Below are positions 1 to 64,000 of a stretch of DNA of 64,000 bases, piece after piece (the first letter of the stretch is position 1; the number at the start of each line of letters is the position of its first letter). Origin of the DNA: Onthophagus taurus (Eukaryota > Arthropoda > Insecta > Coleoptera > Scarabaeidae); assembly GCF_036711975.1 (NCBI RefSeq), contig NC_091972.1, forward strand, positions 1,059,001 to 1,123,000, given 5' to 3'. Made by a program: the position numbers and the translations under genes. A model generated the notes under the pieces. It was not told the origin of the DNA, did no database searches, and saw only the letters and a program-made list of their open reading frames with translations.

Positions 1-342
1 ATTATTACAGCATATGTATACGCGTCAATAAAATCAAAACGAATATGTCGGTTTCTCATTAAATCGGAAATTTAATTATAGTTAATGCGAAGATGTTTCG
101 ACGCGTTATAAAGTCGTTTTACAACCTGTCATTATATCTAAAAAAAAAGTATCAGGCAATAATGTTTTGCTAAAGTTTTGCAAGAAAATGATTAGGAAGT
201 TTCAACGTGGGAGTTTAAAGAACCCATTTTTTGTTATAACCATTCGCACGATTTAAACAAATTATCTCGGCATGGATCGACGAAATGAAAAAGTAGCAAC
301 AAAAAATTAGCGTTCAGATTAAAATCTTAGCGGTTAATCTTC
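1..342. other. Gene-free window edge
   Basis: AT-rich sequence with no ORF, splice-bordered exon or repeat that I can recognise. A gene running off the window edge could have intronic sequence here, but nothing shows it. Confidence 0.4.
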
Positions 343-711
343 TCAAGACCATTGTTCACCCGTCGACAATGTGCTTCTTTTTCTCTTCGAGCGTCCGGTA
401 GAAGCGTCTCCGCCGTTTTTCAAGCAAATATAATTACCCGGGTTTACCAGCAGAAGATTCCCCACCTTGGTTACGGCGGGTAGTCTACCTTGAGACACAA
501 TTAAAACCAACCTGCCCTTGTCTATACCCATCCGGACGCAATTAACACAACTTACTTTAACAAATTTGTTTAAAAATCCAATAGAAATTAGAACAAAATT
601 CAATCTGAAACTTTCTGCTTTTAAGTAAACTGTTAATTTAGTTAATGGGTGACATTGGTTATGGACCGGACAAGGCTGGTTACGTGTCAGAAACTGTAAA
701 TGGAATTGCAC
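343..711 (-). other. Unassigned 122-codon ORF
   Basis: Open frame of 122 codons that I cannot assign to a family. The C-terminal half is basic, with a run like GRSKRKRS near residue 108 and a short hydrophobic stretch around residues 77-92. The N-terminal half has odd composition and may not be translated. It could be the last coding exon of a minus-strand gene, a UTR or chance. There is no strong acceptor that fixes a start. Confidence 0.2.
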
Positions 712-1834
712 TTCGTTAAGGAAACGGTGTCACGGCGGAAGGTGCCCAATTTCCTAACTCCTAACACACAAATTCATTTAGCACACAAACTTTCAAATTG
801 ATTTAAGATAGAAGCTATGATTTTCACGTTATTAATTGAAATTTATATAAAAACAGTGTTATATAAAAACTTACGTAGTATTAATGAGATTCCAAGAGGC
901 AGTTTATTAAAACTGGTTAAATTCGCTGCGTGTTAAATTAAAAGTTTCAAGTGTTAAGTGGGGTTTTTAATCTAACCACATAATAAACTAGCATAAAATT
1001 ATTAAAATTTATCCACATTTTTGGCAACCACCATAACTAAAAGAATTTAAATGGTATTTACTTTCTCTGTGTAACCCGCGTATTCTTTACAACTATTGTA
1101 TAGGTCATGTCCTGTTAACAAGGGGGTGAAAGTTTCCTCATTTCATCTTTTGTCCAATGACACCTGAGCTTAATTTTACCTGAGAATGTTTTTTTTAAAC
1201 AGATTGAAATTATCCTTTAAATTGTTTTTAGCTTAAGAATTTCAACAATAGAGAATTACTAGAACCTAAGAGTACGTCAAAAATGGTAAGTTACGCACGA
1301 CTAGTTTTGCTAACCAGGAAACATCCTGACTCCTCATTCAACATTCTGCAAGTGTTCGATCTCATCGTGGACCGATCAACATTGTATGTATAAATAGATC
1401 TAACTGTATGTTTGAAGTGACAATCGCGACGAATAACGGAACGGAAAAATAGTTGGTAAGAAAAAAACCTATATTTTAATGTGACAAAAAGTACAAACAA
1501 AAATTATATGTAAATAAATAACCAAAAAAAAAATGACTTACCTTCTAAGGACTAGATATAGGATTTAAAACAAATAATAACAAATTATGTCGCGACGGTA
1601 GTCTCGTAATAAATTATTGTTAATAATAATTAATATAATAATAATAATAACAATGGTTTAACAACTTCTTCAACAAACTAAGTTCACTATCTAAGAGTGC
1701 GCATGGTTTTGTAGGAGTTTCGATTAGTGCGCGCTCTTTGGATTCAAATATACGCGCGCTGTAGCCTGGTGGTCATCTCCAGGGACGCGACTATGACCGC
1801 TGCGGAGCTCGTATGGTACTAATATAAGAAGAAG
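712..1834. other. Gene-free stretch
   Basis: No supported gene. Contains an ATT/AAT microsatellite-like tract near 1612-1650 and a CG-richer patch at about 1690-1800. ORFs here are short and composition-driven. Confidence 0.4.
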
Positions 1835-1852
1835 GTTCTTCTTCTGCCACCG

Positions 1853-2035
1853 GTGAAAAAGCACGCGGAGGGTCGACAACCTCCTCAGCGACGTAACGTT
1901 GGTGCAGGTACTCCTGGAGGGGAGGTACCGTTAGATATTTACTTCAGTGATCGAGTTGTAAAAGAATTGCCGGCTCCCTGTGCAGGTGCCCCCTTCAAAT
2001 TTACAACCATTTCAGTCCAAGAAATCACAGCGTAA
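1853..2035 (+). other. Candidate terminal coding exon, unknown gene
   Basis: A plus-strand open frame that starts near 1835 and ends with TAA at 2033-2035. The translation (Pro/Gly/Arg-rich start, then PLDIYFSDRVVKELPAP) has codon choice that looks more coding than its surroundings. It would be convergent with the minus-strand gene ending at 2175. No upstream exon was identified, so this is only a possibility. Confidence 0.2.
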
Positions 2036-2174
2036 CTTCTTACCTTTCTCTTAGGCAACTCCTTTGACACCGCCATTTAACAGGAATCATCAATTTCTTC
2101 GGGAAACCAATAAAGAAATGAAAAAAAAAACATTTATAATTTTTATTATAACCATAAAATATATCTTGACAAAA

Positions 2175-2552
2175 TCAGTAGTTAAACGTGGAATAATAAG
2201 TTTCTTCAATGATGGGATAAAAAACGCGTTTACTGCTGGGATCCTGCGAGACAAACTGTGAAGAAGACCGTTCAGACGCATTGTACCGACACGTGTAGCT
2301 ATCTTCACGTGATGCAGAGATGCGACACACCCTCTCGACGGGAGCCTGTCGTCGCTTCTTGAGCTTCTCGTTCTCTATGCGCAAGTACTCGAGTTCTAAC
2401 CGCAAGTTCATCATGTCCTGTTTCAACCTCTCCACCTGCTTGTCGAGTTGCACTATTTGCTTCCGCTTCCGCAGGTGCCCCAGCAGCAGGATGCTGCACC
2501 CAGTTCCAGCGCCCACGAGAGCGATTGCCAACAGCTTCCATTGTTCCCACAT
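2175..2552 (-). CDS. Small N-terminally anchored coiled-coil protein (possibly RMDN-like)
   Basis: Single-exon frame of 125 residues. It opens with a charged Met-Trp start followed by a hydrophobic segment at residues 6-26, fitting an N-terminal membrane anchor. Next come a basic stop-transfer run (LRKRKQ) and a heptad-like Leu/Glu/Lys coiled coil at about residues 34-66. The tail is Ser/Tyr-rich (about 70-125). The order anchor, coiled coil, Ser-rich tail resembles the N-terminus of regulator-of-microtubule-dynamics (RMDN/FAM82) proteins, but the TPR region of that family is absent. It may therefore be a separate small protein, or a first exon whose donor I cannot see. Family assignment is inference. 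Confidence 0.5.
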   Translation of the reverse strand: MWEQWKLLAIALVGAGTGCSILLLGHLRKRKQIVQLDKQVERLKQDMMNLRLELEYLRIENEKLKKRRQAPVERVCRISASREDSYTCRYNASERSSSQFVSQDPSSKRVFYPIIEETYYSTFNY

Positions 2553-2925
2553 TGCACGACTTTTCAGGACATTAATATGTTACTTTGCTATGATAAAGAA
2601 ATTTGCTTCAAACACTGATGATTTTGAATTTAAACAATGAATTTTATCGACTACATATTAAATTTGACGTATGAATTATGACTATTATTTTTTGATGTTA
2701 AACGATTATTGACAGTCTAAAATCTTTAACAGAACTTTTGTATATCAATTAAAATAATCTGAGGAATATTTCTATTTTGGTATAGAACTTAATCGAAAAA
2801 GCAGTTCGTAATACTTAAAAAATATTTTCTATTTTATTCTTGGACTAATTTTTAGATAAACCCAAAACTGTGTTGAAAATCTCCGATAATTTAATGCCTA
2901 GAAGGCGAAATCATTGAAATTTAAA
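2553..2925. other. Spacer between two minus-strand genes
   Basis: AT-rich, no ORF of note. It presumably holds the promoter of the gene ending at 2175 and the 3' end of the upstream DUF1091-like gene. Confidence 0.4.
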
Positions 2926-3618
2926 TCACTCAAGTACTGGAACTATGTCCACCCACACAGATATCGTCCAACATAGAACATCTCCTAAAATTAACGTAAC
3001 GTTCATCAAATAACTTGCAGGTGGTACTCCACTTGGTAAACGAACCCCGTCAAATTTCATGTCGCCTATTAACCAACCCTAAAACACACATTATTATTCA
3101 AAACAATGAGTTTAATCTGTAATAATAGTTTACGGCTTTCCAAGGACATACAAATACTTGATTTTCTTTGAAAATATTGAAATTAGACAGTATGTTTCGA
3201 CATCCGAAAGCGTTACTGGATAATGCCTTACACAATGGAACGTCAAATTGAATTCCGGAAAATAATGGTACATTGTTTCTAATGTAATAAGCTTTGGTAT
3301 TAATCTAAAAAGAAATAATTTTCATCAAGTTCAATTAAAAATGTTACCAATTACTTTGGCAGTGTTCGTCATTGGTAGTAGAAAATGCATTTTAATACTG
3401 AAAACGGAATAGGTCTTATTGAAATGTCTTGTTTTCCAATCAGCTTTGTCAACACAAGCTTTGTTCAAGTTAGTCACCAAACCACGATTAAATAATATTT
3501 GATTTTCGGTCTACAAGATCCAGATATAGTATGTTTCAATGAAATTTTAGAGACTTACGTTTACTGTAATAATAAAATACAAGCACGTGAAAAAAAGTAA
3601 AATTAATTTAAGCTTCAT
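2926..3618 (-). CDS. DUF1091-like small secreted protein 1
   Basis: Four exons, all phase 0 with GT-AG introns: 3559-3618, 3355-3510, 3134-3304 and 2926-3078, giving 179 residues. Exon 1 encodes a signal peptide (MKLKLILLFFTCLYF). Exon 2 has an Asn-rich stretch followed by KMHFLLP. Exon 3 has FDVPLC, FGCRN and VCPWKA. Exon 4 begins GWLIGDM and contains LPSGVPPASY. The order of these motifs, especially D-x-x-L-C, C-P and the late L-P-x-G/PP-Y, matches the insect DUF1091 family, thought to adopt an MD-2-related lipid-binding fold. Function is unknown; a secreted or extracellular ligand-binding role is inference. Its paralogue at 7109-7802 has the same exon phases and similar exon lengths. Confidence 0.82.
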
Positions 3619-3968
3619 TGTGAGTTTTTTTAGTTATTGATAAGGTCAGGTTAATCGGTTACATTTTTTATACGTGGAGGTTTGCTATGAGTAATTTACT
3701 GAATAATAGTGAAATAATTGAGCAAATTAGATAATAATAATGTAATATCGGTGCAATCGAGGTAGAAGTAAAAAAAATTATAATGTAATTTGTATCAATT
3801 TAAAATATTTAACCAGCAATGTGATCACTGTTACAGAAAGATTTTCCTATCAATCTTCCTGTAACATTGATGGCATTCTTCGAAAAACTTGACTGTCGGG
3901 TAAGTGGTGTAGTATGTTTTATAACTTCTTATTTTTAGGTAGGATTGACTTGACATGTATTTCTTAGA
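3619..3968. other. Upstream region of DUF1091-like gene 1
   Basis: AT-rich spacer, presumed promoter of the gene starting at 3618. No motif is clear enough to call. Confidence 0.35.
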
Positions 3969-4461
3969 AATGAGGCAAATAAAATGCAACATAGCTTAAT
4001 AGTACAGGCATTAGGTAGTTTTGCAAAGGAAAAGTTTTGCTTGGAAAAAGGTAATAACCCTGAGTTTTCGGCCATCTTAAAAAAAGCACGACTAAACACG
4101 AATGATTCTAGTTACAGGTCTTGTGTTACTTCAAGTGATAGTGTTAGTGCAAAACTAGAACTAAGACTAGACCGAGAACTAGAAACATTCGGGTTTAGCC
4201 GCACGTCTCTCAAGACGGCTAAACCCGAATGATTCTAGTTTCAGGTCTTGTGTTACTTGAAGTGATAGTGCTAGTGCAAAACTAGAACTAACGCTAGACC
4301 TGGAACTAGAATCATTCGGGTTTAGCCCCACGTCTTTCAAGACAGCTAAACCCGAATCATTCTAGTTACAGGTCTTGTGTTACTTCAAGTGATAGTGCTA
4401 GTGCAAAATTAGAACTAACACTAGACCGATAACTAGAAACATTCGGATTTAGCCCCACGTC

Positions 4462-6045
4462 CTTGGTGCAGAAGCAATGGGCTCAGCATCAATCCCAATA
4501 AAATCGAAATAGTCCCTTTCACTCGGAGAAGGAAGCTACAAATAAAAGCACCCTCCATTGAAAGCAGAACTATTAACCTCAAAACAGAAACTAAATACCT
4601 AGGGGTAATACTTGACAGTAAACTAAACTGGAACTCACACTTAGATAAGGTGAGGAAAAAGGCCATCATGGCAAACCAGATCTGCCGCAGGCTCCTAGGA
4701 AGGAACTGGGGTCTCAAACCACGAATGGCTCATTGGGCCTACGTAGCAATAATCAGACCCATGGTCGCCTACGCCTCATTGGTTTGGTGGCCAAAAACAA
4801 AACATAAGACAGCTCAACAACAGCTGGCACAAATCCAGCGGTTAGCATGTCTTAACATAACGGGTGCAATGAGATCCTATCCGACGGCTGCTTTGGAAGC
4901 CCTACTCGGTCTCACACCGCTCCACATATATATACAAAAGGAGGCAGCCTTAAGTGCCTTATCACTGAAAACAGTTTCTTCACTCAAGTTGATGCAGGGT
5001 AATCTCAGAGGACACCTCGAGATCCTCAAAGACCCATGTCTAAATCACCTGATTGAAATTAAAACGGACCTTATACCGACGGAATACAATTTCAACCAAC
5101 CGTATAAGGTCATATTTAGTAGCAGGGATGATTGGGCGAAAGGAGGGCCTCAACTAAAAAGAGGAGCCCTAGCCTGGTACACCGATGCTTCAAAGACAGT
5201 AAGATCTGGAGTAGGCATGGGCATCAGTGGACCAAATAGCCACATCAAATTGCCCCTCAGCTCGGACTTAACAATTTTCCAAGCAGAAGTTCTTGCTATA
5301 AACTTCTGCACCGCTTTGAACCTACAGAAGGGACAAAAAGGTGCATCCATAAACATTTTCACAGACAGTCGGGCCGCCTTAAAGGCAATTCAGGCCTACA
5401 CGTGTGGCTCCGCACTGATCAGAGAGTGCACCAACAACCTGAGGGAACTCGCTAGGGGCAATGATGTTACCCTATGGTGGGTTCCAGGTCACAGCAACAT
5501 TGAGGGCAATGAGAAGGCCGACAAGCTGGCCAAAGAGGCAGCAAACACGCCTTTCATTGGACCCCAACCTGGATGTGGACTACAAAAAAGCCACCTAAAA
5601 CAAATAATCAACAACTGGGAGGCTTCAAAGATAGCCTTACGCTGGAAAGAACTTCCAGGTCACAGACAAGCGAAAAGTATGATAACTCCGTCGCAAAACA
5701 AAACCAAAGAGGTTTTATGCCTCAGCAAAGGGGATCTAAGAACGCTCTCAGGCTACCTAACCGGCCATGTGCCCCTAAAATACCACCTCTTCCACATTGG
5801 ACAAGCTGAGGATCTACTGTGCAATTGCGTCGCCAGAGGCCGTCTAAGACACAACGTCTTCGGTAAAACTCCTTTGTTACCTACCGACATAAAGGTTCAA
5901 GACCTCAGGACAATACTAAGGTTCATTAAGGACCTACATTTGCCCTAAACCTTTGGAGGGCTAAAGTTACAATAAATCTTATAGATCGCGGTAACGAGAG
6001 GGGCCGCCCTCCTCAGCCCGGCAGCAATAATAATAATAATAATAA
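4462..6045 (+). mobile_element. 5'-truncated I-type LINE with RNase H, 12-bp TSD
   Basis: Insertion into foldback copy a, flanked by the perfect 12-bp duplication TAGCCCCACGTC at 4450-4461 and 6046-6057. The 3' end is a (TAA)n tail at about 6025-6045, as in I-clade LINEs. The 5' end is truncated inside the reverse transcriptase domain, so no endonuclease or ORF1 remains. Without the insertion the repeat arm reads straight through (TTAGCCCCACGTC then TTTCAAGACAGC), which confirms both boundaries. Confidence 0.9.
4464..5948 (+). pseudogene. LINE reverse transcriptase C-terminus plus RNase H
   Basis: Continuous frame of about 494 codons. The start is the end of the reverse transcriptase thumb (YLGVILDSKLNWNSHL; RNWGLKPRMAHW; IQRLACLNITGAM). 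It is followed by an RNase H domain with YTDAS, the Glu in FQAEVLAI, FTDSRAALKAI and WVPGHSNIEGNEKADKLA, so the acidic catalytic set D-E-D-D is intact. The C-terminus is shortened: relative to the related fragment at 13.8 kb, about 45 nt covering a C-x2-C...H...C zinc knuckle is missing in frame near 5810-5825. The 5' truncation makes it non-autonomous even though the frame is open. Confidence 0.88.
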
Positions 6046-7108
6046 TAGCCCCACGTCTTTCAAGACAGCTAAACCCAAATGATTCTAGTTACAGGTCTTG
6101 TGTTACTTCAAGTGATAGTGCTAGTGCAAAAGTAGAACTAACACTAGACCTGGAACTAGAAACATTCGGGTTTAGCCCCACGTCTTTCAAGACAGCTAAA
6201 CCAGAATCATTCGAGTTACAGGTCTTGTGTTACTTCAAGTGATAGTGCCAGTGCAAAACTAGAACTAACACTAGACCTGGAACTAGAAATATTCGGGTTT
6301 AGCCGTGCGCCTGAAGACGCAGGGCTAAACCTTACTTCTAGTAAGGTAGATACTTTCTAGTTCTAGGTCTAGTGTTAGTTCTAGTTTTAGTGCAATAAAA
6401 ATATGCAACATAATGATATCTTATGTTAACTAGTGCTACCTACCATTGTCACTAGAACAAACACTAGACCAAGAACTAGAAACATTCGGATTTAGTCTCA
6501 CGTCTCTCAAGACGGCTAAACCCGAATGATTCTAGTTCCATGTCTTGTGTTAGTTCAAGTGATAGTGCTAGTGCAAAACTAGAACTAACAGTAGACCGAG
6601 AACTAGAAACATTCCGGTTTAGCCGCACGTCTCTCAAGACGGCTAAACCCGAATGATTCTAGTTCCAGGTCTTGAGTTAGTCTTGTGATAGTGCTAGTAC
6701 AAAACTAGAACTAACCCTAGAACTAGAAACCTTCGGGTTTAGCCGTGCGTCTTCAGACGCACGAAACCCAATACTTGCTAGTTCTAGGTCTAGTGTTAGT
6801 TCTAGTTTTAGTGCAATAAAAATATACAACATAGTGATATCTTATGTTAACTAGTGCTATCTACCACTATCACTAGAACTGATATTAGACCTACAACCAG
6901 AAACATTCAAACATGTTGCAATTTAAGTGGTAGAAAGTAAGTAGGTACGCCATTGTTTCTATAGAAATATATTTTTGTATATTGCATCTTAAGTGAAATT
7001 CACTGTATATAGGGTATTAAAAGAAAACACGACCTTGAGTATAATTTCACACTAACAATAATTCTTTGATCTACTACATTTAAAAAAAAAAGTCATACGG
7101 GAAATTCT

Positions 7109-7802
7109 TCATTTAATTATTTCCTCATTTTTTAGCCAAATTGATATTTCAAATGCTTTAACCGTATCTTGCGTAAATAAGGCAATTTTGCTCATATAAC
7201 TCCCAAATAGAAGTCCTTCTGGTAATTGAATATTGCCAAAAATCATATCGCCAATATACCACCCCTGAAAAATTATTTTTTTAAGTTAATCATTATTCAT
7301 CATTATTGAGAAAATTAAATTTGAAGTTTACCGCCGGAATAGGACACTTGCTACATTTCGGACACAAATTCTGTACGAGATTACGAGTTCCGAAACTGTT
7401 TTTTTCCATTCCATTGCAGAGATCCATATCGTATTGAAAACCGGAATACGCTGGGATGTTATTTCTTAAGAAATATAATTTCATATTTACCTAAAAGATG
7501 AAAATAAAAAAATTTACTCGGATTAGAAATGATCGCGATGATAACTTTAGACGTTTTTGTTATCGGTTTGAGGAAATGCATTTTTGTTCGGACGACGATG
7601 AATGTTTTGTTTATATGTTGATTCTTCATTTCTAAAGTTCCAATTAATAATTTGTTTGCATAATTAACCACGACTCGATCAAAAATTAAAAGTCCCTAAA
7701 ATATTTAAACTTAATTACGATTCTGTACTTATTTTAATAATGACTTACCGATGATAAATATAAGAAAATGATTGAAAGAGAAATTATTGATTGGATTCTC
7801 AT
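7109..7802 (-). CDS. DUF1091-like small secreted protein 2
   Basis: Four phase-0 exons: 7749-7802, 7546-7695, 7332-7490 and 7109-7264, giving 172 residues. Exon 1 is a signal peptide (MRIQSIISLSIIFLYLSS). Key motifs are KTFIVVRTKMHFLKP in exon 2; YDMDLC, SFGTRN and CPKCSKCPIPA in exon 3; and GWYIGDMIF with LPEGLLFGSY in exon 4. Exon boundaries and phases match the paralogue at 2926-3618, showing a tandem duplicate now split by the repeat block at 4-7 kb. The exon 2 donor is GTTATC, weak but at the position homologous to the paralogue's donor; a better-looking GTAAAT 28 nt downstream would shift the frame. Likely a secreted ligand-binding protein, by family only. Confidence 0.78.
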
Positions 7803-8728
7803 TTTCGCGTATATTCAACAAAATAGGTTTTAGGTTTATATTTTTCGATTATATATGTGAAATAGTTTAAATAACAATTTAGAAAAAGTTGCGTTTTTTT
7901 AGTAAATTGAAGAAATTATAAAGAGATTTAACATGGTTTTTCAAAAATGATTTATCAAAAAAAAATCTGATATGAATCACATCTGTTAGAAAAAAACTAT
8001 CTTTATATTTTATCAAACATTGCTCAAAGAATAAAATAATAATCTTCAAATCAATATTAAATTAATTCAAATCAAGACTTGTTACAAAATATGTTATAAA
8101 AAAAAATATATTTCACCGTAATTCAAAAATCATTTATTATTAAAAAAAACTGTTTATTGCAATATACATTTTCGCTAATCTAACATCAGTGTATCTGATA
8201 CAGATATACATGGTTTTCCTTGACTGAATCACGCAATCCTAGGTTTTATTTTTCTTGTATTATTTTCACGCTAATTAAAAAATAATAATACGATACACGC
8301 CCGCATTTTACGTTCCCAGGAAAGAAATCCGAGTTGTGTCGCGAGTAAAAGCTCGTCATTTCACTTCCAAATCACCTGAGACTATTTTAAATACGAGCTT
8401 TCTACACAGTGAAAACTAAAGTACAGATGTTAAAATAAACTGGGTTCAAAACCTATTCTTATTTAAATATTTACAACCTTATTAATAAATGTATTTACTA
8501 ATTAACTGCTAGTTGTGTTAGTGAATTTATTAATAAGGCTGTTTAATTATAAATGTTTCGATGTCTATTTAATTTTAGCTACCGCTTGGTAACTTTGAAT
8601 AAATATAAAGATGAAAGTTTATTTTTATCACAGAGTTTGTGTCTGATGAAAAATTAAACAATTAAGTATAAAATAAATTATTAAATTCACTTCTGGAAGC
8701 ACTCTGGCACAAAATGTTTTGATGTAAT
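7803..8728. other. Intergenic spacer
   Basis: Very AT-rich, no coding signal. A minus-strand AATAAA at 8618-8623 lies about 105 bp beyond the stop of protease A and is a plausible polyadenylation signal for it. Confidence 0.45.
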
Positions 8729-11700
8729 TCAATTCATAACCGCGTCAATCCAAGGTAAAAATTTTTGGATGTTTGTGTAGACACCTGGTAGTTGTTCTCT
8801 TCCGCAACCTATTCCCCAAGAAACTAAACCTATTAAAGTTTTTCTTCCTTCTACTGTTGTTGTTAATGGTCCGCCTGAATCACCTTGACATGAATCTCTT
8901 CCACCCTATAAAATTAGTAATAATTAGAAACTTAATTAATGATGTAAACTTGGCAACAGAAGATACAAGAGATCAATGGTTTGGAAGAACTTATCCAGGT
9001 AGTGCGGGGGGCAACAATGAAAAGGGAGTGTGTAAGTAGGGGGGGTAGAATAGGGAGGAACGACTGGTATGATGGCGAGTGCAAGAAGGCGAAGAGGGAG
9101 GCGAGAAGGAGGTTGAGGCAGTGGAGACGGGGGAAGATAGGAGTGGATAGATATAGGGAGGCCAGGAGAGGATACAGAGAGTTATGCAGTAGAAAGAAAA
9201 CAGAACTGAGGGAGAAGGAGGCGGCAGAGATTAGAGGGATAACAAGGGAAGGGGAGGTCTGGAGGTATCTGAAAAAGAGAAAGAAGGGAAGGGAGAGGAT
9301 AACCAGCGAAATACACATGACAGAATGGAAGAGTTACTTTACGGGATTATTGGGAGAGGTTGAAACGAGGCTAACGGGTTTGGGAGGCTATGAGGGAGAT
9401 AGGGGAGAGGAGATAGCAGAAGAGGAGATGGAAGCAGTGCTTAGGGGATTGAAGAAGGGAAAGGCGCCAGGGGAAGATGGCATCCAGAACGAGGTATGGT
9501 TGGAAGCATCAAGGGTGGTGAGAGTGAAGTTGTTGGAGGGGATGAATAGCGTATGGAGATGGGGGGGGGGATTCCGGAGGGATGGAAAGTGGGGGTAATT
9601 TGCCCAGTATATAAAAAGGGTAATAAGGGAAGGGTAGAAAGCTACAGAGGAATTAACCTACTAGACTCGGCATACAAGGTATACACGAAGATACTGCTGG
9701 GAAGACTGGAGGAGGAGATGGAGTTGGGGGGAATTTTGCCGGATGGGCAGGCAGGCTTTCGGAAGGGAAGGGGAGCAATCGACAACGTGTACGTGTTGAA
9801 GCATCTGGCAGATAGAGAGCTGGATAAGAAGGGAGGGAAATTGTACGCCCTGTTTATAGATTTGAAGGCGGCTTTTGATAAGGTGGATAGGGGAAAGTTG
9901 TGGGAGGAGATGGGGAGGAGGGGGATCACGGAACACCTAATTGCGAGAGTGAAGGAAATATACATGGAGACTATGGCGATAAGCTGAGCGACGTGTTTTG
10001 GACGACGAAGGGACTGAGGCAGGGATGTCCGCTGAGCCCAAGTCTGTTTGCACTGTATACGGCGGACCTGGAGGATAGATTGGGGAAGGGGCAAATGGGA
10101 GGGTTGGTGGTGGGAGGTAGAAAGGTGCATATGTTAGCATACGCGGATGACATCGTGGTCATGGCGAGAGAAGTGGCGGAGATGAAAGATATGATAAAGA
10201 CATTGGAAAGATATTTTAGGGGGAAGGGGCTGGAAGTGAATGTGGGGAACACAAGGATGATGAAGTTTTGTAAGGGGGGGAGAAAAAGAACAGAAAACTG
10301 GAGATGGGAGGGAAAAGAGATCGAGGAGGTTAGAGAGTATACTTACTTGGGGTATGTGTTCAGGGAGGACAACAGGGAGGGGTCGCATGTGATAGCTATG
10401 GCAAAAAAGGCGAATAAGGTGATGGGACAAGTATGGGGTTGGGGGAAGAGAGTCTTTGGAAGGAATGTGGCAGCTAGGAAGATTATGTTTGAAGGTCTGG
10501 TTAGCAGTGTGATGATGTATGGAGCAGAGGTATGGGGATGGAGAGAGCAGGCAATGCTGGAGGACGTGCAAGCTAGATACTGGAGATGGGTGCTTGGGGT
10601 GGCGAGAGAAACACCGGGATATATAGTGAGGGAAGAGGTAAAGGTGGATAAAGTCAGAGTGGAGGGGGGCGGGAGAGCAGTGAAATATGAAGAAAGAATA
10701 GAAGGGAGGCCAAACTGCGGGATCTTGGGGGAGTGTTGGAGGGAAATTAGAGAGGGAAAAATCAAATATGGGAAAGGAGACAGAGACAACTATTATAAAC
10801 GAGCGGGCTACTCGGTAACTGAGATAAATAGTAGACGAAGGGTGGGTAGGGAGATGTGGAGGGAGTTGAGAGATAGGGACCGAGATGTGCAGAGACAGGA
10901 AAGAAGAACACAAATAAAAGAGGGGAGGTATAACGAAAGGTACAGGGACATAATTACGGAGGGGCTGCCTAGATACTGGTTATTGGAAGGAGATGAGGAA
11001 GGGAAGAAGTTGGTGGCTAGGTTCCGTTGTGGAAACGAGGAGAGAGCGAAGAGTTACTGGATGGCCGATGAGGAGAGGTGGTGTAGGCTATGCAGGGAGG
11101 AATGGGAAACGTTGGAACATATGTTGAATGGGTGCAGTGAGTTGAGGGAGGAGGAGTTAGACCGAGGGCAGATCTTAGGAGAGGGGAAACGATGGATGAG
11201 AATGGTTGTGGGGGTGAGGAGACAAAGGGATGGATGAGGGGAGGATTGGGCCGAGGAGCCGAGGGTATGGAAATGGAGGAAGAGGGTGGAGGGTGAAAAT
11301 AATATACTAATGACATATATTATATTAGGATGTATTAAAGGGAAAATTGTAATTATCAAAAACAATAAATGCTTATTAATTAATGATGTAAATAGTTTTA
11401 GTTTCTTAGTTAGAAATAATTCGTTTCATGATTAATTTCCTTTACCTCTTTGTAGCCTGCACAAAGGAAAACGTCATGAATAGTTTCTCTCCGGCCCGCG
11501 GACCGGAACCAGCGTTGGCATCGTTCGTTTGGGATGACCTCGACGTCCACTTCCTGTAGAACAGAAGGTACAGTTGCTTGCCCATGTCTCGTTCTACCCC
11601 ATCCTGCCACAGTTGCTTTTTTTCCAGGCAATTTTAACTTAAAAAAAAATAAATTACTTATTTATTATGTTACTTTGTGGTATTTATAAACTTAATACCT

Positions 11701-14700
11701 TGCTAAAAAGCAATTTATGAAACAATTAAATTTTCCCTTTGTGTTTAAAATATCAGTCAAGCGTATTAAAATTTAACTTACTGTCGGCGACGGTAAACAA
11801 ACGGGAACAATGTGTTGTCTGAATTTAACATTTCTATCCAGTTTCACCAAAGCTAAATCGTTTTTAAAATCGGATGGCGAATACGAAGGATGGACCTCTT
11901 TACGTTCTACGGAATAATCTTCGTAAGGAAGGTTTTCTTCTTGTCCTCGAACATCCCACTCCCCCAAGCGTATCCGTATATTCCCATTTGAAGTTCTAAA
12001 AAATAATCGATTATCATTATCTAATCAAAAATGACTTAATATTTTAAACAATGTCCGTGCAAGGAAACTCTAAAACGTGATAATCTATTTTAGTCCGCCC
12101 CTTCGTGATTTAATATCCGGCTGAAGGCGTTACAGTTCCACTTTAATCCCGAACGAGTTTTGCAAGAAATCTCATTTATTTCTGGTACTGATCTCAAAAA
12201 GAATCCCCTTTTGACCAAATCTCTGACAGCGAACGTAAAATATTCATCATCGAATTAATTTTTCTCGATGGAAATTTTTAATCTCGTGTTCAAATTGAAC
12301 TGAACATTAATATAAATGAAAATGTTTAAATTAGAACTAAAACTAGAAATCACACTAGAAACTTTCGAATTTTGCCGTGCGTTTTTTAAGAAAAGGTTTG
12401 AGGTTTCGGATGCCATGTTATAACCTTCTTCAGAAACTCGTTCGATCAGGTAGGTGAACGATAGATATCGTTATCAAATTTCACCGAGCAGTCCAAAGCT
12501 CTTAACGAACATTAATACCTTGCTCGGTGAAAGGTCATTCAGATCTTTTGATGATAAAAACTGCAACCCAAAAATCGAGAATCTGATACGGTTAACGGCA
12601 GAGCAGTGGCATAAAACATGCTCAACCGTCTCTGCTTCCTCCGCACATAGTCGGCATTCAACATCGTCGTCTCAACCCAACGTGGCGATGTTAATAAACA
12701 CCTTAGCATATCTCATTCCAGGAAAATTGGTCCACAGTAGGTGAAGTCTCTCTTCAGCCCATAGTCCAATCTTATATTTGGCCATCTCAAATGATACACC
12801 AACGCTAGTTCCGGCCCCACAAATGCTTTAGCGCTGCCCTCTCGTGCTAGCTCATCTACCGCTTCATTGCCAGCAACCCCAGAGTAACTCGGGGCCCAGA
12901 TCAGAGAAACTCTGTTATCACAACTCAGTGTGTTTAATGTTCTTTTACAATCATTAACCAGAGCTGACACCGTTTTCACGGAGAGCGGTTTGACTGTCTG
13001 AGAAAAGTCGTACTCTCATGTTCTTCACCCCTCCCTCAAGAAGGATTTTAGCACCCACGTCAATAGCAAATACTTCCGCCTGGAATACAGTACAGTACGT
13101 ACCCAGGCTGTAAGCTTGCTTATTTCGAGGTGTCTGGCAGTATACTCTTGACTTAACGATATTTTTCTCCAGGTTCATCTTTATGTTATTATGGTAAAAA
13201 TAAAATGATTTGTATTTCTTATTTTTATCAGTATAGTCCAGTATACTCCTCCAGTATACGGAACAGGAGTATACCAGTTCTGACTCCTTCCGGCATTTTT
13301 GATCCATCTGTGACCATGCAAATATCTGCCTGAACCAGAGAATTTTCATTTTCGATCCAGGACTGCCGTTCAGGCAGTACTATCTGGTATCGAGCATCAA
13401 TCACTGATAGTGATCCGACCTAATCAGACGGCATTGATAGCACAGTATCAGTGCTTATAATGTCTTCCACAGCCCATTGGTAGGACAAGTCAGAACAATT
13501 TTGAGCATATTGCTTAATGGTTGTTCTAGCCACTTTCTCTATATGCAAATGCAGAAGAGATAGGCCAAGCAGAACCTCCATTGCTAGAGTTGGCGTTGTG
13601 CTTATCGCACCAGAGATTGCAAATCCAGCTGCTCGTTGAATTCGTGAAAATTTACTGATAACTGAAGTCTGTCGGACTTTCCTATACCAGGCTGCTGCCC
13701 CGTATGTAATCATAGGTCTAACCACATTCACATAAGAGTATGATAACTCTGTCGCAAAACAAAACCAAAGAGGTTTTATGCCTCAGCATACCACCTCTTC
13801 CACATTGGATAAGCTGAGGAACAAACTTGTCGACTTTGCAATGACGAGTCAGAAACGGCTGAACATATGCTGCGCAATTACGTCGCCAGAGGCAGACTAA
13901 TGGTGGGTTTAGGATGTCAAACTTAACCTTAGCCGTAGCCGTAGCAGTAAGAAAAGTTAAACCAATGTGTTTCAATAGCACCGTTTAGGGAACCGCTTAA
14001 GGCTACGGTCTGCTATGGCCGATGTAGCCGTAATACCTAAAGTTGACCAACTTTTAACTTCTTACGTTTAGGACAAAATTTGAGCATGCGCACTAATGCG
14101 AAGGGTCAATGTTAAACTTGGCTACGTACAGCTGTTTTGTGTTTACATGTTGACATAACGGGCTGGTGTTTCAGTACTCGTTGCAAGTACTGAAACACGT
14201 TGCAGTAACGTTGCAAGTGGTGAACAGAGTATTCACCACACATTTTTACTTTTAAACGTTCCGTACTTTTCTCGTTATTTTATTAACTACATATTTAAAT
14301 TTTAAAATCTTAAAGTTGCTTCCTAAACGGGTCAGCTGTAAACGTTAAGTTCCTTAATGTTACGGTTACAACTACTGTTACGATTACGGTTACGTTTGAT
14401 ATCCTAAACCAGCCATAAGACACAACATTTTCGATAACATTTTTTTACATAACACCTACCGACATAAAGGAACAAGACCTTGGAGCAATATTAAGGTTCC
14501 TTAAGGACCTACATTTGCCCTAAACTTTTGGAGAACTAAAGTTACAATAGATAAATAGATAAAGAAATATATCTAAAATGAAAAAAAATCCATGAAAACC
14601 AATATATGAAACAACCGACATCTTTTCTAATTGAAATAAGAAAGAATAGTCGAGCATTATTTAGAGCTTTGTGATGTAAATGGGTCAAGATTTAATCAAT

Positions 14701-16734
14701 ACTTGAGTTTCACTGAACATTTCTTACTATTATAGACTTAAACTTTACTTACGAAGCTACACAATGAGCAGCAGTAACAATCCACCGTTCGTTCAATAAA
14801 GCTCCTCCGCAAGCTAATTTCTTAGAAAGAAACCCAGTTTTGATAAGGGCCACTTGCCAAGGATGAGAACCAAATCCAGTGGAATGACCACCTACAATTC
14901 TATTACTTCTTGTATAAAGTTCTCCACATGCTAAAAATAAAAGCAAATTTAAACACATTTATCGTATATACATTTACTAAAAAAGAACTACATGAAATCG
15001 TGAACTAGGAAAAATTTAATTAATAAGAATAAAGAAATAAAATTGAAAGGTGCATTAGTTATTTCTACATGATTGCTTATCAGTGTTTATATGTTACTTG
15101 GTCACAATTTTGTTCCTATCGGAAATGATGATAGATTGAAGGCGGAAATTGGAGGCTAGCGCATCGGAACGCAGCCGTAGTAAATGGGGTATGAAATATG
15201 AGCTGTAATTGCACGAGTTCTGTTCGTGTTATTGATAGTAATTACATACTACAAGACCCGTGTAGTTTAACTTTTTATTAAACGAAAAAATGAATGTTTC
15301 AAATATTTTAATGCAGAATCCTTACAATTTTAGGAATTTACTTCCTAAAGTTCATTGTTATGTAAAATCCTCTTAGACCACATTCTGGGTCGCTCGAAAG
15401 AAAATATTTACTTTGAAAATTTGCGTTGGATATAAATCCAATTACTTTTATGGAGAAGAGCCGGAATTGGCAAAACCGTAACTGTAAATTTTTCTCTAGA
15501 AACTTTATCTAGCGGTAATCGCATTCGAAAAAGTTCGTGCTGAAGAAATAATACTTTTTAATCATTCATTTTCGTAAAGTTAATTTTTAAAATCGTATTA
15601 ATTCAATAATGATAAAAAGTTTTTTAATGGCCCTCACGAAATGGACCCATTTTAAAAGAGCATTCAAACGGTTACACTAGAAAAGAGTAATTAAAACTCT
15701 TTCATTTCGTTTTAAACCTTCTATAAAAGTTTTTATTGGAAAATTCAATTAACTTGCATCAAAAATGTAAACGTAATGAAATTTTTTTATTACAAAAATG
15801 TTTAATTTTTCTTCATTTTCTCACTCAAAGAAGTTTTATTAAAAAATAAATCAAATTTCGATTACACACTAATTTTATTTTAATAGAAATGTGTTTTAAT
15901 TCAGAAATAATATAAAAACAGCAGTGATCAAAATATTTAAGGAAATTGTGCTATACTTCTACATTAAAGAAAGTGAACAAATCTAACGAACTATAGTGTC
16001 CAAAATGATTCTATGTATTTTTAATTTACCCTTATGACTTAAATCGTGTTTAGATGGTTGATCTTGTTCATAAAGGGGCTCATCATCGTAGTAAACGGGA
16101 TGGTATGAAGGTCTATCGACGCTGTTCGTGTCTGGATAATCGGCGTCTGAGGGTGGATAATGACTCACTAGATGATAAGTGTCTTCATATTGACAATATT
16201 ATTAATTAAGAAACCATTTTTGAGTACTCGGATTCAAAATTAACACAAAAATCTAAATATTTGTTTTAAACTTACTTGCGTTATGTAAAACTTGTGGTGG
16301 GTTTCTTGTAGGGGATGGGGTATCCCGATCAACACAACAAGACCAAATCATTCCTCCGGAACATAGATCCATCGGTCTTCCTCCGCTTATCACACAGCTT
16401 ATACTTAATCCACACTCATATTTTACTCCCTTGTATCTACATGATTGTGGAATCACTATAAGAAGAAAAAATGTATAAAAATAAAATTTTTAATTTATAA
16501 TTTTTTCATGAAAAATTCTTGATTACTTCGTCCAATCATATCGATAAATCCTGGAGTTTCCGATAAACTAACTGGATTTCTTCGTCCTAATTGATCTAAT
16601 AGCATCAATTCTTGAGTTTGCTTTGGATTAGGCACAGCCGTTGCTCTAAAGAAACAGCATAACCACGCGAAAACCAATGCACAACCCCGACCGCGTGAAG
16701 ACGAAAACATCTTCGCCGAGAACCATTCACCCAC
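8729..16734 (-). CDS. CLIP-like trypsin-type serine protease A
   Basis: Seven exons with matching phases: 16527-16734, 16276-16455, 16030-16167, 14753-14930, 11782-11995, 11446-11637 and 8729-8905, giving 428 residues. Signal peptide to about residue 33 ([12 protein letters not shown]). A six-Cys knot (75, 84, 90, 101, 109, 110; [11 protein letters not shown]) resembles a CLIP domain. A Pro/Tyr/Asp-rich linker follows. Activation is expected after Arg186 (R|IVGG). The catalytic triad is His231 (TAAHC), Asp281 (NDLALVKL) and Ser380 (GDSGGP). Asp374 in RDSCQ predicts trypsin-like cleavage after Arg/Lys. It would be a secreted zymogen, related to insect stubble-type or CLIP proteases that act in cuticle, epithelial or immune cascades; the exact role is unknown. 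The last intron contains a LINE, another two LINE relics. An alternative first exon pair lies at 20.7-21.2 kb. Confidence 0.9.
8949..11375 (+). mobile_element. 5'-truncated LINE in last intron of protease A, 17-bp TSD
   Basis: Flanked by a perfect 17-bp duplication TTAATTAATGATGTAAA at 8932-8948 and 11376-11392. The strand is strongly purine-rich. Inserted antisense to the host gene, 27 bp upstream of the acceptor side of its last exon as read from the gene (acceptor at 8906). The 5' part with the endonuclease is missing. The 3' end is AT-rich without a long poly(A). Confidence 0.92.
8981..11237 (+). pseudogene. LINE ORF2: reverse transcriptase, frameshifted
   Basis: Three overlapping frames make one broken reverse transcriptase. 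Frame 1 (8981-9598) holds a basic linker and [18 protein letters not shown] (RT motif 1). Frame 2 (9553-9987) holds [31 protein letters not shown] and [13 protein letters not shown]. Frame 3 (9900-11237) holds [16 protein letters not shown] and the active-site [11 protein letters not shown], followed by the thumb and a C-terminal zinc knuckle [18 protein letters not shown]. Shift 1 lies at a run of ten G at 9561-9570. Shift 2 is near 9975, where the usual linker between YMET and DKLSD is also shortened. No RNase H was seen, so this differs from the LINE at 4.5 kb. It looks fairly young apart from these two indels. Confidence 0.85.
11996..12473. other. Intronic sequence of protease A
   Basis: No gene. 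At about 12330-12370 there is a short degraded piece of the foldback arm (AGAACTAAAACTAGAAATC and TTTGCCGTGCG). Confidence 0.4.
12474..13733 (-). mobile_element. Degraded RNase H LINE relic
   Basis: Read on the minus strand from 13733: reverse transcriptase end ([28 protein letters not shown]), then RNase H pieces ([39 protein letters not shown]) and a zinc knuckle ([19 protein letters not shown]), with a stop at 12474-12476. Several frameshifts and a small AT-rich insertion around 13150-13260 break it. It lies in the intron of protease A between the exons ending at 14753 and starting at 11995. The fragments at 53.6-55.2 kb are the same family, and cover the part just upstream as well. Confidence 0.8.
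13734..14545 (+). mobile_element. LINE 3' fragment related to the 4.5-kb copy, split by a MITE
   Basis: 13734-13897 matches 5672-5850 of the LINE at 4.5 kb (ATGATAACTCTGTCGCAAAA; CACCTCTTCCACATTGGA), and 14419-14545 matches 5850-5975 (CACCTACCGACATAAAGG; GACCTACATTTGCCCTAAAC). Compared with that copy it lacks about 55 bp after GCCTCAGCA, but keeps the zinc-knuckle segment that the other copy has lost. It abuts the opposite-strand LINE relic at about 13733. A 515-bp MITE (13901-14415) sits in the middle. Confidence 0.82.
13901..14415. mobile_element. PIF/Harbinger-like MITE, TAA target duplication
   Basis: Terminal inverted repeats begin TGGTGGGTTTAGGATGTCAA at the left and read TGGCTGGTTTAGGATATCAA from the right; similarity continues for about 40 bp. 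It is flanked by TAA at 13898-13900 and 14416-14418. The related LINE at 5850-5860 shows the empty site (CTAAGACACAAC), so the ends and the 3-bp duplication are directly supported. TWA/TNA duplications are typical of PIF/Harbinger elements. No coding capacity. Confidence 0.88.
14931..16029. other. Intron of protease A
   Basis: About 1.1 kb of AT-rich intron without recognisable genes or repeats. Confidence 0.5.
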
Positions 16735-17511
16735 TTACTGAAGACATGTGGAACACCGTCTCTTGAGGAGCAACGGTTGGTCGCGACTAAAGGAACTTTG
16801 TAACAGTCGTCGTCTTCGTATCGTTGCGACTTTCGACGGATACTCTTCGTCGCCGTTGTCGTTACAAACAGTGCTTCAATCGCTTCCTTCCTCCCCAAGA
16901 AAAGAAACCAAAAGATGGCACGGGTAAGTGAAAGCTATGCTAATGACTTTTAACCCATTGTATTCCGTAATAGCCTCGTGTGACCATCATACGAAGAAGT
17001 GGTAGAAGAAATGGATCGAATTGAACTCCTTTTGCCTTCAAGGTTTAAGAAAAATTCACGAAAAATAACATTTTCTTTCAAATATCGTTTGCGTTGTTGT
17101 TCTTTGATTCACTGAAATTTTCATTTCCACGCTTTCAGAGGTAATTGGATCAGCGGTAAAAGTGAAAGAAATTGTTAAATTGGGAACTTTCACGTAAACT
17201 TATAATAAAAAAAATTGTTTGATTTAATTCCACCTATTTCGAATAAGTTACAAATCATAATTTCTTTTTTTTACTGTTAAGCAATCTTTAGTAGCTTGTC
17301 AATTAAATCACGAACGATTTCATTGTCTGTCTTTTTAATGTTGCAATGTTTGTTGTGCAATTGATATAAGTGGACAGTGTCTAAATTGTATCAAAGGATA
17401 TCCGGTTTATTAAAAAGGATTAATAATTTCTTATAAAAATGGTTGACATTCGATGATAAATAAAATAACTGATAATTCCAAAATTACTAACTATAAAGTT
17501 CTCCTTTATTA
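16735..17511. other. Upstream region of the proximal first exon of protease A
   Basis: Immediately upstream of the Met codon at 16734 the sequence is GC-richer (to about 16900) and may be 5' UTR. The rest is AT-rich with no gene. If the distal first exon is used, this is intron. Confidence 0.4.
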
Positions 17512-17513
17512 TA

Positions 17514-18162
17514 CAGGGTGTCTCAGCGAGACCGGTCATTAGACGTTTCTGGGGTTCTGGCCAAACAAAAAATTTGAGAATGCAGACTTAAGTATTGTAT
17601 GGGCCATATGGGATACAAAAGATGTAGAATGAGACACCGAAGATGACTAAAAAATAAAATATGGGAGGTGCCATTTAAAAAAATGAAGTTATGGTACTTC
17701 CAAATTTTGAAAAGTTAACGTGCCATAGTAAAGTGATCAAACGTTCTAGACCGCAGTTCTCGGCACCAAAACATACTCCATCATGTTGCTTAAGCATGTT
17801 CTCAATCCTAAATTGATATCCCAAAAATTGAGTGTTTTCTGATTTTTTGAACAAATGTCTGCTGGAGCAGTATTTTCTAGAAAAATTCGAATAACTCGAG
17901 AACGACCGAATCAAATTGCAAAAAGTAAAGTTATTTATAAACCTTGAAAACAGACAAATCCAAATATGTAAAAATATACAGGGTGTTCCATTTAAAAAAA
18001 TTAAGTTTGCGGCGACTTCCGGTATAACCGGAAGTACAAGAAATCTAAAAATATTTTAGACGAAGAGATCGTAATTGATAATACTTAAGTCTGAATTCTC
18101 AAATTTTTATTTTCGCCAGAACCCCAGAAATGTCTAATGACCGGTCTCGCTGAGACAACCTG
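17514..18162. mobile_element. MITE with mariner-like ends, TA duplication
   Basis: Inverted repeats of about 85 bp: left start CAGGGTGTCTCAGCGAGACC, right end read inward CAGGTTGTCTCAGCGAGACC. Flanked by TA (17512-17513 and 18163-18164). No transposase. A second CAGGGTGTTCCATTTAAA motif sits inside at about 17978, suggesting an older fused end. It directly abuts the next element. Confidence 0.82.
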
Positions 18163-18168
18163 TATATA

Positions 18169-19865
18169 CAGGGTGTTCCGGTGACTCGGGGCATAAAATT
18201 AACCTCATATAGTAGAGCAAAAATGATGACGATTCGTGAAAAAAAGTTATTATAAAAGTCTTCAAATGGCCAAGATATGGGCCATCAAAGTTCAGAAATT
18301 TTAACACATTTTTCTAAATATTTTCAATACCATTTATGGTAGAGCGTTGAAATTTGGTAGAGGGTAAACAAATATCAAGCAAAATCATTGAGCCAATTTT
18401 AACTTTGATCGGGCGGCGGCAAACATGCTATACAGGTGTCCCTAAAATTTGTTTGCTCAGAACTTTTTTGTTCGGTCGTAACCCTACATTTATTTTTGTA
18501 CTTTTTAATAGAAAATTTATTTTAGAAACTTTTATCACTCTTTGAAAATTTTGATAACATTGACTGTTTTCGAGTTATACGCGAAAATATTAAGCTTCGA
18601 TTTCAATGGTAACACTAAAAAAACGAAGTCTTCGAAAAAGTCAAGGTTGGCCATGGCAATTAAAAAAAAACAACTTGCTGTCAACTTGCTTATGTCGTTT
18701 AAACACAAACGATAGTTCTGTTAGTTAGTTATTATTAATTTTAAGTGTTCAAAATGGAGAGTTACACATTTAGTGAACAAACTGACATGATTTTGATATT
18801 AGGGCAATGTCAATGCATATTGCAGTCGCAGTGGGCAATTGGCCAGTGTGCGCAATAATGCAGCACAAAATCCAAATTGATGATCAGTTTTTAGAAAAAG
18901 TACTTTTTACAGATGAATCCACTTTTTCTAAACATGGAATCACCACTTTGAGAAATTTACATAGTTGGGCAGACGAAAATCCAAGATTTAAGAAAACTTG
19001 GAAATCACAATGGAGATTTTCTCATAACGTTTGGGCTGGCATTGTGGGCGATGTAATTATTGGACCCGTTTTCTTACCATCAAGGCTGGATGGACATACA
19101 TATAGGCGACATTTAGAGAAATTAGATGATTTTTGAGATAATGTTCTTTTAAACACAAGGCAAGCAATGTGGTATATGCATGATGGTGCTCCTGCGCATA
19201 ACACACAGGCTGTCCAGGAATTTCTGAGGGAACGTTTTCCGGGACGGTGGATTGAACGAAGAGTAGGTGCACCCATAAGTTGGCCCCCTGATCGCCGGAT
19301 CTTACACCTGTAGATTTTTATTTATGGGAACGCGTTAAATCGCTAGTTTACTGCGTTGAAATAACTTCAGTTGATCAACTGAGGTTACGAATTGTTGATT
19401 CATTTGATCAACTTCGAACTGAGATCAATGGTCTCCGCAGAGTGCGCTTTAATTTAAGACGGCGATATCAGGCAGTGTTTTTGAACATCTGCTTTAGTAT
19501 TTTTTTCTTCTTTTTTATTTATTACTATTTGTTTATAATTTTATGTTCTTGTTAATATTTTTGTTAAAAGTTCTGAGCAAACAAATTTTAGGGACAGCCT
19601 GTATAGCATGGTTGCCGCCGCCCGATAAAAGTCAAAATTGGTTCAATGATTTTGCTTGATATTTGTTTACCCTGTACCAAATTTCAACGCTCTATCATAA
19701 ATGGTATTGAAAATATTTAGAAAAATGTGTTAAAATTTCTGAACTTTGATGGCCCATATCTTGGCCATTTGAAGACTTTTATAATAATTTTTTTTCACGA
19801 ATCGTCATCATTTTTGCTCTAGTATATGAGGTTAATTTTATGCCCCGAGTCACCGGAACACCCTG
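18169..19865 (+). mobile_element. Mariner/Tc1-type transposon with about 300-bp inverted repeats
   Basis: Both ends start CAGGGTGTTCCGGTGACTCG, and the inverted repeats remain nearly identical for about 300 bp (18169-18467 and about 19568-19865). TATA flanks both sides, consistent with a TA target. The centre holds a broken transposase. Terminal repeats this long are much longer than the 20-30 bp of classical mariner elements. Confidence 0.9.
18754..19495 (+). pseudogene. Broken DDE transposase (Tc1/mariner superfamily)
   Basis: Starts MESYTFSEQTDMILILGQC, then jumps by deletion and frameshift into the DDE domain. Visible blocks are LFTDESTFSKHG (first catalytic Asp), HNVWAGIVGDVIIGPVF, WYMHDGAPAHNTQAVQEFL (second Asp), FPGRWIERR and WPPD. 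A stop follows the block ending KLDDF, and another lies beyond the RRILHL region. The DNA-binding N-terminus is largely deleted, so it is inactive. Confidence 0.85.
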
Positions 19866-19869
19866 TATA

Positions 19870-20687
19870 AAGTGTAACAAAAGTTTAGAAATGCCTAATT
19901 TACTTATAAATGAAATATGCCATAACATTCCCACTTATTGTGGTAGAAGAGTTAATAAAGGTGCTAACTCCAATACTTTAGTTAAACTAAATCAACTAAT
20001 TAAAATATCATTTAAAGCCAAATTTAGCTTTAAAATATGTTTAAATGAATTTAAAATGTGTGTCAGTAAGTGCTTTTAATTTCACTCCCTCTCTAAAAAG
20101 CAGGAAGTTTGGGAACAATGGGACAGCTCTAATTCTTCCTTGTCACATCCTCATGCTTGAAATGCTCCAGTTTGCGGTTTTGAGTTCGCTCGCAACACTC
20201 GTTGGGTAATTCGCTATTGTTTCAAGGCGACATTGTTAGAAATATCACAAAAAATCAGTTTTGCGATAATTACACATTTGGCACAACTTTTATTATGAGT
20301 ACTAGTTCCTAAACACATTCTCTTTCGAAACTTTTTTTGCGGTAATTATAATTTATTTTGTTATCATTGTAGGTTTTTTTTTTTAATTTAGAAAACTTTG
20401 TAAATGAAATAATAACTTTGAGGTTCATTTTAAAGTCAAATCATGCAAATACGGTCTCACTTGAGATTTTATTTACCTACTTTACTTTCACAACAATTTA
20501 AAATCGTTTATCTCCTCGTGAGGGAGAATTCGCAATTTAGTCGACTTTTTTTTTTTTATTCGCCGAAGAAAGTGGCTTACTTCTACTTTCATTCGATCGA
20601 AAGATAAACGTATTGTTACTGAAGAGTAATGAGTTATATTATTTTCTAGATTGTAATTTTATTTGTTTTATTAAATGTTTTACTTAC
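19870..20687. other. Intronic or intergenic spacer
   Basis: No gene or repeat that I can recognise; short T-runs near 20375 and 20550. It is intron if the distal first exons of protease A are used. Confidence 0.4.
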
Positions 20688-21181
20688 ATTCCATGTCATC
20701 GAAAAAACGAAGCTTTGTAGATTTTTCTTTTTTTGGTTTAACATCTAAAAATAAAAAAGTATTTAAAACAAAACTATTTCGAGGGATTTTATTCAAATCA
20801 AATTAATGAAACGTGAAATGAAATTCTAGTCTATACGAAAACGGGTCATTCAATTTATAAAAATGGGAAATTTCAATTCTAGTCATCATTTATTTGTACA
20901 AAAAGTTTTGCAACAATACTAAAAATGATGTGGGTATAGAAAATTGAAATTTCAATTTGCGTTTCAATGTATGTATTGTTCTGTTACTATAAACGAAACG
21001 TATTCAAATATTTATAACCAATTTAACTTTGCAATGTAACAAGAAATTTTAATAAAATACACAAAGTTTAAATTAAATATTTAAATTTATTGTACCCACC
21101 TTCAATATCATTTTCTAAGCATGAAATAATAGTTATCATCCAAAACCAAAGTAAAATAGTCGAAAGAGAATAATTGACCAT
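20688..21181 (-). CDS. Distal alternative 5' exons of protease A
   Basis: Two splice-bordered exons: 21100-21181 encodes Met plus a signal peptide (MVNYSLSTILLWFWMI...) and ends at GTGGGT; 20688-20744 lies between TTTTTAG and GTAAGT and encodes a basic/acidic linker (DVKPKKEKSTKLRFFDDME). Phases are 1 then 1, exactly what the 16276-16455 exon of protease A needs (it would read DDMELIPQSC). Used instead of the 16.7-kb exon it gives a 405-residue preproprotein with a different signal peptide. No other minus-strand acceptor of the right kind lies between. It could alternatively be the remnant of a lost gene. Transcript evidence would decide. Confidence 0.62.
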
Positions 21182-22190
21182 TTTCAGGAAAGAAGAAAGA
21201 ATCAGAGTGGAACAGGCAGTTTCACTGTTTCACGGTTTTGAACAAAAAATGTTGGGTCTTTTATAGTTAACAACATCCACACACTTTTTTGATTACTTAA
21301 AAAATTAATTTTTTTAGTACGAAATTTGTTAATCTATACACTATTTATTTAACCACATGTCGGATCACTGATGATCGGGCTACTGATTTGTTTTGGAGTG
21401 GAACCAGACTGAGACAAAGTGAGAGTAAAATCTCTTAACACCGAGCCGGTGTTACATTGGAGAAATTTAATGTAATTTTTTTCGAATGTCCGAATAATAT
21501 TCTCCACTCAGTTTACAACCGTTTCTCTTCAACTTTAAACGCATTTTTAGCCTATAAGATTACCAAAGAATTCCCAACTTTTACTTAAACTTTTCAAGTG
21601 AAAATTGTTCTAATTAAATTACAACATATAATTATTTCGAAAATCTTTGTATCAAAAAGGTTTCATTTTCATAAAAATCACTTTCACTTAATTATGTTCT
21701 TTAAAAGTTTACGTACATCATATGATTCATGTATAAAGGACGTCAAATAGGAGTACCCAGAAGAAGAGAAATTACGTTTTCGGTGAAATGTCAAGCAACA
21801 AAAACAAGACTTTCACTCTTTAAATCTTCCACTCTTTATCCATTCTGAACGAGAAACCGCGCGGTGGTGGGCGCCACAACTATAAGCTCACGCGGCTTCG
21901 GCACCTGCCTTTGGGTTAAGGTTAAGTCTATGACACACTTTCTTTAGGAAAGGTCTAAGTCAGTCGGTGGAATGTAGAGAGAAAGCTAAAGTTAGATTTA
22001 CACCGTAACAGAAAAAAAAATAGTTTCCTGCTTAGTTCTCTAAGAAAAAAAATAAGAACGAAGAGTTGCAACAATTTATAACCCATGCATTGAATGACAC
22101 CGATGATAAATTTAATGAAAACTTGACGATTTTATAGCAGAATTTTATTGATTTATTTACACAAACAAAAATATGAAAGTTTATAAATTA
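21182..22190. other. Spacer between proteases A and B
   Basis: Holds the presumed promoter of the distal first exon of protease A (AT-rich, with a GC-richer block near 21860-21910) and the 3' flank of protease B. No gene seen. Confidence 0.4.
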
Positions 22191-22196
22191 TTTATT
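22191..22196 (-). terminator. Candidate poly(A) signal of protease B
   Basis: AATAAA on the minus strand, 71 bp after the stop codon of protease B; a conventional position for a polyadenylation signal. Confidence 0.5.
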
Positions 22197-22266
22197 ACTC
22201 GTAAAAAAATATATTTAAATACATTAGAATATTTTACATAATATACATCAAATTTACAGTTATATT

Positions 22267-25200
22267 TCAAGAATAAATAATTGATCTTATCCAATCGGCT
22301 GTGATTGATGTGGAATGATAAATTCCTGGTTGATGAGGTTCTCCACAACCAAATCCTGCACTTATTAAACCGGCCAAAGTCCATCTTCCACCTTCGAGGA
22401 CAATTAGAGGACCTCCTGAGTCACCTAAACAAGCATCATGATGACCATCGGCATGTCCTGCACAAATCATTTCATCGAATAGTTCCACTTTTATATGTTT
22501 GGTTTTGTGCCAAGATATACATTCCTTGATATCTAAAAGTAATAGAAAAATTGTTTAATTATGAAATAGAAATCAAATATTTTTTAAGGTTCGAAAAATC
22601 GGACGACTACTTTAAGCAATTAATATCAGAGAATAGACCTAACTTCTCAGAATAACCACAAAGGACGAAATGAAAGCATGTATGTCCACTTAATGCTTGC
22701 AGCTGGTGACAATTCCAGGAGAGCCATTTCTAGATAATTGTTGATATCTGTAATAAAGACTTAGAAGTGTTTGCAAATATAATTGAAATAAAACTATGTG
22801 TATTTATAGATGAATTTTTTAATTTTCAGCTCTACCGGTTTCGATCGTACATTCAATCATCCTCAGGAGCAACGTCATTATACATATTTTTAAAAAACAT
22901 ATTTGTTTGTTATTCAAGCTGCTATCTTCTTGATTACTTAATTCTTCTCCTCGTTGTCACCTTGTTATCGATTCAAATCAATCCTCGTTGTTTTTTGAGG
23001 TTTAACCTCAAAAAAGTAAAAGAAACACATGGCGCATAGTGGGTAAGAAAAACATATTGAATAATATTGAATTGATAACAAGGTAACAACGAGGAGAAGA
23101 ATTAAGTAATCAAGAAGATAGCAGCTTGAATAACAAACAAATATGTATAATGACGTTGCTCCTGAGGATGATTGGATGTACGATCGAAACCGGTAGAGCT
23201 GAAAATTAAAAAATCCATCTATAAATATCATTAATATTATTACTTCCCATCTTGTTAGAATATTTATGTGAATAATAAAGACAACATTGTAAAGACTAAC
23301 AAGATTAACGTGATCTAGAAAATAAGAAAAAACATAAAATTAGAAACAAATTTGACATCATTTAATAACAAAGAATTCAAGAAAACGTAAATAAAAGAAA
23401 AGATGAATTCAGATTATGAAAATTAAGAGTGAAACTGACGTGGCTACTGTTCCTGAAGATGACTAAAAAAGAATAGTCGAAACCGGTTGAGCCGAAAATA
23501 AAAAAAATTCCACCCTTCTGAAAAGCAAAGTTTTTTATTCACATAAACATCTATAAATACACATAGTTTTATTTCAATTATATTAAAATTGAGATGGAAA
23601 GAAATAACCAAATGAATAATATTAAGAAAGTTCACTGGTGTAAATAAAACCTCGATAAGCTTATCTTTAACCCTAAAACAAACTTTACAAGCAAGTGCTA
23701 TCCGAAATCTACATCTTAAACTGTGTCGATTTCACATGCAAAACAAGAAAGTAGAAAATTCGGATACAACCAAGAGATAACTTTTTCGTATGCACTGCAT
23801 ATCAAATATAATCATATCATTTTAAGTACAGTGAATTCCACTTAAAATGCAATATACAAAAAATTATTTTTATAGAAACCAGGAACTTTGTCCCACATAA
23901 AATGCAACATGTCTGAATGTTTCTAATTCTAGGTCTAATGTTAGGTCCAGCTCTAATGTGAAGACGCAAGGCTAAATCCGTTGTTTTCTAGATCTAGGTC
24001 TTGTGTTAGTGTTAGTGCAAAACAAGAACTAACGTTAGACCTAAAACTAGAATCATTCAGGTTTAGCCGTCTTGAGAGACGTGCGGCTAAATCCGAATGT
24101 TTCTAGTACTCGGTCTAGTGTTAGTTCCAGTTTTGCACTAGAATTAACATAAAACCTAGAACTGGAATCATTCGGGTTTGAGAAACGTGCGGCTAAACCG
24201 GCATGTTTCTAGTTCTAGATCTAATATGAGTTCTAGTAACAGTGGTAGGTAGCGCTAGTTAACATCAGATATCACTATGTTGTATATTTTTATTGCACTA
24301 AAACTAGAACTAACACTAGACCAAGAATTAAAATCATTTGGGTTTAGCCGTCTTGAGAGACGTGCAGCTAAATCCGAATGTTTCTAGTTCTCGGTCTAGT
24401 TTTAGTTCTAGTGATAGTGCTAGTGTAAAAGTCTAACTAACACTAGACCTAGAACCAGAAAGGAAAAATTCGGGTTTAACCATGCGGAAACTCAAGGTTG
24501 TCCCTTTTTTCCAAGCAAAACTTTTCCTTTGCAAAACTACCCCATGTCTGTATTATGAAGCAATTTTGCATTTTATGTGGGACACTGAATTCATATATTG
24601 CAAGTTATATGAAATTCCCGATATATTTTTACCTAATATAGGTACAGTAGCACTTCTTAGAATATTAGTACCCATTAATTCCGCCGTTGGTTTGGTTTTT
24701 CCCCAACCGGCAACAACACCCTCTCGATTACGAAGATCCAAATGTCCTTCCGGTAAGCATATCGGAGCTATATGATACGAAGAACCGGCTTCTGTTACTA
24801 ATTCTAAAAGAGCAACGTCGAATCTATCCGGTTGGGTCCTCCTAAATTGAAACTTTGGGTGAATAATCTTGGTTTTTACCTGAAATTTTTATGAAACAAT
24901 AATAAGAAACATGAAATACAAACCTGGTTGAGTATTCAATTTAATCTCGTTTAATCTGCAGACTGTAAACACTTGTATCAAATAACCTACCCTGTGGAGC
25001 TCTGCGGGTGCGAGTTCTACCACCGACCCGGTGTCTTGCGTATCCAATTCTCCAAGATAAACAACAATATCGTATAACTTGGCCTTTATGATACAATGAG
25101 CAGCTGTAGCGACATATTTACTTGATACTAAAAGTAGAGTTAACGAAATAAATAAAAAAACTTATAAATATAGATTTAAAATACCTAATACACCTCCGCA

Positions 25201-26034
25201 TTGGTAAGCAGAAATCTTAATATGAGCCTGCCATGGGAATTGTCCAAAATACGCATCCTTTCCACCAATAATTCTTTTTGAAAGTATTCTGTTAGCTGAT
25301 ATTCCACATTCAAATATAAAATCATCGTTTCGACGTTGCAAAACACTATCTTCATTCGAGTCCCTACAAATTAAAATTTGTTATTTATACATTAAATAAA
25401 CAGAACAATTTATTTACATTTGATCTTTAATATCGTTTTGATCAATCACTTGATTTTTATTCAAAAATCCTTTTTTCTTAATAACGCAACATCCAACTAA
25501 CCAAGGATTTGATCCGCACCCTTCCTCGCTAGATCCACCAGCTAACCAACACGTTACCGATAACGTGCAAGAATGTGATGATCCTTTTCTTTGACATTTT
25601 GGGGGATATCCAAGCATAGTAACGAAAGCTCTTCCTACAATAAAAAAAATCTTATTAGTAACACGGATTTTAGAAAATCTAAAAAGAAATGTAACTGTTA
25701 GTGGGATGATCTCGGATATGAAAGTTGTTAGTATGGTATCATATATTGCAGTTCAGTAGGTTTTCCATTTTCGCACTATCGAATGAAAGCAGCTATCTCT
25801 AACAGACTGGAAAGAAATGGAGAAAGACGTTATCCTTCCCTTTCAACAACAATATTCTCAATATTACGTCCGCTTTTTAAAATCTTGTCATTATTAACAA
25901 TAGTATAAGTCACAAAAATAATTACCTCGAGAATCAATTTCTTTATTTTCCGTGACATTTCTAACAAATCTCCACTGTCCAAGAAACCCAAACACCTGGA
26001 CACTACATAGCAACAACAACGTTGCGATTCTCAT
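22267..26034 (-). CDS. CLIP-like trypsin-type serine protease B
   Basis: Six exons with consistent phases: 25926-26034, 25418-25634, 25185-25363, 24991-25127, 24633-24879 and 22267-22532, giving 384 residues. Signal peptide MRIATLLLLCSVQVFGFLG. Six-Cys CLIP-like knot at 50, 59, 65, 76, 85, 86 (TCWLAGGS; GCCV), with nearly the same spacing as protease A. Activation after Arg139 (R|IIGG). Catalytic His179 (TAAHC), Asp235 (DRFDVALLEL) and Ser335 (GDSGGP) are all present; Asp329 predicts trypsin specificity. SAGFGCG replaces the usual SWGxGC, so Trp215 is Ala, as in protease C. Expected to be a secreted zymogen. Intron 5 (24632-22533) carries a foldback element and Penelope-like repeats. I do not know its substrate. 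Confidence 0.93.
22829..22870 (-). ncRNA. Hammerhead-ribozyme-like motif 1
   Basis: Minus-strand order: GCTC, CTGAGGA core, hairpin GATTG...CGATC, GAAA core, palindromic ACCGGT, A, GAGC. GCTC/GAGC can form stem I and ACCGGT could form a dimeric stem III. One extra T between CTGAGGA and stem II departs from the minimal consensus. Confidence 0.45.
23158..23199 (+). ncRNA. Hammerhead-ribozyme-like motif 2
   Basis: Same module as motif 1 on the opposite arm: stem I GCTC (23158-23161) with GAGC (23196-23199); core CTGAGGA 23162-23168; stem II GATTG/CGATC; core GAAA 23186-23189; ACCGGT 23189-23194. It has the same extra T at 23169. Activity is not shown. Confidence 0.45.
23449..23492 (+). ncRNA. 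Hammerhead-ribozyme-like motif 3
   Basis: Independent copy with a different stem II: GTTC (23449-23452) with GAGC (23489-23492) as stem I; CTGAAGA 23453-23459; stem II GACTA/TAGTC (23461-23465, 23474-23478), perfectly paired; GAAA 23479-23482; ACCGGT 23482-23487. The stem II sequence differs from motifs 1 and 2 but pairing is kept, which is compensatory evidence for structure. Confidence 0.5.
23500..23819. other. Intron 5 of protease B, no feature
   Basis: The first 90 bp continue the Penelope-like sequence (ACATAGTTTTATTTCAATTA, matching inverted sequence near 22780). Nothing else was recognised. Confidence 0.35.
23820..24628. repeat. Foldback-like element copy b in protease B intron 5
   Basis: Starts with GTGAATTCCACTTAAAATGC at about 23831 and runs through palindromic CTAG-rich arms to the opposite terminus ATATGAAATTCCCGATATA near 24608-24626. 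Both family ends are present, so the copy is near full length (about 0.8 kb). Its right terminus stops within about 6-10 bp of the splice donor of exon 5 (exon ends at 24633). Confidence 0.75.
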
Positions 26035-26860
26035 TTCTCGACCATGTTTACGTGAATCGAACGCATTCCGCACTACAATTTCTCAAAATTTCGCCGAGGC
26101 ATCGTTGGGAGCTCTTATTGGTCGTGTTTTCAAGCGTGAGGAAGCAACGACGAGTCTACGCGACGACAACGTCTTTAACCATAGACGACCGCCCGGAAAG
26201 AAAGAAGAGGGACTTAACAGTAAAAATTATTGTAACGGACCAATTGACCTACATATGTTCGCCGGAAAAAAAATGTGGTCGCGAAGAAAGAGGAACAGTG
26301 ACGAAGACAACCACGAAGAAGACTGGCGTTTTATTTGCTTTTCGGCGAGTTTTAAGTTGCACAACATCCAAGGTACCTCTGTACATTCACCTTTCGATCC
26401 GTTGTTTCAATTTAATTTGATTTTGCTAGAACGAGCGAGAAATGAGTTCGAAAATTTACTGTTACAGGATGGTAATTGAAGTAGTGTAATTTTTGGAGTA
26501 TATTTTGGATAATATGTAATACAAATATTAAAAAATCGTATCTCCAGAACGAATGGAGATATCATAATAAAATAAAGAACATTTTAAAGTAAATTTGATG
26601 AAGATTGAAGGTGCTATAAATATTTTTTTATTTTCCATAAACATTGTTATTATAAGTTTTTAAACCCAACATGGCATGTTTTATTATTCTAAACTTTAAA
26701 CACAGATGTTAAAAAAATCGTACCAAAAAACTAATTGAGATATTATAAAAAGCAATATAAAGCAAATTTATTTAGAATTTGATGTATGGAAGATCATTTA
26801 TTTGAAATTTCAAATTTCGGAGTTACGATTTTTTAATTGCAACCTTGCACTTTTTCTGGC
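26035..26860. other. Upstream region of protease B
   Basis: Presumed promoter and 5' UTR, GC-richer for about 300 bp upstream of the start codon, then AT-rich. Open frames on the plus strand here are antisense to the first exon and flank and are not supported as genes. Confidence 0.4.
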
Positions 26861-28708
26861 CCACATAAAAGCTTAATATTACAGGCATTGGGTAGTTTTG
26901 CAAAAAAAGAGTTGGTTGGAAAAGGTGATGTCCTTATGATGACTCTGAGTTTTCGTCTTAAGAGACGCACGACTAAACCCGAATGTTTCTGGTTCTAGGT
27001 TTAGTGTTAGTTCTACTTTTCGTTCAATAAAAATATACCACAATCTAACGCTGAATAACAATTAAAATTAGAACCAACACTAGACTTAGGTCTAGAAACA
27101 TTCGGGTTTAGCCGCATGTCTCTCAAGACGGCTAAACCCGAATGATTCTAGTTCTAGGTCTTGTGTTAAATCTAGTGATAGTGCTAGTGTAAGATTAGAA
27201 CTAACACTAGACCGAGAAGTAGAAACATTCGGGTTTAGCCGCACGTCTTTCAAGACAGCTAAACCCGAATGATTCTAGTTCTAGGTCTTGTGTTAGTTCT
27301 AGTGATAGTGCTAGTGTAAGATTAGAACTAACACTAGATCTAGAACTAGAAATATTCGGGTTTAGCCGTGCGTCTTTCAAGACAGCGAAACCCGAATGAT
27401 TCTAGTTCTAGGTCTTGTGTTAAATCTAGTGATAGTGCTAGTGTAAGATTAGAACTAACACTAGACCGAGAAGTAGAAACATTCGGGTTTAGCTGGACGT
27501 CTTTCAAGACAGCTAAACCCGAATGATTCTAGTTCTAGGTCTTGTGTTGGTTCTAGTGATAGTGCTAGTGTAAAATTAGAACTAACACTAGATCTAGAAC
27601 TAGAACTAACACTAGATCTAGAACTAGAAATATTCGGGTTTAGCCGTGCGTCTTTCAAGACAGCGAAACCCGAATGATTCTAGTTCTAGGTCTTGTGTTA
27701 AATCTAGTGATAGTGCTAGTGTAAGATTAGAACTAACACTAGACCGATAAGTAGAAACATTCGGGTTTAGCCGCACGTCTTTCAAGACAGCTAAACCCGA
27801 ATGATTCTAGTTCTAGGTCTTGTGTTGGTTCTAGTGATAGTGCTAGTGTAAAACTAGAACTAACACTAGATCTAGAACTAGAACTAACACTAGATCTAGA
27901 ACTAGAAACATTCGGGTTTAGCCGTGCGTCTTTCAAGACAGTGAAACCCGAATGATTCTAGTTCTAGGTCTTGTGTTAAATCTAGTGATAGTGCTAGTGT
28001 AAGATTAGAACTAACACTAGACCGAGAAGTAGAAACATTCGGGTTTAGCTGGACGTCTTTCAAGACAGCTAAACCCGAATGATTCTAGTTCTAGGTCTTG
28101 TGTTGGTTCTAGTGATAGTGCTAGTGTAAAATTAGAACTAACACTAGATCTAGAACTAGAACTAACACTAGATCTAGAACTAGAAATATTCGGGTTTAGC
28201 CGTGCGTCTTTCAAGACAGCGAAACCCGAATGATTCTAGTTCTAGGTCTTGTGTTAAATCTAGTGATAGTGCTAGTGTAAGATTAGAACTAACACTAGAC
28301 CGATAAGTAGAAACATTCGGGTTTAGCCGCACGTCTTTCAAGACAGCTAAACCCGAATGATTCTAGTTCTAGGTCTTGTGTTGGTTCTAGTGATAGTGCT
28401 AGTGTAAAACTAGAACTAACACTAGATCTAGAACTAGAACTAACACTAGATCTAGAACTAGAAACATTCGGGTTTAGCCGTGCGTCTTTCAAGACAGTGA
28501 AACCCGAATGATTCTAGTTCTAGGTCTTGTGTTAAATCTAGTGATAGTGCTAGTGTAAGATTAGAACTAACACTAGACCGAGAAGTATAAACATTCGGGT
28601 TTAGCTGCACGTCTTTCAAGACAGCTAAACCTGAATGATTCTAGTTCTAGGTCTTGTGTTAGTTTTAGTGATAGTGCTAGTGTAAAACGAGAACTAACAC
28701 TAGATCTA

Positions 28709-29063
28709 TAGTCGAGCCGTCGAATTTGTGCAGTGATAAATCACCGTGACAAGTAGGTAAATTTCTTACATAGTCGGTCGCCCTGTCCGGATTCGTCAAA
28801 ACAAGTGACCACACCCCTTCTGGGGGTAGCGCACTGAGCGCGTTATTGGAGACAAAAAAATAATAAAAGCCGCTGACGCACTGTGAACGGTATTCATAAC
28901 TTCTTATCTGACTGTAAAGGAAGGTTTATTCTCGTATAGTGTAGCTGCGCCTTATAGACCCTGGTGGGAGTAGGCGGTTACATAACGAAGGAACCGACTA
29001 CCCCTTTTTTTGTAAGTACCTGTCACGGTGCTTTACCACTGCACAAATTCGACGGCTCGACTA
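28709..29063. mobile_element. 355-bp MITE, 8-bp target duplication (hAT-like)
   Basis: Inverted ends read TAGTCGAGCCGTCGAATTTG from both sides and stay similar for about 45 bp (through CACCGTGACA). It is flanked by TAGATCTA at 28701-28708 and 29064-29071. The flank is itself palindromic, so the boundary could be off by a few bases. An 8-bp duplication points to hAT or P-type mobilisation. The interior is GC-richer than the array and has no ORF. Confidence 0.82.
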
Positions 29064-30015
29064 TAGATCTAGAAACATTCGGGTTTAGCCGTGCGTCTTT
29101 CAAGACAGCGAAACCCGAATGATTCTAGTTCTAGGTCTTGTGTTAAATTTAGTGATAGTGCTAGTGTAAGATTAGAACTAACACTAGACCGATAAGTAGA
29201 AACATTCGGGTTTAGCCGCACGTCTTTCAAGACAGCTAAACCCGAATGATTCTAGTTCTAGGTCTTGTGTTAGTTCTAGTGATAGTGCTAGTGTAAAACG
29301 AGAACTAACACTAGATCTAGAACTAGAAACATTCGGGTTTAGCCGTGCGTCTTTCAAGACAGCGAAACCCGAATGATTCTAGTTCTAGGTCTTGTGTTAA
29401 ATCTAGTGATAGTGCTAGTGTAAGATTAGAACTAACACTAGACAAAGAAGTAGAAACATTCGGGTTTAGCTGCACGTCTTTCAAGACAGCTAAACCCGAA
29501 TGATTCTAGTTCTAGGTCTTGTGTTAGTTCTAGTGATAGTGCTAGTGTAAAACTAGAACTAACACTAGATCTAGAACTAGAAACATTCGGGTTTAGCCGT
29601 GCGTCTTTCAAGACAGCGAAACCCGAATGATTCTAGTTCTAAGTCTTGTGTTAAATCTAGTGATAGTGCTAGTGTAAGATTAGAACTAACACTAGACCGA
29701 CAAGTAGAAACATTCGGGTTTAGCTGCACGTCTTTCAAGACAGCTAAACCTGAATGATTCTAGTTCTAGGTCTTGTGTTAGTTCTAGTGAGAGTGCTAGT
29801 GTACAACTAGAACTAACACTAGACCTAGAACTAGAAACATTCGAGTTACTAAACCCGATACGTTATAGTTCTAGGTCTAGTGTTAGTTCTAGTTTTATTT
29901 GTAATTCAAAGCTCGCAGCGTTCCCTGTATTGATTCGTTATATCGAGGTTTTACAGTAAAGTCAAATTATATTGACATGTTGCATTTTATGTGGGACAAA
30001 GCAAGTAGGTACGCC

Positions 30016-30268
30016 CCAAGGTTTATATATTAAAGGTTGTCTAAGTTCCTATGCTGCAAAACTTTGATTTTAGTTTGTGGGCGAGGGGCAAGAGCAGGAG
30101 TGTTTCGTGACGTAAGCGATCACGGATTGCGTACGCAACCTCATGGCCATGTGGTGCTCCATGCCTTTGTTTAATTTGAATTGCGTGGCGGTATTATTTT
30201 CCACATGTGACGTAATGCGCAGTATGATTGCGTACGAACCTAGACAACCTCTTATATATAAACCTTGG
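30016..30268. mobile_element. 253-bp MITE, 7-bp target duplication
   Basis: Inverted ends CCAAGGTTTATATATTAAAG (left) and CCAAGGTTTATATATAAGAG (right, read inward), then GTTGTCTA. Flanked by GTACGCC at 30009-30015 and 30269-30275. Other copies of the host repeat (for example near 37435 and 51828) show the uninterrupted site. No coding capacity; superfamily not assigned. Confidence 0.82.
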
Positions 30269-30516
30269 GTACGCCCTGGTTTCTATGAAAATATATTTTT
30301 GTATATTGCATTTTAAGTGAAATTCACTGTATCTAGTAAATTTTTAGCGAGCGAATCCTCGCACTCCTTCTTCTGCGCAACTGAAGAGGGCAAGATGGAT
30401 TTGCCAAGCTTTACATCACAATGTTTAAAGTGCATTAATGACATTCAAATTACCGGTAATGGTAAGTGGAGTTGCATATTTTCCCATTTAAACATAATTT
30501 GATTCCTTAAAAAATT

Positions 30517-31595
30517 TTAAATACTTACTTGAGGTCTATACACAACTCCTAGGGTCAACGATCGTTTTTTAAAACGCACCTCTATCCACAGTTGTTCAAC
30601 GTACGGAAGAAGTTCGTCAAAGATTATTTGATAACTATAGGTATCCTTTACATACACACCAACACCGCCGCCCGCTCGTCCCTCTCGACCCACAAAACTG
30701 TGACAGTAGTTATCTATAGAAAAGAGTGAATGGTTAGAATTAGAATAGATCCATGTTTCAGTGATGGCGAATATGTCATAAGAACCATTAACTATGATAT
30801 CCTTCAAAGCAGCAAAGTGAGCAGGCAGTGATCGCACATTTAAATGACCAATCTTCATAATTATATATTGAGATACAGTAGGCAAATTTAAAAATAAAAA
30901 TAAAACACGCCCAAGTAAAGGAACAGAAAAGAGAAAAAAACTAAGAAAAACAGAAAAAAAAGTCTATTATTTATCTATTATTTAGTCAAGCAGGAAACTT
31001 CCCTTTGGAGCTGCTGAAAACGCGTTTTGACACCAGAATGTCGCCTCCTCTTGTCAACTGCTAGTTCCTCTAGTTCTAGAATTCCTTTAATAACCACGGC
31101 TTTATTTCTTGAATTGACTACAAAAATTTTTCCATCTCTAGTCCATGTATTTTTCGGACCCACAGCATCCATGACAGATTGATACAATTCCATACGTTTT
31201 TTGGTGAGAGATTCAGTTACAAAAAATTTGCTACCTTTAAGATTTTTCTTGTTCAACCATATCAGCTACGACGGTCGAGTTACGACGGCCGAAACATTTT
31301 CTCCGTCTAATTCTTCAATCCCATGGAACAAAAGGCAATTGCGCCTGGAGTATTGTTCTAAACTGTCTAGACGTTCGTCCATATTCATAACTGCATGCTT
31401 TATATCAGAAATAGCGCCCTGAATGTTCAACTTGAATATTTCAAACTCTTTACTGAGCCGTTTAAAACTACTGAATTTCTCATTAGTACCTTTATTAGAA
31501 AGGGCTGTTTGTAACTTATCCTCGAAAGCTCCCATCGAGTTTTTAAAAAGATTTTCCATTGAAGAGAGCATTTTCTTAGTTGTTTTGGAATCCAT
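30517..31595 (-). mobile_element. LINE 5' half (ORF1 plus endonuclease), 3'-truncated
   Basis: ORF1 runs from Met at 31595 to 30978 with one in-frame TAG at about 31266-31268. It has a coiled-coil-like start, then YSRRNCLLFHGIEE and VTESLTKKRMELYQ, as in CR1/L2-type ORF1 proteins with a C-terminal RNA-binding region. ORF2 starts near 30885 (KIGHLNVRSLPAHF) and has the start of an AP-endonuclease domain (AITETWI; GGGVGVYVK; LTLGVVYRP). It ends at 30517, right after a GTAAGT, with no reverse transcriptase. Retaining the 5' half and losing the 3' half is the reverse of normal LINE truncation. Confidence 0.8.
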
Positions 31596-32108
31596 AACGA
31601 GTTTGTGAGTGACGTCACGTGTTTACAATAACACGAGTTCTTTTACGACACCCCCGTTCACCTCAACTGGAATCGTCGGTCAAAGTTCAACAATAATTTT
31701 TCTTAAGAAAATCTTAATTATTTCACACAACAAGATCTCCACATGCACTACAGCTACCAAATTAAAGAGACCAACCGTTCACAAAAACTTAGGTCACCGA
31801 AAAATAGGAATACACTACAAATGAACGAAATTAATAACAGTTTTGTTGAAGCGGAACAGAACACGTCTACGCGTGATCGGACATTTAACCGAGTTTTTCT
31901 TGCACTTTCTTGCAACAATGCAATTAAAATTATTTATTTACTCAAGCTTTTTATAACAGGACTTTAACAGTAACAGAACTACTGACTCAGCCTTGTCAGT
32001 ACACCTAAAAAAAGAGGTTTTAAATCATTCCTAACAGTTTTTGGTATATTTGTGGCAAATTTTTGATTAAAAAGCATCAACAGCACGTTATAGATGACAC
32101 ATTATATA
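31596..32108. other. LINE leader and spacer
   Basis: 31596 to about 31700 is probably the 5' leader of the LINE that starts at 31595 (contains GTGACGTCACGTG). The remainder shows no gene. Confidence 0.35.
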
Positions 32109-32114
32109 TTTATT
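32109..32114 (-). terminator. Candidate poly(A) signal of GstZ
   Basis: Minus-strand AATAAA, 48 bp beyond the GstZ stop codon. Confidence 0.5.
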
Positions 32115-32161
32115 GTGATATTTTTCAATTGAATAACATTCTGAACATCGCATCATATTAC

Positions 32162-32978
32162 TCAATTAGTTTTATTTCCAGGATAATCCGGTTGTTTATA
32201 AGGATGTGTACTTGAGAAACAAGGATGATTCTCCAATTCTTTATCGATTCGAACAATTAGAGGATAATCCTCCACTTCGACTTTATATTTCCTAGCATTA
32301 AAAACTTGAGGTACCAAACAAACATCAGCCATAGTTATTTTATCGCCAACGCAATATTTCCCAGCGGTTTTCGAAAGAATCGCTTCCAAAGCTTTAAATC
32401 CTTTCGCAATCCAAAACTTGGGCCATTCCTCATAATCGTCCAACTTTTTCAGCACCCCAGTATTTTGAATGGGCTGAATACTACACACAATCAATAGAAC
32501 GATTTCCCGAACCTAAAAACACCCTTTTCTAGAATATTAACTTTAATTACTTTGACTTACTTTTATTTTTTCGTCATTATCTTCTGGAATTAATTTATAT
32601 CCAAAACGATTTTCTTCCAAATATATCATAATATTGTAAGAATCGATCAAAACGCGATCGTGCAGTTTTAAAGCTGGGACAAACCCTAGAGGATTAATCT
32701 TGAGAAATTCTTCGTCATGTTGCTCGTCGTCTGCCAGGGATATCGGCTTCAGGTCGTATCCTAAACCCTTGAAATTCATAACTGACGGGCATACAAGAGC
32801 ACTTTAAAGTTCGTCTGGGTTAAAAGGCATAATAAAATGAAGCTCACCGATCCTCACCCTCCATGAACATGAACTGCTCCACGAGGAATACAACACCGGC
32901 TGAAAATAACACTCTTAAGTTATGTTTGAGAGCAGCCCTAGTTTATGAGGAAATCTTTATCACCTTCAACGAAGCCAT
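32162..32978 (-). CDS. GstZ: Zeta-class glutathione S-transferase / maleylacetoacetate isomerase
   Basis: Four exons: 32964-32978, 32848-32899, 32561-32781 and 32162-32512, giving 212 residues, the normal length for this family. The enzyme isomerises maleylacetoacetate to fumarylacetoacetate with glutathione in tyrosine breakdown, in the cytosol. Diagnostic features are the zeta active-site motif SSSCSWRVRI at residues 13-22, the cis-Pro segment LGFVPALKL, DSYNIMIYLEE for glutathione binding, and the C-terminal domain blocks VREIV, GKYCVGDKITMADVCLVPQ and VFNAR. The first coding exon is only 15 nt (MASLK), with donor GTGATA, so the start is slightly less certain than the rest. Compact gene with introns from 48 to 66 bp, unlike its repeat-filled neighbours. 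Confidence 0.95.
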
Positions 32979-33605
32979 TACTCCGTAAAGTTATGTTTTT
33001 TCACAAGAAAATAAGAGGAATAAATATGTTCGGTTTTATAACCGAATTTAGAAACAAGATTAGATGTGTATTAAGTTGTAATTTTATCGATAGATATTTT
33101 TAGAATTTGTAAATAGTCAGATAATACAATTCGATAGGATTCAGAATTTTAACATACGAGTTATTTGAGTTGCCTATATCTTAGAAAATAAATTCATAAA
33201 ATTAAATACATTTTTTTATTTAGGAATGAAAATTATGAAATAATTACAACTTATAATAATTTACACAAAGCAACAACTTAATTTACTTAAATACATAAAA
33301 AAACATCACTTCATCATTAAAAACAACACTTAAATTAAGTAGCCTAAAATAAATAAGGATTTTACTAAAATAAGATCACTCTGAGCTTTAATAATTAATT
33401 GAATCAGGTTTAAAATAATAAATTAACTCTTAAATAAAAAAGGATTACTTCCATTTTCTTTGTAAAAGAATTAAAAAGAAAACAGAATAATTTAGTGATC
33501 TTTGTAAATTGAAAATCTTTTAAAATTGAAGAAAAAATGGTAACTTTTGTGATAATTCACTAAAGTTATATTTTCATACAACATTTAATTTAAAATTACT
33601 CCTTT
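32979..33605. other. Spacer between GstZ and protease C
   Basis: AT-rich; presumed GstZ promoter and protease C 3' UTR. No other feature. Confidence 0.45.
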
Positions 33606-36600
33606 TTAACTTTCAATAGCTTTAGTAATCCAATCAACAGTATGAGACACCCGATGATAAATTCCAGGTTGTCCGGGTTGAGCACACGAATATCCCGCAG
33701 AAACGATTCCAATCAGATACCACCGATTTTGTTTCTGAAGCATCAAAGGACCCCCGCTATCCCCCTGACAGCTATCTCGACCACCGTTTTTATAGCCGGC
33801 ACAGAGCATTTCATCGTAAATAACGACTCCGATTCCTTTCGAGCGGTGCCACCTTTCGCAAAGTCTGCTTTCGATCACAGGCACTTTAACGGCTTGTAGG
33901 GTTTGGGGGCGCAGTCTGGATCCGGGACTCATCGCACCCCATCCGGCAGCCACCCCGACCTCACCCAGGAAGCTCTCACCTTTTGGAGGTAGACAAATTG
34001 GAGCGATGTGCGGCAGCGATTGGGCGGTTCTATCTAATCTCAGTACGGCGACGTCGAATCGATCCGCTTGGGGTGTGAATTTGAAGAAAGGGTGTACCTG
34101 AAATGAATCACAAAATTATAAAAAAAAGATTATTATGGTTTATTAATGCGTACGAAAGAAAAATTTTGATTCATTAATAGGATTACACAAGTTTTACATG
34201 ATTTAAAACAACTTTGCCTATTTTGGTAGGTTTAACTCATCGAATTATTGCATATTGAATTGAATTTTATTCAATGAATAATCTGAGCAAATAAAAAATA
34301 ATGTAAATAATTAAGCATATGCATGCAAAGTGTACACTTGTGTAGTATCAATAGGGATTGGTTCCAGTATTCCTTAGTTAGATAGATACATTTTATATCG
34401 TAATTAAATCCAGTATCCAGTGGATGATTGTTGTATATATTAGATGATTCCTAAAATTCATGGGAGATCGCGCGGATGATTCCAATTCTCAGTTTTTGGG
34501 TGTATCATAAACAGTGCCGGCGCTAGCAAATGAAGCGCCAGGGTGCGGGAACCGGAGTGCCCCCCCCCCACGCATTTTGGGCGGAATGCGGAGGGGCGCA
34601 AAGTCTGAAATTGCAATAGTTATAAACTAGACTTCAGCAAAAAACAGGAATTACATTGTTCAAAGTCCACATGAAGTCTGAAATTACTGTTCAGAGAAAA
34701 CAAAACATTGATTATAAACCAAACATGATTTTTGATGGCAATACTTATGTGTTCAATAAAAGAATGCGAAGAATATGAACAACGAACCAATGGACTTGTC
34801 TTGTTATTGCACAGGACAGGAAATCACCAATACGGAAACTTTGCCAATGTAGGATAAGCACAAAAGCAAAGTAACAGCTGCGGAAATGAGGTACCAGGTT
34901 GTACAAGATCCGTGTAGAAAATAAGAGGCTGCCAAAAAGATGATGGTCTATCCCCCCAGAAAGAAGTAGCTGTCAGTATCAAGAACAAAACATACATAAC
35001 GTTGGCAGAAGCCTAGATACTGCTTCTAAAAAACTAAATACGGCTTTCTGAAGACTAGATACTGCTCTGGAAGATTAAATACTGCTTTCTGAAGACCAGA
35101 TACTGCTTTGGAAGATTAAATACTGCTTTTTGAAGACTACATACTGCCGACAGGTCTAAATACAGCGTCTGGAACACTAAATACTGAGTTCTAAAGACTA
35201 AAATTTCTTCGTGGAGACTAAAGACTGCTTTCTGAAGACTAGATACTACTAACAGGTCTAAATACTGCAAAAGAAAGATAAAATATTTTGAAGAAAACAT
35301 ATATAACTTTGGCAGACGATTAGATACTGCTTCTAGAAGACTAAATACTGCTTTCTGAAGACTAGATACTGCCGACAGGTCTAAATACAGCGTCTGGACC
35401 ACTAAATACTGCTTTCTAAAGATTAAAATTGCTTTGTGGAGACTAAATACTGTTTTCTGAAGACTAGATACTACTAACAGGTCTAAATACTGCAGAAGAG
35501 AGATAAAATATTTTGGAGAAAACATATATAACTTTGGCAGACGATTAGATACTGCTTCTAGAAGACTAAATACTGCTTTCTGAAGACTAGATACTGCCGA
35601 CAGGTCTAAATACAGCGTCTGGACCACTAAATACTGCTTTCTAAAGACTAAAATTTCTTTGTGGAGACTAAATACTGCTTTCTGAAGACTAGATACTACT
35701 AACAGGTCTAAATACTGCAAAAGAAAGATAAATATTTTGGAGAAAACATATATAACTTTGGCAGACGATTAGATACTGCTTCTAGAAGACTAAATACTGC
35801 TTTCTGAAGACTAGATACTGCCGACAGGTCTAAATACAGCGTCTGGACCACTAAATACTGCTTTCTAAAGACTAAAATTGCTTTGTGGAGACTAAATACT
35901 GTTTTCTGAAGACTAGATACTACTAACAGGTCTAAATACTGCAAAAGAAAGATAAAACATTTTGAAGAAAACATATATAACTTTGGCAGACGATTAGATA
36001 CTGCTTCTAGAAGACTAAATACTGCTTTCTGAAGACTAGATACTGCCGACAGGTCTAAATACAGCGTCTGGACCACTAAATACTGCTTTCTAAAGACTAA
36101 AATTGCTTTGTGGAGACTAAATACTGTTTTCTGAAGACAAGATACTACTAACAGGTCTAAATACTGCAAAAGAAAGATAAAATATTTTGGAGAAAACATA
36201 TATAACTTTGGCAGACGATTAAGTACTGCTTCTAGAAGACTAAATACTCCTTTCTGAAGACTAGATACTGCCGACAGGTCTAAATACAGCGTCTGGAACA
36301 CTAAATACTGCTTTCTAAAGACTAAAATTGCTTTGTGGAGACTAAATACTGTTTTCTGAAGACTAGATACTACTAACAGGTCTAAATACTGCAAAAGAAA
36401 GATAAAATATTTTGGAGAAAACATATATAACTTTGGCAGACGATTAGATACTGCTTCTAGAAGACTAAATACTGCTTTCTGAAGACTAGATACTGCCGAC
36501 AGGTCTAAATACAGCATCTGGAACACTAAATACTGCTTTCTAAAGACTAAAATTGCTTTGTGGAGACTAAATACTGTTTTCTGAAGACTAGATACTACTA

Positions 36601-39600
36601 ACAGGTCTAAATACTGCAAAAGAAAGATAAAATATTTTGAAGAAAACATATATAACTTTGGCAGACGATTAGATACTGCTTCTAGAAGACTAAATACTGC
36701 TTTCTGAAGACTAGATACTGCCGACAGGTCTAAATACAGCGTCTGGACCACTAAATACTGCTTTCTAAAGACTAAAATTGCTTTGTGGAGACTAAATACT
36801 GTTTTCTGAAGACTAGATACTGCTGACAGGTCTAAATACTGCAAAAGAAAAATAAGATATTGTTGGAGAAAACATTAAAAAGGCGCCGGCGCCCCCTTTT
36901 AAGCGGCGCCCGGGTGCAGTGCACCCCTTGCACCCCCCGGTAGCCCCCCGTAGTTTTTACATTGATTGGACCTGGACAACCATGCCGATCAACGAAGCAG
37001 TGTTAAATAGAGCAAACACCAAACGACTTGCCGATGTGATTACCAACGTTGTATCGAATTTATAATGACAAAACCTCTGAAGATAACAACTAAAGACTGT
37101 CGAAACATGTAAGGTTGATAAAAAATTACTTAATGGTAAATTTTAATTTTTCATAACCCTAAGTTTTATAACATTCTAAACCAGAATGTTTCTGGTTGTA
37201 AGTCTAGTGTTAGTTCTACTTTTCGTTTAATAAAAATATACCATAATCTAACGCTAAATAACAATTAAAACTAGAACTAACACTAGACCTAGAACTAGAA
37301 ACATTCGGATTTAGCCGCATGTCTCTCAAGACGGCTAAACCCGAATGATTTTAGTTTTGATCCGCTACATCGAGGTTTACTGTAATGTTAAATTATATTT
37401 TAATAATAAGCACTTTAGGTAGGACAAAGTAAGTAGGTACGCTCTGGTTTCTATGGAAATATATTTTTGTATATTGCATCTTAAGTGAAATTCACTGAAT
37501 ATTGCGACACCGACATCACTATAACTGTTGATATCAAACGTTCGAAGAACTGATAACCTACTTTTTAATAAATAGGGGCAAATACTCTTATAGGGGCTAC
37601 ACATTTATATAATATTTAAGAGCATTTAAACGCATTAATACAAGCGCCTATGCTCAACAAAGTGATGGTAACTTATTCTTCTTTTATTTATAAAAGAAAT
37701 TATCCTTGTTAAAAATTTTAACAGTAAACAATCTCTTTTCTTCTGTCAATACCTTTTAGTTAGCACATCTCGCCGAAAAGAAGTTTACCAGATGACTTCA
37801 CTTACACTTTCTAGACAACGATTTAAAGGCTTTCGACTACCGATATTGCAAAAACATCGCAGTCGATTCTGCACTTTCACTATAATGAAATTACCAAGTT
37901 TATTGTTTCTTTATAGAATTTTTATGAGTTAAAATTTTTAAAGTAATATAAATAAATAATAAAATTGTAATCAATTTAATTAAATAAACCAGCTTCATTT
38001 GCTACTAATTAATGAAGACCTAAATAACCTACATTAAATAATAAAGAAAAATGTATTAACATGTTCTCTTAATTTATTAGAAAGGGTGAAATTATCGATG
38101 TTAATTTTTTATCAACCTAAAAATTATTTAAATTATATTTAAACCTAAACAACATAAAAAAGGAGCTATAATTATTCATTAGGAGGTGGCGCTAGTCATA
38201 GTAATAACTAATAACCGTGTAATATAGCAGTTTCAAATCGTTCGTCTAAAGGAGAAAGTGTGGAATCACGGCCAAATGTTGAAGAAACGAAAGCCAGGCG
38301 ACTCCCACTTAACGATAATTGATCACTTTCGTTTTCGCATCTTCAACCGAGCCTCAGGCATCCGGACTTTACCGTAACGATTCCTCCGAAACAATTGTTT
38401 AATGAAATAATCATCAAGTACAATTTTCGCAATTAATCCTTTACCAACTTATTCATTTATTAGATAAGAAATCTAAAATTATTCCACATCTCTTTGTAAA
38501 TAGCGTGTATAAGTCAAACGATAGAGAAATCGCTAATTTTAAAATGAACATTATAAAAAGAAAGTCAACGTTGTTGATGGAGAAATGTGATGTTAAAAAT
38601 AAAATAAAAATTTAACAATAAAAATAATAAATATAGGATGAGGAATTTTTTCCGTATTTTGTTTAAATCGATTTCGATCAACATTATTTCTATCTGCGAC
38701 CAGGAAACACAATTACCCGGCTTCGTTAAATGGAAAACGGTCATCCAGCCGATTGTAACCGTTTAATATTTACTGGGTCCCTTCGACAAATACATTTGCA
38801 TCAAAGGGTCGATGTATATGTGTTGGTCAACGAGAGCTGCCCTTAATTAATAATCAACATGGACAAAACAGACCTGTATTGAGGAAACGCCGAATGTGTA
38901 GGCTGGTAATGGTTCAACAGCCGAATTTATGACGTAATCTCCCAATGTCACATGAACTTGTCTAGGAACCGCTCTTGCAACACAATGTCCAGCTGTGACA
39001 ACATGTCGTCTGCTCACAAGAGAACCTCCACATCTACAATAAAAAAAAATAATTAAAATACAAATTATTAATTAATAGTGTAAATAAAGGTTTATGTAAA
39101 ATATGTAAACTAATCAGTCATTAACCCATCTTAAAGAAGCTTTCATAAAAATATACGAGGTTGGTCGACCGCAAGTCAATAAGAAGTAAATCCGCGTCGC
39201 TGCTTAATTATACAAACCCATAATAAGAGGAAGCAGTTCATTACCTCTTGAGAAAATGGTGTTCCTCATTCCCATACTGGGTAGAAACTGAAGAAGAAAA
39301 CATGGGAAATAACCTTGGAGTTCGACAAAAAGTGGCGCATACATACTTTTGTTTGTTAACGCGAATTATTTAATTGCCTCCTCCGAAATAGATTCTAGAA
39401 AGCCGGGTGATGATGATTTTCGAATTAAGATAAATCGTGAAAGTCGGTTATGTAAAGCAAGAGATATTAAATGATTTTTTTTTGAAAGTCTACACTAACA
39501 CAATCAAAGAATCAAATCTAGATTTTAAAAACTCTCACAATCATTTTCACAGTCAAGATCAGTTATTCCTCAAGATTACTTTTAATAAAATAAAGATTTA

Positions 39601-42600
39601 ATCAGTTTGCAGATGTTTCAAGTATCCTCTAAAAAAGTGTAGGTGAAAGCCACATTCTGCAAACAAATTCAGAGAACTCTCCGTTACCCTATTTTCGGAG
39701 TCCAGCACTCCAAAAATAGTCAGATTTGCAATATATATTTAGACATGTTTTCAAAGTATTTAGGAATTCAAGGTTATCTCTGGACAGGGATTGCTAAAAT
39801 GAAATAATATTAACTACGAACCATCCAAGACTTTGCATACTTCGAATCTTCTAAACGTAAAGTTTTAATGTATTTATTAACAAAAGAATTTTGTATCAAA
39901 TTAATATTTGGTGATATTAAATCTATTTCAAAATAATTTGTAATTCGAGAACTTCTGCAATACACTGCACACATTTTAGCACCTTCTGCGGTTCATATTC
40001 CGAGAAATATATAGTCTAATATTGTCCGGAACCGGTACCTATGGTCGCTTTATTTGAATCGTTGCCTTTGTTCCATTTGGCTTAGTTGGAGTTATTGTTG
40101 AAACGCCAGTTTACCTTTAATAATTGCAGAACCCTAACAACATTGTGCACAGAATTTTAGTCTGTGCATAATTGATAAGTCGGGAATTTCAAATAACTCG
40201 CAATATATAAATGCAATAACCATATATTTAAGAGCATAACTTTCCTTCAATAGATATAATTTGAGTTATACTATAGAGCAATTTAAGTCTTTGGGATGAT
40301 GTTCAAACTGTTTCATTTTCCTTCCTAAGCTTTAGAACTACCCTAAATTAGTTAACAATGGGTCGACCCCGTTCATTTAGGAGCAGCGACCGATATTAAG
40401 CTCGCTTACTCGTATCACACAACACGGAAGTTTTGTATGAACATTTGCGAATTGTTAATCCATCCAACACCACCATGAATAATTTGCAGCTTATTAGCAC
40501 CATTAATCTAGTTAAAGATTTTTTTGTAAAATTTTTTTGTTAATTTAATAATATATTTATGATAGAGTTATAAATCGGTTATATTTGAGAAGGATCGTAA
40601 AAATATTTCATATCCTCTTTTATGAAACACTTAAGGAGAAACTCCATTGTGACCCTGTATTAGCATATAAAGATGTCGCAAAAGTTGAATTCAATAAGAG
40701 CTCTTGTTGTATTCCCGCCTGCTTTCTTTCTGTTATGACTTCATCGTTCTGTTTTCATTTTTTCGCTTCGTGTCGTCTTGTACCTACATTCACTGGCACA
40801 AATATTTGATGAATATCGTCATAAGACACCCACAATAATACTCTCTTCCATTCATGTCGTTTAATTTAATTTTACAACCTCATTGTTGCACTATTCTTTT
40901 TATTTCTCAAAATATTTTTTTTTCTTACCTTGATGAACCGATTCTAATGTATGCTTGCCAAGGAAACGTTCCAAAACCAGCTTCTTCACCACCCACGACC
41001 CTCCTCTGAGCTTGTTGCCGATTAGACACACCACAACCTACAAAATAACAAGATATAATTGATGGGCAATTATCATCGTTATTTATAGAAAAGATGGGTT
41101 GTTCATGCTTCACGATAGTAATTGTTACAAGAAAAACGAATGTCAAGTTTAGCTATGAAGAGAAAGTAGGAAGAATGAAGATGGAACATGCATGTTTCAT
41201 AGCGTGGTGAACACAACAAGAGGTCTGTTTATTGTATTTTATGTGTGTGGTTTTGAGATATACCTAATGGCTTTCTTCCTAGAAGGATCATAATTTTCAA
41301 ACGTAAACAGAAAAAAGTTATTCAAATCACTTTATGTAACGGATGTCAATAAATACAACCATTTAAATGGTTTCTCTCACCTACTTCTCAACGTATATGA
41401 GGTTTTACTGTATTAGTTTATGTTGGTATTTCATAACGCACTTTTTGTTACGCAACATTTGAATCAGTAGAATAGAATATTCATTAAACTAAATTAAAGA
41501 TGTTCTTTGACAAACCATTACATTCAAACTTTACTCGTACTAATTAGTCATTGAGTCGTACTGCACACAAACCCTTTGTTAATTAGAAAGTGCTTGAACG
41601 TTCTGCCTAAAGGATCGACCGATGTAACCACCAAGTTGTAATTGGATCGTGGCTTGAATTCTAGAATTCAGGATGTAATAAAATTCTCTACAAAATGGTC
41701 ACCGATTTAATCGAATTAAATTAATCGTTTATTGATAAAATTAATCTCTAAGTATTCTCTCTAAGTATTCTTCGTGCGGTTTTATAGGCCTCGGATTGTA
41801 TTGTGGGGTAGATAGCATAATAATAATGAAGAAGTCGCTTTTCAGATAATAAATTAAGTCGCACTAAATACAGCATACGTTGACAAAACTAACGGAAGAG
41901 TGAAATCTGGGTTAAGAAACTAGATTTGAATCGGATAAATTAAACAGTTATTACTGATGGTTGTTGAACAACAACGATCTGCATCAACATTATATGATTT
42001 CTAGATTTGAATTTACATTAATATAGAAAGTAATTCAAAGGGCAAAAACTATAATAGAAAGTTTACGTTAAGTTTATGTGGTTTGAATATTATATAAAAC
42101 TATTTAAATATTCTATATCAATTACTCTGACTTAAACCAAATTGAAATGTTGACATAAATCTTTCGAAAAATTAGATGTAATAGTTATTATAACAGCAAC
42201 CACATTACATAACTCTTCAATTGTAACATTCACACCAAATGTTAGTCCTTATAATATGTTCATTTTCACAAAGTTTCACATTTATTCAGTGATGAAGTTA
42301 ACCATCCCAAACCAAATCTCCGAGTCAGTGTAATTCCTTAAACCATGTAACCAAAACATTCACACAGAATGTTATAAAAACCATAAAGATATGATATGAA
42401 AATAATCTTTTGCAAATAAATGATGATTTCCTTTGGATTTTATAACTAGGTGTGTGAATAAAACTCCATCAGTCAATTGTAAGTGGTGCAATAGCCTTGT
42501 GCCAAGCGTTCGGTACCATGCACTTACTCGATTCGTGATTTAAAAGGCTCGAATGTGCCTTCGGTGTTTCACGTGGTGCCTCGAGGGTACCGATCGCCAG

Positions 42601-44317
42601 ACCAGGGCCTTGACTGGTGGCTTTGGAAGACCCTCGTTGGCAACAGCCCCTCAATAGGCCATCGCACGTGTTTTCCAACGAACCACCAGATATCCAACAG
42701 GTGATGAAGAACTCGCAGGATGCTCCTGGTGCGCAGTAACCATTCCCCCCTGATTCGGAAGCCAATGATCGGACGAGAAAAAGTGAGGATGGAAATGATT
42801 GTAGAATGGAAAATGATACATTTTCTTTGTTTGAATATTGTACAATCTTGTTTAGATCAAGGTTGCACAACTTTAATTCACACAAATAAGTACAATAGAT
42901 GATTATTTATAGAAGCACTATAGAGAATAAAAAAATAAATAAATAACGTACCCCGATCTCTGGTATCCACTAATTGTAAATCTTGCAAATTTGTATCCGG
43001 TGCCAAAAATTGTTCTTCTTGAGGTGCATCCTTAAAAGTTACGGTATCCGAAGGAAAAATCACCCGAGGACGACGTACAGCTCTCCACGAAGACTGTTGA
43101 TCAGGTCCAGATTGATCCCTCCCAGGTTGGTCATAAAACATTTCTTTATACCGCGGAAACCTAGCCTCTTGTGGAACAAAAGGAAACCTTGCTGGGCGAG
43201 TGTACATTCTACTGTCATCGCTTAAAGCTTCCGTGTATTGATCTCTATAATGATAATGATGATTTTCTGCGTAAACAAGGCTTTCATCTACACCAGATGG
43301 TTCAAATTCTGATGGGGGTTTGAATCGAATCGCCCTGTACCTCGGATCAAGGTACCTGGGATCTTCAAACTGTCTTCCATTTCTGTACAAAGTGTTATAA
43401 TTTCTACGTCTTAAAATAGGTGTGCGTTTATTAACATTTTGTTGTTCTTGAGTTATATCGTATTCCGGTGGTAAAATTTCTCCAATATGTTCGTTATCAT
43501 TTACTGTATCCAAGAAAGAGTCATCGCGTCTAATTAAAGCCACCTCCGTTGACTCTTTATGTTCTATCGAATCTCGTGATTCTAACGACTCTGATGATTC
43601 TAATTCCGATTTTGGTAAAGAAGTTTGGTTTGTTTTCTCAAAACTTTTTGCATTCTCCATAAGAGCTTTAATGTCATCTTTAGAGAAAGTGTTTTGAATG
43701 TCGTCATCTTGAAAGTTTTCACTGGTATCGATTCGTTTAAATCGCTCATTTTGGTGTGATTCGGCATTTTCATTGTCTGTAATTTGGTGATCATCTTCTG
43801 TAAATTCCGGTGGAACTTGGTAAGTATGTGGATTTTCTAAAAAAGTATTTAATTCTTCCTTTGTTAACGTTTGAATATCGTAGATGTTATCCTCTTTTGA
43901 AATTCTTAAAGCATTCGTTTCAGCGTTCGTTTGAGGAATAGGAGTAGTCGTTTCATTTTGATCGTATAATTTTAGTAAAGGTCTTATGAAATCCCTTTCG
44001 AGGAGTTTCTCATAATCGGTTTTTCCGTCTTTTTGGAGAAACTTGTTTATGGTGTCGTAAGTTTCGGTTTTTCCATCATTTGCCTCTTTTTGAATATTGG
44101 AAAGGTACTCCTCTAATTCTTTAAGATCCTTCGTATTATTGACGATCTTTTCGACAGTGACAGATTCGTCGGATTTAATGAAGGGGTGTGGAGGAAAACC
44201 TTTCCCCGTTAAATGTGGTAAAAGACTAGTGTAAGGTTTCTCGTATGGAGGATCGGTTGCTTGTATCAAAAAAACACTCAAAACAATCGCCAAAACAGCC
44301 GAATGAATCTTGTTCAT
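33606..44317 (-). CDS. CLIP-like trypsin-type serine protease C with long N-terminal region
   Basis: Five exons in phase: 42952-44317, 42528-42749, 40929-41037, 38874-39033 and 33606-34097, giving 782 residues. Signal peptide MNKIHSAVLAIVLSVFLIQA. Residues about 21-455 are a low-complexity, Asp/Glu/Asn/Ser-rich and later Arg/Tyr/Pro-rich region with no domain I recognise. A Cys knot at 461-492 (C461, 467, 473, 484, 491, 492; TCWISGGS) parallels protease B, but the first Cys gap is shorter. Activation after Arg542 (R|VVGG). The triad is His582 (TAGHC), Asp634 (DRFDVAVLRL) and Ser733 (GDSGGP), with Asp727 giving trypsin specificity. SAGYSCA shares Ala215 with protease B, and exon 5 begins at the same place. 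Secreted zymogen; the large acidic region may mediate matrix or partner binding (inference). Confidence 0.94.
34500..36960. repeat. GC-flanked element carrying a 225-bp tandem array
   Basis: In intron 4 of protease C. GC-rich flanks (about 34515-34605 with GCCGGCGC and C-runs; about 36885-36950 with GGCGCCGGCGCC and CCCCCC runs) bracket the array and contrast with the surrounding 30 percent GC, so they probably mark the ends of one mobile element. I could not find a clean inverted repeat or target duplication. Confidence 0.55.
35040..36860. repeat. 225-bp tandem repeat, about 7-8 units
   Basis: The landmark GGCAGACGATTA recurs at 35311, 35536, 35760, 35985, 36210, 36435 and 36660: steps of 225, 224, 225, 225, 225 and 225 bp. 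Each unit is built from degenerate submotifs of 20-30 bp such as GAAGACTAGATACTGC and CTAAATACTGCTTTCT. Because 225 is divisible by 3, the minus strand stays open for 378 codons (35708-36844) and again for 221 (35055-35720). The single 224-bp unit breaks the frame. Translation is a 75-residue hydrophobic repeat with no recognisable domain. Confidence 0.92.
37072..37116 (+). other. Weak hammerhead-like motif
   Basis: AACCT, CTGAAGA, 18-nt spacer, GAAA, palindromic ACATGT, A, AGGTT. Stem I (AACCT/AGGTT) and the palindrome fit the pattern of the 23-kb motifs, but stem II pairs poorly, so it is likely decayed or fortuitous. Confidence 0.25.
37165..37500. repeat. Foldback-like element copy d (short)
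   Basis: One pair of CTAG-rich arms and one hairpin module, followed by the A-type end (GTAGGTACGCTCTGGTTTCT, then TATATTGCATCTTAAGTG). The B-type end is missing. In intron 4 of protease C. Confidence 0.65.
37501..38873. other. Intron 4 of protease C, remainder
   Basis: No gene. Between about 38240 and 38400 the sequence is GC-richer and less repetitive than the rest, but no exon or known motif was found. Confidence 0.4.
39034..40928. other. Intron 3 of protease C
   Basis: 1.9 kb of AT-rich intron. A short solo fragment of the foldback B-type terminus (GTCGGGAATTTCAAATAACT...) lies at about 40181-40240. No gene. Confidence 0.45.
41038..42527. other. Intron 2 of protease C
   Basis: About 1.5 kb, AT-rich, with a small local repeat TCTCTAAGTATTC near 41745-41770. 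No gene or transposon recognised. Confidence 0.5.
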
Positions 44318-44558
44318 TCTGAACCAATTCCATTTAAATTTTCGGCCACCGGATGTTTAATTCCTTCTTTTTCTCTCTCCCGTAGTGTTCCTCCTAAAAA
44401 CTTTTTGCATTTATATCGAATCTCTTGTTATTGTGGTTTTATTTTCCTCGAATGTTTAGAAATTTAAATTTTTCGTCGATTTTTTTTACATTAACACATA
44501 TTTGCAGATACGATGAGGAAGGTCGCAGGTCGGCGCACTATAATACTCACTGGACACA
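44318..44558. other. Presumed 5' UTR and promoter of protease C
   Basis: Directly upstream of the start at 44317. No TATA box or initiator clear enough to call. The candidate gene at 44559-44946 ends 241 bp upstream on the same strand. Confidence 0.4.
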
Positions 44559-44946
44559 TCACAGGCGGCTTTGAGAGCTTGAGGCCGACTGGTTCATCTT
44601 AGGCGGCAATGGTAGAGAGTACACACTTTCACAGTCACCACTTTCACTTGCCTCGTGCTCGGTACCACCTCGAGGAATCGACGGCACGTAAAGTGACGGA
44701 GGTACGGGAGGACCTTCCTTTTCGACAGTGACAATAATTCTTGGACCTCTATCTGCCGGTTTAATTACCTGAAGGCAACGGTCGCGCGAACGATTAAGCG
44801 ATGTCGATAACGTCGTCGACGTCGTCGTCTTCGAGAGAGACGGTCTCGCTTTTCCTTTTTACTTTTGGGAAACCCGCTTTCGGAACGATTCGCACAGTTC
44901 CATACATTAATCGAGAGACGTTTTCGTCTTGCGGGTTCGACGGCAT
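44559..44946 (-). CDS. Candidate two-exon small protein, unknown
   Basis: Proposed exons 44812-44946 (MPSNPQDENVSRLMYG..., 45 codons) and 44559-44768 (VIKPADRGPRIIVTVEKEG..., 69 codons plus stop), joined in phase 0 across a 43-bp intron with weak donor GTTATC and good acceptor TTGCCTTCAG. The joined 114-residue product has a basic centre, an acidic LEDDDVDD patch and a Pro/Ser-rich tail. The second exon is the stronger evidence, since its frame is long and GC-rich with coding-like third positions. The first exon could belong elsewhere, and a plus-strand frame at 44801-45025 overlaps it. I do not recognise the family. It may be the 3' end of a gene whose other exons lie farther upstream. Confidence 0.35.
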
Positions 44947-45025
44947 TCCACGAAATCGCAAAAATTACGCTCACATTCCGAACGACAACGATTATGCTAT
45001 GGAGACTTTCAATAGGTTCTTGTAG

Positions 45026-45587
45026 TTGTGCCAACAACTCGATAACAATGACAATGACCGTTTAATAATTCAATGCGTGATGCATTGTTATTGTTTCATT
45101 TTAATTTGTTTACATATTCAATTTTTATTTTATATTTTTAAATATAGATTTTTTTGGTCAATTGATGGGGTCAATAATAACCACGTATTTTTGCCTAGAA
45201 GATATGATAATAACTATTAGAATTTTATTACACAAATACTGTCTGACAATGAACAAACAGAAATCCTATAACGATACATCAGCATTTTCTTCTAACCTCA
45301 CAAAATACTGAGCTGTTTCCTCGGAAGTAACGTGCTTTTAATTATACAGGAGTAAAAGCCGATTAATTATCTATCATAACTCCCAAAGTTCTTGCAATCG
45401 ATACAATATAGATAATAAAGTTTTGCCATTAATGTTGTTGCATCTTCGTAAACCGGTCGATATCTACCCATGGGGACAAATTTAACTTTCGAAGGGTTGG
45501 CATCTCTACAAATGATTTTACAAATTGTGTTAACCTCGAAGAAAACAATATCTCATCGATACTACGATATTACTAGTTCAATAAATT
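45026..45587. other. Spacer
   Basis: AT-rich, no supported gene or repeat. Confidence 0.4.
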
Positions 45588-47112
45588 TCACTTAAAATGC
45601 AATATACAAAAATATATTAACATATGCAGAAATCTGAAGACGCACGGCTAAACCCGATACTTTCTAGTTCTAGGGCTAGTGTTAGTTCTAGTATTACACT
45701 AACACTATCACTAGAACTAACACTAGAACTAGAATCATTCGGGTTTAGCCGTCTTAAGAGACGTGCGGCTAAATCCGAATGCTTCTAGTTCTTGGTCTAG
45801 TGTTAGTTCTAGTGACAGTAGTAGGTAGCGCTAATTAACATAAAATATCATTATGTTGCATATTTTTATTGCACTCAAACTAGAACTAACACTAGACCTA
45901 GAACTAAAATTATTCGGGTTTAGCTGCCTTGAGAGACGTACGGCTAAACACGAATGTTTCTAGTTTTAGGTCTAATGTTAGTTCTAGTATTAAATATTGT
46001 TTAGCGTTAGATTGTGGTATATTTTTATTGAACGAAAAGTAGAACTAACATTAGACCTAGAACCAGAAACATTGGGATTTAGTCGTGCGTCTCTGAAGAC
46101 GGTCAAAAACTCAAGGTTATCATAAGGACGTCACCTTTTTCCAAGCAAAACTTTTTCTTTGCATAACTACCCAATGCCTGTACTATTAAGCTATGTTGCA
46201 TTTTAAATGGGACCGTGTAAGTACATAGTAGTTTCGTAACTATGGTTACTGCATTAATAAAGGTGTGTCCCAAAATTAACGCAAGATTTCAATTTGCCGC
46301 CATTCATGCAGTAAAGTGTTGACAACCCTAAAAAAAAATCGACAGTTGACAGTTTAGGGTTAGTCTTTGATTATATATAATATGGATTGAGCCAACGAGA
46401 GAGATAGCTTGCGCAAGGTGATCGAACCGAGATAGACATAGAAACGTACAGCCATATAATGGGTGTACAGGGTGTCCCAATTTCGATGTCCGCATAGGCT
46501 ATCTCCGAAACTAAAAGAGATAGAAAAAAAGTAGCTTACATGTCATGATCCCGTTTTTCGAGAAAATGCTAATGCCGAAAACTCCGAACAGCTATCGTCT
46601 TTTGTTTTCACCCTATCGGCAAAAACTGAAAATTTTGCAAAAACGACAATCGCGAATATCTCACTTATTATCAAAAATGGAGTATTATAAATAAAACATT
46701 ATATGGGCAACTTTTTACGAAGAATTCAGTGGCGTAGGTAGAATTTTTTTCCCATCTTTTATTTTCGAGATTTTAGACGTAACTTTATTTTTTTAAATGG
46801 AAACCATAGTTGGCTATGACTTAAAATAATTTGTTATTTTCTTCTGATAACAAATATATATAGTTTGTGGGGTATATTTCTTATAGTTATTGAATAATTA
46901 ACAAAAATTCATTTTGTTCCATCTAAATCTAATGTATGAATTTAAAAGTTAATGTTGCTATGGTGATAACCATACATACTATGATGGAATATAATGTATC
47001 AATTTGTTTGTTCTTTCTAAAACTATTGTATGTATTTAAAACTTAATGTTGTTATGGTAATAACCATACCATGAGGGAAAGCATTGTTTCCAATTATTGC
47101 CAAAGTTTGTAG

Positions 47113-47437
47113 CAAGGACAGTAGAATCTAACAGGACTGCTACATCCATTGTATTTTTGTAGTCGACTACGGGTTGGTTGCCCGCACTCTACGTCACACT
47201 ATTTGCCACGCCTGATAACTGTCTATGTTTTTAGAGGTTATATGATAGACATTAATACGTCTAAAAAACATAAAACTTCAAAACTAATATGAATACGTCT
47301 AGGATATAACCTCTAAAAACACACAGCAAACGCATAGACTATAACAACAGCTAGGCGTGGAAAATGGTGTGACGTAGTTTGCTGGTAGGCTGTCACAACA
47401 ATGGATGTAGCAGTCCTGTTAGATTCTACTGTCCTTG
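47113..47437. mobile_element. 325-bp MITE, 9-bp target duplication (Mutator-like), level 5 of nest
   Basis: Inverted repeats of 40 bp are perfect by eye: both ends start CAAGGACAGTAGAATCTAAC and continue AGGACTGC to TCCATTGT. Flanked by AGTTTGTAG at 47104-47112 and 47438-47446. A 9-bp duplication is typical of Mutator-like elements. The perfect arms suggest a recent insertion. Confidence 0.9.
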
Positions 47438-48096
47438 AGTTTGTAGTAGTATTTAAAAATTCACTAACAACTCTGGCATTATGTGCTGGTGCTTCGTCAT
47501 ATTGAAAATATATCATTTGAGACATATTTAGTGGCAAATTGTCGTTCAAAGGCTCAATGTGCTGCCTTAATATATTGAGGTATTTCCCTGAGTTTAAGTT
47601 TTTATGGTAGATACTATATGCCAAAATTCTATTATCTAAAAGGGCACACCATACATTGAACCCCAATCTTCTTTGAACACTCAGAGACTTCATCGGTCCA
47701 GATTACATTTTGAACAAACATCAGATTATTTAATTTTTTTAAATATCATCTACAAAATTCTAATCTTCGATTGACATCTCCGGCACGTAAATAATGAGTT
47801 AGCCCCGCTTTGTATGGTTTATACTTATTTTTCTTTCATATTCGGGAGCGGTGTCTTTTGGGTCAGACGACTTGTTGCAATTTCTCTTGCAGGTCATTTT
47901 GGTATGTTTTTGCACGTGGTTTGGAGAAGGACCAAAAATCTATTAAATTTTCTGCTGACCGGCTGAAGGTTCGTACGTGCGGTTGTCTTCTTTCTGGATA
48001 TCTTGTGAAATAAAATTCCGCGGCTAACGTCGCATTGTTATCTGATAACATATAGCATTCCATCATGTTACATTTTTCATAATTTTCGAAATTCAT
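47438..48096 (-). pseudogene. Broken transposase of level 4 element
   Basis: Begins MNFENYEKCNMMECYMLSD with a helix-turn-helix-like AAEFYFTRYPERRQPHVRTF block. After shifts, VIWTDE (first Asp), FNVWCALLDNRILAY, YFQYDEAPAHNARVVSEFL (second Asp) follow. The frame is then cut by the 325-bp MITE at 47437. Frameshifts and loss of the third catalytic block make it inactive. Confidence 0.78.
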
Positions 48097-48809
48097 TGTA
48101 AAGTTTTATTCAGTTTTGTTATACTTTGACACTTAACACGCTGGTGCATAATGCCAGCACATAATGCCAGAGTTGATATCGAATTTTTAAATACAAACTT
48201 TGGCAATTATTTGATACATTATGTTCCATCGTAGTATGTATGGTTATCACCATAGCAACATTAACTTTTAAATACATACATTAGTTTTAGACAGAACAAA
48301 ATGAATTTTTGTTAATTATTATAAAGTTACGTCTAAAATCTCGAAAATAAAAGATGGGAAAAAAATTCTACCTACGCCACTGAATTCTTCGTAAAAAGTA
48401 GCCCATATAATGTTTTATTTATAATACTCCATCTTTGATAATAAGTGAGATATTTGCGAATGTCGTTTTCGCAAAATTTTCAGTTTTTGCCGATAGGGCG
48501 AAAACAAAAGACGATAGCTGTTTCGGTATTAACATTTTCTCAAAAAACGAGATCATGACATGTAAGCTACTTTTTTTCTATCTCTTTTAGTTTCGGAGAT
48601 AGCCTATGCGGACATCGAAATTGGGACACCCTGTACTGATAGAAGTGAGATAGATATAGAAGCGTACTGACATATAATATATCTATCTTTGTTACACTTT
48701 CACATTATCGCTTTCCATCTGCGTCTATTCACCTTGAGCAACATTTTTGTTAGTAGATATATTCAGTTAGCTCAATCCATATAATATATAATCAAAGGGG
48801 TTAGTAAAA

Positions 48810-49886
48810 ATGGAGCGTTACACAATAGAACAACGTGTCTTCATTATTGAACAATATTTCAAAAATAATGACTGCTTGGCGGCCGCAGTTCGAAAATTTC
48901 GTACAAAATATCGGTCGGAATACTGTTTTAACTTCGTCAACTGTGAAGAGATTAATTGAAAAATTTCGGGAGACAGGATCCGTTGGAGACACCAAACACA
49001 CTGGTCGTCCAAAAACAAGCCGTTCAAATGTCAATATCGAAGCAGTGCGTGCGAGTGTCGGCGACACTCGCACGCACTGCTTGCAAATTGATGATTGACA
49101 AGAATTGCAAATTTCAAGAAGCTATCTACAGCGTATACTTACTAAAGATCTGTGCCTACATGCTTTCAAAATTCAATTAACACAACAACTGAAGCCCAAT
49201 GACCATGCACAGCGTAGAGAGTTTGTTGAATGGATTATTGAGCATCAACAAATGAATGCTGATTTTTCGAGCAAAATCATCCTAAGCGACGAAGCACATT
49301 TTTACCTTGATGGGTTTGTTAATCGCCAAAACTACCGCTTTTGGGGTTCTGAAAACCCACATGTGATTATCGAAAAACAAATGCATCCACAACGTGTCAC
49401 TGTTTGGTGTGGATTTTGGGCTGGAGGCGTAATTGGACCATACTTTTTTGAAAATGAGGCTGATCAAGCAGTGCTCGATATCGCGACATGTTAACACAGT
49501 TCTTTTTGCCGAAATTGAATGATATTGATGTGGCCAATACGTGGTTTCAACAAGACGGTGCCACATGTCATACAGCCCGTGAAACACTTCAATTACTGTA
49601 TGAGACATTTCCAGGTCGCGTACTCTCTCGTTTCGGTGATCAAAATTGGCCCCCTAGATCGTGTGATTTAACACCATTAGATTTCTTTTTATGGGGTTAT
49701 TTAAAACCACAGGTCTACGTCAACAAGCCCACAACCACGCGTGCATTAAAGGAGGAGATTCAACGTTGCATCAACGAAATTCAGCCACATTTATGCAGAA
49801 TGGTCATGGAAAATTTCGACAAACGAGTGCGTATGTGTATGCAAAGCCGTGGAGGCCATTTTCCCGATGTGTTATTTCATAAATAA
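48810..49886 (+). pseudogene. Mariner-like transposase, frameshifted
   Basis: Starts MERYTIEQRVFIIEQYF (DNA-binding helix-turn-helix). A shift near 48905 moves to the frame with TVLTSSTVKRLIEKFRETG and HTGRPKTSRS. A hairpin-containing block at 49042-49080 is followed by a stop at about 49099. The DDE domain follows with IILSDEAHFYLDG (first Asp), VTVWCGFWAGGVIGPYF, a second shift near 49485, WFQQDGATCHTA (second Asp), WPPRSCDLTPLDFFLWG (third) and the C-terminus to TAA at 49884-49886. All DDE blocks survive but the frame is broken, so it is inactive. Confidence 0.88.
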
Positions 49887-50030
49887 CCCTATCCTATGTA
49901 TTTTATGAATCAATAAAAAAATTACAATCAAAGGACTAAAAACTGTGTTTTCTATTTAATTCAAATCTTGCGTTAATTTTGAGACACCTTTATATTGCGA
50001 GTTATATGAAATTCCCGGTATATGTTTAAC

Positions 50031-51167
50031 TTTGTATATAGCCGTTCTAAAATTAAAAACTTTGAAGTGAATTAATATATTTATTTTATTGTATTAAATT
50101 GTATGTACATTTAGTGAAAGCGAATCGACAACCACATAATGCATTATGACGAAAGAAAATAATTTCTTTAGTGGTACATTGACTGCAAATTCGATCACTA
50201 GAACACAAATCTTTTCCATTTCAAATCACGTAAGTACCGTAGGTAATTATGTCGAATTACACGCAATTTTCCCCTGTACCAAAGCGCAATTATATCGCAA
50301 TATCGTGTTTTATTTGAAAACTTTCCTTAATTACCTAATGGTTTGTTTAAGAGAAATTTTTCGCTGAAACTGTCTATACGAAGATTTTTGCATTTCTGCG
50401 AACCTCGGAACGTAAGAAAGTGAGCATCAATTCTCGTGCTGCCGTTAATGGCTCGATGACAAAATGTACAATGGTTTATCCGAGTTGTATAGAACAACGA
50501 CATAATTTTCAAATTGCTATAGAACGATAATTAAGTAATTAGAAATTCGTTTGAGATCGACACGAAACTAAAACTTATTAATTGCCTGACGAATACGATG
50601 GAAACAATTGCGAAGTTTTTACTTTCTATTGAACTTTCGATCGCCGTTCAAATTTCAACTCGTATAGCAATCACTTTCACGTATTCAAATTTCGTGAGCT
50701 TATTATAACACCCATCATATTCGAAATTATTATTTTCGAATCAACCTCTTTTAAACGAAATACATGAAAGGAACGAACAAATAAGTGAGATTCTTTTGAC
50801 AAGTAAGTATCAGCTACGACCATCTCAAACAAAACTGGGAGAATAAAATGCGGAACAATAGAACGTAACGAGCCGGTTGACGAAATAACCAACTTTCTAC
50901 GAAATGGAACCATCTAAAGTCGAGAATTATGAAAGTTGAACATCAGATACTATCATGCGAATAAAAATGGGTCATGAAATTGGACGGAAAATGCAAAGCT
51001 CGCCAGAAAACCGTAAATCATTCCGGTTGAACATACGAAACGCCTCGACGCGACGTTTACATTCAATCAGACGGCTTTGTATTTCAATTAATTTAAACAC
51101 TATGGAGCACCACATTTCGACGGGTTAATTATGACTTGAGTGATAAAATAATTATACCGGGAGTTTC
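50031..51167. other. Intergenic spacer
   Basis: No repeat was recognised. GC-richer islands at about 50380-50480 and 50960-51090 carry no convincing ORF; they could be regulatory or old exons. Confidence 0.4.
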
Positions 51168-51860
51168 ATATAATTCGCAATATATGAATGCAGTAACCAT
51201 AGTTATGAAACTACTATGCACTTGCACTATCCTACATAAAATGCAACATAGCTTAACGGTGACGTCCTTATGACAACATTGAGTTGTTTCACATGTTAGG
51301 TCTATAGACCTAGAATAAGAATTAACACTATAGTGTTAATTCTACTTTTTGTTCAGTAAAAATATATCACAATTTAAAGCTGAATAACAATTAAAACTAG
51401 AACCCACACGTCTCTCAAGACAGCTAAAGCCGAATGATTCTAGTCTAGATCTTGTGTTAGTTCTACTGATAGTGCAAAACTAGAACTAACACTAGACCTA
51501 GATCTAGAATCATTCGGATTTAACCGCACGTCTCTCAAGACGGCTAAACTCGAATAATTATAGTTCTAGATCTTGTGTTAGTTCTAGTGCTAGTGCAAAA
51601 CTAGAACTAACACTAGACCTAGAACTAGAAAGTTTTAGGTCCTCTTAAGAGACGCATGGTTAAACTTGAATGTTTCTAGTTCTAGGTCTAGTGTTAGTTC
51701 TAGTTCTAACTAGCGCTATAACGGGCACTCCCTTTCCCGTATTAATCCGTAATATCGAGGTTTTACTATAATGTCGAATGATATTGACATGTGTGCATTT
51801 TATGTGGGACAAAAACAAAGTAAGTAGGTACACCCTGGTTTCTATGGAAATATATTTTTG
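51168..51860. repeat. Foldback-like element copy f
   Basis: B-type terminus CGGGAGTTTCATATAATTCG at about 51159-51180, then ATGAATGCAGTAACCATAGT, the subterminal ACATAAAATGCAACATAGC, CTAG-rich arms, and the A-side block GTAGGTACACCCTGGTTTCT at about 51827. The final A-type terminus is truncated at about 51860. Confidence 0.75.
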
Positions 51861-53634
51861 ACAAAAAAAAGACATCCTTTCACATGATGGATGAAAATTA
51901 TATGAATATTACAAAATAGTTATATCAAAAACTTATTCAAAAGTCAATCTATGCATCATATTCGAAACAAAGTACTTAAATCCACATTATTAGGAATAAT
52001 GAAACTCTGTAACTAAATATATACCAAGACAAGTACTTTAAACTAACCGGTTGTAAAGGTACTCAACCCACTTCGATAACATCTAAATGAGGCACTTCAG
52101 ACGAAAGCCGAGCACGTGCTTATTCAAATGACACCTTTAAGCATCGCATTGATCCGGCGCCATTTAGGTCTGGATTTCAATCCGGATGTGAGAACACATT
52201 AATTTTTTAATATCGTAGTAAATTTCGGTTAAAATAGATTTGAAACTGAAATTCGTTTCGTACCGGTATGACCAGAATTGCTGGCGCGAAACGATTCGGT
52301 GAAAAGGATTTGTCGTCTCTACGGAATCTCTGACGAAAGCCAGAGAAATGCTCTACTTTTAGGAATACAATAGGCGAGTGGTCTTGGATTCTTGAAAAAG
52401 TAGTTTTTAAGGCGGCAAATTGTCAACCAAGTGCGAAAAATAACAATGTCGTGTTTTTATTTTTTAAAAAATATAATTTAAATTGAGTCATTAATAAATT
52501 TTACCTATTTTATGAAAAGATTTTATTATACTATGAAAAGACTTCAAAGGTGAACGTAACGCCGAATAACATTGACCTTTAAGAAGCGTTCATTAGAAAG
52601 CAATTTCGTATGTGTTTTTTATTCATTTTGTATAGCTACGTAAACATGCGTTATGGTTGATGGTATTCTCTGTAATTATTTCTTAGCGTTTTCACCGCCT
52701 TTAGTTTTCACTTTTAGCCACATTTAAATCTTATCGTTAGAAACAGTTAGATCTATTTTTAACTGTTTTATATCTTAATTTCGTTTCCTTTAATTGTATC
52801 TTAATCACTGTTGTCACTGTAATCTTAATTGCTTCCGCCCAATGAATATAATAAATGATAAAAGCACGCAATATCTAGGGGAGATTCGTAAGTAAATTGC
52901 GCGTAAATCACTAGGAAGACATAAAACCCGGACATTGAAACTGTTTAAATTGTCTTGGTGGAAATAAACAAAATTACATCCATTTCGAGCTGGACAGGTT
53001 ACGTCCCGCACGATTTATAACGTCGAGTTTTGCATCTGCTCTTTAAATCGTTACTTTCACTAAGCAGATCGTGAATTACATGGGGTATACGGACGTCGAG
53101 TCGTTCACCATTGTCGTTTGTAAACGGCTTTTATAATCGTCGGTAACGAGAAAAAGTGCCAAAGAACGCGATTCGAACCGTGTACGGGACAATACCATAA
53201 AGTAAATTGAGCCATTAATCTCAACCGTGGCTGCAAAATAAAATAAAATAAAAACGAATCGCAACGATTAATTTGTCTAAGTTCTACTTTCACCCGACCT
53301 TCATCTTGACTCCTCTGGTCGTATACCGTTCGTTTCTGGAGCATATTGTACATCGTTTTATGACAGACGATATTTTACGGTAGCAGTATTATTAGGCTTT
53401 CTCTAACCTATCATTTATAGGGTATTAATAAAAGATCATAAGCACAGTATTTTATTTATTATTTTGTTTCTTCATTAGAAATTGATTCGTTTTAAATTAC
53501 AAAAAATATGAAACATGAAAGAATGATACTTTCAGAATGATTTGAATTAGGATAAATTTTATTTAGCTGTAAAAGTTATCTATTATCTAAGGAAGCTTAC
53601 TTAATTCTCAACTACGATTAAGCGACTGCCTAAC
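51861..53634. other. Gene-free intergenic DNA
   Basis: 1.8 kb with no gene or mobile element recognised. GC-richer patches at about 52080-52330 and 53080-53180. Confidence 0.4.
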
Positions 53635-53848
53635 CAGTCTAAGCAGCCCATTGGTAGGGCATGTCGGAACAGTTTTGAGCATGTTGTTTAAATCTATAAA
53701 TGGTAGTTCTAGCCACTTTCCCTATATGCACATGCAAAGGAGATAGGCCAAGCAGAACATCCATTGCTAGAGTTGGCGTTGTGCTTATCACACCAGAGAT
53801 TGCCAATCTAGCTACTCGTTGAATTCGTTAAAGTTTACTGATAATAAT

Positions 53849-54924
53849 ATAATCTATAATGTTAGACATTCCAATTTACTCTTTGTTCTTATCAATACAG
53901 ATAATCAAGTATTGAATAAGTAATAATAATAATAAATACTCAATAATATCAGGTCCTTAAAAAGTCATAAAAAATTTGTGTTAAGATTTGATGCCAATTA
54001 AATAATCACAAATAAAAATACAAAAATAAAATAAAATTTAAAAAAATAAACGAAACGTAAAAGTGATACATAAAATTTCTTATATTTATTAACACAAACC
54101 TGCTTTTAGAAATAGCTCTCTTTAAATCTTTCTGTAAACTTTGTACTTTAGTGTTAGAGGCCTCAAGCTTAACACAAGCAATTCTATGAGCGGTCCCAGC
54201 TGTACATCTTTCTTTTTCAGCATCGTTCACTCGTTGAGTAGCACGATTTAACATTTCTTGCCATGCAGGATCTAAAAGATTAATCTTAATACTTATATTA
54301 ATGTTTGTATTAATTCTTTTTTACCTAAAGTACGACCTCCTAAACCTTGTTCTGCTAAATAAACCATTTCCCTAGCAGCACTGTGAGCACTATTAGCTCT
54401 CTCATATTTCATAGCAGCTATTTGAGTATGTTTCAATGCTTCATTTGCAGAAAATCGCGCCTCATAATACGGTTTGGCTCTTTCAACACACAACCCCAAT
54501 TTTACCCTTAAAGCTTCAACTTTTGCTGTACTTTCACATAATAATTGTCGAAACGAAGCCCTAGCATCGTCTAAATCTACCTCCAACCTGTTTATATTAT
54601 CAGTAGCACTATTGAGCCTTTCCAACTCGATGTGAACTCTTGGATCTACACTATTCGTGTATTCCGCACCATTTTCACTCATTCTTATTCAGTTTTTATT
54701 AAAAAAAATCAGGATTTATTGATAATTATTGTCACTAGATGCTGGTTTTGTAAACCTTTGGATTCAGGTTTTAGATTGAATTTGGTCTCACCTCATTGGT
54801 TTGTAATTGTTATTTCAGGACTCTGATTTAACTCTCATTGAATGATTAACCAAAACAAACGTAGAACATCGACGTCCTCCTGAAACACACCTGAAATGTT
54901 AAATGTCAAATGGTGCAGTATAGT
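53849..54924 (-). repeat. Inverted partial copy of the SH3BP5 gene 5' end
   Basis: Corresponds to 57069-58157 in inverted orientation, including 5' UTR, exon 1, the 53-bp intron 1, exon 2 and the first part of intron 2. About 98 percent identity in exon 1 by eye. Introns are present, so it was copied as DNA, not by retroposition. The outer junction has a palindromic filler TTCAATTATAATTGAA at 54924-54939. Confidence 0.92.
54100..54682 (-). pseudogene. Partial SH3BP5 copy, exons 1-2
   Basis: Exons 54325-54682 and 54100-54271 keep Met, both reading frames and all splice sites seen in the parent gene (GTAAAA donor, TTTTAG acceptor, GTTTGT donor). Only a few amino acids differ (Asp to Asn near residue 11; His to Arg in LNxATQRVND). 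The 3' exons are absent, so a normal protein cannot be made. A truncated 176-residue coiled-coil fragment is possible if it is transcribed. Called a pseudogene for lack of the catalytic and C-terminal parts, not because of stops. Confidence 0.75.
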
Positions 54925-55235
54925 TCAATTATAATTGAACCTATACCAGGCTGCTGCTCCGTATGTGATCATAGGTCTAACCATAGTCACATAGCGCCAG
55001 TACAGTCTTTCAGGGGTAAGACCCCAATTTTTTTAATAAAAACTACGACAAGTCCACAAGGATAGTCTAGCTTTATGTAAAACTCCCTGTAAACGTCCAT
55101 TCCATGAGATGGTTTTGTCTAGGATTACTCCTAGATATTTGACTTCCTTTGAGAAAGGAATTTCTTCACCTTGGACAGTTGGGCGGATTAGTCCATCCAA
55201 TTTTAAGTATATTTACCAACCCAGATCTGTTTGTC

Positions 55236-57068
55236 TTAGTCCAAACCTAACATGGTTCAAAACGCACAAAGACAACATGGACGCTACTCTTGAGTGGTAC
55301 CAACTTAGTCACATGCTCGAGCGTTGACCAAGAGAAGTGCAATTTTTTGACTTTTAAATCATTCCTTTCAGGCCAAGTGTAGTATATTATTTCAAATGAT
55401 TGTAATTAAATATATATTTAAGGTGTTTTAAATTTTCAAATTACGTATTCTTAAAATGTTCCAACAATAGCAGAAGCGAACAAAATTTATTAGCATCTAA
55501 ATCGAAGCAATCACGTTCACTTTCCAACGTATTGTGGATAACCTCCGTGACGTGTTATTTCTTCCATTGTAACGCAGAGGTTGCCTTCTGAATCCTTAAC
55601 TCTTCGGTTACAGCTGTTCGCGTCGCAACATAAGCGATAAGGAAAAGTCGCGCCGCTTTCCATTGTTTCGTTACGTTATCAGAATTAAGTTATGAGGAAG
55701 TCGTTTCTTTATGCATTTACGATACAACACAATAAAATAGCAGAAAATACGATTCATGGATAATAAAAGTATGAAATCATTTTGTCTCGTTTACCAATTC
55801 AAATTGAGATTTGAAATTGGATATATTTGGAGTTACTTTTAGGTTTGATTTGATATTAATTCGGAATTAATTTAATCAAATTAATCAATTTTTTTAACAT
55901 TTTAAATTTTTTGATATGTTGAAATTTTTTTGTGTTAATATGTAAAGAAAGTTTTCGGGCGTTGAGCAAAACGATGTGGCATTGCGGCGTAAGACGGAGG
56001 CAATGGCTGGTTGGTTGGCGTCGTCGAAGAGAAGAAGAAAGTATGTGAAAGTGTGGCCTAGAACTCGAGGAGGTCCCCTTGTTTTGATCGGACACCGCGT
56101 TCTTCGTGATGTTATTGTCAAGGCCAAACATCTACTTCTTCGCCATTGGACGCATGGCCCCCAAGAACGACTCAACACGAGGCTTTTCTGTTCAAAAGAC
56201 CTCCACCAAAATTTCACTGTCACTCTTCAACGTTGCGGTTGAGACCTTCTTTATTAAAATTAGTCATCCGAGCGTAATCTGTTGCACTTCCTGTTACAAC
56301 GACGCTTGCGGCCTAAATAGACAACCATCAGGAGAAACCTTCTAATATCAGAAATGACATAAGATGGTAAATATGTCATTAGGTAAATTTTTTTGAAAAA
56401 CTTTACAGAAATGATGTTTTATAAGAATAACTAGAAAATATGTAAAATGAAACTATCAAGTGAGAAAAGCGATAATGTCTTAACGATTTCAATTATTCTA
56501 GAATTTTAATGGCTAAATGGAAATTTAAGCTGCACAATCTCTACAAGATGTTGAATGAATGAAGATTTCACGTGAAACGAACAACGCGTTTCCACCGTAG
56601 CCATTACGAGGGGAGTGTAAAAATGTAAGAAACGCAGTCTTAGTCTCACTGTCACCACACTGAACGAATCAGGTATTTTATTGCATTTTTGCCCACCAGT
56701 CGACATGATTTCTCTGATAAACACGTAACAAATTTCTCCTTCATTGCTTCTTGTAACATTTTCCGATTGTTTCATTTGAGGTGCAAGTGAAAGCATAAGT
56801 CGTAAAAAAAATAATTGCCATATCTCAAATTAATCAGGAATCAGTATCATGTATAGAGTTAAACAATAAATTTAATGATAAAATTTATGATGATTTTCTG
56901 TTTCAAATCTTTAAATCTTAAAGTAGTAAAAAAGATAATTTTATTCATAAAAGTGTTTTGAAATTAGTATTCTTAATCAATAATAAATGAGTATAGGCCA
57001 CTCCAGTTTATTATTTATAAAAACACCGAAAGATAGGCAACCCAATACACATCCATTATAATATCCCC
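55236..57068. other. Intergenic spacer between inverted SH3BP5 copies
   Basis: About 55480-55640 and 55960-56340 are GC-richer and have overlapping frames on both strands, none convincing. The rest is AT-rich. It would form the loop of the inverted repeat. Confidence 0.4.
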
Positions 57069-57309
57069 ACTATACTGCACCACTTGACATTTAACATTTC
57101 AGGTGTGTTTCAGGAGGACGTCGATGTTCGACGTTTGTTTTGGTTAATCATCCAATGAGAGTTAAATCAGAGTCCTGAAATAACAATTACAAACCAATGA
57201 GGTGAGACCAAATTCAATCTAAAACCTGAATCTAAAGGTTTACAAAACCAGCATCTAATGACAATAATTATCAATAAATCCTGATTTTTTAAATAAAAAC
57301 TGAATAAGA

Positions 57310-60300
57310 ATGAGTGAAAATGGTGCGGAATACACGGATAGTGTAGATCCAAGAGTTCACATCGAGTTGGAAAGGCTCAATAGTGCTACTGATAATATAA
57401 ACAGGTTGGAGGTAGATTTAGACGATGCGAGGGCTTCATTTCGACAATTATTATGTGAAAGTACAGCAAAAGTTGAAGCTTTAAGGGTAAAATTGGGGTT
57501 GTGTGTTGAAAGAGCGAAACCGTATTATGAAGCGCGATTTTCTGCAAATGAAGCATTGAAACATACTCAAATAGCTGCTATGAAATATGAGAGAGCTAAT
57601 AGTGCTCATAGTGCTGCTAGGGAAATGGTTTATTTGGCAGAACAAGGTTTAGGAGGTCGTACTTTAGGTAAAAAAGAATTAATACAAACATTAATATAAG
57701 TATTAAGATTAATCTTTTAGATCCTGCATGGCAAGAAATGTTAAATCATGCCACTCAACGAGTGAACGATGCTGAAAAAGAGAGATGTACAGCTGGGACC
57801 GCTCATAGAATTGCTTGTGTTAAGCTTGAGGCCTCTAACACTAAAGTACAAAGTTTACAGAAAGATTTAAAGAGAGCTATTTCCAAAAGCAGGTTTGTGT
57901 TAATAAATATAAGAAATTTTATGTATCACTTTACACTTGATTCTTTTATGTTTCGTTTACTTTTTCAAATTTTATTTTATTTTTGTATTTTTATTTGTGA
58001 TTATTTAATTGGCATCAAATCTTAACACAAATTTTTTATGACTTTTTAAGGACCTGATATTATTGAGTATTTATTATTAATATTACTTACTCAATACTTG
58101 ATTATCTGTATTGATAAGAACAAAGAGTAAATTGGAATGTCTAACATTATAGATTATTGGTACAATTTTTTTTAATTTAGTTGAAAATTTTAACAGAGTA
58201 TTAACTTAGTCATTTTGTACTGAATGCTTAAGAAATCTGGCCAAGCATTCGCCATTTCCATGTCTAACAACAACAAGGTTATCAACAACGCTTCTGATAG
58301 CTGCTATTTCCATAGCAGAATTTCACTTAAGATGCAATATACAAAAATATATAGTACCTACTTACTTTGCCCCACATAAAATGCAACATGTCAATATAAT
58401 TTGACATTACAATAAAACATTGTATTTATAATAAAATAGTATATTATTATATGAGCATATAATAAGGGCTATTATTCACTGAGGTTAAGTTTATGTCACG
58501 TAGCGTAGCGAGCATATTTCAAGAATAGCATTGTGTCCTAAAAATCGATGATTTTTTTAATCGATAGAAAATGACCTAAACATGGCGTTAATAATAAAAA
58601 AAGTGCGGAAAAGTGTAGTACTTACCGAAATATCACTTAGTTGCGATGTGACGTTACATTTTGTGAGGTTATAAGCAATGTTAACCATGCATTTTCGTAT
58701 TAAATCCTAACCTCAAATTGTTTAATTTATACTCACGCACAAAATAAAACTAATAAACTTAAAAGTAAAGTTAAATAATTTTTTGAATAAAGTTTAAACA
58801 TCAATGTGACACAAATTCAATGTTACCAACAGTAACCAACTTCATAACAATTTGTCAAAATGTCAATTTTATGAAACGTCATATTTTTTTACGAAAATTA
58901 ATTAATTTATGTTTAAATCATACGAAAAAAGGAATTTGTTTACATTTTTTTTTAATGGTAAACCTTTAGAAAGCCCTAAAAAAATTAAATTAAATTGACG
59001 TTTCTTGAAATTTTGTCGTTTCAAATAATTATTAGTCTGTCAAGTTGATTACCCATGAATAATGATTATTCACCGCTATTATTCACTCTATGAAAAATGA
59101 CGTTTTAGAAAACCTTTGATTATATATAATATGGATTGAGCCAACGAGAGAGATAGCTTGCGCAAGGTGATCGAACCGAGATAGACATAGAAGCGTACTG
59201 ACATATAATGGGCGTGCGTTAATTTATAAGATAAAAAACTATCAATTAGAAGTAACATTTATAATACTTACAGGTGATGTGAAACTGTATTATCGCGAAC
59301 TTTACACACGAAACAATACATTTTTAAACATAACGGTGTGACTGGCTGTGACACAACAAAACGATAAACGTCAAGTTTGACACTTTTGTGCGCATGCACC
59401 CGTCTGTTTAGTACCGTTTTATGTCTATCTTTGTTACACTTTCACATTATCGCTTTCCATCTGCGTCTATTCACCTTGAGCCACATTTTTGTTAGTAGAT
59501 ATATTCAGTTAGCTCTTTGATTATATATAATATGGATTGTCACGAGTGTAGCGAGTGGCATAATTAACCTGAGTGAATAATAGCTCATTATATGCGAGTA
59601 GAATACTATACTTTGTCCACGACTATTGAAATTGATTCCATAAATTTATTTTTTAAATAAATTTTTGAATAAAGGTTAAACGTCAATGTGACACAAATTC
59701 AATGTTACTAACTGTAACCAACTTCACAACAATTTGTCAAAATTAAGTGTCAATTTTATAAAACGTCGTTTTCTTTGCGAAAATTAATTAATTTATGCTT
59801 AAATCATACGAAAAAAGGAATTTGTTTAGGTTTTTTTAATGTCAAACATTTAGAAACTCCTAAAAAATTGAATTAAATTCACGTTTTTTGAACTTTTAAC
59901 GTTTCAAATAATTATTATTAGTCTGGTCAAGATGGCTACCCGTGAATAATGATTATTATTCACCGCTGTTATTCACTCCGTGAAAAATGACTACCATTTT
60001 GTTTTAGAAAACTCATTCATAAGGTATATATTATAAGGTAGTCTTGGACAAACTCATTTGTAATATAGACATAATATGGCATATTTTTATTGAACTAAAA
60101 CTAGAACTAACATTAGACCTAGAATTAGAATCATTCGGGTTTAGCTGTCTTAAGAGACGTACGGCTAAGCCCAAATGTTTCTAGTTCTAGGTCTAATGTT
60201 AGTTCTAGTGATAGTGCAAGTGTAAAACTAGAACTGACGCTATACGTAGAAATAGAATTATTCGGGTTTAGCCGTTTTTAGAGATGTGCGGCTAAACCCA

Positions 60301-62321
60301 AATGATTCTAGTTCTATGTATAGTGTTAGTTTTACATAGTAATAGTGCTAGTGTAAAACTAGAACTAACACTAGACCTAGAACTAGAAACATTTGGGTTT
60401 AGCCATGAGTATTCAGACGCACGGCTAAACCCGAAACTTTCTAGTTCTAGGTCTAGTGTTAGTTCTACTTTTAATTGTTGTGCAGCGCTAGACCAAGAAC
60501 TAGAATCATTCCGGTTTAGCCGTCTTTAGAGACGTGCGGCTAACCCCAAATGATTCTCGTTCTAGGTATAGTGTTAGTTCTACATAGTAACAATGCTAGT
60601 CTAAAACTAGAACTAACACTAGATCTAGAACTAGAAACATTCGGGTTTAGCCGTGCCTCTCTTAAGACGGCCGAAAACTCAACGTTGTCATAAGAATGTT
60701 ACCTTTTTCAAGCAAAACTTTTCCTTTGCAAAAGTACCCCATGCCTATACTATTAAGCTATGTTGCATTTTATGTGGGGCAGTGCAAATGCATTGTAGTT
60801 TCGTAACTATAGTTACTGCATTCATATTCTGCGAGTTATAAAAGTTCTGAAAGATGTGAACGAAGCGTTGTGCTGCCATCATTACAACCCTTTCTATATC
60901 TGTGTTGGCGGCACATCGGCCTCTATTATCTAAAGTACAATATCAATACTTCTAAATAATCATTTATAATAAATATCACAAGAATCTATGAAGAATATTA
61001 TATTTATTAGGTTTATTTATTTTTTATTTATAATTTCCTTTTATTTCCTTATTTCTTTAGTTTAGCTATTCGAAGAGCACTTGTATCCATGAGTAACATT
61101 GCCAGTCGACATGAGTTAATGTTGTTGTAAGTAAATTTAGCCGTCGTTCATCAATGTTTAATGTTAAATTTCTGTACTAATTTTTATTTCCAAACTTTTA
61201 TTTAATAAAATATTACTTATAGGCCATATTATGAAATGAAAGCTCACTTCAACAATCTCCTCGAACAGCAGAAATACAAAGTTCAACACTTAGAATCGCA
61301 AGTATCCACATCAAAATTAATCTACGCTGACGCACTTCGAAATTTAGAACAAATTTCGGATGAAATCCACCAAAAACGTAACAAGGAGAACGGGATAGAA
61401 TTAAGTGCTAACAAACAAATCAGCGTGGAGAGTAGTGAATCGTTTATTGATGAAATTGATGAAGAAGAGTACAAAAGTCTTCCCAGAAATCTTACGGCCG
61501 TTTCCTCACCAATTTATGCGAACTTAGAAGAGTTAGAAGGTTATAAAAATATTAGTGTTGGAAACAGTATATCGCCAATGTCGCCCATTTCTCAAAGTGA
61601 AGAATCTGAAAAGGTACAAAAACCGTTGGAGCATAGTCAATCGAATGAGTGGACGGAAATCAATTTAGATGTATCTAGCCCTGAAGAAGATATTCCGTAT
61701 AAACAACTCGATGGGGTGGACGAAAAACCGAAATTGTCGAGACAAAAAACTTTACCAAATCCATCAATCGAAAACGAGTACAGTTTGTTGAGAAGTAAAG
61801 TTAAATTGGATGGAACGATTTCAAATTGGATTTCAAGGTCTTCCGCGAAGAGCGAAGCTGAGCACAGCAATGTAACTAGAAGACAAAGTCTTGATAACAT
61901 ATTAGGACCAACCGGCGAAAAAGTTAAAGAAATCTTTAATCATGGGATGATGATGTTAAATATTAGCTCGTTAACAGAACGAAGAAACAGCGAACCTAAA
62001 CCGGGTATTACTGAAGATAGAGGAAAAAGCTCTGGAAAGAAGTTACCATCACCGTTAGAAAAAACTTTGACTTATTTAAATATTGAAGATGATAATTCCG
62101 ATACGGAAAGTTTATCAAGGTTAGTAATTTTAACTTTTGCGTTATTTTATTTGTTTGAAATTAAATTTATTTTTAGTGTTGATATGTTGAATGAAGAGCA
62201 GATAAATTCATTGATGTTGGATAAAGAAATCGGCCATGTTTGTGAACAACTTCTTGGTACTCCATTAATAGAAGTGGTTTCTTTGCCTCAATGCAACGTC
62301 GAATCTAGTCAACCAAAATAG
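57310..62321 (+). CDS. pcs: SH3BP5 / parcas family Rab11 GEF
   Basis: Four exons: 57310-57667, 57721-57892, 61223-62119 and 62177-62321, giving 523 residues with consistent phases. SH3BP5 proteins (Drosophila parcas, worm REI-1) activate Rab11 by nucleotide exchange through a long antiparallel coiled coil. This coiled coil covers residues about 10-230: ELERLNSATDNINRLE, FRQLLCESTAKVEALR, CVERAKPYYEARFSANEAL, AWQEMLNHATQRVNDAE, then SRPYYEMKAHFNNLLEQQK and YADALRNLEQISDEIH. Beyond it lies a Ser/Glu-rich disordered tail, with a conserved-looking C-terminus (DKEIGHVCEQLLGTP). Intron 1 is 53 bp. Intron 2 is 3.3 kb and full of repeats. Intron 3 is 57 bp, a multiple of three without stops, so its retention would add 19 mostly hydrophobic residues. 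A partial inverted copy lies 2.1 kb upstream. Confidence 0.93.
58158..58317. other. SH3BP5 intron 2, unique part
   Basis: No feature; lies beyond the duplicated segment. Confidence 0.35.
58318..58430. repeat. Foldback-like element end fragment (copy g)
   Basis: Solo A-type end: GAATTTCACTTAAGATGCAA, then TACCTACTTACTTTGCCCCA and AAAATGCAACATGTC. No arms are left. Confidence 0.7.
58440..60020. repeat. Composite repeat: two direct copies flanking a MITE
   Basis: 58776-59112 and 59654-60012 are direct copies (CAATGTGACACAAATTCAAT; AATTAATTAATTTATG; CGTGAATAATGATTATT) with small indels. Near the outer and inner ends the motif GCTATTATTCACT occurs in both orientations (58466, about 59073, 59570 complement), suggesting an element whose end was inverted or rearranged. 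The MITE at 59114-59539 lies between the copies. Confidence 0.65.
59114..59539. mobile_element. MITE related to nest level 3, one end inverted
   Basis: Matches 46365-46465 and 48640-48775 of the nest (GAGCCAACGAGAGAGATAGC; CACTTTCACATTATCGCTTT). The left end CTTTGATTATATATAATATG is normal. At the right end the last 24 bp read TTTGATTATATATAATATGG directly rather than as an inverted repeat. No clear target duplication. In intron 2 of SH3BP5. Confidence 0.7.
60060..60850. repeat. Foldback-like element copy h
   Basis: CTAG-rich arms with hairpin modules (CATTCGGGTTTAGC) from about 60085, then the B-type block (CAAGCAAAACTTTTCCTTTG; ATGTTGCATTTTATGTGGGG; GTTTCGTAACTATAGTTACT) and a degraded terminus TGCGAGTTATAAAAGTTC near 60833. 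The A-type end is missing. In intron 2 of SH3BP5. Confidence 0.72.
60851..61222. other. 3' end of SH3BP5 intron 2
   Basis: AT-rich, ends with the acceptor TTACTTATAG at 61213-61222. No other feature. Confidence 0.5.
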
Positions 62322-63830
62322 ATAAATAGAATAATTAATAGGTAAAAGAATAGTTTTTTCAATAGAGACCAAAATAGCATATCAAAGATAAATTGAAATG
62401 AGAAAGCTTGTTAAAGATATTTCTGTGGCTGTATGTAGCTACTTAATCTAATCTAGTCTAAGAAATAGTATTTTTTTTAATTTATTTATATTTTATGGAA
62501 TTGATATTATAATTAAGAAATATTTATATTTTACCTTTATTATTTGCAATTTTTATGTATACAATATTACAGGATGTGACGGAAGTATCTGAGGGTTTAT
62601 AACTTCATTTATTCTCTATTCTCCATTTCAATATCGATTGGCATGATTAAAAACCAATCGCCAAAATGTAATATAATTGTAATTGGATTGTTGAGATATG
62701 TTACTAAAGAGAATCTCCTCTTTATTTAGTAAAATTCATTTAGCTTTTAAACCATCATATATTTCTGCTGCAATCTGCCATTTAAGAGTCACTTTTACCA
62801 ACTTTTCTTTAAATGAACCCAGGTTGGTTAACATAATTAATGCTGTTTTAAGCAAACTCATTAACTGGCCACCAAAACATCTTTAAGTGAAGACTGTAAA
62901 AGTGATTCTAAGTTGTTTTGTTCTATGTAACGAATTTTTTATATCGCCCAATTTGTGATTTTGATAAACAATTTTTATAAAACTTATTATAAATTATGTA
63001 TAATGACTTATGTAAAACAACTAAGACCTGGAATTTGTATAAGGTATTGCACAAACAATTATTATTTATTTTGTTGCTTATTTACTATCAAGAGAAAACT
63101 TTTTTAAGATAAAGACACCAGTAGTTGACTCTAAAAACTTAATTTTTGTTGCAGTTATTATGTTAAAATAGTTAATTAAGTTATGTACTTTCTCTCCTGC
63201 TCTAAGTCTTACTCCTTAATGGTTGAAGTTGAAATCATTACTTTAAGGTTATCTGGGGAAATTCATTATTTATAGGCATTAATTTATTTTTAACATCATA
63301 AGTTGAAAGTGTCCACTACTGATGCTCTTGCTGAATTTTTTTATTTAGGAGTATTTCTGTTGGGATCTAAGTTATAATGAATTAGAAGGATGTGTTAAAA
63401 TGTGCAAACTATAAAGACATTTGTCAAAACCTGAGCGGTGCAACTAGCTAAAATATATTTTCAAAATTATCAAGGCTATCAACTAACACGATCGCTTCAC
63501 TTCAAGACCATTTTCATTCGTTCATTTTGACACAACCTTTAAAAGTTTTTGCTAATAACTTTGGTAATAAATATAAAATTTTCTAAAACATTGGAAAGTT
63601 TTGATTTTATTCCCATCTTAAATTTATTATATCGTTAAATGATTTTTGTTGCTTTTCTTTGTGATAACTGTATATACCAATAATACAAAATAAAGAAAAC
63701 CTAGCGTTAACCTATTTATAGTATTCAACTACTAGTCTATATTTAAACAGAAGCAATATTGAAATTATAATATTTATTATGTAACGTATTGTATAAGTAA
63801 GTTGTTAACTAGTGCAATAAATACCTGTTA
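62322..63830 (+). other. Presumed 3' UTR of SH3BP5
   Basis: About 1.5 kb without coding signal after the stop codon. AATAAA signals at 63689-63694 and 63816-63821 are plausible polyadenylation sites; earlier ones may be used. Confidence 0.45.
63816..63821 (+). terminator. Candidate distal poly(A) signal of SH3BP5
   Basis: AATAAA in GTGCAATAAATACC on the plus strand, last such signal before the window end. Confidence 0.35.
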
Positions 63831-63871
63831 AGAGATTCCAAATATTTCAGTAAATTTTAAAAGGAACCCAA

Positions 63872-64000
63872 ATATACAGGATGTTTAGAAATTGGCGGAT
63901 AATGTACACGTAGCGACATTCTACGATCGACTCTGAATCGAAAATCTTAATGTTAAAATGTTGTTCTACTATGTTGCTAAATGTGTTTTTCATGAAGATA
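63872..64000. other. Possible transposon end at window edge
   Basis: TATACAGGATGTTTAGAAAT resembles the TA plus CAGGGTGT starts of the mariner-type elements elsewhere in the window. The element, if real, continues past the edge. Confidence 0.3.

Follow-up and report, generated by a model that had tools for sequence, protein, structure and literature searches.

In the scarab Onthophagus taurus, an inverted partial copy of SH3BP5 lies inside a LINE about 2 kb upstream of the gene; 19 bp of the LINE are replaced, and one junction carries a palindromic filler. Insertion into the remnant of a LINE accounts well for the origin of this copy. We consider it likely that the copy is an inverted partial duplication of modest age, produced by break repair in the LINE, and that it is now essentially an inert pseudogene fragment. 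All coordinates refer to the window, that is, the whole stretch of 64,000 nucleotides that was analyzed.

The inverted pair and its source gene

The alignment obtained with blastn revealed that positions 53849–54924 are an inverted copy of 57069–58157, with 96.7% identity over 1090 columns; the pair was detected as three ungapped blocks, and its arms are separated by a spacer of 2144 nt. The gene and its copy comprise the following elements:

57069–58157, + strand: source arm of SH3BP5, from upstream/5'UTR sequence through exons 1 and 2, with the intron between them, to 265 nt of intron 2 (alignment, genome search)
57310–57667, + strand: coding part of SH3BP5 exon 1, with the ATG at 57310 (frame, structure match, Pfam)
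57721–57892, + strand: SH3BP5 exon 2 (frame, structure match)
61223–62321, + strand: remaining coding sequence of SH3BP5, from exon 3 onward, with the helix-4 region (end taken from the open frame)
53849–54924, − strand: inverted partial SH3BP5 copy, with exons 1 and 2, the whole of intron 1 and the start of intron 2 (alignment, genome search)
54325–54682, − strand: exon 1 of the copy, frame intact, D10N (frame comparison)
54100–54271, − strand: exon 2 of the copy, frame intact, H129R (frame comparison, alignment to human)
55340–57068, + strand: rest of the spacer between the arms (genome search, one match, itself)

The gene was identified as SH3BP5 by its Pfam match (PF05276, E = 8e-89) and by the similarity of its product to the human SH3BP5 structures 6ixv and 6djl (E = 3e-54). 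In the gene arm, PF05276 extends over the GEF coiled coil, from residue 10 to 233 of the 234 residues given (profile positions 1–227 of 231). The spacer region between 55340 and 57068 presumably holds upstream regulatory DNA of SH3BP5. A literature search found no paper on duplication of parcas/SH3BP5.

A preliminary description of this DNA had placed an inverted segment of about 1.08 kb at 2.1 kb upstream of SH3BP5, and had given exon 1 as approximately 98% identical with an intact frame and splice sites; the spacer length and the aligned value (98.0%, with 7 of 358 positions substituted) agree with it. Its account of the segment as running from the 5'UTR to exon 2 was correct as far as it went, but it left out the 265 nt of intron 2. 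The remaining differences between copy and gene amount to 6 substitutions in 241 aligned bases and a 1-nt gap in the upstream/5'UTR part, none in the 53 bases of intron 1, 4 in the 172 of exon 2, and 5 in 251, together with a 14-nt gap, in the intron 2 part. The reading frame, the GT/AG ends of intron 1 and the donor GT that follows exon 2 are intact in both copies.

When the gene arm was used as a query against its own genome (290.8 Mb in 33 contigs), two candidates were obtained, and both matched; they correspond to the two arms only. This search skips very common words, which should leave a gene-derived query unaffected. Terminal inverted repeats of a DNA transposon were rejected as an explanation, as the arms consist of gene exons and match the genome at two places. 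Neither was there any sign of gene conversion between the arms: the 22 substitutions and 2 indels show a scattered distribution, and the longest identical run was at least 113 in 92% of random placements of the differences.

The window contains four inverted pairs of at least 250 nt and at least 85% identity, the SH3BP5 pair among them. Two others resemble transposon ends (18165–19869 and 46465–48636), and another consists of distant satellite-bearing blocks (45879/27176). We also considered a larger original duplication, bounded by the blocks 51169–51256 and 60753–60840, which are in opposite orientation, end 2680 and 2683 nt outside the arms and lie beside satellite-like repeats. This possibility was rejected and the pairing is regarded as a coincidence, because copies of these repeats occur at many places in the window and no further match links the intervening DNA.

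The interrupted LINE and the origin of the copy

Both flanks of the copy belong to a single non-LTR retrotransposon remnant of about 0.5 kb, a context that is absent from the preliminary description. The copy is oriented in the sense of the LINE. The elements at the insertion site are:

54940–55204, − strand: 5'-side LINE remnant flanking the copy, about 94% identical to other genomic copies (genome search)
53643–53844, − strand: 3'-side LINE remnant flanking the copy, about 94% identical to other genomic copies (genome search)
54923–54940, no strand: perfect palindrome of 18 nt at the junction of LINE and copy, which contains the 15-nt filler 54925–54939 (palindrome scan)
53845–53848, no strand: 4-nt filler at the other junction, ATTA in the LINE sense (alignment)

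In a longer copy of the element (L071) the two flank matches are neighbors, at positions 2271–2535 and 2555–2756; the element encodes a reverse transcriptase (RT) and an RNase H, in two successive frames. For the two flank searches, the best 40 of 606 and the best 40 of 758 candidates were scored, and 30 loci were fetched per search. The SH3BP5 insertion was present in 0 of the 58 other LINE loci fetched. At 56 of them, 19 bp occupy the place of the 15 nt + 1076 bp + 4 nt found at the locus of the SH3BP5 copy; some of these 56 are one place fetched twice, and when loci with identical contexts over up to 600 nt are merged, 48 empty sites and the filled one remain. The other two loci (L037 and L045) were not matched by the upstream probe and are uninterrupted when read from the downstream flank, L037 having a slightly altered stretch at the insertion site. 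The commonest sequence of the 19-bp empty site, present in 50 of the 56 loci, is AAAGTCCGACAGACTTCAG. The pre-insertion form is thus that of paralogous LINE copies in one assembly.

The junction with the 15-nt filler reads GTATAGG-TTCAATTATAATTGA-ACTATACTGC. Its 18-nt palindromic core is extended by GTATAG from the LINE and CTATAC from the gene into a longer, imperfect palindrome with one unpaired base. Perfect palindromes of at least 16 nt are frequent in the window (12 vs. 2.1 expected), and folding of the 46-nt junction strand gave z = −2.4, with 7 of 200 shuffles equally good. At the junction with the 4-nt filler, the gene part ends in GATTAT and the LINE resumes with TTATCAG, TTAT being common to both.

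On the gene side the sequence continues into exon 3, whereas the copy is surrounded by the LINE, and hence the copying went from the gene to the LINE. The copy keeps intron 1 and part of intron 2, and therefore its template was not a spliced message; a processed retrocopy was discarded for this reason, the copy ending inside intron 2. The arrangement is that of gap filling, with collinear LINE parts on both sides, a small loss accompanied by filler, and a source in cis. Most likely, the segment was copied by template switching or microhomology repair of this kind. We propose that the trigger would have been a double-strand break in the old remnant of the LINE, which lies about 2 kb upstream of SH3BP5, and that the 3' end at the LINE GTATAG may have folded back and been extended. 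The extended end could then have annealed via CTATAC to SH3BP5, some 2 kb away, and 1.08 kb of the gene would have been copied by template switching, either Pol theta-like or linked to replication. The copied strand would have rejoined the LINE through TTAT. The resulting fragment is probably inert at present, with perhaps some weak transcription in case a core promoter is present in the copied upstream part. We infer this route from junctions that may have mutated since, the flanks being 6% diverged from other copies of the element.

Some steps of the proposed route have counterparts in other systems. Human Pol theta carries out stem-loop synthesis in vitro, and there, as at the SH3BP5 copy, inverted-repeat sequence is found at the repair junction (PMC11292364). 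Synthesis of this type, as it is described in the extracts of that report, would explain the filler, while the 1.08-kb tract would need a much longer synthesis. In Drosophila, one class of copy number variant breakpoints is characterized by inserted nucleotides (PMC4056370). Animal DNA transposons take up nearby sequence by gap filling with a cis bias: 59.8% of the captures come from the same chromosome, and microhomology was found at one breakpoint at least in 190 of 281 unique cases (67.6%) (PMC8277862). The SH3BP5 copy resembles these Pack-TIR captures in that an internal gap of a transposon is filled by host sequence, and also in the small loss of the element, the cis bias and the microhomology or filler at the joins. 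Unlike the Pack-TIRs portrayed in the extracts of that survey, the element here is the remnant of a non-LTR retrotransposon, and the insert is inverted and lies 2 kb from its source. Membership in the Pack-TIR class, which implies capture in a TIR DNA transposon, was therefore rejected, because the element is of the RT/RNase H non-LTR type. The copy thus represents a capture into a non-LTR element, next to a survey that, in its excerpted text, covers TIR transposons (PMC8277862).

Young duplicates in Caenorhabditis elegans have a median span of 1.4 kb and are partial or chimeric in about half of the cases; those newly arisen are frequently adjacent and in inverted orientation (PMC2728529). The SH3BP5 copy is likewise partial, about 1 kb long, adjacent and inverted; in contrast to the worm duplicates in the excerpted part of that study, it occurs in a non-worm genome and its target site is a recognizable LINE. 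A single genome shows both the source and, in its other LINE copies, the target before insertion, and the filler is still visible at the joins; the locus illustrates clearly how inverted gene fragments come about.

Hairpin RNA and reverse transcription as alternatives

The pair is a long, near-identical inverted repeat that matches a gene, as are the loci of hairpin RNAs (hpRNAs). If a single transcript crossed both arms, it could give a dsRNA of about 1 kb, and this could be processed into Dicer-2 siRNAs directed against SH3BP5. The identity of the arms is high enough for such a source, given that exact 21-mer matches between them number 668 of 1069 for the arm and 326 of 510 for the joined coding exons. 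Additionally, some hpRNAs of D. simulans are born beside their target, as illustrated by a partial 5' duplication at ballchen (PMC10317233). However, the arms are head to head, with the gene transcribed to the right (+) and the copy to the left (−), and RNAs from their own promoters would therefore be of the same sense and unable to pair. The earlier suggestion that the copy's own promoter could yield dsRNA fails on this geometry, since the RNA of the copy would have the same sense as the SH3BP5 mRNA. Formation of dsRNA needs one transcript across both arms or an antisense RNA over an arm; the transcript would have to run rightward from a point to the left of 53849, or else in antisense from intron 2, and its loop would be 2.1 kb. 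To our knowledge, no transcript through both SH3BP5 arms has been reported. An Rfam scan of the window at gathering thresholds gave 0 matches, a result that says little about hpRNAs. From these considerations, we regard it as very unlikely that the pair is a source of hairpin RNA.

In having an inverted partial gene copy that adjoins a gene, the SH3BP5 locus is comparable to Drosophila hpRNA loci such as hp58 and D. simulans ballchen (PMC10317233). In the excerpted text of that work, Dcr-2-dependent siRNAs and primary hairpin transcripts serve to define hpRNA loci, whereas the pair described here is known from DNA alone. A further difference from the loci presented there is that one arm at the SH3BP5 locus is the gene itself. 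The pair might thus be conceived as a newborn cis hairpin with the working gene as one arm, in which read-through, or antisense transcription from intron 2, damps SH3BP5 and hence Rab11 activation; we attach little probability to this idea. If it were true, an hpRNA would have been caught before both arms leave the parent gene, and the presence of small RNAs would mark an early stage of hpRNA birth. Intron 2 of SH3BP5 is rich in repeats.

A different origin would involve the reverse transcriptase of the LINE, which would have changed templates from LINE RNA to an unspliced pre-mRNA of SH3BP5 and then returned to the former, followed by insertion of the whole chimera. This possibility agrees with the sense orientation of the copy in the LINE and with the closeness of its start to a candidate transcription start site:

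57089, + strand: weak candidate start, with Inr-like ACATTT (one mismatch) and DPE-like GGACGT at +28 (motif match)

These motifs, which we take to be those of the Inr and the DPE, are identical in the copy, where the pair is located at 54904 (− strand). The candidate is considered weak because 16 such pairs, these two included, occur on both strands of the window; a promoter scan with bacterial consensus sequences was disregarded. Against an origin by RT switching, the copy starts 20 nt before the candidate site, intron sequence is kept, and the distance of 2 kb from the source would be a coincidence. Such an origin is hardly probable, and we favor break repair in the LINE.

Coding differences and possible products of the copy

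The coding parts of the copy and the gene differ at 11 positions, of which 9 are silent and 2 replacing (D10N and H129R). His at residue 129 is shared by the gene with the C2 paralogue and human SH3BP5, and Arg129 is therefore derived in the copy; the direction of D10N has no clear polarity. The C2 paralogue (42–60% identity) is too distant to polarize the silent changes. Under random placement, 7.6 replacements would be expected versus the 2 observed (P (≤2) = 0.00015), although the branch of the gene is constrained anyway. A model with a neutral copy and a fully constrained gene gave P = 0.02 for the deficit, and a calibration on the non-coding divergence (11/545) gave 3.7 expected replacements versus 2 (P = 0.29). 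By the same calibration it is the silent changes that are in excess, with 9 versus 3.3 expected (P = 0.007; Fisher's test against non-coding positions, P = 0.03). The 9:2 ratio of silent to replacing changes, taken with the first two of these values, leans toward some constraint on the copy; with P = 0.00015, 0.02 and 0.29 in the three calibrations, purifying selection is not established by these sequence comparisons. The silent excess may be explained, with no need of function, by a source allele that was divergent from the assembled one, or by chance.

The frame of the copy stays open for 207 codons when exon 2 is read into intron 2. The copy could accordingly be a functional mini-gene that uses its own promoter to produce a stub of 207 aa (exons 1 and 2 plus 30 residues from intron 2), which might act as a dominant negative by binding SH3BP5 or Rab11. 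The intact frame and splice sites, the excess of silent over replacing differences and the copied Inr/DPE candidate are consistent with this possibility, as are AATAAA signals downstream on the strand of the copy at 54090, 53563 and 53460. AATAAA easily arises in AT-rich DNA. On the other hand, H129R replaces the His shared by all three sequences compared above, and the deficit of replacements is not significant on the non-coding calibration. SH3BP5 is a Rab11 activator, and Rab11 contacts residues 39–67 and 240–262 of the human protein (PMC6138693); the second of these stretches, whose placement comes from an alignment in chain numbering with a possible offset of about 1 residue, falls in exon 3. 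The PF05276 match of the copy stops at profile position 171 of 231. Since the second stretch (helix 4) is encoded in exon 3, the predicted stub would have half of the Rab11 site, and a Rab11 GEF requires both helix 1 and helix 4. A truncated coiled-coil protein made from the copy is possible on paper, but there seems to be only a slight chance that the copy is a functional mini-gene.

An assembly artefact, in which a second haplotype of exons 1 and 2 was misplaced and inverted, would account for a divergence of about 2% that is mostly silent and resembles that of alleles, but we find it extremely unlikely because of this same divergence, the two indels and the specific, different context of the insertion, where 19 bp of LINE are replaced and both joins carry filler; moreover, the contigs are long, and a misjoin inside a 0.5-kb LINE remnant with filler is hardly to be expected. 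A practical consequence of the presence of the copy is that RNAi or expression work on SH3BP5 in O. taurus could cross-hit it.

Divergence of the SH3BP5 arms and a paralogue

When the exons of the SH3BP5 gene arm (57310-57892) were compared with those of its inverted partial copy (54682-54100), we observed 9 silent changes against 3.3 expected, and the silent exon divergence between the arms exceeded their non-coding divergence (11/545). Separately, a diverged second member of the SH3BP5 family was observed in the source genome (G000), on contig C2 at ~15.5647-15.5685 Mb, within the fetched locus L075. This gene matched the query in three stretches with identities of 42-60%, and additional exon pieces were also read in L075.

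Repeats around the SH3BP5 pair

A satellite-like 127-bp unit (CTAGAACTAACACTAGACC...) is dispersed in the window in arrays of ~2 to 6 copies, with halves in inverted orientation, forming these blocks:

4088-6814, block of 127-bp units
27063-29847, block of 127-bp units
51407-51722, block of 127-bp units
60079-60679, block of 127-bp units

Two such blocks, in opposite orientations, flank the SH3BP5 pair. Two stretches homologous to each other, 51169-51256 and 60753-60840, end 2680 and 2683 nt, respectively, beyond the arms. Intron 2 of SH3BP5 contains a direct repeat (58771-59101 and 59653-59991; 86% over 343 columns). Further pieces of the LINE family that hosts the SH3BP5 copy were located at 12355-13734, showing 85-95% identity to L071, a longer genomic copy of the element.

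Putative transposons and other features of the window

18165-19869, inverted repeat pair, 304 nt at 97%, enclosing frame 18786-19136
46465-48636, inverted repeat pair, 324 nt at 94%, enclosing frame 47313-47702
24556-24888, minus strand, trypsin-like serine protease frame (PF00089)
33609-34115, minus strand, second such frame
32165-32512, glutathione S-transferase C-terminal frame, accompanying the PF00089 frames
35098-36875, array of 7.9 tandem copies of a 225-bp unit, 96%

Both enclosed frames look transposase-like by eye, a label taken from reading the frames, and the two regions bounded by inverted repeats are probably DNA transposons. An open frame of 388 residues (minus strand, 35708-36874) spans much of the array of 225-bp units.
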